Shown: positions 1 to 64,000 of the stretch, piece by piece
How the letters are laid out: the number at the start of each line of letters is the position of its first letter
Position numbering within the stretch: the stretch's first letter is position 1
Origin: Cinnamomum chago
Lineage: Eukaryota > Streptophyta > Magnoliopsida > Laurales > Lauraceae
Direction: 5' to 3'
Length of the DNA: 64,000 nucleotides
Assembly: GCA_038049695.1 (NCBI GenBank)
Contig: CP142458.1
Coordinates: 63,211,501 to 63,275,500 of the forward strand
Notes under the pieces: model-generated
Told to the model about the DNA's origin: nothing
The model's input: the letters and a program-made list of their open reading frames with translations, nothing else
The model's database searches: none
Translations under genes and position numbers: made by a program

Positions 1-1204
1 CCTCGAAGACGAACAACAACTTTTGAAACAAGCTTCTTTCCCTACGCTCTGCATCAAAATCATTTCCAGGTACGTTAATGATCCATTCCCACTTTCCAGT
101 TCTTTCCAGATCTTGCATTTTTTTTATTATTATTTTTTTTTTGAAATGTAGTTTAGAGCTTCCAAGTGATCGTCATTGCAATCGTCGTCTTCTTCTTCGT
201 CTTTTAAAAAAGGCCAAAGCGAAAGCCAAAGCTTGTTAGGGTTTCTTGTATCCGAAAGCAAAGCGCTTTGCGTATACGAATTTCATAGGTTTCCCAGATC
301 TATATTTCAGGCTCCAGATCTTGTTTTTCTTCTTCTTACTCTCTCTTCACTGGTTTCTCAATTACTTTCAGGTAAACTGCAATTTCTCTGCTGTTGTGTT
401 TGGATCTGATTTATTTTGTTTTGGAATTTCTCTGCCTTTTCAATATTTTGATTTGATTGACATCCCTATGCATCACATGTTTAGAGCTAATTAATTTCAT
501 ACAACTTGTAAATCTTTGATCTCATTAACAAGTTGTTACTTTTAACATGTGATTAGCATTTCCTCAATCATAAATGTTTTTGAGCTAAACTTTCAAAAGC
601 CTTAGGCATACATTTATGAGCTTTCATTTTCAAAATGATTGAGGACATCACACACACACATCATATACTTTCATCTTTGCATTCATAGTGTGTGTGTATT
701 AGATTTTCATTTTTATATCCGCCTATTTTAGAGGCAAATGTAATGAGCTTAATTTGTATCTCCATCAAGTGTATGTTAGACACTAACTTTGTGAGATAAC
801 CAACCTTGTGGTTGAAGAGGTTATTGTTTAGCCTATAAAAGCATAATGTATAGGTTGATGTTGAGCCTTGAAAAACATCATTGTAAAGGTTATTGCTAAG
901 CCTTGAAAAGCATATTGTAAAGGTTATTGCTTAGCCTATTGAAAAGCATAAATAGTGGAAATCCGGTGGGGTGTTGGATCACAAGCCGGTATGGATGTAG
1001 GCATTGAGGCCGAACCACTATAAATCCTTGTGTGATGGTGCTTGCTTTGTGGTGATTGTTTTTATTAAGCTTCCGCGTTTTATTTGATAATCATCACTTA
1101 TGAGTAGTTTGTTTTAAAGAAGTTAAAATTTGTTTTAATTGGTCATAATTGGAGCTCACCCTATTCACCCCCCCCCTCTAGGGTTCGGATCCCCAGGACT
1201 TACA
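1..1204 (+). repeat. LTR fragment, 3' part, running off left edge
   Basis: From about 465 to 1204 this matches, in opposite orientation and with clear divergence, the LTRs of the gag-only element at 31163-38680: the same run of short repeats ending in 'TTGCTTAGCCT' (about 810-950), the same 'GGTTCGGCC'-type block (here reversed near 990-1025), and the same end after a C-rich run (1168-1177) finishing in CA at 1204. Positions 1-465 (pyrimidine-rich, splice-like sites at 70 and 371) are probably the more variable first part of the same LTR but could be something else. It is inserted in the Copia element that starts at 1205. Whether it is a solo LTR or the end of a longer element lies outside the window. 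Confidence 0.7.
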
Positions 1205-2640
1205 AAAGATACCCTAGATTGTTTACCAAACAAGCAATAATCACAAGGGTCAAGGGATGTACCTTTGGAGTAATGAATACGATCTTTCTTTGCCAATAAT
1301 TGCAGTCCTTTCTCACTCATATGTCCCAGTCTCTTGTGCCACAGATTCGGAGAGGATCTGTCTTCAACAGCATTCAACACACCTTTGCATAGCTTCACAT
1401 GTGTCTTGTACAGCGTATTACACGCCTTCCCTCTCGCAACAATAAGAGACCCTTTAGTGAGTTTCCACCTGCCATTTCTGAAGTAACTCTCATAACCTGC
1501 ACGGTCCAATGAAGTTCCGGAAATCAGATTCAACTGCAGATCAGGAATATGTCGCACATCTTTCAGCGTCATTGTGCAACCAATATCGGTTTTAATGCAG
1601 ACATCACCGATCCCAACAATATCTGAATGACTTGTGTTGCCCATCTTCACAGTGCCAAAGTCCCCTGCTTTGTACGTTGTGAACATCTCCTTAGAAGGAG
1701 TAGCATGGTAGGATGCTGCTGTGTCAACAACCCACTCAACCTGATCATCTGCAACACTCAAACACCCTTCATCTTCACTGGCCAGTAGCGCTACTTCATT
1801 ATCCAAAGTAGCTGTAGTGTTAGTGTCATTCTTCTGCTCATTGTTGGCTCCTTTCTTTTCCTTAAAGGGAAAGCAATTCTTCTTAATGTGACCATCCTTA
1901 CCACAGTGAAAGCATTTTCCAGACTCTTTCTTAGTCTGTGATTCACCTCGAGACTTGCCACGACCCCCCTTTGGTGCCCTACTTTTACTCATCCCCCTTT
2001 TCTCTGTAACAAAGGCCTGCGCATTATCTGTCCCTGCAGTTTTTCTTCGTGTTTCTTCATTTAACAAGCCGCTAGTAACCTGACTCATTGATAACACACC
2101 ATCTGGAGTAGAATTGCTCACGGAAACAACCAATGTCTCCCATGTATCTGGCAAAGAACTTAGAAGCAATAAAGCTTGCATCTCATCATCAATGACCATC
2201 TTCATTGTGGCTAATTCATTCACAACGCATTGGAATTCATTTATGTGCTCTTCAATTTTACCACCCTCCTTGAATTTCATATTCACAAGCTTTCTAATGA
2301 GAAAAGTTTTATTCACTGACGTTTTCTTCTCATATCTTTCTTCTAATTTCTTCCAAAGGGTTCTCGCATTTGTTTCATTAGACACGTGATGAAATATGCT
2401 ATTATCCACCCACTGTATGATGTGACCAATGGTCTTTCTATGCATCTTTTTTCAATCTGGATCAGACATTTCTTTTGGTCGAGCACTATCCCCCTCAATG
2501 GGATCATAGAGGTCTTTACAATAGAGGATATCCTCCATCTTCGATTTCCAAATTAACCAATTTGTATGGTTCAATTTGATCATGGTAGTATTCACATTGT
2601 TGTTCTCCATCTCAATTGAATAATCAAGAAATATAAACAA
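1205..2640 (-). pseudogene. Copia gag, protease and pre-integrase part
   Basis: The left portion of the Copia polyprotein. Visible parts are a UBN2-type gag domain, a CCHC zinc knuckle (CFHCGKDGHIKKNC), an aspartic protease core (WVVDTAASYH, Copia-style DTA/DSG) and the pre-integrase histidine/cysteine motif (LWHKRLGHMS ... CDYCLFGK). The order gag-protease-integrase identifies Copia rather than Gypsy. It stops because another LTR is inserted at 1204. Treated as a fossil. Confidence 0.9.
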
Positions 2641-2995
2641 CTTTTACTAACCTTAATTTCTGCACCAATCTGTAGATCTCGTCACCACGAGCACGCTGGA
2701 AGAAACGGATCCGAAATCCGACTCTGGATGGCTTCGATATCGCGAGAATAATTTTCTGCGCTCCGATTAGTCAAACTTTTTTGTTGACTGTCAAACTGTC
2801 AATCTTCTTCTATAGTTACGTAGATCTGCTTACAACGAGTCTGTAGGCCCAAACGGATCTTCGATCTGACCTCGGATAATCAAGATATCGCGAGAACAAG
2901 TTTCTGCCGTTGATCCTGATCAAACTCCCCGCTGACTGTACTATTCGCTGACGTAATGCTGACGTCAGCGTCTGCTGGATGGGCTTCCGGCTTCA

Positions 2996-3165
2996 CGGGT
3001 CAGGTCGGACTGGCCCAAACAGAACTGGACAGGTGTCTGGGTTGTGGGCTGAACTGCGCTGGGCTTCTGTAAACGGGTCAGGTCGGACTGGCTCAAACAG
3101 AACTGGACAGAGTCTGGGTTGTGGGCTGAACTGCGCTGGGCTTCTGTAAACGGGTCAGGTGGAAC
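2996..3165. repeat. ~77-bp tandem repeat in Copia leader
   Basis: The block beginning CGGGTCAGGTCGGACTGG recurs at 2996, 3074 and 3151: two full near-identical units and a partial third. It lies in the untranslated leader between primer site and gag. Spurious open frames here reflect its GC richness and repetition. Confidence 0.85.
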
Positions 3166-3731
3166 TGACCCTAACCAAGCCTGGCCCAAACCGGTCTTCT
3201 TCAAGCTTCAAACAGAACTCGGTTCTGTAACAGAACCAAGATCCAGCACCTGCCCCTGCGTCCTTGCTTCTTCCTCTCCGGTCCGGCACGGTGCAAACGG
3301 CACGGCGGCGGCTGGAATTTTTCTCCGGCGAAGTGCGGCGACGAGGACGGCGACGTGCTGATGGCGTCGGCGTTTTCTCTGCAACTTCGATTTTTTTTTT
3401 CAATCTTCACAGAACAGCTTGATATTAAAAAAATCGAAAAATCAAGTAAAGGAAATACTTGATGGTGCTTTTTTTTTCTCCGGCAACACTGGCGGTGCAA
3501 GAACCTTGACAATCCTCTGGAAATCCGATCGTTTGGCCCCCTTGAGATCAAAGCCGATCTCCTTCTTCTAAAACTGCCCAGAATTAAAAAAAACCTTTGA
3601 TCAGTATGGCCCAACAGAGATCGGAAACAATCTCTCTTTTCTGCGACGAAGAATCCACCCGCAAAAATCCAGACACTCTTGATCCGATCCGTCGATCGCA
3701 ACGCAGCACAATCCAACCCTAGAAACTCTAA

Positions 3732-3743
3732 GCTCTGATACCA
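3732..3743 (-). other. Primer-binding site (tRNA iMet) of Copia
   Basis: Reverse complement reads TGGTATCAGAGC, the standard plant initiator-Met tRNA primer site, two bases from the LTR end. Confidence 0.9.
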
Positions 3744-3745
3744 CT

Positions 3746-4070
3746 TGTTGTGCGTGTGTATGCGGAAACGTAAAAGAGCAATCGAGTAATCAATCAATCA
3801 CACAAGAACAAACAATCACACATAAAGAGATTTACGTGGTTCGGCAATCTTACCTACGTCCACGGGAAAGAAACTCGACTCTCCTTTGGTTTTACTCTCG
3901 GTATGATATGCAGTACAGTATCTCATGAGTTACACATTACATGAATATATAATGATCTCTTTCTTATCCCCCAAGAAACCCTATCTTAATCAACAAGAAA
4001 GTCCCGGTACAATTACCATAATACCCATGACCCTGAACTCAATTGGTCTGGACCCACTAGGCCAACAACA
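3746..4070 (-). repeat. Copia 5' LTR
   Basis: Starts TG at 3746 next to the primer site and ends in an (ACA)n stretch around 4067-4073, which makes the last base uncertain. Contains the block GTGGTTCGGC...CCTACGTCCAC (3835-3864), also found in other LTRs of this window. No partner LTR in the window, so age cannot be judged from LTR divergence. Confidence 0.75.
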
Positions 4071-4838
4071 ACAAGATAAATTCGTCAAAATATCTAAAGG
4101 AGCAAGAGAAGGGTTCTAACCATAGAGATAAGATGCCTGTACCAAAAGATGGGGAAGAATGTGGATCAATTTAGAGGATCCAAATAGCACCTGTGAATAA
4201 AAATCCAACTAGTGTGGTGACATAGGCTTTATGAGAAGAGCAATGAAACAATTAGCATCGGGACTTTGGGGGCCTTTTGTGGGTGCAAATCTTCTTTATA
4301 AGGAATGAAAAAAAAAGGGCATCCAGCATCCTTGCAAATATCTTTGAAGACTTGTACCAAAGGCTTAAAAGTAAGGAAAAAGTCGGGACTAATCGTACTA
4401 AACGCTTTCTCCAACGTTGACTAGCCCGATTCTTCTAATGATCGCCGCTGCACAAGGGGGCATGGTATTTATATTGGGCGCAATCCCATCTCTTGGAGAG
4501 CCAAAAAAGCAACGAACCATCTCTCAGTGCAACATTGATGCTAAATATTATCAATCATTAACACATGGTTGAGTAGAATTATGTTGGATTCACAATCTTC
4601 AAAAAGACATGCGCATCTACTAACCAATCCCACGGTGTGATAACCTTTGTGCACTTCATCGAGCTGTGAATCCCGTATTCAATGCTAGCACTAAATATGT
4701 GGAAGTTGACTACCATTTTGTGCAGAAGAAAGACATGACCACTCCCTTATCCTTGCCACTTACAGCCATCAAGTCCCTATATATCTTTATATCCTTGTCA
4801 TAACCAAGTGCCAACTTTGTAACAGTTGGACCGATTTA
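4071..4838 (+). mobile_element. Decayed Copia RNase H fragment
   Basis: From about 4540 to 4800 the plus strand encodes broken pieces of a Copia C-terminus (YCDN-like CDNLCALH, then NPVFNA, KYVEVDYHFV), the hallmark of the RNase H region. 4071-4540 may be more of the same but I cannot recognise it. An old remnant with several breaks, opposite in orientation to the neighbouring Copia. Confidence 0.65.
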
Positions 4839-5283
4839 GGCTCTGTTTGGGAAGGGGGGAAAAATGGGGGGGGGAGGAAAAAAAAGGGGGGAAAGTGGAG
4901 GGAAAGTGCTTTTGGGAGGTGTTTGGGAAGGGAGGAGGGAAAATAGGGGAGGAGAAAATGGAAGGAAAATTTGTACTTTTTCTCTCAAAAATTTTCCCCC
5001 CAAAACAAGGGGGAAAATGAGGGGAAAGTGAGGATTGAGTCACCAAATGACTAAAATGCCCTTTAGAGTCTATTTGATTTTTTTTCAAGAGCAAAGGTAA
5101 AATAGTCTTTTTCTGTGTACTTCACTAAAAATAAAATTATAATTTTTCACTTTCCTTCCCCTTACTTTTTTACTTCTCAAACAAGAGGAGGGAAAATTAA
5201 TTTTTCCTCCCCTCCCTTTCATTTTCCTTCCCCCTCAAATTTTCCCTCCCCTCCCCTCCCCTCCTCCCTTCCCAAACGGACCC
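4839..5283. mobile_element. Harbinger/Tourist-like MITE, TSD TTA
   Basis: Ends are GGCTCTGTTTGGGAAGGG on the left and, inverted, GGGTCCGTTTGGGAAGGG on the right, flanked by TTA at 4836-4838 and 5284-5286. TSD TTA and a GGGYCYGTTTGG start are typical of Tourist/PIF-Harbinger MITEs. The left half is almost all purine (G/A) and the right half almost all pyrimidine, so the element can fold on itself over most of its length. No coding capacity. Confidence 0.85.
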
Positions 5284-5702
5284 TTAAAGTGCGTAAATGT
5301 ACAACTCCTAGAATAGCAAAATGCAGTGAAAAGAAAAGCTCCTACAGTAGAAAAACTTTTTACTTTTCTTTCCTTTTAGCTCTACCAACATGAAGTTTTG
5401 GATTATCATTCTCTATAGGTGTAGTTTCGTTTAGGTCACGATTGAGAATCAAATCCCCGACTACTTCTCATTAGTTATAAAGTCGTGAAAACCCACATTT
5501 GAAAATTGGAATTCCCTAGGGTTAGGGCTAGTGGAACCCTCATTTCTTATGATTTTCAGATGGAGTAAGGAACATATCTCAACCTGGCACCAGATCTCAA
5601 CTTGATTTGCCCAACTCTAACAAAGAAAAAAATAGGTTGTCATGCCAGTCGAGCTGTATATTTTTTTGTTTGAGCTAATTTGCAATATAATAGCACAAGG
5701 CG

Positions 5703-5740
<38 letters not shown>

Positions 5741-5978
5741 GTGGAAAGTGCAACAAAAGATCCAACCACAAATAGTAGTGGCCAAATTGATACAAATGCA
5801 CAAGATCTTTATTCTACAGATGTAATCAAATGGTACCTAGGGAGAGTCATGGATCTGGCCAGAACCTAGTGCACTAGTATTTCCAAAAAGATGTTGATAT
5901 GCTTCCAAAACAATGTTCTAAAGTTTAGAATACTTTTCCAACCCATGAAGAATAGCTCGCGCAGTTTTACGCCTCTAA
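5284..5978. other. Non-coding; (GA)n at 5706-5736
   Basis: No gene, TIR or recognisable protein seen. A (GA) microsatellite of about 31 bp lies at 5706-5736. Confidence 0.6.
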
Positions 5979-6510
5979 GGGCACGTTTGTGTACACACCC
6001 TTTCCGCGGAAAGAGGAAATTGCCACGTCAGCATTTTCCATAGAAATGAAAACCTCGGAAAAGAGTTTCCGTAGAATTTAGAAATCCATGTTTGGTGCAA
6101 AAAGAGTTTCCTCATTGAATTGGTGCAGATGTTGTTTGGTGCGACTGTGGATTCCTTATAGAAAATCAAAATTTCTTATTTGGTGATATAATTTTTTGAA
6201 AAAAATAACATAACATGTATATTATTTATTTAACATTAAATAATAATTTATATAAAGAAATGAAAAATGAAAGAGTTATAGGATTTTTGGGTTGAAATGG
6301 ACAAAAGTGAGGAAAAGATGGAGAAGTTTTCCGCGGAAAACCATTTCCCATACCCCCCCATAGGAAACTCATTTCCACAATTATCAAGGAAAATGCTGAC
6401 GAGGCAGGAAAACATTTCCGCGGAATTGTTCCGCACCAAACGCCGGAAAAATGGGTTTTCCGCGGAAAACCGTAAACTTTTCCGCGGAAAAGTGTTACAC
6501 AAACATGCCC
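5979..6510. mobile_element. Harbinger-like MITE, TSD TAA, rich in TTCCGCGGAA
   Basis: Ends GGGCACGTTTGTGTACACAC and (inverted) GGGCATGTTTGTGTAACAC, flanked by TAA at 5976-5978 and 6511-6513. The palindrome TTCCGCGGAA or close variants occurs near both ends and repeatedly inside (about 6002, 6328, 6416, 6457, 6480). Overlapping open frames on both strands of 6226-6689 are by-products of the palindromes, not genes. Confidence 0.85.
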
Positions 6511-8197
6511 TAAAGGTTGATTTCCTTTGCATATTTTGCATGAGCCAAAGCTGTCTAATTGGTATCCATGAAAATGGAAAAATTCCAAGAAAGTCTAAAA
6601 CAACAAACAATGTTATGCCTCACAACAGAAGGAATACTAAAGATTTAGGTCTACAAAATGAGCCCCATGCACACCTGATACATAGATAGGTATTATAGTA
6701 TTTATTTCAGTAGAGATTCCTAATAATCTTCAAAATTCCTTTAACAAGATGCTTTGGGAGAAGGAAACTGATGTGAATTAAATCAATCCAATAAAATAGC
6801 TGCAAGTGCACAGTTGTCTTGTTGAGATAGTGACAAATACAAGTCGATACCACATGGAGCACCACTAAGTTAAAAGTAAAAATTTGAAAAATTTTAAAAT
6901 TAAAGATTAATAAAAAAAATAATTAAGATCCAAGAAAAACTATTAAAGGTCAGAAACACAAACTAATCAAAAGTATAGAGATTTTAATATATAAAATAGA
7001 CCAGACCATCCAAAATCCACTAAGCAAGATAAATAATCCATTCATGTAATTATTCTACTTTTTCTCAAAATAACTCGGATAAGAAACCATCCATGTAATT
7101 ATTCTACTTTGTCTCAAAATAACTCGGATCAGAAGCAAATCAATGTTTCTGGTCTTGAAGATTTGTCTTTCACAAAATCCAACTTTTTTGTAAAAAGAAT
7201 AAAATCACCACCCAAGATCGACCTCCTTCGACTCAGAAAAGAATGAAAAATCATAAGCATGACTTATCAAATTAAGCATAAACTATCAAAGGATCTCAAC
7301 CCTAAGCATAATGTATAAAAATAAGCATAAATCATGAAACTATTTTCATTTCAAATCAAAACGGAGGCTGCCTAAGGCATGAAGACAAATCTATTATTCT
7401 AAAAATGCATGCATTTAAAAGAGACACGAAAGAAATAAAACGATCATATAGATTAAATAAAAAATCTACTTAAATTCATCTGTGTGCTCCAATCCAAAGA
7501 TCTAGCCAGCCATTGAAAAGAAATTTAAAATAATCTTTCTAATACCATCTCCTTTTAAAATGGTCTCTCAGAAATCTCTCTTCTAAAAATCCTAGTTTCT
7601 GGAACAAGGCTCTAGAACACCTTAAAAAAAATTAAAATCAGAAAATAATGGAGGGAAGAGAGGGAGTGGAATGGTGGTCGTCACACCCTAAAAGAGGAGA
7701 AGGCACGGCAGTTCACATGGGGGTTGCTCGCCTTAAATAGTTTTTTTTAACACAAAGTCCATCTTGATCCTTTTTCTTGCTTCCAATGAACTTTAAGAAA
7801 GGATCATCCCTTGGGCTCCATGCAAGTTTGGGTGAGACAAGATGAAAGAGAGCCCCAATCTCCTAACCTTTTTGGAATTAATTTGAATTTTGAACAAAGA
7901 TCGGGCCCACTTTTATTGTAACTAATTGTAATCCTGAGTAAAAAATTCACAACGAACTTCCCGAGGTCATAACTTGGTCATTTCAGCTTCGATTTTGTTG
8001 ATCTTAGGTCCACAGATATCTACTCTAAATAAGCTTTCAAATGGTAGGTAAATTTCACCAATCCGGAGGTCAGATTGAAAGTTATGGCGATTTTATGATA
8101 TTATGTCTTGAGAAAAACGGGGCTGACTTTCTTCTTACAATAAGACTCTTCCATACATGAGAGATGGGGCCCATGGGAGAGTGTTAGATGGCCCCTA
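6511..8197. other. AT-rich repeat-like region, possible decayed LTR
   Basis: No protein recognised. 6769-8153 has features of a plant LTR (a block near 6825-6870 of the type 'GTCGATACCACATGGAG', and at 7975-8090 phrases common in Gypsy LTRs), but I found no matching TSD or partner LTR. A ~50-bp segment is tandemly repeated at 7037-7086 and 7087-7135. Confidence 0.3.
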
Positions 8198-8520
8198 CAC
8201 TACAAAAAAAAAATATCTTAATGAGTCACTTTTAAAGTGTCTTAAAAAGTGGTTTGTGTCTCTTTTTTTTATTACTATGCAAGCGTCTTATCTGCCGGCG
8301 TCACTAAAAGTTCGTAAAAGCGTTTCAAGAAATACATTTGTTGTGTCAGTTTCTATTATCAAAGTGACACAAAAAAATGGTTACTGGTGTCACTTTAAAT
8401 CCAAAAGTGACACTAAAATAACTTAAAAGCGTCATAAGAAAGATAACTTTGTTGTCTTCCTTTTCAAAAGCAGTGATCAATATGTTGTTTTCGGACCAAA
8501 AGTGACACAAGTAGTCATCA
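8198..8520. repeat. CACTA subterminal repeat zone (left)
   Basis: Clustered copies of GTGTCACTTT and its inverse, mirrored by the zone at 13136-13334. In En/Spm such repeats bind the element-encoded TnpA protein; here this is inferred from position and repetition only. Confidence 0.75.
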
Positions 8521-9369
8521 GTTGTGACAGTTTCCATAGAAGCGAGATACCATCCATTTTTTTTAAAATAAAAATGCAATATATACATTACTAATAACAT
8601 GCTGCAGTATGGATACACTTTCAAATCACTAAACCTGCCTTACAAAAGATACAAAAAAATATAGATAGCAACATTCAATAAGAACCATTTCATTAATTGG
8701 AAATTAATCACCATTCACATTAAGGAACGTACTTGCTCGTCCACGCACTAAATCAAACAAACTATTCAAAACATAGCCAATTTGAATCCATCCATAATCC
8801 AAACTATTTACATTAACCTTCGAATTCGTAACCAAAGCGTCACGACATAATCCAAAACCTTCACAAAACCATCCAAAAAAAGGCAAGCTACATTGTAAAC
8901 AATTTCCGGAAATCCCTAACTAACCAAAATTAACTTAACCTAATTAGTAGATCCACTTAGCAAAAGGCATTCTATCTCCGTTTAATTATGTTCTTCATTC
9001 ACCTACAAAATAATAACAATTTGACTATGTATCAATAATATAATCAAGTAAGAAGGAGAGTTTAACCAACAATATCAATGATTCATGTTAAAGAGAAAAC
9101 ATTTTGTCACTAGAGAAAGAGCAATTGAAACACTAGCAGTTCACAGGTCATAAGATCATAGTAGCAAGCAAACTAGGAGCAATCAATAATTCACTAATAT
9201 GATGACCTAGTATCCATACACAGGTCTTCCCTCTCTCTCTCTCTCTAGTGGTTATCTAATAACTCTCATGTCATGTAAATGGTACCAAGAAGAAAACGTT
9301 TCAGTATTTGGTAATCTTTGAGTCAAACTCAATATGCATTGCAAAGTATAGGTACAGCATTGCACGGTT

Positions 9370-9545
9370 GGGCCTTATTTCTAGTAAAGCTTGCACTAGA
9401 GCTTGAGCTTGAGATCAATTAGTACTATCAAGCCAAGCTCAACTTATAGCCATGCTCAGGCTGGGGTTAGTTCAGCTTGGCTATAGATCAAGGTAGCTTG
9501 TTTAATGTTCAAGCAAAGCTCAAGTCAAGCTACCTCTTGCTCTCA
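9370..9545. repeat. AAGCT/AGCTT-rich degenerate repeat
   Basis: Short stretch inside the CACTA element with many copies of AAGCT, GAGCTTG and CAAGCT in both orientations. No function assigned; likely degenerate simple repeat. Confidence 0.45.
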
Positions 9546-10099
9546 AGTTCACACGCAAACACTATTAGATTCTACAGTTTCAGGGAGAAAATTATAAGAA
9601 ATCACAAGTTTACAAGTACTTGATCAAAAACCAACACTATCACAACCATTTCTACATGAATCTAATCAATCAATGATATGAGAAGACATAACAAATTTAG
9701 GAACGACAAATAAAAGTTCCACAAACCATGAAACTGACACCTTCATGTAAGATAATGGAGGAATGACAGACCAACATAACCTCTAGGTATATTTCCAATA
9801 ATATGTTATGAGGCAATGTCCAATATTATGACCAACATATTATAAGATAAATGTCTAAACCTGCTGCTTAACCCACCATCAAATCCTTTCGAAATTTCCT
9901 TTTTTTTTTATGTCTAAACCTGCAGCATTCAGGTGAATCGGATTGACGATTAAAAATGAAAAAAAAGGGGTGATAATTCTGTCATAAAAATGGGATATAA
10001 TAAAAAAAAATGGGCATTAATACATTTGACAAAAGTATGATTTTCCTAATAAAATGAGCATTTTATAAATCATACTGACAAATAACTAAATCCTCATAC

Positions 10100-10472
10100 C
10101 TCGGTGTTACTTCCAGGTCCTGACGGAAATGCCTCTCTTGGAAGCATGTTGAGAGCTTTGCGTGCAATAGTAGGAAATATTTCCTCCAAAATATCACCCA
10201 CCACTACACCAAAAATCGAAAATTGGAACGGAAAAGCGTTCCTAATCCTCCCGTTCCTAATTCGTTAAACCGTTCCAATTTCCGTTCCAATTTGGTACCA
10301 ACCGTTCCTAATCCAAATTGGAACGGAAATTGGAACGGTTTAACGGATTAGGAACGGGAGGATTAGGAACGCTTTTCCGTTCCAATTTCCGATTTTTGGT
10401 GTAGTGCACCGAAGTATCAAATTTGCTTATGAGCTGATTGATTAGTAAAAGAAAATCAACCATTTCTTTCGG
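10100..10472 (-). pseudogene. Captured exportin-T (PAUSED) exon, split by MITE
   Basis: Reading the minus strand from a 3' splice site at 10472 (TTGATTGCAG) to a 5' splice site at 10100 (GAG then GTATGAG), and passing over the MITE at 10202-10406, the exon encodes PKEMVDFLLLINQLISKF, then a block ending FPSGPGSNTE. These match the plant tRNA export receptor exportin-T (PAUSED), whose family carries the same 'VDFLLLINQL ... FPSGPG.NTE' region. Exportin-T moves tRNA from nucleus to cytoplasm; only one internal exon is present here, so this is a captured fragment, not a gene. Splice sites are preserved, which suggests the element could splice it into a chimeric transcript. Identification is from memory of the family. 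Confidence 0.7.
10202..10406. mobile_element. 205-bp hairpin CACTA MITE, TSD CAC
   Basis: Left arm begins CACTACACCAAAAATCG, right arm ends with its exact inverse, and CAC is duplicated at 10199-10201 and 10407-10409. The two arms, each about 94 bases, are inverted complements with only two mismatches seen by eye; the loop is about 17 bases. It sits inside the captured exportin-T exon. No coding capacity. The near-perfect arms imply recent insertion or birth. Confidence 0.95.
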
Positions 10473-10980
10473 CTGCAATCAACAAGGTGCAAACAGAATA
10501 AGCAAACGCCAAAACCACCATAGTGCATCAAGTGTAAGCAAGACTTAATTGAACATTGCCAAACCAAAACACCTCACAAAAATCAGACTACTTATAAGCA
10601 AGTGTAATAGAACACTATCAAATCCTAACACTTGATTAAACTTGAAAGTTTAAGACAATAGGAACATGAGAATGGGATTAATAGTCATCTACAATAACTG
10701 TACAAACAAAGAAGGGAAAAGAAAGGTTAATTCAGCCCAAGTGGGGTCCAATCATTAAAGCAAAACGGGAAAGGATAAAAAAAAAGGAAAGAAAAAAATA
10801 AGAAGGGCAACCATGTGGATTCTAAATAATCACCGGGGCCACACATGCTCAGTTCAAGACTTCAAGTAATATACAAAAATGGTTTAGATGTAATTATGGT
10901 ACAAAGAGGAATCTGAAGATTCTATAAGCAGAAAATGTCAACATACTGACCATATATAGTTCATATTTGGTCAAATAATT

Positions 10981-11123
10981 GCACCATGCAACTGATATCC
11001 TAGGATCAAGGTAGTTGATCTTTGATGTCCCCAACGCTACAGTCTTTAAATCCTCTTTGATCTTCATATCGAACTCCATTTTTCTCAATCTTTGCATTTG
11101 TCTGAGCAATTTTCTTTTCTAAC
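10981..11123 (-). pseudogene. Captured DNA topoisomerase I exon fragment
   Basis: After a 3' splice site (GATCTGCAG) at 11123 the minus strand encodes [14 protein letters not shown], then, one base out of frame, [17 protein letters not shown] and RISVAWC. This is the linker/C-terminal region of plant topoisomerase I; the SKINYLDPR segment contains the catalytic tyrosine. One extra A in the A-run at about 11060 shifts the frame, and similarity stops after AWC without a splice site, which I take as the capture boundary. A full protein would need about 800 further residues, so this is only a fragment. Confidence 0.85.
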
Positions 11124-11639
11124 CTGCAGATCAGTGGATAATTAAACTAATAAAGGTGTATTACCGAGCAAACATAGAAAAATGGAACCAGATGTATTAC
11201 TGCAACAGAAAAAGATGGCATAAATGGTTCTAGCAGAGAAGCTAGAAGATACACGAGCCTAATTGAAGTCCTCAGCACAATGGAGCAAGCAGATTGGTCT
11301 TCCTTTTAAAGTCTCCAAAATTGACTATCCTATGTTTTAGACATTAAAAGGGTAAAATGTTACAGTTCAGTTGCATGATAAAGAAATTAACAAACAAATA
11401 ACACTCTGTGATGGGGGGCGGGGGGTGGGGTGGGGGAGACGCTCACTGGAAATGCTCATTGCAGTTCTGAGACCTTGTTTTAGCTTAACCTAGGTCGAGC
11501 AATACATACAAACGACTGTTAGGAGTGATTTCATTGAGTAAAATCACCAATCCAAGCTACTCATTTTTCTGGCTATATGTACAAACTGAAAAGCTTATCA
11601 TCTATGAATATCATATTATTCAAGGATACAGTGAATTAC

Positions 11640-11758
11640 CTTCTCCATAGCTTCAAGATACTGATCAACATATTTACTGACTTTCTCTGCTAGGCTCTTA
11701 GTTAAGGGATGCGACTCTGCATTTGGAGCATCAGGAATGGTACAATCATAGCCTAATC
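11640..11758 (-). pseudogene. Exon-like captured fragment, gene unidentified
   Basis: Bounded by a 3' splice site (TTGTTCTGCAG) and a 5' splice site (GAGAAG then GTAATT), this 119-bp segment is open and encodes a peptide including DCTIPDAPNAESHPLTKSL and EKVSKYVDQYLEAMEK. It looks like a real internal exon rather than chance sequence, but I do not recognise the donor gene. Location between the DCAF1 and topoisomerase pieces suggests a fourth captured gene or a further exon of one of them. Confidence 0.55.
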
Positions 11759-12737
11759 CTGCAGAACAAGCTAACAATGAGTATAGCATGAATTTATTTC
11801 CGCTAAGGACAGGTATCTGCATCTAACATAGACATGTGTTGTTTGACATAGCAACACCAGTAGGCATTCGCCTGGCAGCCAAATGATGATAATGAAAGGT
11901 AAGGAAATAAACTTACTGCATAAAAAATTGTATGTTCATTAGAATTAAACAAGGGAAAATGAGGAAGTATCAGGTCATCAGCATCGGCAAATTTACAAAC
12001 GCACTGGACTCAGTATTTGGGTGGCCCATGGTTCAATTACATCGACTATGTATCTAAAGGACTTGGATGAAAGATGTTCTAAAGACTCCCAGATAAGGAA
12101 ATGCTAACTTTTTGATCTTTTGCCAATTGGCATACAAGCGGATGAGTTAATTAAGATCAATGAAATTCTAACTCTTTGAACCTCCCTCATTTGACAACAG
12201 TGAACAGATAAAGAGTTCAGATCTAACATATTTTCGTACATGAATAATTCATCTACAGTATATTTTAGCTCTAGAACCTTTATATTAATTAATGGATGTT
12301 CAAAATCCACATATGAGTATGAACACTATGCACCCAACAAGTGCATCAATCCAACCATCCAAACCCATTCTAGCTACAGCACCGAAATCCAATCCTAGCG
12401 ATCTGATTGTGGTCATTCAACCACATTTCAACCTTCACCTCCACATCCATTATTCAAATGGTAAAGATTGCAGTACACGTAAACTGCACCAACCCCCAAT
12501 AAGCCACATCAAAGTTCACCCCAACACAAGCATTAAATCCAAACCACAAACTAAAACACCCAAATCCCAAAAAATCACTTTAGGGTTTTAATCTCCCCAC
12601 CCCAAGAACCCACCCTTTTCGCCCAACTCCTAAAAAACAGAGTCAGAATTCAAAACCCTATATCTCAAACCCTAGAAATCAGATACAAATTCGAGCCAAA
12701 AAGAGAATAAAAAAAGGGAAATGGATGGAAACCCAAC

Positions 12738-12937
12738 CTGGATTCCTGGGTCTCCATCATGGATGCGAGGGCATGGAAGAGATTAGGCCTAGGGTTTGAA
12801 TGGTTTGCCATGATCTTGTCGATGATCTTCTGCGCTCGGGAAAGAAGGAGTTCGGCCTCGGTCTCGGCCTCGTTCTTGGGAGGGTCCTCTGATTCCGGTG
12901 CTTCCGCGGACTGCTGAGAATTCGGTACGGGCTCCAT
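12738..12937 (-). pseudogene. Captured DCAF1 first coding exon
   Basis: From ATG at 12937 the frame encodes MEPVPNSQQSAEAPES, an acidic stretch, then AQKIIDKIMANHSNPRP and HALASMMETQESR, ending at a 5' splice site (GAATCCAG then GTTGGG) at 12738. This is the start of plant DCAF1, the substrate receptor of CUL4-DDB1 ubiquitin ligases. Upstream (12940-13090) is UTR-like with CA and GA runs, so the donor's 5' UTR was probably captured too. The remaining ~1,900 residues of DCAF1 are absent. Being nearest the right end of the element, it would provide the start of any chimeric transcript. Confidence 0.7.
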
Positions 12938-13135
12938 GAGAGGAGGAAGAAGATTGAAAAAAAAGGCTTCTTTTTTTAGGTTTTTGCAGTTCTTCTTGTT
13001 CTCTTCCTCTTCTGTGGGTTTTTGCAGAAAGCGAAGAAAGAGAAGGTGGAATGAATTTATATACACACACACGAGAGAGAGAGAGAGAGATCAGAGAGAA
13101 ATTTAGTTTGGATTATTTTAAAAATTTGTTCAGAT

Positions 13136-13334
13136 AGTGTCACTTTAATTAAGAATAAAACGAGACATAAAATTTGTTTTGTATGTCGCGTTATAGAAAA
13201 GTGACACAACAAACCTCCTCCTCGTTTACTCCTCCTCTAAAGTGACACATCAGACCATACTGTGTCACTTTATTGTAAAAGCGACACAAAAGCTCAATTT
13301 AAAAGCGAGACTAAAAGTCTTTTTTTTTGTAGTG
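13136..13334. repeat. CACTA subterminal repeat zone (right)
   Basis: Copies of GTGTCACTTTA and AAGTGACACAA plus degenerate AGCGACAC, mirroring the left zone. Confidence 0.75.
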
Positions 13335-15747
13335 CTACATGTGTGGAGTCCTTCTTAGACTCTGCTTCTTTGTTTCTTTTACCTTCTTTCAATTTGAGTC
13401 CAACTCTATCGATCTTTCTTTCTTATCTTATCTTCAAATCTGGATGGGACTGAGAGAGATAGAGAGGAAAATTTCTTTGATGCTCAGGATAAGAAAGAGA
13501 GGGAGTGGGAGGTCCAAGATGATGTGGGGTCCAGTTTTGGCTTTAGTTTGCTCAATCTTTCTCTCTGTTGATACTTTCTACGATGTTCAAACTTCTTGAG
13601 AGATAAGGATAGGGGAATAATCTAAAGGCATCTGGAATCTTCCTGGATGAGGGGAAAGAGTGTTGGATATCCCATTGCAAAGTCTTGATGCTAGTAGGAC
13701 TGTTCTCCAAGGCTTGTTCTCCAAGCCTTCTTCAGGGTTCTGCTAGTCATGCATTTCCTGTACATTCTAACTTAACCCACAAAATGATGTAGAGCATAAT
13801 TTGAAGTGGGACCCGTTCGGACAGAGTTTTACTTCAACTAAGACTTTTCGAAGAAAAAGTTGCATAAAATACTAAATAATGCAGAGAGTGTATGAAAAAT
13901 GCGGAAATTCCAATCCCTAATTAAAAATTGCATGAAATGATGAAATTAAGTGCAAATTGATGCATTTAACCTAATTAAGTCCCTAATTCACCCTAGAATG
14001 ATGCTTAAATGGTGTAATTCCTTGCACTTAATTAACAGAAACCATTGCCCTAATAAATATGAAAAGATAGAACAACAAATTTAATGAGTTGATTTTTAAA
14101 ATTTAATGAGTTGATTCTTTCTTGCATAGTTTAAAACTTTTTCTTTCCAACCATCTAAACTTAACCAAATCTTTGTAAGCAGTCCAACCATCTAAACTTA
14201 ACCAAATCTTTGTAAGCAGCGGATCGCAATCGACTATAGTCAATCTCTTTGTACAAAGGGGAAGACCAAGATTCCTAACCAATGGTGGAAATAGTATCTT
14301 GAAGATGTGATCGAACCTCAAGTGTAGGGTACGGTTGTAGTAATATATAATCTGGTGAGACCAGGTCGATCCACAGGGAGCTATTGAGATAAAGCTTTCC
14401 TACTTGTACCTGCCCTAAATGAAATCTAAAACTAGCCTAATTGAAAACAAATTACAATCATTCCTACTTTAATTAAAATAATTAATTACAACCCAATGAA
14501 AGAAAAAATCTCCTAAAACTAAATTCCTAAATCTAAAAAGATCAAGTTGATGCAAAATAGAAATTAAACACATTAGAACATCCAATTAGAAAATATTCTA
14601 AAAATATCACTTACTAAAATTAAAACTAACAAACGAAATTGGAAAATAAAACAAGTTATTAAAAAAACACTCCAAAAAAAAATGTATCAAATCAAATCAA
14701 TCAAAATTGGAAACAAATCATCCATCTAAGATCAAACTCCCTAAGATTAGAAACCTACAGTATTAGATTAGAAACCAATTAACTTTCCTAAGTTAATTAA
14801 ACAATAGATTAAGATAAGAATATAAATGAAACACTTTCTAAAAGAATGCAAATCTGAGAATTAATTTTTCCTAAATTAAATAAAATACAAGAATGATGAG
14901 GATGTACTTTTCTAAAAAATAATTGTGGGACACAATGCATGGACGTGCGTGAACTAGTGCAAAGTTTTTATTTTATTTTATTTTTACTTCCTAATTTTTT
15001 TCACCTATCACTAGACCAAAACCTATCTAAACCACAGTTACTAGCTGAATTTTTTTAATATCCAAAGATGCATGAAATTCCAAAACAGAACAAGTGGATA
15101 AATGTGCTAATTCTGAAATGCAATGTATGACAGCTAGCATGGGACGTTCATGACTAAGCACTATTACAAGATCTACATGAATTATGCAAAAGGTTCCAAA
15201 AATCAGTCTTGAAGCCATTGTCCTTGTGTAATAAATTTCAAAAGGCTATTTTCTAATCCAAACATATTTAGCTCATGTGACTTTCAAATCTGATTTCGGA
15301 AATTAACATAACTACACCACTTCTAAGACGCTTTAAAATCTGTAAAATATGCATGAAAACTAATGTAGTTTCAGCAGTAACATAATCTGAACATATTAAT
15401 GTAAAGATAGAAAGATAAAGTGCAGAAACTAAAGAAATATGCAGAAAATAAAGATGGTGTGCATAAGTCAAAGGTGGTAGAAAAAAAATATAAAGGTGGT
15501 GAGTTGCTCTTTAAAATCTCATTCTCAATCTTGGGCCCAAAAAAATTAGAAGTGCAAACCTAGGGTCCTGTTCTTCAACTTGCGTTGTCAATCCAAGTTA
15601 AGAATGATAAATCCTCACTTTTTAATAAACAAATTTCAGACTTGGATCCTTAAACTTTTCTTGATCAACCCTCTTCAACTTTACATTGTATTGCCTCCAA
15701 AAATACCATGTATCCATAAAAAATAAGGTATATTGTGAGGATGCTAA
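13335..15747. other. AT-rich region, no gene recognised
   Basis: Continuation of the sequence interrupted by the CACTA element. It holds short tandem duplications (a ~40-bp unit at 14146-14220; a ~20-bp unit at 14080-14115) and, at 14325-14390, a phrase seen at the internal edge of plant LTRs, so part of it may be an old LTR element. I find no protein. Confidence 0.35.
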
Positions 15748-16734
15748 GAGGTCATTTGTCTTTTACGCGTGGGATATGTAAATACAATTTACACATGTAA
15801 ATGATGAATATTCAAATTTTAAGTATGTAGCGTTTACACATGTGTTTCTTTTTACAACGTTTGTCTAATAACACTATTTTCGCACCATTTACACTTGTGA
15901 ATCATTTTTCTATGTTTTTTAAATGATATGTGTATATGTATTAAATGATTTTGTAAATGATACTTATTAGTCATTAAATTATATTCTAATATAATGATAT
16001 GAAAGGGAGACAAAAAAAAGTCTAATTTCTATCAAAGTTTTCATTTTCAATTTAGACCCTTAAAAAAGAATATGTCTTGCGACATGAAATATACTTTTCA
16101 AAAATATATATTTCTATCAATGATCACCTTAAAAAATGCATTCCAACATGTTTCGTTAAGGAAATATGACTTTATAGTCTGATGGTTAAGAAAATAGTAT
16201 TATTATTAATATTTTTATTAATTAATATTTAGTTCAATATTATCTTAATTCATTATTCAATTTTCATAAAACTTAATCCATGCATCTCACAAGCTTTATG
16301 CTAAGATTAATCAATTATAGAAATAGATTTTAAAAAGTTTTTTTTTCTTTTTTTTGGGTATAGCAAGGCAGGGGTTTCGAACCCATAACCTCTTTGATGG
16401 AAATGCCTTTAAATGAGTTGGAAGAGGGTTTCGAACCCAAAACCTCTTTCACGGAAATTGCCCAAAAACTAAACCATCCACCTTCAACGAGTATTCTTCG
16501 AAATCACATGTGGCTTGCAATTCTCTTTTCCCACCAGAATAGTTGTTCAAATCTTCGTGTGAAAATGGACTCATTTTCACACCATTTACACACAAGATGC
16601 GTAAATACTTATAGATTCCACACATCTGATTTACGCACAAGATGCGTAAATACTTGTAGACAAATATGACTGATTCGTAAATATTACGCATATTCACCAT
16701 TTACATACGTAAATGGGTGGAGACAAACGACCCC
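15748..16734. mobile_element. Harbinger-like non-autonomous element, copy 1, TSD TAA
   Basis: Starts GAGGTCATTTGTCTTTTACG and ends with the inverse of GGGGTCGTTTGTCTCCACC; TAA flanks both sides (15745-15747; 16735-16737). It matches the element at 28460-29526 along nearly its full length. Its right part holds TTTACGCATCTTGTG-type inverted repeats and two copies of a GGTTTCGAACCC module that, reversed, resembles a tRNA-type B box. Confidence 0.85.
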
Positions 16735-18467
16735 TAAGGTTAGTTGTTAGTAATTATTCCAAGCCAAAAAAATATTTAACCAAATTAAATGTAAGAACTA
16801 ACCCTATTTCATGGGTAACAAATCTAATATTAAGAGATACACAAATCAAGAACACAAATTAAAAGAAACAACTTTATTTACTATCGTGAAAATTCTTTAC
16901 AAGGAATATAACAATGAAAAACAAGAATACATACTAGGATGTTGAGAATCCCTCTTTCCAGTTGAAACCACAAGGTTGGTGGTATGGCCTTTGGAAAGAA
17001 CCCCCTTGGTGAATTAAGATGGAAGGGCAAGAAAGGGAGAGATTGTATGCAATTCTCTAGAGTGAGAGGTCAGCAATTCTCAAGCATGCCTTAAGTCTCC
17101 CATAGGGTTGTTTATTTAAAGTTTGGGCTCCTTTGTTTCTTCTTTTGGTTCCTCTTTTCTTGCTTGAAATCTTCATTATTTGGCAAAAATCTTCTTTCTT
17201 GGCAACCCAGTTTGCAAGAAATTAGTAGCTTGGCAATCAAAACAATTATCTTGCCAAACCAAGCAAATCAATCCTTGATTGAGGCCACACATTGGTTTTG
17301 AAAAATCCAAATATGAAAATCAAATTTATTTCCTTCACTTGGAACACTCGTGGGTCCCACGAGGAGCATGTGAGCATTTTACTCACAATGCATGGATGTG
17401 TGGGTCTTCTTGTGCAACTCTCCATACTTAAGCCCTCAAATCTATAATTCAAATATTTTCTTGCAAATTTAGGGTCTTGATGTGGACCCTCATGAGGTGG
17501 GTACAACTTGAATGACTTGGACGTCCATGTGCAAGTTTTGAGAAAAATCCTTATTTGCTTCACTTTCTTCTTTTGATTTCTTGGCAAAGAACGGTTTTTG
17601 CATTCCTTCCTCCTTTGCTTCTCTTGTTCCACAATTATCTCGATCTTCTTTCCCCTCTTGCTTTTGAATTTTGAATCTTGAGATTTGAAAAACATCTCCA
17701 ACAATTGGAAAGGAATTATGAAATCTTTTTAGCCATGAATGGACCCCACGTTGGCCGCCCCACATGTGTGACCTATACATGTGCATGTGTGAGACCCTTT
17801 TCGCATTTCCTTCAAGCCAAAAAATGAATTTCATGTGAAAAGACAAGTTTACCCCTAATTCACAACTGCATGACTACGGGCCCATCTCTCATCATTTCAT
17901 GAATGAATGCACTTGATGATTAATTAATTTCATGAGAAAAACACATTTGGAAAATCTTTCCAAAATTAAAATTAAAAAATGGCAAGTTTCATGATTTGAT
18001 GCAAAAAAAATGATGGTTTTTGAGCAAAATTATGCATGAATGTACTACAATGGATAAAAATGCATAAAATCATGATATGTCATTAAATGAGGCTCTCTTG
18101 GCTTGGTAAGTCCTTAAACTTACCAAAAATAGCCATGAAAATGTGCATTTTTAAGGACTTATCAATATGCAACGGCGTACTAGAAAAAAACATACTAATA
18201 GGAATCTAGGCACTTGCATCTCAAGGGTTGAGCTCGGTTCATGGACTGGAGATAAGTTGGGCCAATGGGTCGGCTAGAATGCGATGGATTGATTCAAGAG
18301 TAGGTTGCTTGGCAAGCTTATGGTCTTGTTCTTATTGATTAGGAATTCAGATATGGTAGGAGTATTCAATAGATATGGTAAGACATGTCCCCAAATCCTT
18401 TGCTTAGCTAGTGATATTTCCTATCATTGTTTGTAAGGATCGACCCTTGCTTGTAGGGATGAATTTT
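16735..18467. other. Non-coding, probable old repeat
   Basis: AT-rich sequence with phrases common to plant LTR elements (17830-18180) but no TSD, primer site or protein. Open frames on the minus strand at 17246-17846 show no recognisable domain. Confidence 0.3.
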
Positions 18468-19345
18468 TGAAAGTTTAGGGTATGAGATCTCTAGATTGGT
18501 CTACTCAATAAATTTGCCCAAAAGTGTGCAACAATAATAACTATGCAGCGGAATTAAAATCACAAGCACACATTATAAGGACACCAGATTTAGCGTGGAA
18601 AGCCCTAACCGGGTGAAAAACCACGGATTCGAACTAGATCAATAAACAAGCACTATGAATCTCGCAATTATAAGAAACTCAGACTTCCTCCCTAGATATC
18701 CCCTACCTAAGGACTAAAGTTACCTTGTTTCGCTTCATGCTTCAACGACTTCACACCGTTGATTGCAACAGACTCAATCCCGTGCTTGACTCCTCAAGTC
18801 TTCTACGCAATAAGATGATATTTTACAAAGGATGCAGAAGAATTGGCTCTTTAGAGAACTTGGCAGCTTTACTTCTTAATAAATCTCTAGAGAAGAATTC
18901 TCTCAATTAAATTTCTAACTCAGAGCTTTGAGAGGTAAGGTCTTACTTTAGAATAGCCCTTGAGTCCTTTAAATAGCTCTTGGGACGTGCTTAAAGTTGT
19001 CTAACTTGATTAGGATTAAAAAAAGCAGTTTGGGCACAATTAGAATTCAGTTTCTAACTTTCCTTAGACTCTGCCGCATGTCTGCTCGAGCGGATGAGGT
19101 TCTGTTTCAGTGTTTGGCCATTCTGAGTCATGCTCGCTCGAGCGGATGATGTGGTCGCTCGAGCGGACCCCATTCTGGTTGATCCGGAATTTCAACACTC
19201 TTTTAATTTCTTCCTAGCTTTCCTTTTCTTCTTAGAGTCCTTTCAATCTTCTATCTTCAAAGTCCTTTTCTAAAAAAGAATTACAACTCAATGGACACAG
19301 AGTTTTGTCCAACCCATGAATTAGCTAACACTCAAAATCATAGCA
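18468..19345 (-). repeat. 3' LTR of gag-only element
   Basis: 878 bp. Contains the palindrome-bearing module GCTCGAGCGGA in several copies (about 19085-19170). Confidence 0.9.
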
Positions 19346-20002
19346 ATCTCCCTCTTTGGCAATTCATGGACAACACTCCCTAAGACGTTACAAATTGATC
19401 TACCCAAAAGAAAACCCAAAATACAATGAATTTAAAAAATTGGCAATCAACACAAGTAAACTGCATTGTCTTTGACTCCCTCTAAACTTCTTGATCTCCC
19501 CCTTGATCTGTCACCTTTCTCCATCTTTTTGTCCATAATTGACAAAGCTAATGATAAGAACATGCAGTTTTCTTTTCAATTCAACTCAATAGCTCCCCTT
19601 CAATTGTAACTCCCCCTAAATGTATCTTTGAAGTAGCATTGGGGGTGGGAGCTTGATCTCCTTGATTAGGGCCTTTTATATGTAGACACCCACACTTGTG
19701 TAGTTTGATCTTTCAGCAGAGTGTAAGCAAACTCCTTAAGCAAATCAGATTTTTCTAACCCAAATTTGAGCCGTCTTGGGTGGAAAAAAAACTCTTCTAC
19801 CATTGCTTGGTCTTTGGTAGACTTTGCAGCTTTTTGCAATGGGGACGAAAGTATCCTTTCTTTCCACAATGGTGATAAGTGGATGCGCGTGCAGCGCTTG
19901 ACGCATTCTTTTTCTTGAAACTACTCATCACATTATTAACATGTGCAGTATGTGGAGTAATATGTGCAACACTTGAAACAAAATTTGTTTAACTTTTAGT
20001 AA

Positions 20003-21459
20003 CTAAAGTGGATGCACCATGATCATAACCGATACCGCTCTATTAAAATGAAACTTCTGACTACACAAGATGTTTATAAGCGTCTTCGAACCAGTTTCAG
20101 ACAGAGTGATCTTCGGTCTTCCTTGCAGGCCTTCATGTTTAGCTTTCACAGTCTGCAACTCGGTTTTCAGATTCTGAATCTCTTGTTCAGCATTCCTAAA
20201 TTTTTGACCATCAGTAGTCAAATTTCCAACCATGCAGTTTTTCTGACTTTCCAAGAGATGAACCTTATTAAGCGCTTGCTCTAATTCAATCTTTAGAGCA
20301 GAATTTTCTTCTTGAGCAGCCTTGAACTTGATAGTAATCTTGTTACCATACTTGGTCATCTTGACACAGTCAGCATATGAAGTATAATACAACTTTTCAT
20401 AATCTTTCTCTTGATCTGACATCTCATCATCATTATCGTCATCAGTATCATTGTCAGACATAGAATTTTCCATGAACGCCACAAACTTGCCATTCACATT
20501 TGCTAAAAAATCAGCCTCAGGATCCTTTTCATATTCTTGTTCTTATTCAGAAGGTTCTTATCCCAAGTTGTGTTGAGAGCCTTCTTCTTTAGAACCTTTT
20601 TCTTATTGGCACACTCATTAGCATAATGACCATAGCCTTAGCATTCAAAACACTTTCTCCCTTTAGAAGGTTCCTTTTCAGATTTGGAATTCTTCCAATT
20701 GGCTTGTTTTGACTTCAAGTATTTCTTGAAGCATTTCATAAACTCAACCATATTATCTTCAACCTCAGATTCAGAATCAGACTCAATTTTCTTTTTAGGT
20801 TTCTTTCTTGATTCTAAGATGGCTTTCAAAGCAATACCTTTTTCTTTTCAATTTCCTTTATCCAAACGATTTGCTTCGAAAGTCTGAAGATTTCCAACCA
20901 ACTGGTTGACTTTGAGGGTATCAAGATTCTTATTTTCTTTTATAGCATCAACTTTAAAATCGAACCTCAAAGGTAGAGACCACAATATTTTCTTAACAAT
21001 CTTGCTTTCTTGAATTTCTTAAACCAGATTGAAAAAATAATTGACAATATCATTCTGCTTTGCATAAAATTGATCAAATGTCTCATCTTCTTCCATCACG
21101 ATGGTTTCAAATTCTATAGTCAGCCTTTGTAATTTAGATTGCTTCACTGTATCTGTACCCTCATAAACTGCTTGCAAGACATCCCATGCTTCTTTTGCAG
21201 TTTTACATGTAGATATCATACGAAACTCTTCAGCAGACACTCCATTGCATATACCATTCATCGCCTTGTTATTACAACTGGAGGCATGCTTCTTATCCTT
21301 AGTCCATTGGGCTTTAGGTTTAGGAACAATTTTTCCATCAGTGACAATTGTTGGTTTGGAATAGCCCTCCTCAACAATATCCCAAGCATCATCATCAATA
21401 GACTCAAAGATCCCAATCATCATTTGCTTCCAATATGCATAATTAAAACAATCTAGCAA
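20003..21459 (-). pseudogene. Gag of the 18.5-22.4 kb element
   Basis: Pieces of a gag protein: a UBN2-type domain (21019-21459; KEAWDVLQAVYEG), a central acidic/lysine-rich part with a CFEC zinc knuckle (about 20590-20830) and a coiled-coil tail (20003-20497). Fossil with several breaks. Confidence 0.8.
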
Positions 21460-21558
21460 AGGGGGTTAGTAGTTAAAGTCCCTTCTTGATTGAGTATCAT
21501 TTTAGAAATCTCTTAAGATAAAACACAAAAAAATAGTACAATCTTCTCTGATACCATT

Positions 21559-22445
21559 TGAAAGTTTAAGGTATGAGATTTCCAAGTTGGTATACTCAAT
21601 AAATCAGCTCAAAAGTGTGCAAAAACAATAACTATGCTGCGGAAATAAAATCACAAGCACACACCACAAGGACACCAGATTTAGCGTGGAATATCCTAAC
21701 CGGGTGAAAAACCATGAATCTGAACTAGATCAATAATCAAGCACTATGAATCTCGCAATCACAAGAAACTCAGATTTTCTCCCCAGATATCTCATACCAA
21801 AGGACTGAAGTTACCTTGTGTTGCTTCATGCTTAAATGACTTCACACTGTTAATTGCAACAAACTCAATCCAGTGCTTGATTCCTCAAATCTTCTACACA
21901 AGAAGATGTTCTTCTATAAAGCATGCAGAAGAACTGACTCTCTAGAGAACTTGGTAGCACTACTTCTTAATAAATCTCTAGAGAAGAATTCTCTCAATTA
22001 AATCTCTAACTCAGAACTTTGAGATGTGAGGTCTTACTTTAGAATAGCCCTTGACTCTTTTAAATAGCCCTTGGGACGTGCTTAAGGTTGCCTAACTTGA
22101 TTAGGATTAAAATAAGAAGTTTCGACACAATCAGAATTCAATTTTTAATTTTCCTCGAACTCCGCCGCATGTCCGCTCAAGCGGACCTTCCATTCACTCG
22201 AGTGGATGAGGATCTGTTTCAGCGTCTGACCATTCTGACTCATGTCCACTCGAGCGGAGGATGTGGTCACTCGAGGGGACCCCATTCTGGTTGATCCAGA
22301 ATTTAATTTCTTCCCAGCTTTCTTCTTCTTTTTAGAGTCCTTTTAGTCTTCTATCTTCAGTGTCATTTTCTAAGAAAGAATTACAACTCAATGGATCCAG
22401 AGTTTTGTCCAACCCATGAATTAGCCAACACTTAAAATCCTAACA
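21559..22445 (-). repeat. 5' LTR of gag-only element
   Basis: 887 bp, starts TGAAAGTTTA, ends CCTAACA; diverged copy of 18468-19345. Confidence 0.9.
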
Positions 22446-22769
22446 ATTTTCAATTCGTTTCTATCTATGTATTCAGTAATAGCTATTTAATAGCAAATGA
22501 CTAATGAGAAAGATATCAATTTTATTCCCCAAAAATTATGTGCTTGCACAAGGAGTTCGGCCATCCTCAAATTAGGCAATTTTATCTTCCACTCATGACC
22601 TGAACCATATCACATAACGTCATTGGCAAATAAGAGGAGCCTTAAATGCCCAATATTTATTGAGTTAAAAGTCACCAAATATCATAACTTCAACGGGAAA
22701 CAAGAGGTCTAAATTAATTACTCTCCTTGCTTAAAATGGGTGAAGATAGCTGATAAAGTTCCATGCCTT

Positions 22770-23060
22770 TCATAATAGGAGAGAACAATCCCATACCAAT
22801 AGTGAAGATAAATTACGATAGGGGGTGGCTTTAACTAGTAACTCATGGCTTTTGAGAAAACCCCCAGATTCGCCATTGATAAGTGCATAGGAAGAAGGAC
22901 TAGAAATGCAACCCAAGATGAGATTAATGATGGAATTCAAAGCCTTGAGTGCGCAACAGTAAAACCCCATCTAATTGTGTCAAAAGTTTTTTGGAGATCA
23001 TTATTGATGCACATATTGGGATGGCCTTTTATACCGAATTTCCATTTAACAATACTTGGA
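22770..23060 (-). pseudogene. LINE (L1-type) reverse transcriptase fragment
   Basis: The minus strand encodes LQKTFDTIRWGFTV, the plant L1 'D.QKAFDTVRWDF' region, followed one frame over by ALKALNSI and LINGESGGFLKS, the segment just before the 'GLRQGDPLSP' motif, which is degraded here. It is broken by at least one frameshift and lacks both ends and the YADD region. 22451-22770 holds nothing recognisable. Confidence 0.75.
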
Positions 23061-23275
23061 CCAAGACTTTGAGTCAAATTCGATAATCAATGGCAAAATA
23101 AGTAGGACAATTATCTAATAAACACATGAAAATGTTGGCCCTTTAACCACGGTCATTTAATTATCTTTTTTTAACTTTGCAGACACACGTTCAAGTTTCA
23201 AACTCACCATCCAATAAGTTTTCATATAATACAATCATGTCCTTTTGGGACTTGTTTGTCCAGGATTCCTCGCTT

Positions 23276-23279
<4 letters not shown>

Positions 23280-23313
<34 letters not shown>
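23280..23313. repeat. (GA)n microsatellite
   Basis: Uninterrupted GA run of 34 bp. Confidence 0.95.
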
Positions 23314-23316
<3 letters not shown>

Positions 23317-23408
23317 TTTGTCAAAAACAAAATGAAGAAGAAGAAATTATTTTCAATGAGCAAATGTAAATAATTAGAGATTATAAAACTGAATGGCCCA
23401 CTCAGTTG

Positions 23409-23992
23409 CAGGGCCGGTCCTGAATTTTTCAGGGCCCAGGGCAAGAGTAAAAGTTAGGCCTCTTCAGCCATCATATATGATAATATCATTGGTGGGTCCC
23501 ACTGATGTGAAAAATTGGCAATGGGTTGATGATGCCCAAGTATAACTATTTGAAAAAAAAGAGAAGAAAGAAAACTCAGACCAGAATTTAAGCATCATAT
23601 ATAGGGAATTAAAAATCATTGGTGGGCCCCACTAACAAATGAAAAGAACGGGTGTAGGGCTGAAGGCTTGATGATCTATTTGTAAAAAAAAAAAAAGCCC
23701 TAAATCATCCCAACACTAGACCAGATTCTCCCAGAATTTCAGCCATCAAATATAAAATATCATTGGTGGGCCCCTCTGATGGATGCTCAAATAAGTGATG
23801 CAATAAGCACTCTCAGATGATTTGATGATGGGTCTATTGATGTCCAGGACGATGGAATACATTGGATGAGCCCTGCCCTCACCAAATGATTGAAAAAAAA
23901 AAAAAATAGAAGCGATTTTGGGGATTTTGGGCCCCCTCAAAAAATGGGCCCGGGGCAAGGGCACTTACAGCCCTTGCCCAGGGCCGGCCCTG
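23409..23992. mobile_element. hAT-like MITE with perfect 8-bp TSD
   Basis: Ends CAGGGCCGGTCCTG and (inverted) CAGGGCCGGCCCTG, flanked by the 8-bp duplication CTCAGTTG at 23401-23408 and 23993-24000. Eight-base duplications are typical of hAT elements. Inside, a segment containing 'ATCATTGGTGGGYCCCACT' occurs three times (about 23485, 23615, 23758). No transposase; overlapping frames are spurious. Confidence 0.9.
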
Positions 23993-24140
23993 CTCAGTTG
24001 GCCAAACTTTCAAGAAAAGAGAACCGATATTTTCATTAGTTATGGTTCCTCTAATGCGGAAACTTGGTTTTATGAATATAAGTACTACACTAACAACCAT
24101 AACAAATCACTTGGTACTAGCTCGTAACATATTTATAATA

Positions 24141-26367
24141 CTAAGGACAGGGTGGAGGAACTTGGGTCCCCGCGTAGAGAGCTTTGATATTGGAACACAC
24201 TGATGTGAGTGGAGCTCCACCTTTGCCTGGTGTTATATTAATTTCCTCGAGCTTGACGTTCTTGCATGGCAAGCCCTTGCTACAACGGAGTGTTACACCA
24301 GCCTCAGATGCAGAAGTCCCTTTGATGTTTTTGAAGGTGACATCGCTGATCTGCACTTTAGAAGGTACCTACATGTTGCAATTGAAGGAAAGGAGAGAAA
24401 TGAAGTTGGGAATTGAAAATGTTAGCTCTACAACATAGGAATGAGTTCTATATCGAAATTCCATGGGAATGGCTGATTGAACTTAGAGAAGAAGAAGAAG
24501 AAGAAGAAGAAGAAGAAGAAGAAGAAGAAGAAGAATTGTTTAATCTCTTCATACCTCATTTGCACAGGAGCCACTAGGACAGTACTCCTGATCGATGATG
24601 ATTGGATTGTTGACATTCTTGAAGGTGATGTTCTCAAAGGTTACGTTGGACACAGAGCTGGCAGAGGGAGAGTTGGACCATGACTTGATCCTAATACCAT
24701 TCAAGGTGTCTGAGATGGTGCTGTCACTAATGATGAGTCCAGTCACATCCTTCTCACCTGGGTACTTTCCTAAGCTCCCCACACTGTTAATTTTTTTTAT
24801 AACAAACCAATCATAAGACCAAACAACAACAACAATTACAACAAGCACGCAATCAGTCAGCAATGCCTAGGCAACAAAGCAAAGGTACGTGTCATATCCT
24901 TTTGCTTAATTATTGAGTATAAAAGTACAATATCCCATTTTAATTTATAATTATAAGTTATAGCATAGAAGAGATGGAGAAGAAAAACGCACCTTATTCC
25001 ATGGCCTGGTCCACAAGTTACTTTACTGATGTGTACATTAGTGAGGCCCTGTCCGAGTGAGATGCAATCGTCGCCGGTTCCAATTGTAGCACCCTCGATG
25101 GTCACATCGGAGCAACGCTCCACATGCATTCCATCAGTGTTGGGACTGTCGCCGGGGTTGGTGACTTTGAAATTTACAGCTTTGAAGTTCGTGCATTCGA
25201 CGACACCAAAGTTGAAGTTCTTGCTATTGAGCGATGTTATGCCATCGATGACAGTGTTGGTCATAGATATGAACTTCACGTTCTGTGGAGTAGACACAAT
25301 AAAGTTATTGACACTTGATGCAAGATTAAGATTTTGTAGGCATCCACCTCCTCCAATTTATTTCTAATTGAGAATTGGATGTATATATTATTACTACTTA
25401 CAGTTGGAAGAAGCTTGCACTTTTCATTCTTTTGGCAATCGTTTAAGTGCCAAATAGAAGCTCCTTGCCCATCAAAAACTCCAGTTCCAGTGATGGTCAA
25501 CCCATCTATCGATCCAAAATATACCCAATCTCCACTTGGAAACTTGTTCAGGTCGGTCTCCGCCAGCAAGTGACCCTGTAAAATACAAATAAAGATTGAC
25601 ATGATTAATCTTTATGTAAAGTAGGTCTAGTAATCAATAGTGTGACACTTAAACCATGGATGATATTCTCATGATCATGCAACAAAAATGACTAATGTTT
25701 GCTCACTGTATGCCACTAAAAAAAAAAAAAAGAGTTTCAGCCGATGTAGTCTTACATCCAATTTCATGGTTATAGATGGTACGCCTTTGCAAGGTCCTGT
25801 GAATTTAAGAGGACCCATCCAATAATCCCCTTTTGGAACTATAATTGTAGCTGGTCCGCTGGACCCACATGCCGCCGTCCATGCATCTTGAAATGCCTGC
25901 TCACCCACAAAATTAAGTGTCAGACATAAAATGAAATGAGAATTTCTTTTGGGTACCCAGCTTTGTGGGGTAGGGAGCCCAGCCCTCTAAGGAAGGGAAG
26001 TAGATATTGGGTGAGGTGAGGGAGATCTTGGGTGAGGTAGGACATCCCTTGGGTGAGAGAAGGTGGCAGCCATATAAGAACTGACGCCTCTCACCACTAG
26101 GATAAAAGGTCGTTCTTGAGATAATATGTAAACAGTATGATACAAATCTAAGTACAATTATTGCCCCTTTGTGATTGAAGAATTGTCCACTGAAATAAAA
26201 ATAAATAAATAAACATTCTTTATTGTTATCAAATTAACTAAACCAACCTTGGCATCGTCAGTTTTCCCATCAGCTTTTGCCCCATGGTCCATAATGTTGA
26301 ATTCTGCACACAGGGCAACTCCAATGAAACAACAGATAATGGATAGGAAGATGCTTTGCTTCCTCAT
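24141..26367 (-). CDS. Exopolygalacturonase (GH28), six exons, intact
   Basis: Secreted glycoside hydrolase family 28 enzyme that removes galacturonic acid from cell-wall pectin. Exons on the minus strand: 26248-26367, 25756-25896, 25402-25575, 24993-25282, 24555-24783, 24141-24368, all with GT..AG introns; they sum to 1,182 bp, 393 residues, a normal family length. Visible parts: signal peptide (hydrophobic residues 5-20, cleavage likely after LCA), N-terminal DHGAKADGKTDDA, and all four GH28 catalytic signatures: SPNTDG, GTGDDCIS, GPGHGIS and GIRIKSW. Cysteines near the C-terminus (CSKGLPCKN, final PPPCP) agree with pollen-type exopolygalacturonases, so pollen expression is plausible but inferred. 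No premature stop found. Intron 5 contains a (GAA)n run next to its 5' end. A broken copy in the opposite orientation lies at 63129. Confidence 0.93.
24487..24534. repeat. (GAA)n microsatellite in polygalacturonase intron 5
   Basis: About 16 trinucleotide units, 20 bp inside the intron from the following exon boundary region. Confidence 0.9.
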
Positions 26368-26457
26368 CTTTATTGTCGTTTATTTATTTTTTTTAATATT
26401 TTTTTCTTTTTCTTTTATTTGAATAAATATTTCATGTTAGATAGGTGCGGAGGTTAT

Positions 26458-26468
26458 GAATTTATAGG
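26458..26468 (-). promoter_or_regulatory. Likely TATA box of polygalacturonase
   Basis: CCTATAAATTC on the minus strand, about 95 bp upstream of the ATG. The same block, CCTATAAATTCATAA, is kept in the pseudogene copy at 63037-63051 at the same distance. Confidence 0.7.
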
Positions 26469-27236
26469 ACTTCTGTCTGAAATGGCCATTTGGTCATCCT
26501 TAAATGTAGCAATCCCCTCTCAAACCATAAGCACCTGTAAATAGGCTGAAAAGAATAGTCAACCCCCTTTAACGCACAACCATTTTGACGCAAGGGTATA
26601 CCACTAGACTTTGTTTTATACATTGGTACTTTGAATTTTATCTACCTTTACTTTAATTTAAGTTTACAAACTTTGTCTCAACATATCTATCTAATTACCA
26701 TCAACCAAAGATAGTTTTGAGGGGAAGATTCAAAATGAAGCGATTTGTATAATGGTTTACTAGAAAATTAAAACATGCCCACGCTTACCACAGGCAATAT
26801 AATTTATAATATTTAAAAATATTTAATTTTAAATAATATTTAATATAAATTATATTTAGATGGTAAAAATTGCAATCAAGATTAAAACCTATAATAATAA
26901 AAAAATATAGTTTGTTAATTTTAAAATAAAAAATGTATAGAAATAAGAAGGATGATTTAGAAGAAACAAAATACCAATGAGAAACCAATACCAAAAAAAA
27001 AAAAAAAGATTGCTGAAACTAAAAAATTAAAAATAAAAATCATCAAAATTAATAATAACAATGACGACAATGTGCAGTTGCTCAGTTGGTTGGCAACCCT
27101 AAATGTCATCTAGATACCTAGAGAAATCACAATAACACCAAATAAAAATTTAGTTTCATGTTTAAGCATTTATTGCAACAAAAAAGATCTATAAAAAAAC
27201 AAAAGAAAAGAACTGTAACATAAAAACTGTATAAGG

Positions 27237-27278
<42 letters not shown>

Positions 27279-28459
27279 GTAAAATCACACCTCTACTGCA
27301 TCATCCCTTTAATATATATCAAAATTCTGTCTGCCAAACCCTAATTTACCCCCCACTCCAAAGGAAAATGTAAAATTTAATAAAAGCAGAACCTGGGAAA
27401 CATGAGATCAAGATACATGATCACTAATATCAATCAACAAAATCAAATTCTAAAAAGGAAAAGTGCAAATATAAAAATCCCATAGAAAGCTGCAATTTCA
27501 TGTTTAAGATGTACTGCACAAAAGATCCATAAAAATTCAAAAGAAAAGAGCCACAACAAAAATCAAGTCCTTTTTTTTTTTTTTTTGCAGGAAAAATCAA
27601 GTCCTATTTCACTGGGCCTACGATCAAATGCCTCAGTACTCTTGCAAGTGTACTATATCCTACCCACTGATCAGGTATCGCTTCGCAAGAATACGGCATA
27701 ACTGGGAAAATAAGGTTGGACGATTATCACCCAAGCCTGAAATATTTTAATGCACACCAATCACAAGCAGATTGATCAATGTGACTGAATAAAAGGTTAA
27801 ACCTAAACTATGCATCAGGCCAGTAGAGAAAATATTAGAATGGTGTTAATTAAGTAACCAACACAAAATCAAACGAGAAATTAGATCTGAATGATGTTGC
27901 TAGGCATGTTATCTAAAGCCATCAACAACATAATAATTTATTTCATAGTGCTATTGATTGGATGGCTAACAATCTCTAAAATCGATTCATCCCCAAAATG
28001 CGTCCAATGTATCTATACTGTTTAGTGAATTTTCTTTTTGAGGCTGACTATTTTAAAAATGAAGTAAGATACATGACAGGCTATATGGATGAGATCTTAA
28101 TGTCAATACACGATTAGGATTAAAACATCTTTTGCTCACATTGTCACAGCTCGTGGGAATGGCTTCATGGGATTTTTCCAGAGCTGGACCCTTCCCAGAA
28201 TTATATGATCATTTTGATACATAAAAAACTGCCCTGTTGCTTGGTTTCTCTGTCTCACACCATATCATTCTAATTGTGAACCTAGTCATCAAATTGGCTG
28301 TGTCATTTGAGAGTCCAAATGAGTTAGAGAAACCAAGCTTGGATGTCCCAGCACCATCTATCCATGAACATTGGGTTTGTTGCAAAACCCAGTCTCCACT
28401 GAGTCATTACATGAGAAAAGGCAAGAAGACTCTCCTACTTTCAGGAGGAAAAGCAGTAA
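26469..28459. other. AT-rich intergenic; (AT)n at 27239-27275
   Basis: Polygalacturonase upstream region, then AT-rich sequence with A-runs, a 37-bp (AT)n repeat, and no recognisable protein or TE ends. The 91-residue frame at 28237-28512 overlaps the start of a DNA element and has no known domain. Confidence 0.6.
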
Positions 28460-29526
28460 GGGGTCATTTGTCTTTTACGCGTGAGATATGTAAATATAAT
28501 TTACGCATGTAAATGATGAATATTCAAATTTTAAGTACGTAATGTTTACATGCACATGCGTTTCTTTTTACAACGTTTGTCTAATAACACTATTTTCGCA
28601 TCATATACACATGTGATTCATTTTTCTATGCTTGTTTCAATGATATGTGCATATGTATCAAATGATTTTGTAAATGATATAATCATTAAATTATATTCTA
28701 CTATAATGATATGAAAATGAGACAAAAAAAGTCTAATTTATATCAAAGTTTTCATTTGCATTTTAGATCCTTAAAAAAGAACATGTCTTTCAACATGAAA
28801 TGTACTTTTCAAAAATATACATTTCTATCAATGATCACCTTAAAAGAAATGCATTCCAACATGTTTGGTTAAGGAAATATGAGTTTATAGTCTAATGGTT
28901 AAGAAACTAGGATTATTATTAATACTTTTATTAATTAATATTTAGTTCAATATTATCTTAATTCATTATTCAATTTACATAAAACTTAACCCATGCATGT
29001 CACGGGCTTTATGCTAACATTAATCAATTCTAGAAATAGATTTTATAATTATTATTTTTTGTATAGCAAGGCAAGAGAGAGAAATAGAAAGGTTACCTCA
29101 TAAAAGGGGATGAAATGTCGGGAGGGTTTTCATTCATAGGTTTCATCGGTCTTGAAGTATCTTTTATTATTATTTTGTAAATGGGTTAGAAGGGGGTTTC
29201 GAACTCAAAACCTCTTTCATGGAAATGCCTCTTTTATTATTATTTTTTTCAATGCATTGGAGGTGGTTTCGAACTCAAAACCTCTTTGACGGAAATTGCC
29301 CTAAAACCAAACCGTCCACCTCTAATGGGTATTCTTTGAAATCACACATGGCTTCATATTCTTTTTTCCCACCTTAATAGGTGTTCAAATCTTCGTGTGA
29401 AATGGGCTCATTTTCACACCATTTACTCACAAGATGCGTAAATACTTGTATATAAACATGATTAATGTGTAAATATTACGCATATTCACCATTTACAAAC
29501 GTAAATGGGTGTAGACAAAAAAACCC
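28460..29526. mobile_element. Harbinger-like non-autonomous element, copy 2, TSD TAA
   Basis: Starts GGGGTCATTTGTCTTTTACG, ends with the inverse GGGGTTTTTTTGTCTACACC, TAA at 28457-28459 and 29527-29529. Close relative of 15748-16734 and 80 bp longer, mainly from extra sequence at about 29055-29165 before the GTTTCGAACTC module. Confidence 0.85.
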
Positions 29527-29529
29527 CTA

Positions 29530-30099
29530 AGAATCTTCCACATACCCTCATTGTGCAACTTCCTTGATGACAATTTTAGTAACCCAATCATCGTGCAAAA
29601 TTGGAGCCAATTTTGCAATCAATTGCCAAATTGAGCTCCAATTGGAAAATCGAATCCTATCCCTATAATATATAATAACTAGCAAAATGCGCCCGTGCTC
29701 AACATGATTTAAAATAAAAGAACATTCATCATACTAAGCCAAAACTTTCAAAGATATGATCCCCATCAAATCAATGGCTTAGATCTAGGAGCACAACTCT
29801 GATCGTCCAAGTCTTTGACTTAAAGAAACCCAAAGTTGAACGAGTTATACTCCATAATGAGTCCCACCTAATAAAAAATCTAATCCACTAAAAAACAACG
29901 GCCTTTCTGTGCATGGATAGTCTTAAGTTTTACCATAATAGAAGTTGACCCAGAGACCGCTAGGGGTCGGTCCCAACAGATTTCTAGTATGAAATTCAAT
30001 ACAAACAGTAGATAAAACTAACCATAATAATGCACACAAAAGGTCACAAGATTTTTTTAACCAGCAAAACCCAAAATTGGGAAAAAACCTCGAGACCTT
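29530..30099. other. Non-coding flank
   Basis: Contains a local inverted repeat around AATTGGAGCCAATTTTG (29600-29650). No gene seen. Confidence 0.5.
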
Positions 30100-30493
30100 T
30101 GTTAGAATTTCTATCATCCCAAGATGTCATTGATACAAACAAATAACACTTAATGTAATTAAAATCATACTTGATTCCATGGCTGTGGGGCTAAATTGAG
30201 GAGGTATTTAATTACAACTTCCTTGAACCCTTTTATTTTCTCTCTCAGAAATTGATGGAAGCCAAGAAAATTCACCGTAGGCAAGGAAGTAACCCAAGAG
30301 ATTCTTTTATAAAGAGAGGATCCTCCCATCAAGGTTAGTAATCTGAAATCTCTCCAATCATATCTCCCTAATTGAGCAACTTACAAAGGCAAGTTTTTAA
30401 ATCCTTTGACCATGGGGAAAATATCCTTTATTGGATGTTCTAGAACAAAGTGAGCCCATGTGTTCAGGTGGGCCACACTCCCTTATTCTAGCA
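30100..30493 (-). repeat. 3' LTR of Copia
   Basis: 394 bp, on the minus strand from TGCTAGAATAAGGG to TTCTAACA. It is preceded (minus sense) by the purine tract AAGTGGGAGAA. Closely similar to 55310-55702. Confidence 0.85.
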
Positions 30494-30864
30494 TTCTCCC
30501 ACTTGGTCCAATGACCACATAAAATAAAATAATTATATATGTATATATATTTGAAAACAAAAATTTGAAAACAAGACTCTGACTGGTGTACACCATTTTT
30601 CAAAACACTTGCCATATTAACTTTTAAGCTCAATCTTTAACCATTGATTAAGTTAGCCTGTTGATGATAACTATGGCGGTTACACGTCTTAAATGACATG
30701 CTCCCTTCCATGATTACTGCATCTCTATATTCATTTAACCAAGTCTTTAATAAGGGTAAAAGACGATACCTTTCATGATAGTCCTATTTAATGGGTTCAT
30801 TAATGTCATTTACCTTATTATTCTCTCTTCACAAAACTATAATGTATACAATCAAGATGTGTAT

Positions 30865-31162
30865 TTACAAATCGTAATAGGACAATTCATTCAAGCCCAT
30901 ATTTCTGACATGCTCTTGAAAGGGCCTTGGCGCCAGTGACTTCGTTAAAGGATCTGCTAACATCATGCTTGTTGGAGTTTCAATTATAGACACCAACTGA
31001 TTTTGTACATTTTCTTTTAATACAAGGTCTTTTACTTCCAAAAATTTAGATTTGCTTGCAACCTTGTCATTATGTGCAAATCTGCTAGATGCATTGTTGT
31101 CACAATAAATCTTTAACGGTTTGGAGATTGTATTCACGATGTGCAACCCTGAAATAAAATCA
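30865..31162 (-). pseudogene. Copia RNase H, C-terminal piece
   Basis: Encodes IYCDNNASSRFAHN and a tail with ADPLTKSLAP, the end of Copia pol. Cut by the element inserted at 31163. Fossil. Confidence 0.85.
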
Positions 31163-32867
31163 TGAAAGTCCACGAGGATCCTAACCCTAGAGGGGGGGGG
31201 GGTGAATAGGGTGAGCTACAACTATGACCAATTTAGACCAATTTTAAATTCTTAATTTAAACTAGTCACATGTGATGATAAACAATCAAAATGCGGAAGC
31301 TAACAATACCATCATCACAAAGCAATCACCACAACACAATATTTATAGTGGTTCGGCCAACGTGCCTACATCCACTACCGGCTTGTGATCCAATCACCCC
31401 ACCGGATTTCCACTATTTATGCTTTTTCAAAGGCTAAGCAATAACCTCTACAATGTTGCTTTTCAAAGGCTAAACAACAACCTTACAAGATGCTTTTCTT
31501 AGGCTAAGCAATAACCTTACAATATGCTTTTCTTAGGCTAAGCAATAACCTTATACAATGCTTTTCTTAGGCTAAGCAATAACCTTTACAAATAAAGCTT
31601 TCTCTAAGAAAGTGTCTTTACAAAAGATCACTCTAAGAGATTACAATTTAAGCTCATATGAAATTGCCTCTTGACTAGGCTAATATGAAAGTTTAATACA
31701 AATAACAAACATACACTCAATAAGTTAAAGTGTGTGCACAAGTGTATGAATGCTCTACTTCAATCTATTTTAACAATGAAGCTCTTAAATGAATGCATGA
31801 TGCATTTTAAAATCAAGGCTAATAAAATGATGATTGAAGAGAAAAATACTAATCACATGAAAGATTCACACAACTTGAAGAAATGATCTAAAACATGTTG
31901 TATGAATATAAAAGTCTAAGAACACATGTGATTTAGGTGAGAGTGATTGCAAACCATTCTAATATACCAATGAAGATAATGAGTTTGCAAAACAACTCTT
32001 GAAATCATGCATAAGTGAAAAACAAAGATTTAAGCATGCATGGATTTCATTTTAATGAAAATCAAAATACAAGTAAAGTGTACCTTTTTAAGAACTCATG
32101 TATTTGATTTCCAAATGGCCCCCTAGCCTTTCCAACTTCTTCCCCTTTCTTTGGCTCCAAAATGCTCTCAAAGGTTCATGGTTCAAGCCTTGAAAAAGGT
32201 TGGAAATGAATGGACTTTATAGCCAAAAAGTTGCCAATGGCTAGTTCTCGGTCGACCGGCAAAGAGGTCTCGGTCGACCGAGAAGGCACAACGGTCAGAT
32301 TTCTTACCGTTGGGGCTACAGTTCAGAAAACTGTCCACTTGCCCTGCAGTGGTCTCGGTCGACCGGCGACACTGCCGGGACACCCCCAAAAATTCCAACT
32401 TTTGCATTTTGAAGAATTTCTTTGTGGAATTTTGTGGGTCACTAAACCAAGCTTAAAAACATGTTTTAAAACATTTAAAAACATGAAACACACAAAGCCT
32501 AAAATGATTCAAAGGTTTAAAACCAAAGGCTAGCTTGATTTGATAAAAACTCTTTTCAAGTGAACAAGCATACAAAAATGATTCTTTTTGTAATGAATGT
32601 ATGCAAAGCTCAAACCTAAATACCTAACATGATTTTCCAAATATAATGCACAAGGAATTAGGTTTTCAAAAGAGTTTTGGGTTCTAAAACCAATGCATCC
32701 AAGTTTAGAACCAAACCATGCATAAAACACAAACTTTTCCAAATTTAAAAACCAATGCATGTATAAAGCTAGATTTCAAGATATTTTAAATCAATGCATG
32801 TGTGTGAATTCAAATGATGCCAATATGCAAATGCATCCATCAAATTGCAAATACAAAATCCCTAACA
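31163..32867 (-). repeat. 3' LTR of gag-only element
   Basis: Contains a ~36-bp repeat (AGGCTAAGCAATAACCTT core) five times at 31425-31590 and TCTCGGTCGACCGG modules near 32250-32365. Confidence 0.95.
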
Positions 32868-35280
32868 ATCTCCCCCTTTGCAATTTGATGGCAACTTACT
32901 CATCATTGAAATTACACACTCTGTCTTCAGCTCCCCCTCAGCTGGACAAGTCTTGAAATCTTCTTCTTGGATGCTCCTTCTCTTAGCTTGGGCTCTTGGG
33001 CTCTTTTCTTCAATCTTCTTGATGCTTGGTGCTTGATCATTCTTCAAGCTTTCTTATCATCTTCCTCTCTATGGCCAAGCATCTTCTTTAGCTCCAAGCT
33101 TTCTTTCTTCTATTTGCTCTCCCCCTTTGACCATGCCTCTCTCTCCTCTTGAGAACTTGAAAGCTTTCTCCCCCTTTGATGGATAGGAGATCTTCGAGTA
33201 CTTGAACTCTCGAACTCTCTCCCCCTTTGAAGAGTAGGAGATCTTTGAGTCACACTTGAACTCTCTCTCCCCCTTTGACATTAAATTGCAAAGGTACCTA
33301 CACACATGAGACAAGAAGAATACCTTTAGTAGCACCTGTTAACAAATGTAATCGAAAATGAAATACATAACAGGCTATCATGTATGTAAGTTAACTCTAA
33401 GGGCTCATTAGCATTCCAAGGGTGAATTTGATCAAAACTAATTCTTCCTATGAAGGTTTACACTCCCCCTCAATCCATTCTCTTCTTTTGTCAAGCTTTT
33501 GACAAGATATAACTATTAGATTCAAGAAGTAGATGGTTTAACCAAGTGAGGGTTAACTTCAAGGAAAGGATTAGATTCATTTAACTATTAAGCACAATAT
33601 GATCAAATTACCAAAAGAGAGCTAGGTCTAATGGGAGAAGCAATCATGGATATCAATTGAAACAAACATATCAATTGAGATTAAAGGATATGACTATAAA
33701 CTCAATCACTCTAAAATGGATTTAAAAGTATAACTATTATGAGAAATCCAAATTAGAGCTATCCATGATATGGGGTTTACTCAAACATAGCATCAATCAA
33801 TATTACTTATGAAAATCATATGCTATGTAAGTTTTGAAATCATTTCATTCAAACAATAAATATGACTATTAATGAGCAAGAATGAATGAAATGAAATTCA
33901 AACATGAAGCCAACCTCAACTAATAACCAACCATTATTATGAACACATAAACATGGTGGTCATGAGATATAACTATAAGAACAAAAGAGGTGGCAATCAT
34001 GAGCATTATGATGCTAATGGTGTGTGACATGGAACAAATATATAACTATGAAGATTAGTCCAAAGCACACAAGGTCTATCACATACACAAGATAAGATAT
34101 CAATTGGATATGAAATCAATGGAACATTATACCAAATGAAACCAATTGAATATGATAACATGAGTAAAAGCAAGGATGTGATAAAAATTCCATCAAGCAT
34201 CATAAATGCATATTCATCACTTTTAAAGATATGACTATTGAGCATAGTGATGAACAAGGCAAATTGCAATGCAAAAGGATATGACTATGAAATGCATGCA
34301 ATTTCCAAAGTGTCTAGATCATATGAATTCAACACTAAGAAATCCATCAAACAAGAGATATAACTATGAAATACAAGTAATGGATTTCAAAAAAAAAGGT
34401 TCATATGATCAAGAACACTAATATGAGGTTGAAACATGTATAAGGATGATATCAAGAGAATACACATGAATCAACATCATAACCATCCACAAAGAAATGA
34501 CTATTAGGCATAGAGGATGGATTTGGGTTCTAGTATGGTTTTTACAAATAATACCAATATCACAACCATACATGGAACCAATTGTCATTTGCATATAAAA
34601 AGAATAACTAAATAAGCAAAGATGCAAACAACATTCATTTCCAATTCTAAGATAATGAAACCAAAAGAAAAGGAAATGAGAACATGGAACATGCTTAGAT
34701 GAATATAACTAAAGAGGTTATAGAGCATTTCCATTCAAACAATCTTCAAATCAACAAAATCCTACAATGAGCATAAAAGGAATGATTTTGAAGATCAATT
34801 TTCAACATTGTATTTGAAAAGATATAACTTCATTAAAACACATACAAGTTGATTTTTCAAAACAATGATTTTCCATATAAAGGTATACCTTATAAATCCA
34901 TGGAAAAACTTGAATTGATTCAAATCATTTGATTTACAAAAAGGATTTAAATAAGACATCCATCAAATGATCTAACAACTATTGATCATGACAAATTAGC
35001 TATGGAAGCTTTTAACATCACAATCAATTAATCATGTAAAGAAATGCAATGCAAGGCATATGAGTGCAAAAAGCAAATCAAACATGATGAAATTAAAATC
35101 AAATGATTTTGAAAACCATGTCATGTAACTTGAAATGGTGCATGAAGACAAAATCAATTGATCATAAAGAAGCAATGCATTTTAAAAGATGTAACTATGA
35201 AAGAACAAAATGCAAATGCAACATGACCAACAAAATGATATAACTTAAAAAGAATAGGTTGGTCATGAAGGTCAAGGCCT
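32868..35280 (-). other. Non-coding spacer with ~16 copies of an ATATAACTATGA-like motif
   Basis: Between gag and purine tract. At 32880-33290 pyrimidine-rich, with repeated TCTCCCCCTTTGA blocks; from 33500 to 35250 the motif ATATRACTATNA recurs about every 60-130 bp (for example 33506, 33688, 33730, 33860, 33966, 34040, 34229, 34279, 34357, 34497, 35189). No long open frame. See findings. Confidence 0.8.
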
Positions 35281-36837
35281 TTAAGGTTTGTCTAAGTGAA
35301 TGACTTTGGGAATCCACCTAAGGTCTTGAGAGGGTTGAACTTTGAGGTCTATTTTGGAATTCTCACCAACTATAGGAGATTTAACTTGATAAATTTTCAA
35401 TTTGAACTTATCACCATGATATTTAGATTTTACTAAATTTGGCTTAGAATGGTGATTAGTCTTTTGATGTTGGTGAGTTTGTTTCTTTGGGGATTGCTTC
35501 ACTTTTCTTTTCTTCTTATTTTCTCCCTTTACTTGACTTTTGAATTTTAAATTTAACTTAGCAACTTTCTTCAAAAGTTCTTTCATGTTTTGACTAAAGG
35601 GAGGTAGGTTGAGAAGCTTTTTGTTTATAGATTCTTTTAAGCTAGGTTTGACTTGTTTAACCTTTTTAGAATCTATTTTTGGAGACTCCTTGTTAATTGG
35701 TTTAACTTGTTTAAGCTTTATGGAGTCTTCCTTTGTTTTTAGTGTCTTACCCTTCAAGTTTGATTTTACTTTCTTGAGTTCAAAGATGGGTTTAGACACA
35801 TAGCTTCTTTTCCTTGGTTTGCACTCAAATGTAAAATGCCCTTCAATGCCACAATAATTACATTTTGATTTGGGCAAGGGAGGAAGAGTGCTAGAGAAAG
35901 AGGACTCACCTTTCACAAAAGTGTTGGTGAATTTAGGGTCATAAGACATATTCCTATTGAATCCAATACCCGTCCTATCTCCATGAGGTTTACCCATTTT
36001 AAATAATTTTTCAAGTCTATCTTCACTTTGGGTAACCTTGCACTCATACTTTTGTTTATAGTTTTCAAGTTGAGTGACTTTGATTATAAGGATTGAATTT
36101 TCATGTTTGACTTTTGAAAGTTCATTTTCAATTTCCTTATAATTGTTTAGCTCTTCATAGGCAAGTTTTAACTTAGAATTAAGCTCATTAACAACATTAG
36201 ATCCAAGTTCTAAAGTTTTTAAATTACTTTGAGCATTAGACAAATTTTCATTGGAAATTGTCAACTTGGATTTAAAATAGTTAATGTTTTCATCTTGTCT
36301 TTTAATTGTATCTCTTAGGTTTAAATTTTCATTTTTAAGCTCATCACAATTTATCTTAATCTCATTTAATTCATCTTGAGTATTAGATAAATTTTCCTTA
36401 GAGAGAGTCAATTTAGATTCAAGATTGTTAAAGTCTTTGTCTTGCCTTTTTATTTGATCTCTTAGATTTAAATTTTCCTTATTGTCATTTTCATAATCCA
36501 TCTTTAAATCTCTTAGTTCATCTTGAATGTTAGATAGATTATTTAAAGAGATCATGAACTTAGATTCTACACAATTTATAAATTCATCTTTTTCTCTAAG
36601 TTCATTTTTAGAAGAGTCTAATTCTTGGTTTAGCCTTTTAGATTCTTCTTTTAATCTTTTATTTTTCTTGGAAACCTCTAAGGACCATGTGTACAATTCC
36701 TCATAGGCTTCAAGTTCATCAAATTCTTCTTCTTTTAATTCAAGTTGAGATTCTTTAATTTCAATGTTTGAATCTCCATAAGATGGAAGAATGAGGGGTC
36801 TAGAAGAATCTACAAAGTCTAGCCTAGTGAAGTCCAT
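35281..36837 (-). CDS. Gag of the gag-only retroelement
   Basis: A 518-residue open frame. Residues about 25-280 are a long coiled coil built on a repeated ~52-residue unit (NLSNTQDEL ... NLNLRDTIKRQD ... SKLTLS), seen about three times. A CCHC zinc knuckle, CNYCGIEGHFTFEC, lies at about residues 327-340. The C-terminal third is very lysine-rich (KKVKSNLKGK-type runs), suggesting nucleic-acid binding. This is the only coding region of the 31163-38680 element and would form the particle shell, with enzymes supplied by autonomous relatives. Intact, in keeping with the nearly identical LTRs. Confidence 0.88.
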   Translation of the reverse strand: MDFTRLDFVDSSRPLILPSYGDSNIEIKESQLELKEEEFDELEAYEELYTWSLEVSKKNKRLKEESKRLNQELDSSKNELREKDEFINCVESKFMISLNNLSNIQDELRDLKMDYENDNKENLNLRDQIKRQDKDFNNLESKLTLSKENLSNTQDELNEIKINCDELKNENLNLRDTIKRQDENINYFKSKLTISNENLSNAQSNLKTLELGSNVVNELNSKLKLAYEELNNYKEIENELSKVKHENSILIIKVTQLENYKQKYECKVTQSEDRLEKLFKMGKPHGDRTGIGFNRNMSYDPKFTNTFVKGESSFSSTLPPLPKSKCNYCGIEGHFTFECKPRKRSYVSKPIFELKKVKSNLKGKTLKTKEDSIKLKQVKPINKESPKIDSKKVKQVKPSLKESINKKLLNLPPFSQNMKELLKKVAKLNLKFKSQVKGENKKKRKVKQSPKKQTHQHQKTNHHSKPNLVKSKYHGDKFKLKIYQVKSPIVGENSKIDLKVQPSQDLRWIPKVIHLDKP

Positions 36838-36938
36838 TTAAATGATTTTCAAATAAGCACAACTCTAGGGTTTTAACTCTAGGTTTTTACACCTAATCAA
36901 GAGTTCCAAACACTTGATCCTAAGGGATAGAGCACTTG

Positions 36939-36950
36939 GCTCTGATACCA
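36939..36950 (-). other. Primer-binding site (tRNA iMet)
   Basis: TGGTATCAGAGC on the minus strand, two bases from the 5' LTR. Confidence 0.9.
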
Positions 36951-36952
36951 AT

Positions 36953-38680
36953 TGAAAGTCCACGAGGATCCTAACCCTAGAGGGGGGGGGGGGTGAATAG
37001 GGTGAGCTACAACTATGACCAATTTAGACCAATTTTAAATTCTTAATTTAAACTAGTCACATGTGATGATAAACAATCAAAATGCGGAAGCTAACAATAC
37101 CATCATCACAAAGCAATCACCACAACACAATATTTATAGTGGTTCGGCCAACGTGCCTACATCCACTACCGGCTTGTGATCCAATCACCCCACCGGATTT
37201 CCACTATTTATGCTTTTTCAAAGGCTAAGCAATAACCTCTACAATGTTGCTTTTCAAAGGCTAAACAACAACCTTACAAGATGCTTTTCTTAGGCTAAGC
37301 AATAACCTTACAATATGCTTTTCTTAGGCTAAGCAATAACCTTATACAATGCTTTTCTTAGGCTAAGCAATAACCTTTACAAATAAAGCTTTCTCTAAGA
37401 AAGTGTCTTTACAAAAGATCACTCTAAGAGATTACAATTTAAGCTCATATGAAATTGCCTCTTGACTAGGCTAATATGAAAGTTTAATACAAATAACAAA
37501 CATACACTCAATAAGTTAAAGTGTGTGCACAAGTGTATGAATGCTCTACTTCAATCTATTTTAACAATGAAGCTCTTAAATGAATGCATGATGCATTTTA
37601 AAATCAAGGCTAATAAAATGATGATTGAAGAGAAAAATACTAATCACATGAAAGATTCACACAACTTGAAGAAATGATCTAAAACATGTTGTATGAATAT
37701 AAAAGTCTAAGAACACATGTGATTTAGGTGAGAGTGATTGCAAACCATTCTAATATACCAATGAAGATAATGAGTTTGCAAAACAACTCTTGAAATCATG
37801 CATAAGTGAAAAACAAAGATTTAAGCATGCATGGATTTCATTTTAATGAAAATCAAAATACAAGTAAAGTGTACCTTTTTAAGAACTCATGTATTTGATT
37901 TCCAAATGGCCCCCTAGCCTTTCCAACTTCTTCCCCTTTCTTTGGCTCCAAAATGCTCTCAAAGGTTCATGGTTCAAGCCTTGAAAAAGGTTGGAAATGA
38001 ATGGACTTTATAGCCAAAAAGTTGCCAACGGCTAGTTCTCGGTCGACCGGCAAAGAGGTCTCGGTCGACCGAGAAGGCACAACGGTCAGATTTCTTACCG
38101 TTGGGGCTACAGTTCAGAAAACTGTCCACTTGCCCTGCAGTGGTCTCGGTCGACCGAGACCCAGGTCTCGGTCGACCGGCGACACTGCCGGGACACCCCC
38201 AAAAATTCCAACTTTTGCATTTTGAAGAATTTCTTTGTGGAATTTTGTGGGTCACTAAACCAAGCTTAAAAACATGTTTTAAAACATTTAAAAACATGAA
38301 ACACACAAAGCCTAAAATGATTCAAAGGTTTAAAACCAAAGGCTAGCTTGATTTGATAAAAACTCTTTTCAAGTGAACAAGCATACAAAAATGATTCTTT
38401 TTGTAATGAATGTATGCAAAGCTCAAACCTAAATACCTAACATGATTTTCCAAATATAATGCACAAGGAATTAGGTTTTCAAAAGAGTTTTGGGTTCTAA
38501 AACCAATGCATCCAAGTTTAGAACCAAACCATGCATAAAACACAAACTTTTCCAAATCTAAAAACCAATGCATGTATAAAGCTAGATTTCAAGATATTTT
38601 AAATCAATGCATGTGTGTGAATTCAAATGATGCCAATATGCAAATGCATCCATCAAATTGCAAATACAAAATCCCTAACA
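36953..38680 (-). repeat. 5' LTR of gag-only element
   Basis: Same as 31163-32867 but with one additional 22-bp GGTCGACC-containing unit near 38150-38172 and a longer G run at 36981-36991. Confidence 0.95.
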
Positions 38681-38685
38681 AATCA

Positions 38686-39879
38686 CGCAACTATAGGGCA
38701 TGACTTGTAGCTTCAAAACATGTCACATATTCTGTATCGAATGTGGATGGGTTAACTAGGGTTTGTTTTTGCACTTCTCCATGAAACTGCCCCGTTAGCT
38801 AATAGAAAAATATATCATGAAGCCAACTTTCTAGAATCGATGCATCCTGCGAAGTCTACATCCGAATATCCGATTACTTCTAAATGATCAGATCGCCTGT
38901 AAGAGAGCATATAATTCCTAGTCCAGCTTAGATCTCTCAAGACCTTCTTAAGTCTCACCCAATGGGGCATACCCGGATCACTTTGATATCTACTTAACAT
39001 GCCAACTGGAAAGCTTATATCGGGTCTAGTACATGTTTGTGCATACATTAGACTACCGATTGCGGCAGCATATGGAAATTTATCCATTTATATTATTTCA
39101 ATCTCATTTCTTGGACATTAAGCCTTGCAAAACTTATCACCTTTGATCATAGGTTTGTTTTAAGCTTTACATGCTTCCATACAAAATCTTTTCAAAACAG
39201 TTTTGATATAGGCTTCTTGTGATAACCAAAGTAATCCTTGATATCTATCACGATAAATCTCGATTCCTATTGCGAAGGTTCCTTCATCGATATCTTTCAT
39301 ATCAAGATTGTTCCTTAGATATTCCTTGGTTTCACGAATCATACCAAGGTCATTGCTAGCCAGTAAAATGTAGTCAACATATAACACCAAGATAATAAAC
39401 TTACTCCCACTAATCTTGAGATAAATGCAATGATCAACCATATTTTCAGTGAATCTGAATGCTGTAATAACACAGTTGAATTTAAGGTACCATTGTCCGG
39501 AAACTTGTTTAAGGCCATAAATCGACTTCTTTAATTTACAGACTAATTTTTTTTCACTCTGTTTTACAAATCCTTCAGGTTGTTCCATGTACACCTCTTC
39601 TTCTAGATTTTCATTTAAGAATGTTGTTTTGACATCCATTTGATGTAACTCAAGATTAAAGTGAGCTACTAGAGCCATGATTATCCTGGATGAATCCTTT
39701 TTAGACACCGGAGTGTAAGTTTCATTGTAAGCAATCCCTTCTCTCTGAGTAAAACCTTTGGCCACAAGTCTGGCTTTGAAACGTTCAACCTTTCCATTTG
39801 AATCCCTTTTGGTCTTACAACCAACGGACTTGGAATTCTTAGGTAGTTCAACGATATCCCAAACATCATTAGTAGCCAT
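38686..39879 (-). pseudogene. Copia reverse transcriptase and RNase H part
   Basis: 39160-39879 encodes the reverse transcriptase core (ARLVAKGFTQREGI, HQMDVKTTFLN, KSIYGLKQ, LYVDYILLAS); 38815-39087 the adjoining RNase H part (GSLMYAQTCTRPDI, GYSDVDFAGC). Typical Copia order. Fossil with a few breaks. Confidence 0.9.
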
Positions 39880-40403
39880 TGACTCTAGGTCATCTTTGGT
39901 TGCATCTGTCCATTTAATAGAATTCTTACATTCTATGGCTTCTTCAAATGTCCTGGGATCATCTTTTACCTCAATATCGGCTTCTTGTAAGTATACAACA
40001 TAATCATTCGAGATAGCGGGTCTTCTCGTACAAGTTGATCTCCTTAAAATTTCAAGATCTGGATCATTATTTTGTTATGGAAGTGGTTCAATAATGGGTA
40101 ATTGCGTTTCTTGTGCTTCTTGTTCATTTTGTGGCTGTTGTACCTCTTGATTGTCATTGAGCACAATATCAAGTCGGACATCAAACTCACTCTTTTATTA
40201 GGTACATCAATATCTACCCTAATTTCTTCGTAGGTAATATTTCTATTTTGACCACTCCCACTATTCAAATGACCCTCCAAAGATTTAGCATTTCCCAAAT
40301 CAACAATCCTAGTTGTATGGTTAGGACAATAAAATCTATACCATTTGGACCTATCTGGATATCCAATAAAATATCTGCTAACTGTTTTAGGTGTTATATT
40401 ATA

Positions 40404-42008
40404 TGGACTCAATCCATCAGTTGATGTAATAAATTGATTAATTTCTTTATTTATCAATAAAATCATGCTTTCCTTTAATTAGATGAATGATGTTTTATTA
40501 CTTAATACACATGACCAATACATATGACATGATAATTCATGAGTTGAACTGGGTCCCACTAGTATATTAGATGTGATATATGTATATGGATGAGATCCAC
40601 ATACGGGAGACATGTGTCACAAATCTTATACTTTAGAGTATCTTCACAACCAGTGATGAGACTGGGCATCTCATGAGACTGGGCATCTCATCTGACAAGG
40701 TTGCTGCACTTTGATCACTATGAGATAGTGTGATTTGTCTCGATCATTAGAATATTAGATTCTAGATCATTGTGCTGGTACATTAGATGCATTGAAGGAC
40801 CATGAGAAGCGTCTTATGAAATACTGTGTCGATTTAAGGACTGCTCTCATAATTCCCTAGCAATAGGCTCTCAATCATGAGACATTGATAAACCCAAGTT
40901 TCTGTCTATTCATTTGCTTTGAGTCACCAATGAGTGAGGCCAACTGTAGGTCAACACTAGTAGGGCAGTGAGAACATTCATTGGTCAAGATGGAATCAAT
41001 CTATATTATCCCCTTGTGCCAATTATTGGATTTATCTTTAGTAAGTGCGCACCCATCTCAATTAAGAGTTAATTGGATGGTACTGATGATTACTGTGATT
41101 AATTGAGGCTCAAAGATAATAAGATGTGGGTCTAAAATTGGATGGGACAGATTTATTCCAATTGATCCATGAATATTGATAGAGGGACCTACTTGTGGTA
41201 ATTGGAAAGTTTAGGGTCTTCATTGTAATTTATTCCTAAGACTGGAGTGCAATTGCATTTATATAGTGGTGTTATTTGTAATTAACTGTGGGCCCAGATT
41301 GCACATGAGATATGGGGTCGTGGTGTCCCAGTTGGAGCCAGCTTTCTTTGGAACCGCTAGTGGTCCCCACGCTAGCCCAAGTTATTAGAAAGATACAAAT
41401 CTTACTTGAACTCTAAAAGGAAGGAATTAGAAAGTTACTATTTCTATTTGAAGTGAGACTTCTAATACAATTAGTAAGAGAGTAACAAGAGGAGGCTTAA
41501 GGGTTATATAAAGGGGAAGCATTCCCTCTTGGACGTCCAACCTAAGGAAACGCGCCCAGCCCTCCTATTGTGCAATAGTTGCACAACTCTTCTTCCTCTC
41601 TTTCTCTTCTAGTTCCTTGGAGTTTCTAGTAGGGTTTTCTCTTGGAGATCCCACCCATCTTCTTGAGAAAAGAGAATTCGATACGGGTCATAGCGTGGAA
41701 GATCAAGAGGTCTTGGAGATTCCTATTTGATACGTGAAAGAGTTTCATTATCAAAGAAAGACACAACTTCTCCATTACAGCACAACCGAGCTCCAAAGGT
41801 ATAATCTACTTCCTTGCATGTTGTAGATTTTATGGATGCTTGTTGGTTGCTGTTCTATCTTCTTGATAGGTTTATTTACTAATAATGATGGCTGAGATTA
41901 AGGACATGGATCCTGGATTGAGTTTTATAGCCTTCTAGATAGTTGATCCCTTAGTCAAGTGAGTCAAAAGTTTTGAAAACCTATCCACGAGGCCCACCTA
42001 CTTCCAAC
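40404..42008. repeat. Solo LTR nested in Copia pol
   Basis: Starts TGGACTCAATCC and ends CTTCCAACA; flanked by TTATA (40399-40403) and TTATG (42009-42013), a 4-of-5 target-site match. The Copia integrase/RT coding homology stops and resumes exactly at these points. A TATATAAAGGGG box at about 41510 suggests plus orientation, but this is not certain. 1,605 bp, no coding content; family not otherwise present in the window. Confidence 0.8.
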
Positions 42009-42081
42009 ATTATGTCCAATATTTGTTCATGCGGGTTGAAGATTTTTACTTCAAATGGACATCCCCATACTTGAAAACGAT

Positions 42082-43116
42082 TTAATCAGAGTTTCCTATT
42101 AGTCCATAACTCAAAAGGAGTTTTTGGAAACCGCCTTTTGTAGGAACCCGATTTAAGATGTACATTGCCATCTTTAATGCTTTACCCCACATGGACTCAG
42201 GTAAATCAGTGTTACTGAGCATACTCCTGATCATCTCAATAATTGTCATGTTTCTTCTCTCAGCTACACAATTCTGCTGAGGTGTACCATGCATTGTGTA
42301 TTCGGCAATAAATCCTTCCTCTTGTAAAAAGCTAGCAAATGGGCCCATGTTACGATCCAATTCGATGTATCTGTCGTAATACTCACTACCTCTATTTGAT
42401 CTCATGACCTTGATTTTTCTATCTAACTGCTTTTCTACCTCTACCTTAATTATTTTGAAGGCATTTAAAGCATCGGATTTTTATTTGATTAAATAGACAT
42501 AACCAAAACGTGAAAAATCATTGATAAAAGTAATAAAGTGTTCCTCGCTGGTAAAACAGGGTATGTGGATACTTCCGTAGATATTTGTATGGATTATTTC
42601 TAATAGACCCGAACTTCTTGTGGCTCCTTTCTTACTTGTATTGGTTTGCTTTCCTTTAATTCGATCAACACAAACTGTAAAGTCGGTGAAATTCAGATTA
42701 GGTAACAATCCATCTTTCACCAATCTTGCCATTCTTTCTTTTGAAATATGGCCTAACCTTTTATGCCACAACATAGATGAGTTCTCATTAATGGCCATTC
42801 TTTTAACTCCCATGTTCATGCCACAATTAATGTGTTGTGTGTGAAGAGATTGTTCATACATAGAATTTTACTTTAATTTATACAATCCATCACATAAATA
42901 ACCATTTCCAACAATTTTATTATTTCTAAGAACGTTCATACATCCATCACCAAAACCAAATTTAAAACCATCATAATCAAGTTTTGAAACAGAAATAAGA
43001 TTTCTAGAAATATCCGGGACAAAGAAAGTATTGTGGAGATCCAAAATGAATCTGGTGTCCAACACCAGCCTGTATGTGCCTGTAGCTTCAACTCTTAACT
43101 CCTTTCGGTTTTCCAT
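42082..43116 (-). pseudogene. Copia protease and integrase part
   Basis: 42868-43116: end of protease region (NLISVSKLDYDGFKF). 42481-42861: pre-integrase motif (LWHKRLGHISKERMARLV) and start of integrase core (FINDFSRFGYVYLI). 42082-42405: integrase core continuation (SNRGSEYYD, TPQQNCVAERRN). Fossil, in several frames. Confidence 0.9.
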
Positions 43117-43360
43117 GGTGATGGTCCTTTCCTCATCATTTGGACTCCAGCTTGAAAGGAATCCCTACATACAACCAGAAACATGAATGGTTGCCCCAGA
43201 CCCAATCCACCAAGTATTAGATAGAACATTTGTTAAATTGGTTTCAAAACAAACAAGAGTTTGACTTTTACCTTTACTTTCAAACCATTTCTTTCATTTA
43301 AGACAATCCTTTTTTAAATGACCTTTCTTTCCACAAAAATTGAATTTCTTCATTATCCCT

Positions 43361-44080
43361 TTATCCTTCTTTTCTGGTTTTATTGGCTTGAGCATTTGCA
43401 CCTTTATTGCCTTTACCCTTGCTCTTGGACTTAGATCGAGAGACAAAATTAACCATCATTTGTCCCTCTGCCTTCAACCTTCTTTCTTCTTGATTGGCTC
43501 TAGCGATCAATTCATTTATGTCCCATGTCGTTGGGCTTTGGTTATAAGCTACCTTAAAAGCTCTAAAAGCGGGAGGAAGAGAATTGAAAATGAATTGGAC
43601 TATGTATTGATCAGACAAGCTCATGTCCACCTCTTTCAATTTCAACGCTATGTGCACCACTGCAAAGATGTGTTCTCTTACTCCCAGGGTTCCATCATAT
43701 TTCATACTTGAAAGGCGGCTTATCAACGAAGCACCTACTGCCTTATTAGTTATCGTAAATTACTTTTTCACCGTATCTAAGAGGTCCTTGGCCTTATTTT
43801 TTATTCCTAGGGACCCTTGGATAGTATGTGAAATAGAATTTAAGATGATCTTTACTCCCACTTTGTTTGCCTTTATCCATCTTTCATAGATTGTCCTTTC
43901 TTCGGCAGTACGTAGAGTTTTCAGTGGGATTTTCAGGCATGGGTTCGTCGAAGGCAATTTCTAAGTCCAGGAACGTTGTAAGAATCATTAAAGCATCCAA
44001 CCATTCAACGAAATTGGAATCATCCAAAGTGGGTATAGTCCTAAGGTGGAAAGTGCCACTAATGATCTGGTTACTGTAAG
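43361..44080 (-). pseudogene. Copia gag part
   Basis: Gag N-terminal part (NFVEWLDALMIL at about 44000-44040) and UBN2-like central part (43361-43726; FIFNSLPPAFRAFKVAYNQ, ANQEERRLKAEG), ending in a lysine/serine-rich region before the zinc knuckle. Fossil with a few breaks. No LTR found beyond it. Confidence 0.85.
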
Positions 44081-44090
44081 AAACAATAAA

Positions 44091-44533
44091 TAACTATATG
44101 TGAAGATTCAGTAACGAGAACAAAGCAATGGGTACATGAATGTAAATCTACCTTTGGATGGATAAACAACATGTGAAATATTCCTTTCCATAATTAATAT
44201 GTCCACGCTAACAAATGTGATGTAAATTAAGAAAATCATACCATTGGATGTAAGTCATTCAAAATTTTTTATCAGATTCATAAACATGTCAAATTCTGAT
44301 TTCTAACCGTTCGGATGATCTCACCTATCCTCACTACAACAATTTGCACTTTTATCGGCTTTTTTTTCCCGGCACAATCATTAAACGCTAGTGTCATCCC
44401 ATCCAGAGTATTGATTGCCGATGAAGTCAATCTGTTCATACAAGATGAAACAGGATTAGAAGACAGTTGACAAATAAATAGTATCCTCAGCAACTAGCAA
44501 AACTACATAAAAGATTGAGGACCGTGCTTACAA
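44091..44533 (-). other. Host-like sequence interrupted by CACTA, gene unidentified
   Basis: On the minus strand, 51989-52032 reads as a short exon ending AVNMAKEF at a GTAAGC splice donor; the CACTA element is inserted at that donor, and its TSD (TTG in this sense) spans it. The intron would continue in 44300-44530 to an acceptor near 44436 followed by an open stretch (44278-44436). This looks like two exons of a host gene or gene fragment, but I do not recognise it. 44091-44278 holds nothing identifiable. Confidence 0.4.
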
Positions 44534-44554
44534 CACTACTAGAAAAACCACTTT

Positions 44555-44870
44555 TAGAGACCGCCAAAAGCCGTCGCTAAAATTAGCGACCGCCCAGCGA
44601 CCGTCAAGAGAGCGACGCGGATACTTCGTCGCTAAAAGAGTGGCGGTCGCTAATGTTTTTGCGACGGCAAGGTGGCGATCGCTAAAAAATTTTAAAAAAA
44701 AATTGGAAGCATTAGCGGCCGCTAATACTCCATACAGCGGTCGCTAATACACCAATTTTTTGATTTTTTTGATTTTTTTTAAAAAAATTTCAAGTATTAG
44801 CAGCCACCTCTAGCGGTCGCTAATAATACTTTTAGCGACCACCAATGGCGGCCGCTAAAGGGTGTGAAAT
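44555..44870. repeat. CACTA subterminal repeats (left)
   Basis: More than ten direct and inverted copies of AGCGACCGC / GCGGTCGCTAA. Same motif at the right end, 51890-51955. Confidence 0.85.
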
Positions 44871-45262
44871 TTTTTTTTAAACATCCTGTATTTTCTCAAT
44901 TCTTTTCCTTCGTTTTATACATGTACCTGATATATTATCAATTAAAATTACAAATACTACCATCAATTAAAATTACAAATACTACCATCAATTAAAATTA
45001 CAACTACTACCATCAATTAAAATTACAAATAACAAAACAAAAGAAAGTCTTATATTAATTACATTCAAAACATTACAAAAGTTTCAACAAATTATATCCA
45101 TTACAATTACAGGAAAAAAAAAAAGTCCATGCAGGGTGTCGTGGTAGAGCCAATGCTCTCAAACCTGAACAGAAAAAGGAAAATAAATATTAATACTTTA
45201 CTATAAAATTTGATAATTTATACTAAATATAAAAAAATTAAGAATTAAAATTAAAATTTAAA

Positions 45263-47120
45263 CCTACGTTTTAACTGTACGAGCAATCCGGGAGTCGGAA
45301 TCTTGTTCCGTCAGTTTCTACAAGTCATGAATGACTAAGGGGCCGTGCCCATCAAGTTTCACGGGCAACGAAGCCCGTTTGCTCATTTTGGGTGCCTGGA
45401 TGCTCGTTTTCTAAATTTTAAATTAACGTTCTAACTTAAACCTACGTTTTAACTGTACGAGCATTCCGGGAGTCGGAATCTCGTTCCGTCAGTTCCTGCA
45501 AGTCATGAATGACTACGGGCCCGTTCCTGTCAAGTTTCACGGGCAACGGAGCATGTTGGCTCTTTTGGGCGCCCGGATCCTCGTTTTCTAAAGTTTAAGT
45601 TATAGTTCTAACATAAACCTACGTTTCAACTGTACGAGCAATCCGAGAGTCGGAATCACGTTCCGTTAGTTCATGCAAGTCTTGAATGACGACGGGCCCA
45701 TGCCCGTCAAGTTTCACGGGTAACGGAGCTCGTTTGCTCGTTTTGGGCGCCCAAAGGCTCGTTTTATAAGTTTTAAGTTAATATTCTAACTTAAACCTAC
45801 GTTTCAACTGTATGAGCAATCCGGGAGTCGGAATCACGTTTTGTTAGTTCCTATAAGTCATGAATAACTACGGGCCCGGGCCCGTCAAGTTTCACAAGCA
45901 ACGGAGCCCGTTTGCTCATTTTGAGCGCCCGGAGGCTCGTTTTCTACGTTTTAAAGTAACGTTCTAATTTAAACCTTTGTTTCAACCCTACGAGCAATCC
46001 GGGAGTCGGAATCTCGTTCCGTCAGTTCCTGCAAATCATGAATGACTACGGACCCGTGCCCGTCAAGTTTGACTGGCAACGGAGCACGCTTGCTCGTTTT
46101 GAGCGCCCGGAAGCTCGTTTTCTAAGTTTTAAGTTAGTTTCTAAGTTAAACCTACATTTCAACTCTACAAGCAATCCGGGAGTGGGAATCTCGTTCCGTC
46201 AGTTCCTGCAAGTTAGGAATGACTACGGGCCCGGGCCCGTCAAGTTTCAAGGGCAACGGAGCACGTTTGCTCATTTTGAGCGCCCAGGTGCTCGTTTTCT
46301 AAGTTTTAAGTTAGTTTCTAAGTTAAACATACGTTTCAACTCTACGAGCAATCCGGGAGTCGGAATCTCGTTCCGTCAGTTCCTACAAATCATGAATGAC
46401 TACGGGCCCATGCCCATCAAGTTTCACAGGCAATGGAGCACGTTTGCTCATTTTGAGCGGCCGGAGGCTCGTTTTCTAAGTTTTAAGTTAGTTTGTAAGT
46501 TAAACTTACGTTTCAACTCTACGAGCAATACGGGAGTCGGAATCTCGTTCCGTCAATTCCTGCAAGTCGGGAATGACTACGGGCCCGTGCCCGTCAAGTT
46601 TCATGGGCAACGGAGCACGTTTGCTCATTTTGAGAGCCCAGAGGGTCGTTTTCTAAGTTTTAAGTTAGTTTCTAAGTTAAATCTACGTCTCAACTCTACG
46701 AGCAATCCGAGAGTCGGAATCTCGTTCTGTCAGTTCCTGCAAGTCATGAATGACTACGGGCCCGGGCCTGTCAAGTTTCACTGACAACGGAGCCCGTTTG
46801 CTCGTTTTCTAAGTTTTAAAGTAACGTTCTAACTCAAACCTTTGTTTCAACTCTACGTGCAATTCGGGAGTCGGAATCTCGTTCCGTCAGTTCTTGCAAA
46901 TCATGAATGACTACGGGACTGTGCTCGTCAAGTTTCACGGGCAACGGAGCACGTTTTCTTGTTTTGAGCGCCCGGAGGCTCGTTTTCTAAGTTTTAAGTT
47001 AGTTTCTAAGTTAAATCTACGTTTCAACTCTACGAGCAATCCGGGAGTCGGATTCTAGTTCCGTCAGTTCCTATAAGTCAGGAATGACTACTGGCCCGTG
47101 CTCGTGCCCGTCAAGTTTCA
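45263..47120. repeat. ~177-bp tandem array, 11 units, inside CACTA
   Basis: The anchor ACGAGCAATCCGGGAGTCGG recurs at about 45277, 45455, 45632, 45810, 45989, 46167, 46342, 46519, 46697, 46855 and 47029, i.e. a period of 174-179 bp with one shortened unit (158). Units also share CGTTCCGTCAGTTCCTGCAA and GGGCCCGTGCCCGTCAAG. Since 177 is a multiple of three, a 248-codon frame (46038-46784) stays open across four units; I regard it as a by-product. Confidence 0.95.
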
Positions 47121-47419
47121 GCCTAAGTGTCTAACTTTTTAAGTTTCAAAATCTATAAATTTCTAACACAATTTAATAAATTTCTATACTTGTTGAAATC
47201 TTGAATTAAAAAAATAATTTTACCTGGCCAGGATAAGTCGAGCCTGCTAAATCATGACTGCCCTCTCCACCGAAATCATGTCTCGCCCTGTGGCCAATGC
47301 CAGCGTCTGGTGCCTGTAATTATTTATTATACAGTTAAAAACAATTAAAAAAAACATAAGTATTGATGCATCAATGACATAATTGATAATTTCGACATAC
47401 AAATTTTTTTTCTTACTAA

Positions 47420-49060
47420 CCTGAGTAGTGGATGGTGGGTCTGAAGCGAGCGAGCCGCGACTCTGTGATAGACGAGCCTCAAGCTCTGCCATCTCCGCTC
47501 TCAACTCGGCTCTCAACTCGGCCCTCATCTCTGCCCTGACCTCATTTGTCACCTCCTCTCTGATCGTATGCCTTGGGAGGAGCTAGCACCGGATGACTCC
47601 GATTGCGCGATGTGCGAGCGTGGAATGCTCGTCCCATACGTGAGCATGTATTCGTGCCTGTCCCGGCCAACGACGGAGTGGAATATCTCATCTCTCCGCG
47701 ATGGCAAACTGCGCTCCTCATCGGGTAACTCCTCCAAGCGTGACTGATACTGGGCCTGCAAAGTTCATTTAGTATATTATCATGCATAACAAGACATAGT
47801 AATAGAAAGATAATTTAAACAGTTCAATATAAAAAATTACGAAGATAGCTGCAACCTGAGGGTGGTGAGGATCTCGAGAACGCATCCAGACGGACATCCT
47901 GTCGACCGGAACACCCTTGGAACGCAACTGTTTGGTGGAGAGTTATATTATTAGTATACTATCATATTGAATGACAAAAACATAAATTACATGTACGATC
48001 TAACTTTTTACCTCGCGGCGGACCTGGGTGATGTGTCGAGTCCCCAACCTGTGTGCGGGACCCTGCATTGCGCGGTTCCGCGCATTCGTAGTAGACACTC
48101 TGTTTTCAATATTTATCAGTCAAAATTTTTGTTAGTTACATTAGTCACTAGTAAATTGTTAAAATTAAAATAAAAAAATTAGAAGTTTCTCACCTGAACC
48201 TCCTCGCTCGTCCAGTACCGGATGAGCTGAGTCCACGGATCAGGGAGAACGCCCTTCGGAACTCGCTCAAGTATGTTGGGTGCATCCTGATGTGGCTTCC
48301 AGTGCTGCATCTTAACTTTATTTTTATGATCTTTCCACATCTTTCGGCACTTCGACATGCAAACTGGCCGGAAGAGCTCAGGACAAGCCCTCAAATTGTC
48401 CTGAAAAGGACAAATAATTTTTCATTAAGTTATGGTTTAAATTAACACATCCTGAGGAGAAATGTTAAATTATTACTTGGACCTGCTGCCAGGTACGATC
48501 TAGTGTGTCGGCCGGGAATGCCTCTCAATTAAGTGTAGTCAAAGGGAATGCATATGGATCCCAGACCATATGTCCCAACTGGCTGATGAGCTGGGGAGCA
48601 TGCGGACCCACCGGATGGTATGTCTCATCAAACTTTACGTCAATGGAATGACCAGAATTCCACGCCCGGATCCCTCTAGCAGGGCCTCTCCCCCTGCTGG
48701 AATATGGTTCCATGCTCGTAGCACCTGTTCAAATTAGAGATAATCTAATTAAATTGAAATAAAATAATTTTCAAGAATTAAAATGTTTTAATTAAATAAA
48801 CTTATACCGGTCTGTGTATCGGCCGATGCAAGCCGAGACGGTGGAGCTGAAGAAGTCGACGCTGAACTTGAAGTTGACGCCGAAGCGCCCACTGGGGTGG
48901 ATGGACTCGGATTAGACGTCGATGGCCTACTCGGTGGGGCCATCGAACTAGACTGGACGACATCCGGCGGTCTAGGCTCCCTAGATGGCATGCTGGCCTG
49001 GGCCTGGCGCAGCAGCTCGTCCATCGTCCGCGAACGAACTCTCCTCTTTCGTCCTGACAT
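47420..49060 (-). pseudogene. TnpA-like gene of CACTA (Transposase_24 type)
   Basis: Plant En/Spm-type accessory protein that binds subterminal repeats. Exons by eye on the minus strand: 48808-49060 (basic start MSGRKRRVRSR, then Ser/Pro-rich), 48477-48724, 48194-48400 (LFRPVCMSKCRKMWKDHKNK, WTQLIRYWTSEEVQ), 48012-48099 (STTNARNRAMQG), about 47845-47930, and 47420-47758, ending in a coiled coil of RAEL/RAEM repeats. The exon 3/exon 4 phase is not resolved. The usual W in the TLNWEAFP segment of exon 2 is replaced by a TGA stop (about 48531), and the last exon contains a frameshift between SQGIRSE and VTNEVRAEM (about 47550). So this copy is broken. Family assignment is from the conserved 'SKCRKMW ... 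VSTTNARNRA' core. Confidence 0.85.
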
Positions 49061-49085
49061 ATCTATTCAAATGTTTGTAAGATAA

Positions 49086-51507
49086 ATTTCATTAAACGAG
49101 ATAATTGAAATTAAACGATCTCTCCTCCCCAGTTTGTTTGTTTGTTTTTTCTTTTCCTTTTTTTTCTTTTTTACTTTTTAGGTTTGCAATCCTGAGGTCA
49201 TAGTACTTTTTAGGTTTCTTGATATAAACAGGTAATATATCAACATATGATCAATCCTTCTACCCTTTTGGACTCACTATTACTTAAACTTGGCACCGAT
49301 CTTATATTCAAGATTGGATTTATTATGGAAAAAAGTAAGAAATGCTACCCAATTAAGTGCTCAAAATTATTTAAATTCTAACTTAAAACATGGGCTAAGA
49401 TGATTGGATAGTCCCCATCTTCTCAAACCTGCAATACCACCGACCACAGACCAGGTAACTAGTTGCTCAACAGTGTTATGGTGGTTGTGGGCACTTATCC
49501 TCCTTTTTATTCAAAACAATAGGTGGTCTCTATACAAAAAGGAAAGGAAAAAAAAAATTTCTCCAAAAAAGGGTTTTGTTCATCTGTTACAAGGTTCAAG
49601 TAGCCCAGATTTTCAAATGCCATGAATGAGATCGCAGCTGGGAAACATTGCAAGGACCATTCCCCATGATATTTGGAGGGAAACCTCTTTCCCCAAATAT
49701 GGTCCAAGGGTTTCCATAGACAAAATGCCAACCAGTCAGCCCACTTGAATTTGGCCATTTGGATGAATGATGTCTGCACTTTCAAAATTATAAACTAAAC
49801 CACGCTCAAAAGCTAACACCTTAGAAGAAGATCTGTACTTAACCAATTCCTTGCAATCAACAATCCCTTTCCACTGGATATCCAAAACAAATGAACAAAA
49901 ACTATGTACAGCAGTCTTTTCCCACCCAAGTAAATCAAGACATGCCAAATCAAGCCAACCAAAAATAAATAAAAAACATCAGAAAACAGAGAAACATACA
50001 GAAAAAGAAGGGGAAGCAAACAAAAACGAAAATAGAAGACAACTCTATACCATAGATCCAAAAGTTTGCCAAACCCAAAAACTCATAGAAAGAAACTGAA
50101 ACACTAAATAGAATCATGGCCCAGTTTGTTTAATCAGTAATGAATTCCTGGGATTTATAAGCAATGTATTTCTATTAAAGTGGATACATGCGAATGATTA
50201 AAGGTGAAATCCAGATTGAACAATCAAATGATATCCCCTTTGATAGAAAAGATTACCAACCCATCACCCATTAAATTACATCACTGATCTCTCCCCCATC
50301 TGCATCTTCACCTTACACGCTTCACAAATCACCTCCTCCTTAATCCTCCTTCCATGAATTCCTAGAAACTCAATACGAACCAAACAAACAGGCCCTGATT
50401 TACATGTAAACCAGGTCACCTGCACTGAGAGTATGAAGAGCCTGTGCCAACAGGCATGAGCCCTAAGTTGTGGTGGTCCACCATGGGTTAAGGGATCAAA
50501 ACCAAATGCTTCTGAAATGCAGTAAGCCTAACCCTTTTGATTGCTGAAAACTGCAAATGTATTTGGTTTTGTGTACACCATCGATATTGAATAAAAAAGT
50601 AATATAGTTACAAAAGTTGGGTATCTAAATTTGCCCAATTTGATCTTGGGGGCATCTTCATCCACTGTTGATACAATCGTGGGACTGCAGAAACATGGAC
50701 ATGTACAGGGATGATATAAATTCTCTTCACAGACAGCACTGATGCAAGCAGGTATTGAAAAAGAAAAAATAGAGGCTATATATTTAGAATTGAAAAATCG
50801 TAATATAATTCTATTTTCATTACAATAACAGCGAGTTATTGGGAGAAAATTGATAATACACATCAGTATCATGATCTCACAACGATCATTCTCTATACAC
50901 CGATGATCCAGTGTATACACCATACATTGGATCATTTCTAGGTAATTTCCTTGCGAAAATTAGAACCCTTGTTCCATGAAACCCAATGTTCACAAAAAAA
51001 GAGATTATTCGCTGGAATTTATGCCTCTCATCACAATCAATAGCTTACAGAAACAAAAGATCAAGACATGAAAGCTAATGATGCACAAGATTATAAATTT
51101 TAAAAACAAAAACGTTAGTTATGCATGTGAACCAAAAAACAGAAGAAGATTTTTTTTATCACTAATCAGAGCGTACGATTTTCTAATCCCATTAAAACTC
51201 AGGAGAAATCCAACGTTTTCACAATTTCTCCAGGGCTAGGGCAAGAAGAAGCGCAAGATGCACATCATCAACATAAAAAAAATCCACAAATCCATCAAAA
51301 CAGAATTTGGGGAAATCTTTTATAATAAAAAACAGCATGAACTGATCTCACTCACTCAAGAACTGAGCTTAAATCTAAGATTCTTCTGGTATGAAACCCC
51401 ATCGAAAGAAAACAATAAACGAAACCCTAACCCTAGAATTCCTTCCAAATCGTTCGTTGAAATGAGATCGATAGAGAGCAGAGTTCTGAGAAGACGAAGA
51501 CTTACTT
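49086..51507 (-). other. Putative long first intron of CACTA transcript
   Basis: Lies between a UTR-like segment ending in a GTAAGT donor at about 51508 and the first TnpA exon. Contains a possible ~280-bp MITE at 50118-50395 but no protein I recognise; frames at 49507-50099 and 50528-50935 look incidental. Confidence 0.4.
50118..50395. mobile_element. Possible Tourist-like MITE
   Basis: Ends GGCCCAGTTTGTTTAAT and (inverted) GGGCCTGTTTGTTTGGTT, with loosely matching inner sequence (TGAATTCCTGGGA versus TTTCTAGGAATTC). No clear TSD. Confidence 0.4.
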
Positions 51508-51890
51508 GGATATGGAGCAGAGAAAAGGGGGAAAAAGACAAGCCCTAGGATTCACTTTTTTTCTAGTGCTTGAAGAGAAGAAATCCAAAGCATTGATTTA
51601 TGGGAAAATCCATGAGTCCTCTGAAATTCTGGGAGAGAGATGGAGAAAGTGGAAAGAGAAGGAATTCTCCCTTTAGCGGAAATGTCTCTCTCGTCGTTCG
51701 TGGCTGCGTAAATAGAGGGAGAGGGAGAGGGAGGGAGAGAGCACCGGTGGCGGCTCCGGCGCAGGCGGGTTCCGGCGGTGTCGTCGCCGGTGCGGCGGGA
51801 GAGAGGAGAAAAAATTGGGAATGAAAAAATGAAGAACAGTGATGGGTTTCGGGGGGGGGGGGGGGGGGGGTTTTAATGGGCTGACCGCTG
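51508..51890 (-). promoter_or_regulatory. Putative CACTA promoter/5' UTR with G20 run
   Basis: GC-rich and purine/pyrimidine-biased leader with a run of 20 G at 51851-51870 next to the subterminal repeats, followed (minus sense) by a UTR-like stretch and a GTAAGT donor. Position between terminus and TnpA gene suggests the element's own promoter region. No clear TATA box. Confidence 0.4.
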
Positions 51891-52191
51891 TTACTGCCGC
51901 TATAGCGGTCGCTAAAGGTCCCTTTTGCGACCCCCTATGGCGGTCGCCTGCATTTTGATGAACCAAACTCATTTTTCTAGTAGTGCAAATTCTTTAGCCA
52001 TATTAACAGCAGTCCTGTCAGACTTCAAACTGTTGTAAAACTCTCATCTTCTTTCTTCATTATATTTTATGAGCAAATTGAAGTGATGTTCATGCCACAC
52101 TACGAATACCAATAGTCACTTTTTCCTTTCTTCCCAAACCTTCGCCCCATCCCTGCCCCATCCCTTGCTTGAAATTATCCTCCAACCATTT

Positions 52192-52443
52192 CTACTTTAT
52201 GGTGAGGCCAATGGTGTCTTTTTCCGGACGTGGGGCAAGACCGAGCAATTCTTTACAGACTTCCGGGACAATGGCATTATTGAAGGTTCTTCCCATAACC
52301 GGTTCACCATCAATAGAGAGGCCATAAATGTATGCAACGTCTTCCAAATTGATCATTGCTTCACCCGTGGGTAGGTGAAATGTATTGGTTTCAGGCCTCC
52401 ACCTTTCTACCAGCCCAGATATTAGAGCATGATCTATCCTCAT
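52192..52443 (-). pseudogene. Plant mobile domain (MAIN-like) fragment
   Basis: Encodes LVERWRPETNTFHLPTGEA followed by INLEDVAYIYGLSIDGEPV, the start of the plant mobile domain (PMD) found in MAIN/MAIL proteins and in some transposons. Only about 75 of several hundred residues are present before a stop, so it is a fragment. Preceding sequence (52491-52886) on the same strand encodes a separate open stretch with no domain I recognise. Confidence 0.75.
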
Positions 52444-52490
52444 ATAGTCTATCTTTGACAGATGTGATAGACTTACATCCCTAACATGCT

Positions 52491-52886
52491 CTAGCTCTCT
52501 GCTTTTCCGTCAAGGCCCATATCTTTTTTGTCTGGGTTGGTATTGATGCATCTATAAGTTCCCGGTTCCACTCTTTTTAATATGGATTTTGAAACATGTG
52601 AGTCTTGATCGTACAATAATTCTCCCTTGTCATCACCCTCGATGTCCTTCACCATCTGTTCAGTTTCACACATTGTAATATAAAGCATGTACAAGTATGA
52701 GTTCACCAACCCACTTGGAAATATATTTCTATATATTTCCATGGCATACAATTTTTTTCTAGCAATGTTAAGATACGATATGGCCTTTTCATCCAATTCA
52801 TGAGTATGGTAAAGATTTTCAAGTGATGTGAATTGTGAACCAATAAGTGAAACCTGTGAAACAAGGACAATAGTCCTTGTGTTCAA
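52491..52886 (-). other. Unidentified open stretch, partly duplicated at 54268-54365
   Basis: 131-codon frame, including FTSLENLYHTHELDEK and LNIARKKLYAMEIYRNIF. About 110 bp of it (52753-52862) recur with few changes at 54268-54365 on the same strand. Could be an exon of the PMD gene or of another captured gene; not recognised. Confidence 0.4.
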
Positions 52887-52942
52887 GATGTAAGGGCCTT
52901 TACATGTTGCTTATAATTCTTATACACCTTTTGTCTCGGCAG

Positions 52943-53735
52943 ATATTGTTCTATTGCCATTTTCCAGACGTGTTGCTGGCACAACACACCACTACACTTT
53001 GAAGGATTTACAGCAAACCAATTGATTTTATTGAGGAAAATACTACTGGTCTGGGTTCATCTTAATTCTTTTTATGGGACTGTTGTTCTCTACTTGTATG
53101 TTTCTCTTTCTAGGGAATGTCTGTGTCTAATGCTTTGTTTTTTATTATTCAATAATACACTTATTGGAAATTTTTATTGGATGACTATTGAATTGGCAGG
53201 TGTGGCAGATTTGGTTCTTGTTAATAGTAGATTTACTACCACCACTTTCAAGATAAAGAGAGGATGGTACCAATCCTTGAACCCTGAACCTCTTGCATGT
53301 ACTCCTAATCATGCAACTAGTGTGACACAAGGAAGATTAGTTACTGCTGCCACTTTTGCTGCTACATTCAAAGAAAAACAATGCACGAGGAGTACGACCA
53401 GTTATTCTTTACTCGGCAGTCAATGTAGAATAGTTTGAAGGCCTTCTGCTTACAAGTAAATGGCATTCTTTTATTCCATTGGCATCCTTTGTGGCTGATC
53501 ATGGGTTTTTTAATATCAAAACAAATTTGAAAGTAATGCATTTAGTTTTTACCTTTTTATTAGGGTCAAAAGTTTTAAAATTTTCTACTGTTCAGGTTGA
53601 ACTTTCTCTTAATCAATCGCTTTGAAAGAAAAAAGAATATTGGCCTGGCAATATCTGCATTTGCAATGCTTCATGCCTTTGAAGGGAACATTCCTCATGG
53701 TCCAAATTCGGCTGAGGTGACATTGACTATTGCAG
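52943..53735 (+). pseudogene. ALG2: ALG2 mannosyltransferase pseudogene, intron-containing
   Basis: ALG2 adds the second and third mannoses to the dolichol-linked N-glycan precursor at the ER. Three exon remnants with introns still in place: 52943-53051 (FYCHFPDVLLAQHTTTL, a TGA stop where the family has Arg, then YSKPIDFIEENTTG), 53200-53420 (VADLVLVNSRFTTTTF, then about 90 bp of inserted sequence, AATFK, then a frameshifted remnant of the 'HARGVRPVILYSAVNVE' segment), and 53596-53735 (NFLLINRFERKKNIGLAISAF ending in LTIAG at a GTAATT donor; here positions, not full sequence, define the exon). Both ends of the gene are missing. Retained introns show it was copied as DNA, not through RNA. Confidence 0.85.
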
Positions 53736-54267
53736 GTAATTGAAATTGGTTGAGATCATTGTTCTACTCACTATGTTTTGTTTTGTTTTGTTTTATATAT
53801 CATTTTTCATTCTTATGGGTAATATAGTAGTTTGCTTTATTGCCTATAGTAGTAACTATAGCATTATTTTTGGGACAAGGCTTTGATGACGTTGATAAGT
53901 GCATTAACTAAATACTAGTAGCATTATTTTTAATTATTTTGAGTTTCAACATTGCATACTAAGAAAATAGTTTTATATATATCTGCTTATATTTATAGAT
54001 GAGATTACTTGTAAATGCCCTCATGTATGAGGATTGGTGTGCTTACTTTTTGTAATATTTGTATTATTGATACAGTTAATAAATGTGAGTAGGGAGGAAA
54101 TGTGAAACAAGCAATAGGAAATGTGACAAGTACTGGTATTCTATGACGGATTGCGTGGATCAAACCTAGAGCTTAGAAGGGTCTCATCACAGAACTAATC
54201 TCATAAAAATAGGAATGCTACAGTTTATTTCCTTGTGTTCTTGTATAAGTGAAACCAGATGAAAGAG

Positions 54268-54365
54268 TTTTTTTTCTAGCAATGTTAAGATACGATATGA
54301 CATTTTCATCTAATTCATGAGTATGGTATAGATTTTCAAGTGATGTGAATTGTGAACCAAGAAAT
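54268..54365 (-). repeat. Duplicate of 52753-52862
   Basis: Shares TAGCAATGTTAAGATACGAT and the following ~80 bp; direct orientation, about 1.5 kb apart. Confidence 0.85.
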
Positions 54366-54499
54366 GGTAGAAGATAGTAAGTCTTTTGCCATGATAATGA
54401 GGGATGACCTCCAATGTCACATTTCATCGAACAAGTAGCGTGCGTGAGTGCAAACAATGTGAAAATGACAAAATGAGAGAATAAAATGAACATAATACG

Positions 54500-54957
54500 T
54501 TACAAAATGAAACAAAATGAAGAACTCACACTCCAAACATACATAATGCTGCGAAAATACAGAATACACATTTCATACTTCACACAATGCATCAAGAACT
54601 CCAAACCAACCATAATGTCCGGAAAAAAATTGCAAAAACGTAGCTAGTGTCACATCCCTTCGCGTTTATGTGCGATATCGGATAAAGGTTGATGGATTAT
54701 AGAGAAGGAAGAAGGTAGATAGAGTGGCGTCGTCGCTCTAGAGAAGAAGGAGAAGTTACAGTCTTGAAAATGGTCAAAATGAGAAGGGCTTGCGGATTTA
54801 TAGGCTAGCGAACAACGGCGCTAGCGTCACTTACCCCAGATTAAAAAAAATAAAACTAAATGTGGTACTAACGAACCACGTTAGTCACTCAAATTTGGCC
54901 ACGACCTTTCCAGATAAATGACTATATTTTGGGATTTTTTAAGTAAAATCCTCTAAA

Positions 54958-54989
<32 letters not shown>

Positions 54990-55309
54990 GTCACTAATAT
55001 TGTTATTATTATATTCTTTCATGCCTAAAACCAAACAACAAAGATCTACAAATGTTCAAACTTCCAAAAAAATTATAATGAACATGAAATAAATCTTTCA
55101 TTTCCATCTCTTTCAAATTGGGTTGGGCACTGTAATCCTCATTTTCTGAGGAGTTTTATTCAATAATTTAATTATCATTTATCAAATACCCAAAATCTCT
55201 TTACTCCGGGTATTTCAATTTAATTCCCGGAGAAACCAGGAAACCCCAAAAAAATAGATAAAATGTAAACGATTATTTGTTATACCCAAAACCATACAAT
55301 GATGCCAAA
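54500..55309 (-). promoter_or_regulatory. Possible minus-strand promoter; (AAT)n
   Basis: On the minus strand CCTATAAATCCGC (about 54795-54810) is followed by a pyrimidine-rich UTR-like stretch, which resembles a plant promoter pointing toward the PMD fragment. An ACTAACG/CGTTAGT inverted pair lies near 54868-54892 and an (AAT)n run at 54958-54989. No protein seen. Confidence 0.35.
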
Positions 55310-55702
55310 TGTTAGAATTTCTATGACGCCAAGATCTCATTGGATACAAACAAATAATACTTAATGTAATTAAAATCATACCTGATTACATAGTTGCGAG
55401 GCTAAATTGAGGAGGGATTGACAACTTCCTTGAACCCTTTTCTTTTCTCTCTCACAAATTGATGGAAGCCAAGAAAACTCACTTAGGCATGGAGTAAGCC
55501 AAGAGATCCTTTTATAGAAAGAGGATCCTCCCATTAAGGTAAGTAATCTAAAATCTCTCCAATCATATCTCTCTAATTGAGCAACTTACAAAGGCAAGTT
55601 TTTAAATCCTTTGACTATGGGGAAAATATCTTTTATTGGATGTTTTCGAACAAAGTGAGCCCATGTGGTCTGGTGGACCACGTACACTCCCTTATTCCAA
55701 CA
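55310..55702 (-). repeat. Solo LTR, same family as 30100-30493
   Basis: 393 bp, TG to CA, colinear with the Copia 3' LTR at 30100-30493. Flanks do not show a matching duplication, so it is old or the flank has changed. Confidence 0.85.
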
Positions 55703-56452
55703 ACCTTTTCACTCAGTCTGAGGGAAAAACCAATCACTAATAACTTGAACAGTTACATGACTTACTCACAGACCATTCCCAAGTTGATCTCAACCTAAGG
55801 ACTGTAGTTCTTCTTGTCAACGACTCGTCGTTTGCCATTTGCCTGTGCTTGAATTAGCAACTCGCCATGATGCCTCTTAAGATGCCTCAATCAACTATGC
55901 AAGAGTAGAAGAGAGTCTTCTTGAACAAGTAGCTCAGATCTGTAGTTGAACTTTCCAAAAGATATTCTCTGGATACTCTAGGTATAGGATGGAGAGAATT
56001 ATCTTCTAGGGTTGCAAATAAGTCTTCAAATAGTTTTTTGAGCAGTGCAATGAGTTTCCAAGACTGATTAGGACTCAACTTGGAAGGAGATAAAATATAG
56101 GTATGTTTCCACACTAGGTGGGTAAACTGACGTGAAGTTGGGTCGACCCATTTTTAAATTGGGTCGACCAACCTGAGGTTCTGCCTTGAAATCACTGAGA
56201 CATCGCCGCCTCTCGCTAGACTCAGTTTCAAGTTGGGTCAACCAATAAGAGGTTTTTTCTCGGCCTTATCTACTTAACTGTGTAGCTTAAGATTCTTCCG
56301 AAAATCTTCAATTTCCTTTTCCAATCAATGTGTTGATCAACGTTACAGTCCAAAACTTAGAAAATAAAAATTACAACTCTATTTGGACTTGAGTTTTGTC
56401 CATTACCCAAGAATTGCCAATAAAAAAATTCAAACACACCCCATTGTAAGAT
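55703..56452. repeat. LTR remnant with TCGACC modules
   Basis: The end near 56385-56436 (GGACTTGAGTTTTGTCCATT...CAAACA) is similar to the end of the LTR at 19290-19345. Holds TTGGGTCGACCCA and TTGGGTCGACCAA near 56140-56170. The part from about 56195 onward is duplicated at 61722. Left end not defined. Confidence 0.6.
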
Positions 56453-56461
56453 TGACTACTT

Positions 56462-57056
56462 TTTTTTTTTTGCTAAAATGTAATTTGTATTAAGAGAAAA
56501 GAGAAGAGAAACAGAGGCTAAGAGCCCAAAAGAAGAAGCTCAGGGAGCAACAGCAAAGAAAGGGGAACCAGCAAACCAGAAGCACAGAACAGCTTAAGAG
56601 TTGGAGAACAAAAAATTACAAAAAGTCTTAAAAGGTCTACCAGAGAAAGGCTTGGAAATCCGCTTGAGAGAGACAGAGAGGAGCTCAGTCAGGAAGAGGA
56701 TGACCTTCACCTGGGAGGCACTGTGGTTGTTAAAAGTGGCTTCATTCCTGCAGTTCCATAATGCAAAAATAGTGGAGAAGAAGATGACAGCGACACCTTT
56801 ACAAGCTAATCTGTCACTGCAATGGGAGAGAGCCTGCCAGATCTTGGAGGGGAGAAGAGGACCGGCAACAGCAATTCCCGCCGAGGAAAGGATCCAATTC
56901 CAGATGTCAGAGGAGAAGGAGCAGAGAAAGAGAAGATGGAGAGTAGACTCTTGCGCTTGGGAGCACAGACTACACCTTGAGGCCATACTGATTCCATAAT
57001 GTTGGAGCCAGAGTTGAGTGGGAGTTTTACCATGCAGGAGCCTCCAGGCAAAGAAG
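56462..57056 (-). mobile_element. 5'-truncated LINE with poly(A) and 9-bp TSD
   Basis: Minus strand: the end of an L1-type ORF2 with the zf-RVT region (FFAWRLLHGKTPTQ, RCSLCSQAQESTLHLLF, WNWILSSAG), then a 3' end and poly(A) (T run at 56462-56471). TGACTACTT is duplicated at 56453-56461 and 57057-57065. The related segment at 61975-61990 has the uninterrupted target, confirming the insertion. Only the last ~165 codons survive; heavy 5' truncation is usual for LINEs. Confidence 0.92.
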
Positions 57057-57186
57057 TGACTACTTGATAAAACAAAAGTGACTAACAAGATTGTCTACTT
57101 GATAAAACCAAAGTGACTAACAAAAACAATGGATAACATTATGTTAGTTTTTTAATAGAGTTTGGATCCCCTACAATCTCCAATAC

Positions 57187-58057
57187 TGTAGGAGATCGAA
57201 CCCGCGCGCACCCGGGGACTCACGGCGTGGCCGCTACCCGCTAGGTGGGGGGTGACCTCTACAGGGGAATAGGCGGGGCCCAGGGCCCCGGGCCTATTGT
57301 ATACACTTCGGGAGACGGACTCCGTAATCATGCATTTGTCCCCCCGTGCATATAGCGACCGGGAGGGGCCTCCCCAGGACTCGAACCCACAACCTCTCCC
57401 TTAAGAGTAAGTTGGGAAGCATCCTGGTACCACTTGGGCTGGGAAGCATCCTGGTACCACTTGGGCTAGAGCCCAAGTGGTACCAGGATGCTTCCCAACT
57501 TACTCTTAAGGGAGAGGTTGTGGGTTCGAGTCCTGGCCTTTTTGTAGGAGATCGAACCCGCGCGCACCCGGGGACTCACGGCGTGGCCGCTACCCGCTAG
57601 GTGGGGGGTGACCTCTACAGGGGAATAGGCGGGGCCCAGGGCCCCGGGCCTATTGTATACACTTCGGGAGACGGACTCCGTAATCATGCATTTGTCCCCC
57701 CGTGCATATAGCGACCGGGAGGGGCCTCCCCAGGACTCGAACCCACAACCTCTCCCTTAAGAGTAAGTTGGGAAGCATCCTGGTACCCTAAAAAAAGGGT
57801 ACCAGGATGCTTCCCAACTTGATGCTTCCCAACTTACTCTTAAGGGAGAGGTTGTGGGTTCGAGTCCTGGGGAGGCCCCTCCCGGTCGCTATATGCACGG
57901 GGGGACAAATGCATGATTACGGAGTCCGTCTCCCGAAGTGTATACAATAGGCCCGGGGCCCTGGGCCCCGCCTATTCCCCTGTAGAGGTCACCCCCCACC
58001 TAGCGGGTAGCGGCCACGCCGTGAGTCCCCGGGTGCGCGCGGGTTCGATCTCCTACA
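57187..58057. mobile_element. Inverted cluster of tRNA-related SINE-like units, TSD AATAC
   Basis: Starts TGTAGGAGATCGAACCCG and ends with its exact inverse; AATAC flanks at 57182-57186 and 58058-58062. Composition: minus unit (57187-57471), truncated plus unit (57472-57542), minus unit (57543-57788), plus unit (57797-58057). In plus sense a unit starts AGCCCAAGTGGTACC (A-box-like) and has GGTTCGAGTCC (B box) about 45 bp later, then a ~190-bp GC-rich body ending CTCCTACA. The long copies look identical over more than 240 bp. The corresponding site at about 62050-62080 is unfilled. Confidence 0.75.
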
Positions 58058-58062
58058 AATAC

Positions 58063-59815
58063 AAAGTTGTGATTTGAAATTTTTATAACCAGGTCCATTC
58101 CTAGATGGGCACCGCAGAAAGTTCATGCCCTGACCCAAACCGCGCCCAGCCCAAAAAGAGATAAAACCACTAGGTTTGCAACTTTTCATCCTTGTGCAGT
58201 GGAGGAAAACCTGCAATGTGGAAAACTTGCAAGTTGAACTTTTCCGCCGTAAATAGCCCCGCGCAGAAAAGCCGCAATTGAGGCTTTGCCCCAATACACG
58301 CAACGGTTGATCTGTAGAGGGCCGGGGTTAGGTCGGATCAAGGACATCCTCAACCGAGTTTGCTTAAAGGAAACACCGACACATGGACCTCAAAACCAAC
58401 CAGAGCCTGATTCAATTTCTAACCAAGGAATGGATTCTATGACTACCTTTCACCAAAATCATTTGAAATGTGGACTGGCCTGGAGATATTTATGGTCAAA
58501 TATTTGATTACGCTAAGTTTTCGCATATATCCATAGAGTGATAAATAATAGAAATTAAGCTAAGTCCAACTAAACTTATATTAGTGTAGCCGGTTCAATT
58601 ACTTTTAATATGGGCCGACTAGATGCAACTGCTAGTGGGTTTGCAAAAATCCGAGTCTGACATTCATGAGTTGCTCCCCTAATTCTGGATAGGGTTTGTT
58701 CATCGTGTGGGTTGGGAAAGGCAAATTCCATTTGACAATATCGTTTCCTTTAATTATCAGGACAAATATTTATTCCCGTGTCCATAAAGTTAGGCCGGGC
58801 CCACCCAACAGTGTGATGTAGGGCCCATTTTCTGGCCAAGCTATGCCAGAACTACGAATTTCGATATTTTTTGGGCCAAATCGGCCCATTGTCATCATCC
58901 GGGACTTCAACCGGATCCATCTGCATGTTCATTGTTAATTCATTATGGATTCCCCGGAAAAGATGAGTCACTGCCTAGAGTGCTCTTAATAAGACCCCAA
59001 ATAGCCTTCTATTTCCCTTTGTGTGTTTGGAGAGGGCCCATAAAGGTAGAGAGCACCCATTTGGATAGCATATTCCTACCAAAGTTGTTCTAAATAAGAT
59101 GCAATTATAGAAATATCATTTGCATTAGTTTGCATGTACACACAAACATAATATGAGCGAGTCTGATAAAGGAAATTTGGGACGCAAGTGGGGACAAAAA
59201 GTTCGGCCAGAAAATGGGCATATCAGGAACTGGGTACAATAATCTATCCTAAACAAGTACCATCAGTATGAAATCCGCATGATAAATTCATAAATACACT
59301 TGGTCAGAGCTTATTGGGGTCTTTTAAAACTAATGATAAAGAAAAGGAGCAAACATTAATCGGTAACAAAGAGCTTATATATAAATATTGCAGACTTGTT
59401 AGTTTAGGATTACAATCAATCACCCAATCCAATCCAATCCGTGCAATAAATAGGGATCTCCTGATAGGCACCGATCCTTGATAACTTGGTGCCCATGCGA
59501 ATAGATTGGAACATTGGATGGAGGTTGAAAAACTTTGTTTTGAATATGAAGCCCTCAAATTTGTAAGCCACAAATGAAGGGGTTTCTGGTGAATGGGATT
59601 GGGGTCAAGCATGATATTTAGGCTGGTCCCATAATTTCCATGATTCCACCCCCTTAGGTCCCATCCCTTAATGGGACCCACAAGGACTCCATAGAAAGTT
59701 TGTAAGGTGTGCATGAAGAGTTTAAAAGCACCTTTAGGTGTAAGGGCCCTACCTGTGGGCCTGACCTAGACCACACCCAACAAAATAGAAAAAAAATGCA
59801 TGGAACTTTACTTCC

Positions 59816-59851
<36 letters not shown>

Positions 59852-60623
59852 ATGGAAGAGCATCAAATAGAACTTTACCACCGTAAAATCAGTGGTAAAG
59901 CTGCATTTTCAGGTTTTCCACATTTGCAGGTTTTAGAAATGAGCCCAACTCTAAAATTTAGAACTGACCTCATGCATGATCCCCGAACAAGTGCACCATG
60001 AATTAAGTCATGATGTGTGCCTGAGCGTGTGGGCGTACGCCCTGCCGAAGTTGAACCCTCAGGTCCCATTTGAATCTAGAAATAAAAAAGAGAATCTTAA
60101 AAGATGAGAAAACTATGGGTAGAAAATTCCCTTCTCGAGAGTTTCCTTTAATAAATTTTTTTTGGATCGATCATTATTTGCTTTAATAAAAAGCTAGCTG
60201 TACAAAATACAACACAACCAAACTATATACCACCACATTTTTTTTATAGAGTATAGGCCCTCATGTGTTTTTTTTCACACCAAACTATAGGGGTTGGGTT
60301 CCACCCTCTGGTAAGGTGATGAAGCCCTCAACCGAGAGAAGTAGACCTTAGGTGAGATAAGAGCCCCTTAGGATGAGGAAGGTGGCATTCCCGAGGTTCA
60401 AACCCTTTGCAGAAGGTGAGAACTTACATGGAGGAAAGAGACTGTTCCCACTTGGGCAGTTATGTTGAATGCTTGAAATGATGAAAGTCATTTTTCAGAT
60501 TTGTAGTTGCTTATCCTTCGTATTTGATTAAAAACGATGTGCATATGTCAGTGGTTGATGTCGATTTTCTTGTGGAAACCAACAAATGGTGATTTACAAG
60601 CTAGTTGTATGTTCCCCTCCACC
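58063..60623. other. Non-coding; segment shared with 62060-62300; (TA)n at 59818-59849
   Basis: 58063-58290 is the second part of a segmental duplication (see 61722-62300). 58290-60620 contains no recognisable gene or element ends; a short inverted pair (ACCACCGTAAAATCAGTGGT) lies at 59876-59896, and 60290-60440 resembles loosely the repeat in polygalacturonase intron 1 (25955-26095). Confidence 0.5.
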
Positions 60624-61596
60624 TAGAGGCGGCAAACAGGTAAGGTCCGGCTAAGCAGGTTGGACCCACTTAATAAACGGGTTATGCACTACTAAGCCGC
60701 ATCCGTTGCAGGTCAACCCGACCCAACCCACTTTAACCGCATAACCAGTGCGGGTTAGTGGAGTTAACCCATCGAGGGGACAAATTGACCAAACCATGTT
60801 CCTTGCCTGACCCAAACAGACTTGTAAGCTTAACTTGAACCTTGTATCATTTCAACAACCATTTGATGTGCAGTACCTAGCTTTTTATCGGTAAAAGGTG
60901 GGGTCAAGGTCAATTAACCTTTTTATTCCACATACATTGAACCAATTCATTCAAGCTCTACCCATTTGTAAATGACGAAGACCAACTTTGTTTAAATGAC
61001 AGGAGGCTGGTTACTCGATTTTCCATCCATAAAAGGTGGGGTCCAATTGGCGAAGGCCGATTCATCCTTTTCTAGCCCATGGATTGAAATAGTCCAATTC
61101 AAGTTTAGCTCTTTTCTTATTTATGTCATGTCTATTGTATTTTCTTCACATCCATAATCCATATCGTAAGAAAGAAAATAATATAAAAATATTCTTGAGT
61201 AAGTTAATAAAGGACATACTTGAGGAGGCAAAGAAAAAGAATTATCTAATACTTCAATATTTTATAAAATTTTTAATTAATTTCAATAGAAATAAAATAG
61301 CATAACTAATAGAAATAAAATAAAACTTTTAATTAAAAAAAAAAACATAAGAAAATTGAGTGATAAGTTTCAATTGGATAGTGTAGACTGTAGTAGAAAG
61401 TGGATATCATTTGAGTCTTTGCCTCTTGGAGATTTGGACTCATGATAAAAGTTTAAAAGAAAGTTTAAACAGGTCATGCAGAATAGGTGAGTTAACCCTA
61501 ATCCGACTCATTTATCAAAATGCATATTCTATGGGTCGGGTTGTGCGGGTCAAATCGGGACGGGTTCGCGGGTCAGGTCATGTTTTTCCAGCTCTA
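60624..61596. mobile_element. hAT-like non-autonomous element, 8-bp TSD
   Basis: Ends TAGAGGCGGCAAACAGG and (inverted) TAGAGCTGGAAAAACATG, a common plant hAT terminal pattern. CCTCCACC (60616-60623) and CCTCCATC (61597-61604) match at 7 of 8 bases. GGGTTAG/AACCCGACC-rich inverted subterminal sequence at both ends. No transposase. Confidence 0.75.
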
Positions 61597-61721
61597 CCTC
61601 CATCTGCCATTTCGTTGATATCCCAAATGGAGTTGTAGGCTAGTGCCTGCAATGTAGATAGGCGCCAAATTTAGAAATAGACGTCCGGAAATGATACACG
61701 GAACGCCTTGTTCTCAAACAG

Positions 61722-62300
61722 TCATCGCCGCCTCTCGCTCAATCAGTGTCAACTTGGGTCGACCGAGATGAGGTTTTGTCTCAGCCTTCTCTCCTTAACC
61801 ATGTAGCTTAAGATTCTTCAGAAAATCTTTAATTTCCTTTTCCAATCAACATGTTGATCAATGCTAAAGTTCAAACTAAAAAAAAAAAAAAATTACAACT
61901 GTATTTGGACTTGAGTTTTGTCCATTACCCAAGAATTACCAATAAAAAATTCTAGCAGACCTCGTTGTAAGATTGACTACTTGATGAAACAAAAGTGACT
62001 AACAAAAACAATGCATAACATTATGTTAGTTTTTTTAATAGAGTTTGGATCCCCTACAAATTTAAATACTAATTATTGATTCGAAGTTTTTATAACCAGG
62101 TCCATCCCTAGATGGGCACCACAAAAAGTTCGTGCCTGGACCCTACCGCGCCCAGCCCAAAAAATAATAAAACCACTCAGTTTGCGACTTGTCATCCCTG
62201 CGCAGTGGAGGAAAACCTGCAATGTGGAAAAACTTGCAAGTTGAACTTTTGCGACGTAAATACCCCCGTGTAGAAAAGCTGCAATTGAGGGTTTACCCTG
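61722..62300. repeat. Second copy of segmental duplication (56200-58290)
   Basis: Begins CATCGCCGCCTCTCGCT and follows 56202-56461, 57057-57186 and 58058-58290 in order and orientation, without the LINE or the SINE-like cluster. It thus preserves both empty sites. Confidence 0.9.
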
Positions 62301-62545
62301 ATATGGTAGCCCATTGTTGAATTGGTCCCACCAAGAGGGTGGCGGATAAACTTCTCAAGGAAAGCGTCATTGAACCATCCATTTATTTGTTCTATGTTTT
62401 CAAACACCACAGCAACGCAACTTGACAACAGTAAAGGTAACCATTTCTTATTAAAGGCAGACTATTTGATGGCCCCTCGATGTATTTTCATCCTTTAATT
62501 TTGACTTGCCTGTTTTTTGACATGTCTGTTAGTTGTATGAATACT

Positions 62546-62582
<37 letters not shown>

Positions 62583-62920
62583 ATCTTTAGTGGATGATTT
62601 CTAGTGTGGGCCGGGTGAATTCCTGGTCATTCTTTGAAGCTGTTCTTCGCAAGAATCGCTGGCCCTATTCGATTCCTAAAAATTCAGCTCAGAAAAATGT
62701 AGTAGGTTGGGGTTGATTCCCGGCAAAGATGGAACTGACCTGTACTTTCGCATGATCAAGTGTGAGTAAACTCATTAAACATTCAATTCAAAGAAATGGA
62801 GTGGATGTTGTCACGCTTTTGCTCTTTTGCTACTGTAATGCATGGCTGTATAAAGCTTGTATAAGAAACTGTGGTGCTATTTGCTGTTGTCAAAGTAGGC
62901 ATGCAGTTATGCGTGAAACG
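62301..62920. other. Non-coding; (GA)n at 62549-62580
   Basis: No gene recognised. A 32-bp GA microsatellite is present. Confidence 0.6.
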
Positions 62921-63036
62921 GGGGTTGACCATTCTCCTGAGCACATTTAGAGGTGCTTATGGTATTAAATGAATGGTATAGTTGACAGAGAGTTGCTACA
63001 ATTAAGGATAACCAAATGGCCATTTCAGATTGAAGT

Positions 63037-63051
63037 CCTATAAATTCATAA
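63037..63051 (+). promoter_or_regulatory. TATA box of polygalacturonase pseudogene
   Basis: CCTATAAATTCATAA, same sequence and spacing (about 90 bp to ATG) as in the intact copy. Confidence 0.65.
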
Positions 63052-63128
63052 GTACTCCAGCACCCATCTTCCAATAAATATCTATTCAAATAAAAAAAAG
63101 ATATTTAAAAAAATTAGAAAAAATAAAG

Positions 63129-64000
63129 ATGATGAAGCATTGCTTCTTCCTATCCTTTATCTGTTGTTTCATTGGAGTCGCCCTGTGTGGGGAATTCAAC
63201 ATTATGGATCATGGGGCAAAAGCTGATGGGAAGACAGACGATGCCAAGGTTGGTTTAGTTTGATTACAATAAAGAATATTTATTTATTTATTTTTATTTC
63301 AGTGGACAACAATTCTTCAATCGCAAAGGAGCAAAAACACGCAAGATTTTGGACTAGAATTGTATTGTACTAGTTAAATATTTTCTCAAGAACGACCTTT
63401 TACCCCAGTTGTGAGAGGTGTCGGTTCTTATCTAAGTGTCACCTTCCCTCACCCAAGATCTCCCTCGCATCACCCGAGGTCTACTTTCCTTACGAGAGGG
63501 TTGGGCCTCACCCCCCACAAAAAAATCTCATTTCATTTTATATGTCTGACACTTAATTTTGTTGGTGAGCAAGCCTTTCAAGATGCATGGACGGCGGCAT
63601 GTGGGTCCAGCGGACCAGCTACAATTATAGTACCAAAAGGGGATTATTGGATGGGGCCCTCTTAAATTCACAGGCCCATGCAAAGGCGTACCATCAATAA
63701 CCATGAAATTGGATGTAAGAGTACATCAATTGAAACTCTGTATTTTATTATTTTTAGTGATTTGCAGTGAGAATACCATCCATGGTTTAAGTGTCACACT
63801 ATTTATTACTAGACTTACTTTACAAAATGATTAATCATGACAATCTTTATTTGTAATTTACAGGGTCATTTGCTGGCGGAGACCGACCTGAACAAGTTTC
63901 CAAGTGGAGATTGGGTATATTTTGGATGGATAGATGGGTTGACCATCACTGGAACTGGAGTTTTTGACGGGCAAGGAGCTTCTATTTGGCACTTAAACGA
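63129..64000 (+). pseudogene. Exopolygalacturonase pseudogene, cut by window end
   Basis: Opposite-strand copy of 24141-26367. Exon 1, 63129-63248: signal peptide and DHGAKADGKTDDA, 120 bp as in the intact gene. Exon 2 homologue, 63573-63714: the 3' splice site has changed from CAG to CAA (63571-63572 region), leaving the next AG one base downstream, and a base has been gained in the WMGPL segment (about 63650); either reading meets a stop early. Exon 3, from 63864 to the window edge, is well preserved (FGWIDGLTITGTGVF). Introns 1 and 2 also align. Because exon 3 is nearly unchanged, inactivation is probably recent. The rest is beyond the window. Confidence 0.88.

Follow-up and report, generated by a model that had tools for sequence, protein, structure and literature searches.

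Pack-CACTA elements are known from Arabidopsis and maize, and in the published model attributed to Catoni 2019 they reportedly grow when neighbouring related elements fuse. The closest described single case is Tgm-Express1 of soybean, a 5.7 kb CACTA element located in an F3H intron and carrying fragments of five unrelated host genes, which are spliced into chimeric RNAs, as evidenced by cDNA (Zabala and Vodkin 2007, PMC1947982). Abortive gap repair was named as a mechanism capturing unrelated sequence (Rubin and Levy 1997, as cited in PMC8978399). A preliminary description of the locus considered here regarded multi-donor capture by CACTA elements as known in principle, which understated the prior work, Tgm-Express1 being nearly the same (PMC1947982). 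Multi-gene Pack-CACTAs are thus already known; the interest of the present one is the hand-over of a cassette between families.

The window analysed comprised 64,000 nucleotides of Cinnamomum chago DNA. The element, its ends and its arms are as follows (TIR, terminal inverted repeat; TSD, target site duplication).

8198..13334, unstranded: Pack-CACTA (non-autonomous CACTA), 5137 bp, genome C8:63219698-63224834
8195..8197, unstranded: left TSD CTA, flanking the left TIR
13335..13337, unstranded: right TSD CTA, flanking the right TIR
8198..8212, plus strand: left TIR CACTACAAAAAAAAA, 15/15 identical to the right TIR
13320..13334, minus strand: right TIR TTTTTTTTTGTAGTG, 15/15 identical to the left TIR
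8198..8624, unstranded: left arm with subterminal AAAGTGACAC motifs, from sequence comparison among copies
8600..9213, unstranded: segment common to at least 21 further places at 98-99% (best 40 of 508 candidates)
13089..13334, unstranded: right arm, also found in copies without the adjoining DCAF1 piece

The element displayed the CACTA-superfamily features, namely TIRs, a 3-bp TSD and subterminal repeats; the perfect termini (15-bp TIRs, 15/15) and the TSD (CTA on both sides) of the preliminary description were confirmed. CACTACAAAAAAA occurred five times in the window with at most one mismatch (0.48 expected) and was exact at the two element ends only, while all eight exact AAAGTGACAC motifs of the window lay at 8361-8508 or 13137-13271, i.e. 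in both arms. The ends recur elsewhere, a point on which the preliminary description had made its reading depend. Left ends of other copies began with CACTAC in 21/21 cases and right ends closed with TAGTG in 14/15 (the exception, L018, is rearranged), these places having been picked because their BLAST match reached an element end. The left arm was 87-88% identical in one diverged subset of copies and lay inside matches of 94-96% in others. For the right arm, at least 22 further places matched query positions 702-935 only or nearly so (best 40 of 538).

Matching TSDs were found in all six elements of this family (family 1) with both ends in hand: CTA in the window, TAA in sister C8:54664983-54672873, TCC, TCG and AGA in copies L020, L024 and L025, and CCA in C4:94357660-94364798. 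The sister is full-length, with the same composition, its own TSD and an extra 2.9-kb insert. Counting the window, at least 16 near-complete copies of 12400-13334 displayed 88-100% identity (best 40 of 538 candidates). The window element is a mobile unit with several insertions in the 1.06-Gb genome. Its longest stop-to-stop ORF (141 aa) corresponds to DCAF1; no transposase domain was detected by Pfam in nine left-end ORFs, the sole match being DUF1365 (E 0.093), and scanning the window for Rfam families and tRNAs gave no match.

The element is a Pack-CACTA with DNA of four genes that are still present at separate loci. Its captured pieces are listed from the right.

12229..13088, minus strand: presumed DCAF1 core promoter, 5' UTR, exon 1 and start of intron 1
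12738..12937, minus strand: coding part of DCAF1 exon 1, ATG at 12937, GT donor
11166..12228, minus strand: fragment of cytosolic methionyl-tRNA synthetase (MetRS), donor C8:6.983-6.984 Mb
11640..11758, minus strand: MetRS exon A, 119 nt, splice sites present
11442..11489, minus strand: MetRS exon B remnant, its 3' end and splice donor taken by a 26-bp deletion
11201..11329, minus strand: MetRS exon C, in-frame stop in the window copy, presumed 3' edge
10979..11156, minus strand: TOP1 fragment, 178 bp, donor C2:41655060-41655236
11123-10979, minus strand: TOP1 exon portion, 145 bp of exon next to 33 bp of intron, no splice donor
10932..10982, minus strand: exportin-T intron piece, 47 bases, its source in the gene lying another ~0.8 kb upstream
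10048..10933, minus strand: exportin-T (XPOT/PAUSED) fragment, donor C11:53.559 Mb
10472-10100, minus strand: exportin-T exon, both splice sites present, split by a MITE
10202..10406, unstranded: nested CACTA-ended MITE, 205 bp, CACTACACCAAAA ends, TSD CAC, near-perfect palindrome
9925..10045, minus strand: far piece of DCAF1 intron 1, 97% to the C9 locus, 94% to the C11 locus

All four gene fragments share one orientation. At least three unrelated donors on the minus strand had been proposed, and four were found in the same sense, each located elsewhere in the same genome with matching introns. DCAF1, exportin-T and TOP1 had been correctly listed; MetRS as fourth donor and the assembly from two families had been missed. 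Intact splice sites, claimed for most exons, were present in DCAF1 exon 1, MetRS A and exportin-T; the donor is absent from TOP1 and deleted from MetRS B.

We take the outermost gene to be DCAF1; no database match names it. Exon 1 gave an importin repeat as best Pfam match (E 0.071) and only weak PDB matches (E 4.5 and worse). Three further exons at the C11 locus (4.86 Mb) presumably fit DCAF1. The C9 locus is a larger partial duplicate, and family-1 and family-2 arms were absent from the 9.9 kb read there. The TATA-box region displays TATATAAA at 13056-13063.

The exon at 11758-11640, previously left unidentified, is indeed an exon, though not a single one: it belongs to MetRS, of which three exons are present. 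Alone it had no Pfam or PDB match; exons lying upstream of it in a longer family-2 copy were recognised as MetRS, and the identity was then confirmed. The MetRS anticodon-domain model had no match in the genome; the catalytic-domain model did, and the C8 donor has collinear catalytic exons. The TOP1 peptide, read across a frameshift due to a 1-nt insertion in the window copy, matched Pfam Topo_C_assoc (E 2.3e-18). Its donor locus (C2, 41.66 Mb) also has the preceding exon, and the captured exon lacks a splice donor because capture stops inside it.

The exportin-T DNA was 98% identical to C11:53.559 Mb, with a strong PF19282 match ~6 kb away. The uninterrupted peptide of copy L032 matched PF19282 at E 5.8e-4, below the gathering score, and the piece had no match in PDB. 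The internal exon was present with both splice sites, as first described, but is split by the 205-bp MITE, whose site was empty in 19 of 21 loci tested, exportin-T gene included (the remaining two were uninformative). The 47-base intron piece was 90% identical in the window and 98-100% in four other loci.

The three inner fragments form a cassette, a longer form of which was found inside a second CACTA family with different arms (family 2).

10046..12228, minus strand: exportin-T/TOP1/MetRS cassette, ~1975 bp once the MITE and its duplication are subtracted
C10:49549640-49557853: family-2 element, 8214 bp, own ends, TSD ACA, subterminal CGTCGGTAA motif

Family 2 extends past both cassette edges, by at least 1254 bp of exportin-T and at least 2569 bp of MetRS gene sequence; both ends were read in one of its three cassette carriers. 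At least 39 further family-2 left arms were detected (best 40 of 1124), among them arms lying ~3 kb away from the cassettes on C6 and C1. Comparison of family-1 with family-2 arms gave only short matches, none longer than 51 columns, with a best E of 0.001 over 18 bases. A Helitron origin of the cassette was abandoned, the C10 carrier being a CACTA element. Cassette trees had almost no resolution and do not by themselves show the direction of transfer; L041 and L045 carry cassette pieces with unseen ends and are labelled family 1 by default, L045 being in neither tree.

In the window element, ~2 kb of cassette stands where DCAF1 intron 1 has lost 343-344 bp. The copies compared had both junctions with DCAF1 in common (left 17/17, right 13/13, window included), which means that joining happened a single time and amplification followed. 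With 39/39 candidates scored, the whole missing interval was confined to two places, the C11 gene and the partial duplicate on C9. Three further short weak matches (43-124 bp, 73-88%) were taken as unrelated.

We have very high confidence in the overall explanation that this Pack-CACTA arose when a family-2 cassette was joined once into a DCAF1-bearing family-1 element, which was then amplified; confidence is also high that the three-gene cassette was built in family 2 and copied into family 1, in a trade of cassettes across families. A DCAF1 fragment, comprising the TATA-box region, exon 1 and some of intron 1, stands between family-1 arms, and family 2 has the exportin-T, TOP1 and MetRS fragments as a single contiguous composite. 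Part of this composite, with one edge in exportin-T and the other in MetRS, occupies the family-1 element precisely at the DCAF1 intron gap, which it probably entered by double-strand break (gap) repair with a template switch to a family-2 element and end joining. The window copy additionally has its MITE, frameshift, stop and 26-bp deletion. A putative transposase from elsewhere would mobilise the element, the host-gene fragments replicating as passengers.

It is possible, although rather unlikely, that DCAF1 and cassette entered family 1 together in a single multi-template repair, with templates changing from DCAF1 to family 2 and back in abortive gap repair. This differs from the best explanation in order only, and their odds overlap. 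No transposon copy keeps the complete missing interval (39/39 candidates scored) and both junctions are common to the copies compared, which speaks for such an event. A search for a family-1 copy whose DCAF1 intron is uninterrupted found none (39/39 candidates scored), and therefore "DCAF1 first, cassette second" is unproven. Against the single repair stand ten DCAF1-bearing family-1 elements that display the same right DCAF1 edge without cassette in the stretches examined, which fits DCAF1 first; they could, though, be deletion derivatives.

A chimeric gene, with fused transcript and protein made from the DCAF1 promoter and ATG under selection, seems very unlikely. In its favour, TATATAAA and the exon-1 GT donor were kept in 16/16 copies, and the exon-1 frame was open in 11/16 (broken in 5/16). 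The captured core promoter may drive a spliced chimeric RNA, whose protein would consist of 66 aa of DCAF1 N-terminus followed by a short tail. Read from the DCAF1 ATG, neither the MetRS exons nor the exportin-T exon is in frame; TOP1 is, but it is frameshifted in the window copy. Direct joins from exon 1, the only ones modelled, ended in the window copy after 4 (MetRS A), 3 (MetRS B), 19 (MetRS C) and 10 (exportin-T) residues; the TOP1 join added 39, the first 15 in TOP1 frame. No frame was continuous across donors, the five joins adding between 3 and 39 residues before a stop. Exon 1 plus TOP1 was open for 126 aa in the C8 sister, with 60 residues from the TOP1 join, a point in favour of a chimeric gene; because of a mutation in the sister's MetRS A acceptor, a neighbouring AG was used there in the model. 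The MetRS A acceptor AG was lost in three of five other aligned DCAF1-cassette copies, TOP1 lacks a donor, and the window copy has, besides the MITE, a frameshift, a stop and a missing donor. The preliminary suggestion of a chimera starting at the DCAF1 ATG therefore appears weak at the protein level.

Mutation patterns also argue against such a gene, the DCAF1 exon changing faster (0.0225 substitutions per site per copy) than its intron (0.0094) and like the promoter/5' UTR (0.0221). Nonsynonymous changes in exon 1 numbered 36 for 44.4 expected, a shortage reached in ~3% of shuffles that ignored shared ancestry and CpG context. There seems to be little sign of constraint on exon 1, and this mild shortage would leave a little room for selection; no selected function of a product appears to be indicated.

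Independent capture of each exon from its own gene by the CACTA family of the window element, as originally supposed, is highly improbable: all four genes do occur elsewhere at about 96-99% identity, but the internal joints between exportin-T, TOP1 and MetRS are also those of family-2 elements, which reach further into exportin-T and MetRS. This contradicts separate captures for three of the four donors, a second independent origin of the joints not being credible. Derivation of the four exons from one ancestral locus, which the preliminary description named as a ground for refuting its reading, or from a segmental duplication can practically be discarded in spite of their common orientation, the donors lying on C11 (4.86 Mb), C8 (6.98 Mb), C2 (41.66 Mb) and a distant C11 site (53.56 Mb), each beside parts of its own gene.

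The origin of a multi-gene transposon is usually inferred from its end product. Here, donor genes, family-2 intermediate and final composite are found together in a single genome, with identities of about 96-100%, which allows the steps to be followed base by base. This suggests that exon shuffling may pass through a common pool of transposon-borne cassettes; if so, mosaics would deepen by recombining with one another, besides sampling genes one by one. Annotators should be aware that exons such as these, accompanied by a TATA box and with several of their splice sites in good order, may lead to false chimeric-gene calls, with which frame and mutation pattern disagree.

The window element resembles the Pack-CACTAs of Arabidopsis and maize (PMC8903248) in its CACTACAA ends, 3-bp TSD, captured coding DNA and multi-locus content. 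With Tgm-Express1 it shares the multi-gene CACTA structure; it carries other genes, and its block could be traced to a source, whereas a ready-made block from another CACTA family is not described in the available part of that account (PMC1947982). Abortive gap repair fits the deletion-plus-insert anatomy, the process being inferred here, and the template appears to have been another composite transposon. In contrast to the published fusion model for Pack-CACTAs, as cited, the block of the window element is nested within a second captured fragment, and the family it came from differs in its arms.

The segment 8198-13334 is a 5137-bp element with perfect 15-bp CACTA terminal inverted repeats and a bordering 3-bp duplication (CTA), in agreement with the preliminary description. 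Within the window, AAAGTGACAC was found in eight exact copies, every one of them in the two arms of the element, and a transposase domain was absent from the ORFs tested. The element occupies C8:63219698-63224834 of the host genome (1.06 Gb, 14 contigs), judged by its content to be that of a flowering plant. Recurrence of its ends in other CACTA copies, on which the earlier proposal depended, was evident: at least 16 near-complete genomic matches to 12400-13334 (window included) and at least 22 further places matched by the right arm alone were encountered among the best 40 of 538 candidates scored, and all six elements with both ends read displayed matching 3-bp duplications. By its shared ends the element belongs to a genuine mobile family, here called family 1. 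A full-length sister (C8:54664983-54672873) keeps the parts in unchanged order, with 95-96% identity (99% for one 325-bp part), and has an additional 2.9-kb insertion starting with TG and ending with CA, which looks like an LTR-type insertion. A further family-1 stretch (98%) lies outside the window at C8:63204860-63205471, only ~14 kb from the element.

The captured pieces, each with a donor gene elsewhere in the genome as had been anticipated, and the MITE nested in one of them are as follows.

9925-10045 and 12229-13088, minus strand: DCAF1 pieces, matching C11:4.855 Mb
10048-10933, minus strand: exportin-T piece, 98% to C11:53.559 Mb
10202-10406: MITE, 205 bp, palindromic, duplication CAC, within the exportin-T exon
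10979-11156, minus strand: TOP1 piece, 99% to C2:41655060-41655236
11166-12228, minus strand: MetRS piece, 96% to C8:6.983-6.984 Mb

Exons adjoining the C11:4.855 Mb match appear DCAF1-like, judging from the plant protein. C9 carries a larger partial DCAF1 duplicate (C9:53112000-53121900), which bears an insertion and comprises promoter region, exon 1 and a portion of intron 1; it exceeds the transposon-captured piece in size, and CACTA arms were looked for there and not found. The preceding TOP1 exon, located by a motif, adjoins the C2 donor exon, and in three other copies the TOP1 piece is 100% identical. About 6 kb from the exportin-T match, PF19282 was detected (E 1.6e-21, front part of the protein). 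Collinear MetRS catalytic exons lie upstream of the C8 match, and in a longer copy the exons, once joined, matched cytosolic methionine-tRNA ligase 5gl7 (E 5.6e-33). The exon formerly left unidentified thus belongs to MetRS; it is not single, two more being present at 11489-11442 and 11329-11201.

The exportin-T/TOP1/MetRS cassette starts at 10046 and ends at 12228, with DCAF1 intron on both flanks, of which the middle 343-344 bp are absent. Its left junction was identical in the window and 16/16 other aligned copies, its right junction in the window and 12/12. Of the 39 candidates for the missing interval, all scored, just two loci carried it complete: the C11 gene and the C9 duplicate. Three matches elsewhere were short (43-124 bp) and weak (73-88%). 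Since the junctions are common to the aligned copies and the complete interval is confined to these two loci, the join was formed once and then amplified.

Three other elements (C10, C6 and C1) harbored a longer cassette, running on into exportin-T and MetRS gene sequence. The C10 carrier (C10:49549640-49557853), 8214 bp long, is a complete CACTA of a second family (family 2); its ends are CACTACAAGAAACTGCAC, with TIRs matching at 16/20 positions and a duplication ACA, and its distinct subterminal motif CGTCGGTAA occurred 14 times in the arms and four times between them. Its left arm matched at least 39 further places (best 40 of 1124 candidates scored), some lying ~3 kb away from the cassettes on C6 and C1; both family-2 ends were read for the C10 carrier, and the near side for the other two. 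Arms of families 1 and 2 shared short matches only; the longest spanned 51 columns, and the best E was 0.001 (18 bases). Cassette trees were nearly unresolved and gave no signal on direction; transfer from family 2 to family 1 is suggested because family 2 holds the longer form. Break repair switching template to a family-2 element may have made the join; two joints show a few unmatched bases, consistent with end joining. A family-2 arm (82%) at C2:41648053-41648705, separated from the TOP1 donor exon by ~6-7 kb, fits capture beside a resident element, as the local-insertion model predicts; this concerns one of three cassette donors, spotted post hoc among the best 40 of 1124 candidates scored.

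A chimeric transcript from the DCAF1 ATG had been suggested. DCAF1 exon 1 ends in phase 2, and its predicted joining to MetRS exons A, B and C, exportin-T or TOP1 adds 4, 3, 19, 10 and 39 residues, respectively, in the window copy (60 for TOP1 in the sister). The TOP1 fragment lacks a splice donor because capture ended within the exon. The window copy also displayed a 1-nt insertion in TOP1, a 26-bp deletion removing the exon B splice donor and a stop inside exon C. The MITE has CACTACACCAAAA ends, and its 94-bp arms show 98% complementarity; any transcript of it would fold into a long hairpin. Of 21 loci tested, 19 showed the MITE's empty site and two were uninformative, and another locus (L037) holds a 99.5% identical MITE at a different position. 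TATATAAA and the exon-1 splice donor were retained in 16/16 copies, the exon-1 frame being open in 11. Substitutions per site per copy were 0.0225 in exon 1, 0.0221 in promoter/5' UTR and lowest in the intron (0.0094). Of the 71 exon 1 changes, 47 were C-to-T or G-to-A transitions, as expected for methylated repeats. Nonsynonymous changes were slightly below random placement (36 vs 44.4, P 0.03, in a test that ignores ancestry). From sequence, the gene fragments are read as passengers, of which RNA may be made.

Elsewhere in the window, 31192-38463 looks like a recent LTR retrotransposon, with direct repeats ~5.8 kb apart, two 300-nt stretches 100% identical and a gag-like ORF (518 aa, 35281-36837); spacings of 5791 and 5813 imply an indel between the stretches. 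A satellite-like array (45239-47114) comprised nine copies at 177-178-bp spacing (last 334), 62-90% identical to the reference copy, with a 274-aa open frame spanning units. At 24857-25357 and 25439-26523, an exon which we take to be polygalacturonase-like adjoins a stretch that recurs inverted ~37 kb off, at 62982-64000 (74-96%). Closely spaced repeats of 239-245 bp at 57187-58059, both direct and inverted and 100% identical, may have arisen very recently or may reflect the assembly.

In the titles and abstract openings searched, neither cassette transfer between two CACTA families nor a paper combining three of DCAF1, exportin-T, topoisomerase I and CACTA was found. Chenopodium CACTAs carry captured fragments, with a pointer to abortive gap repair (PMC8978399), a 2026 review sets out a neighbour-fusion model (PMC13317346), and a Pack-TYPE survey describes multi-locus content, highest in maize Pack-CACTA (PMC8903248). 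In soybean, the 5.7-kb CACTA Tgm-Express1 holds five host fragments and gives rise to chimeric RNAs that are alternatively spliced (PMC1947982).
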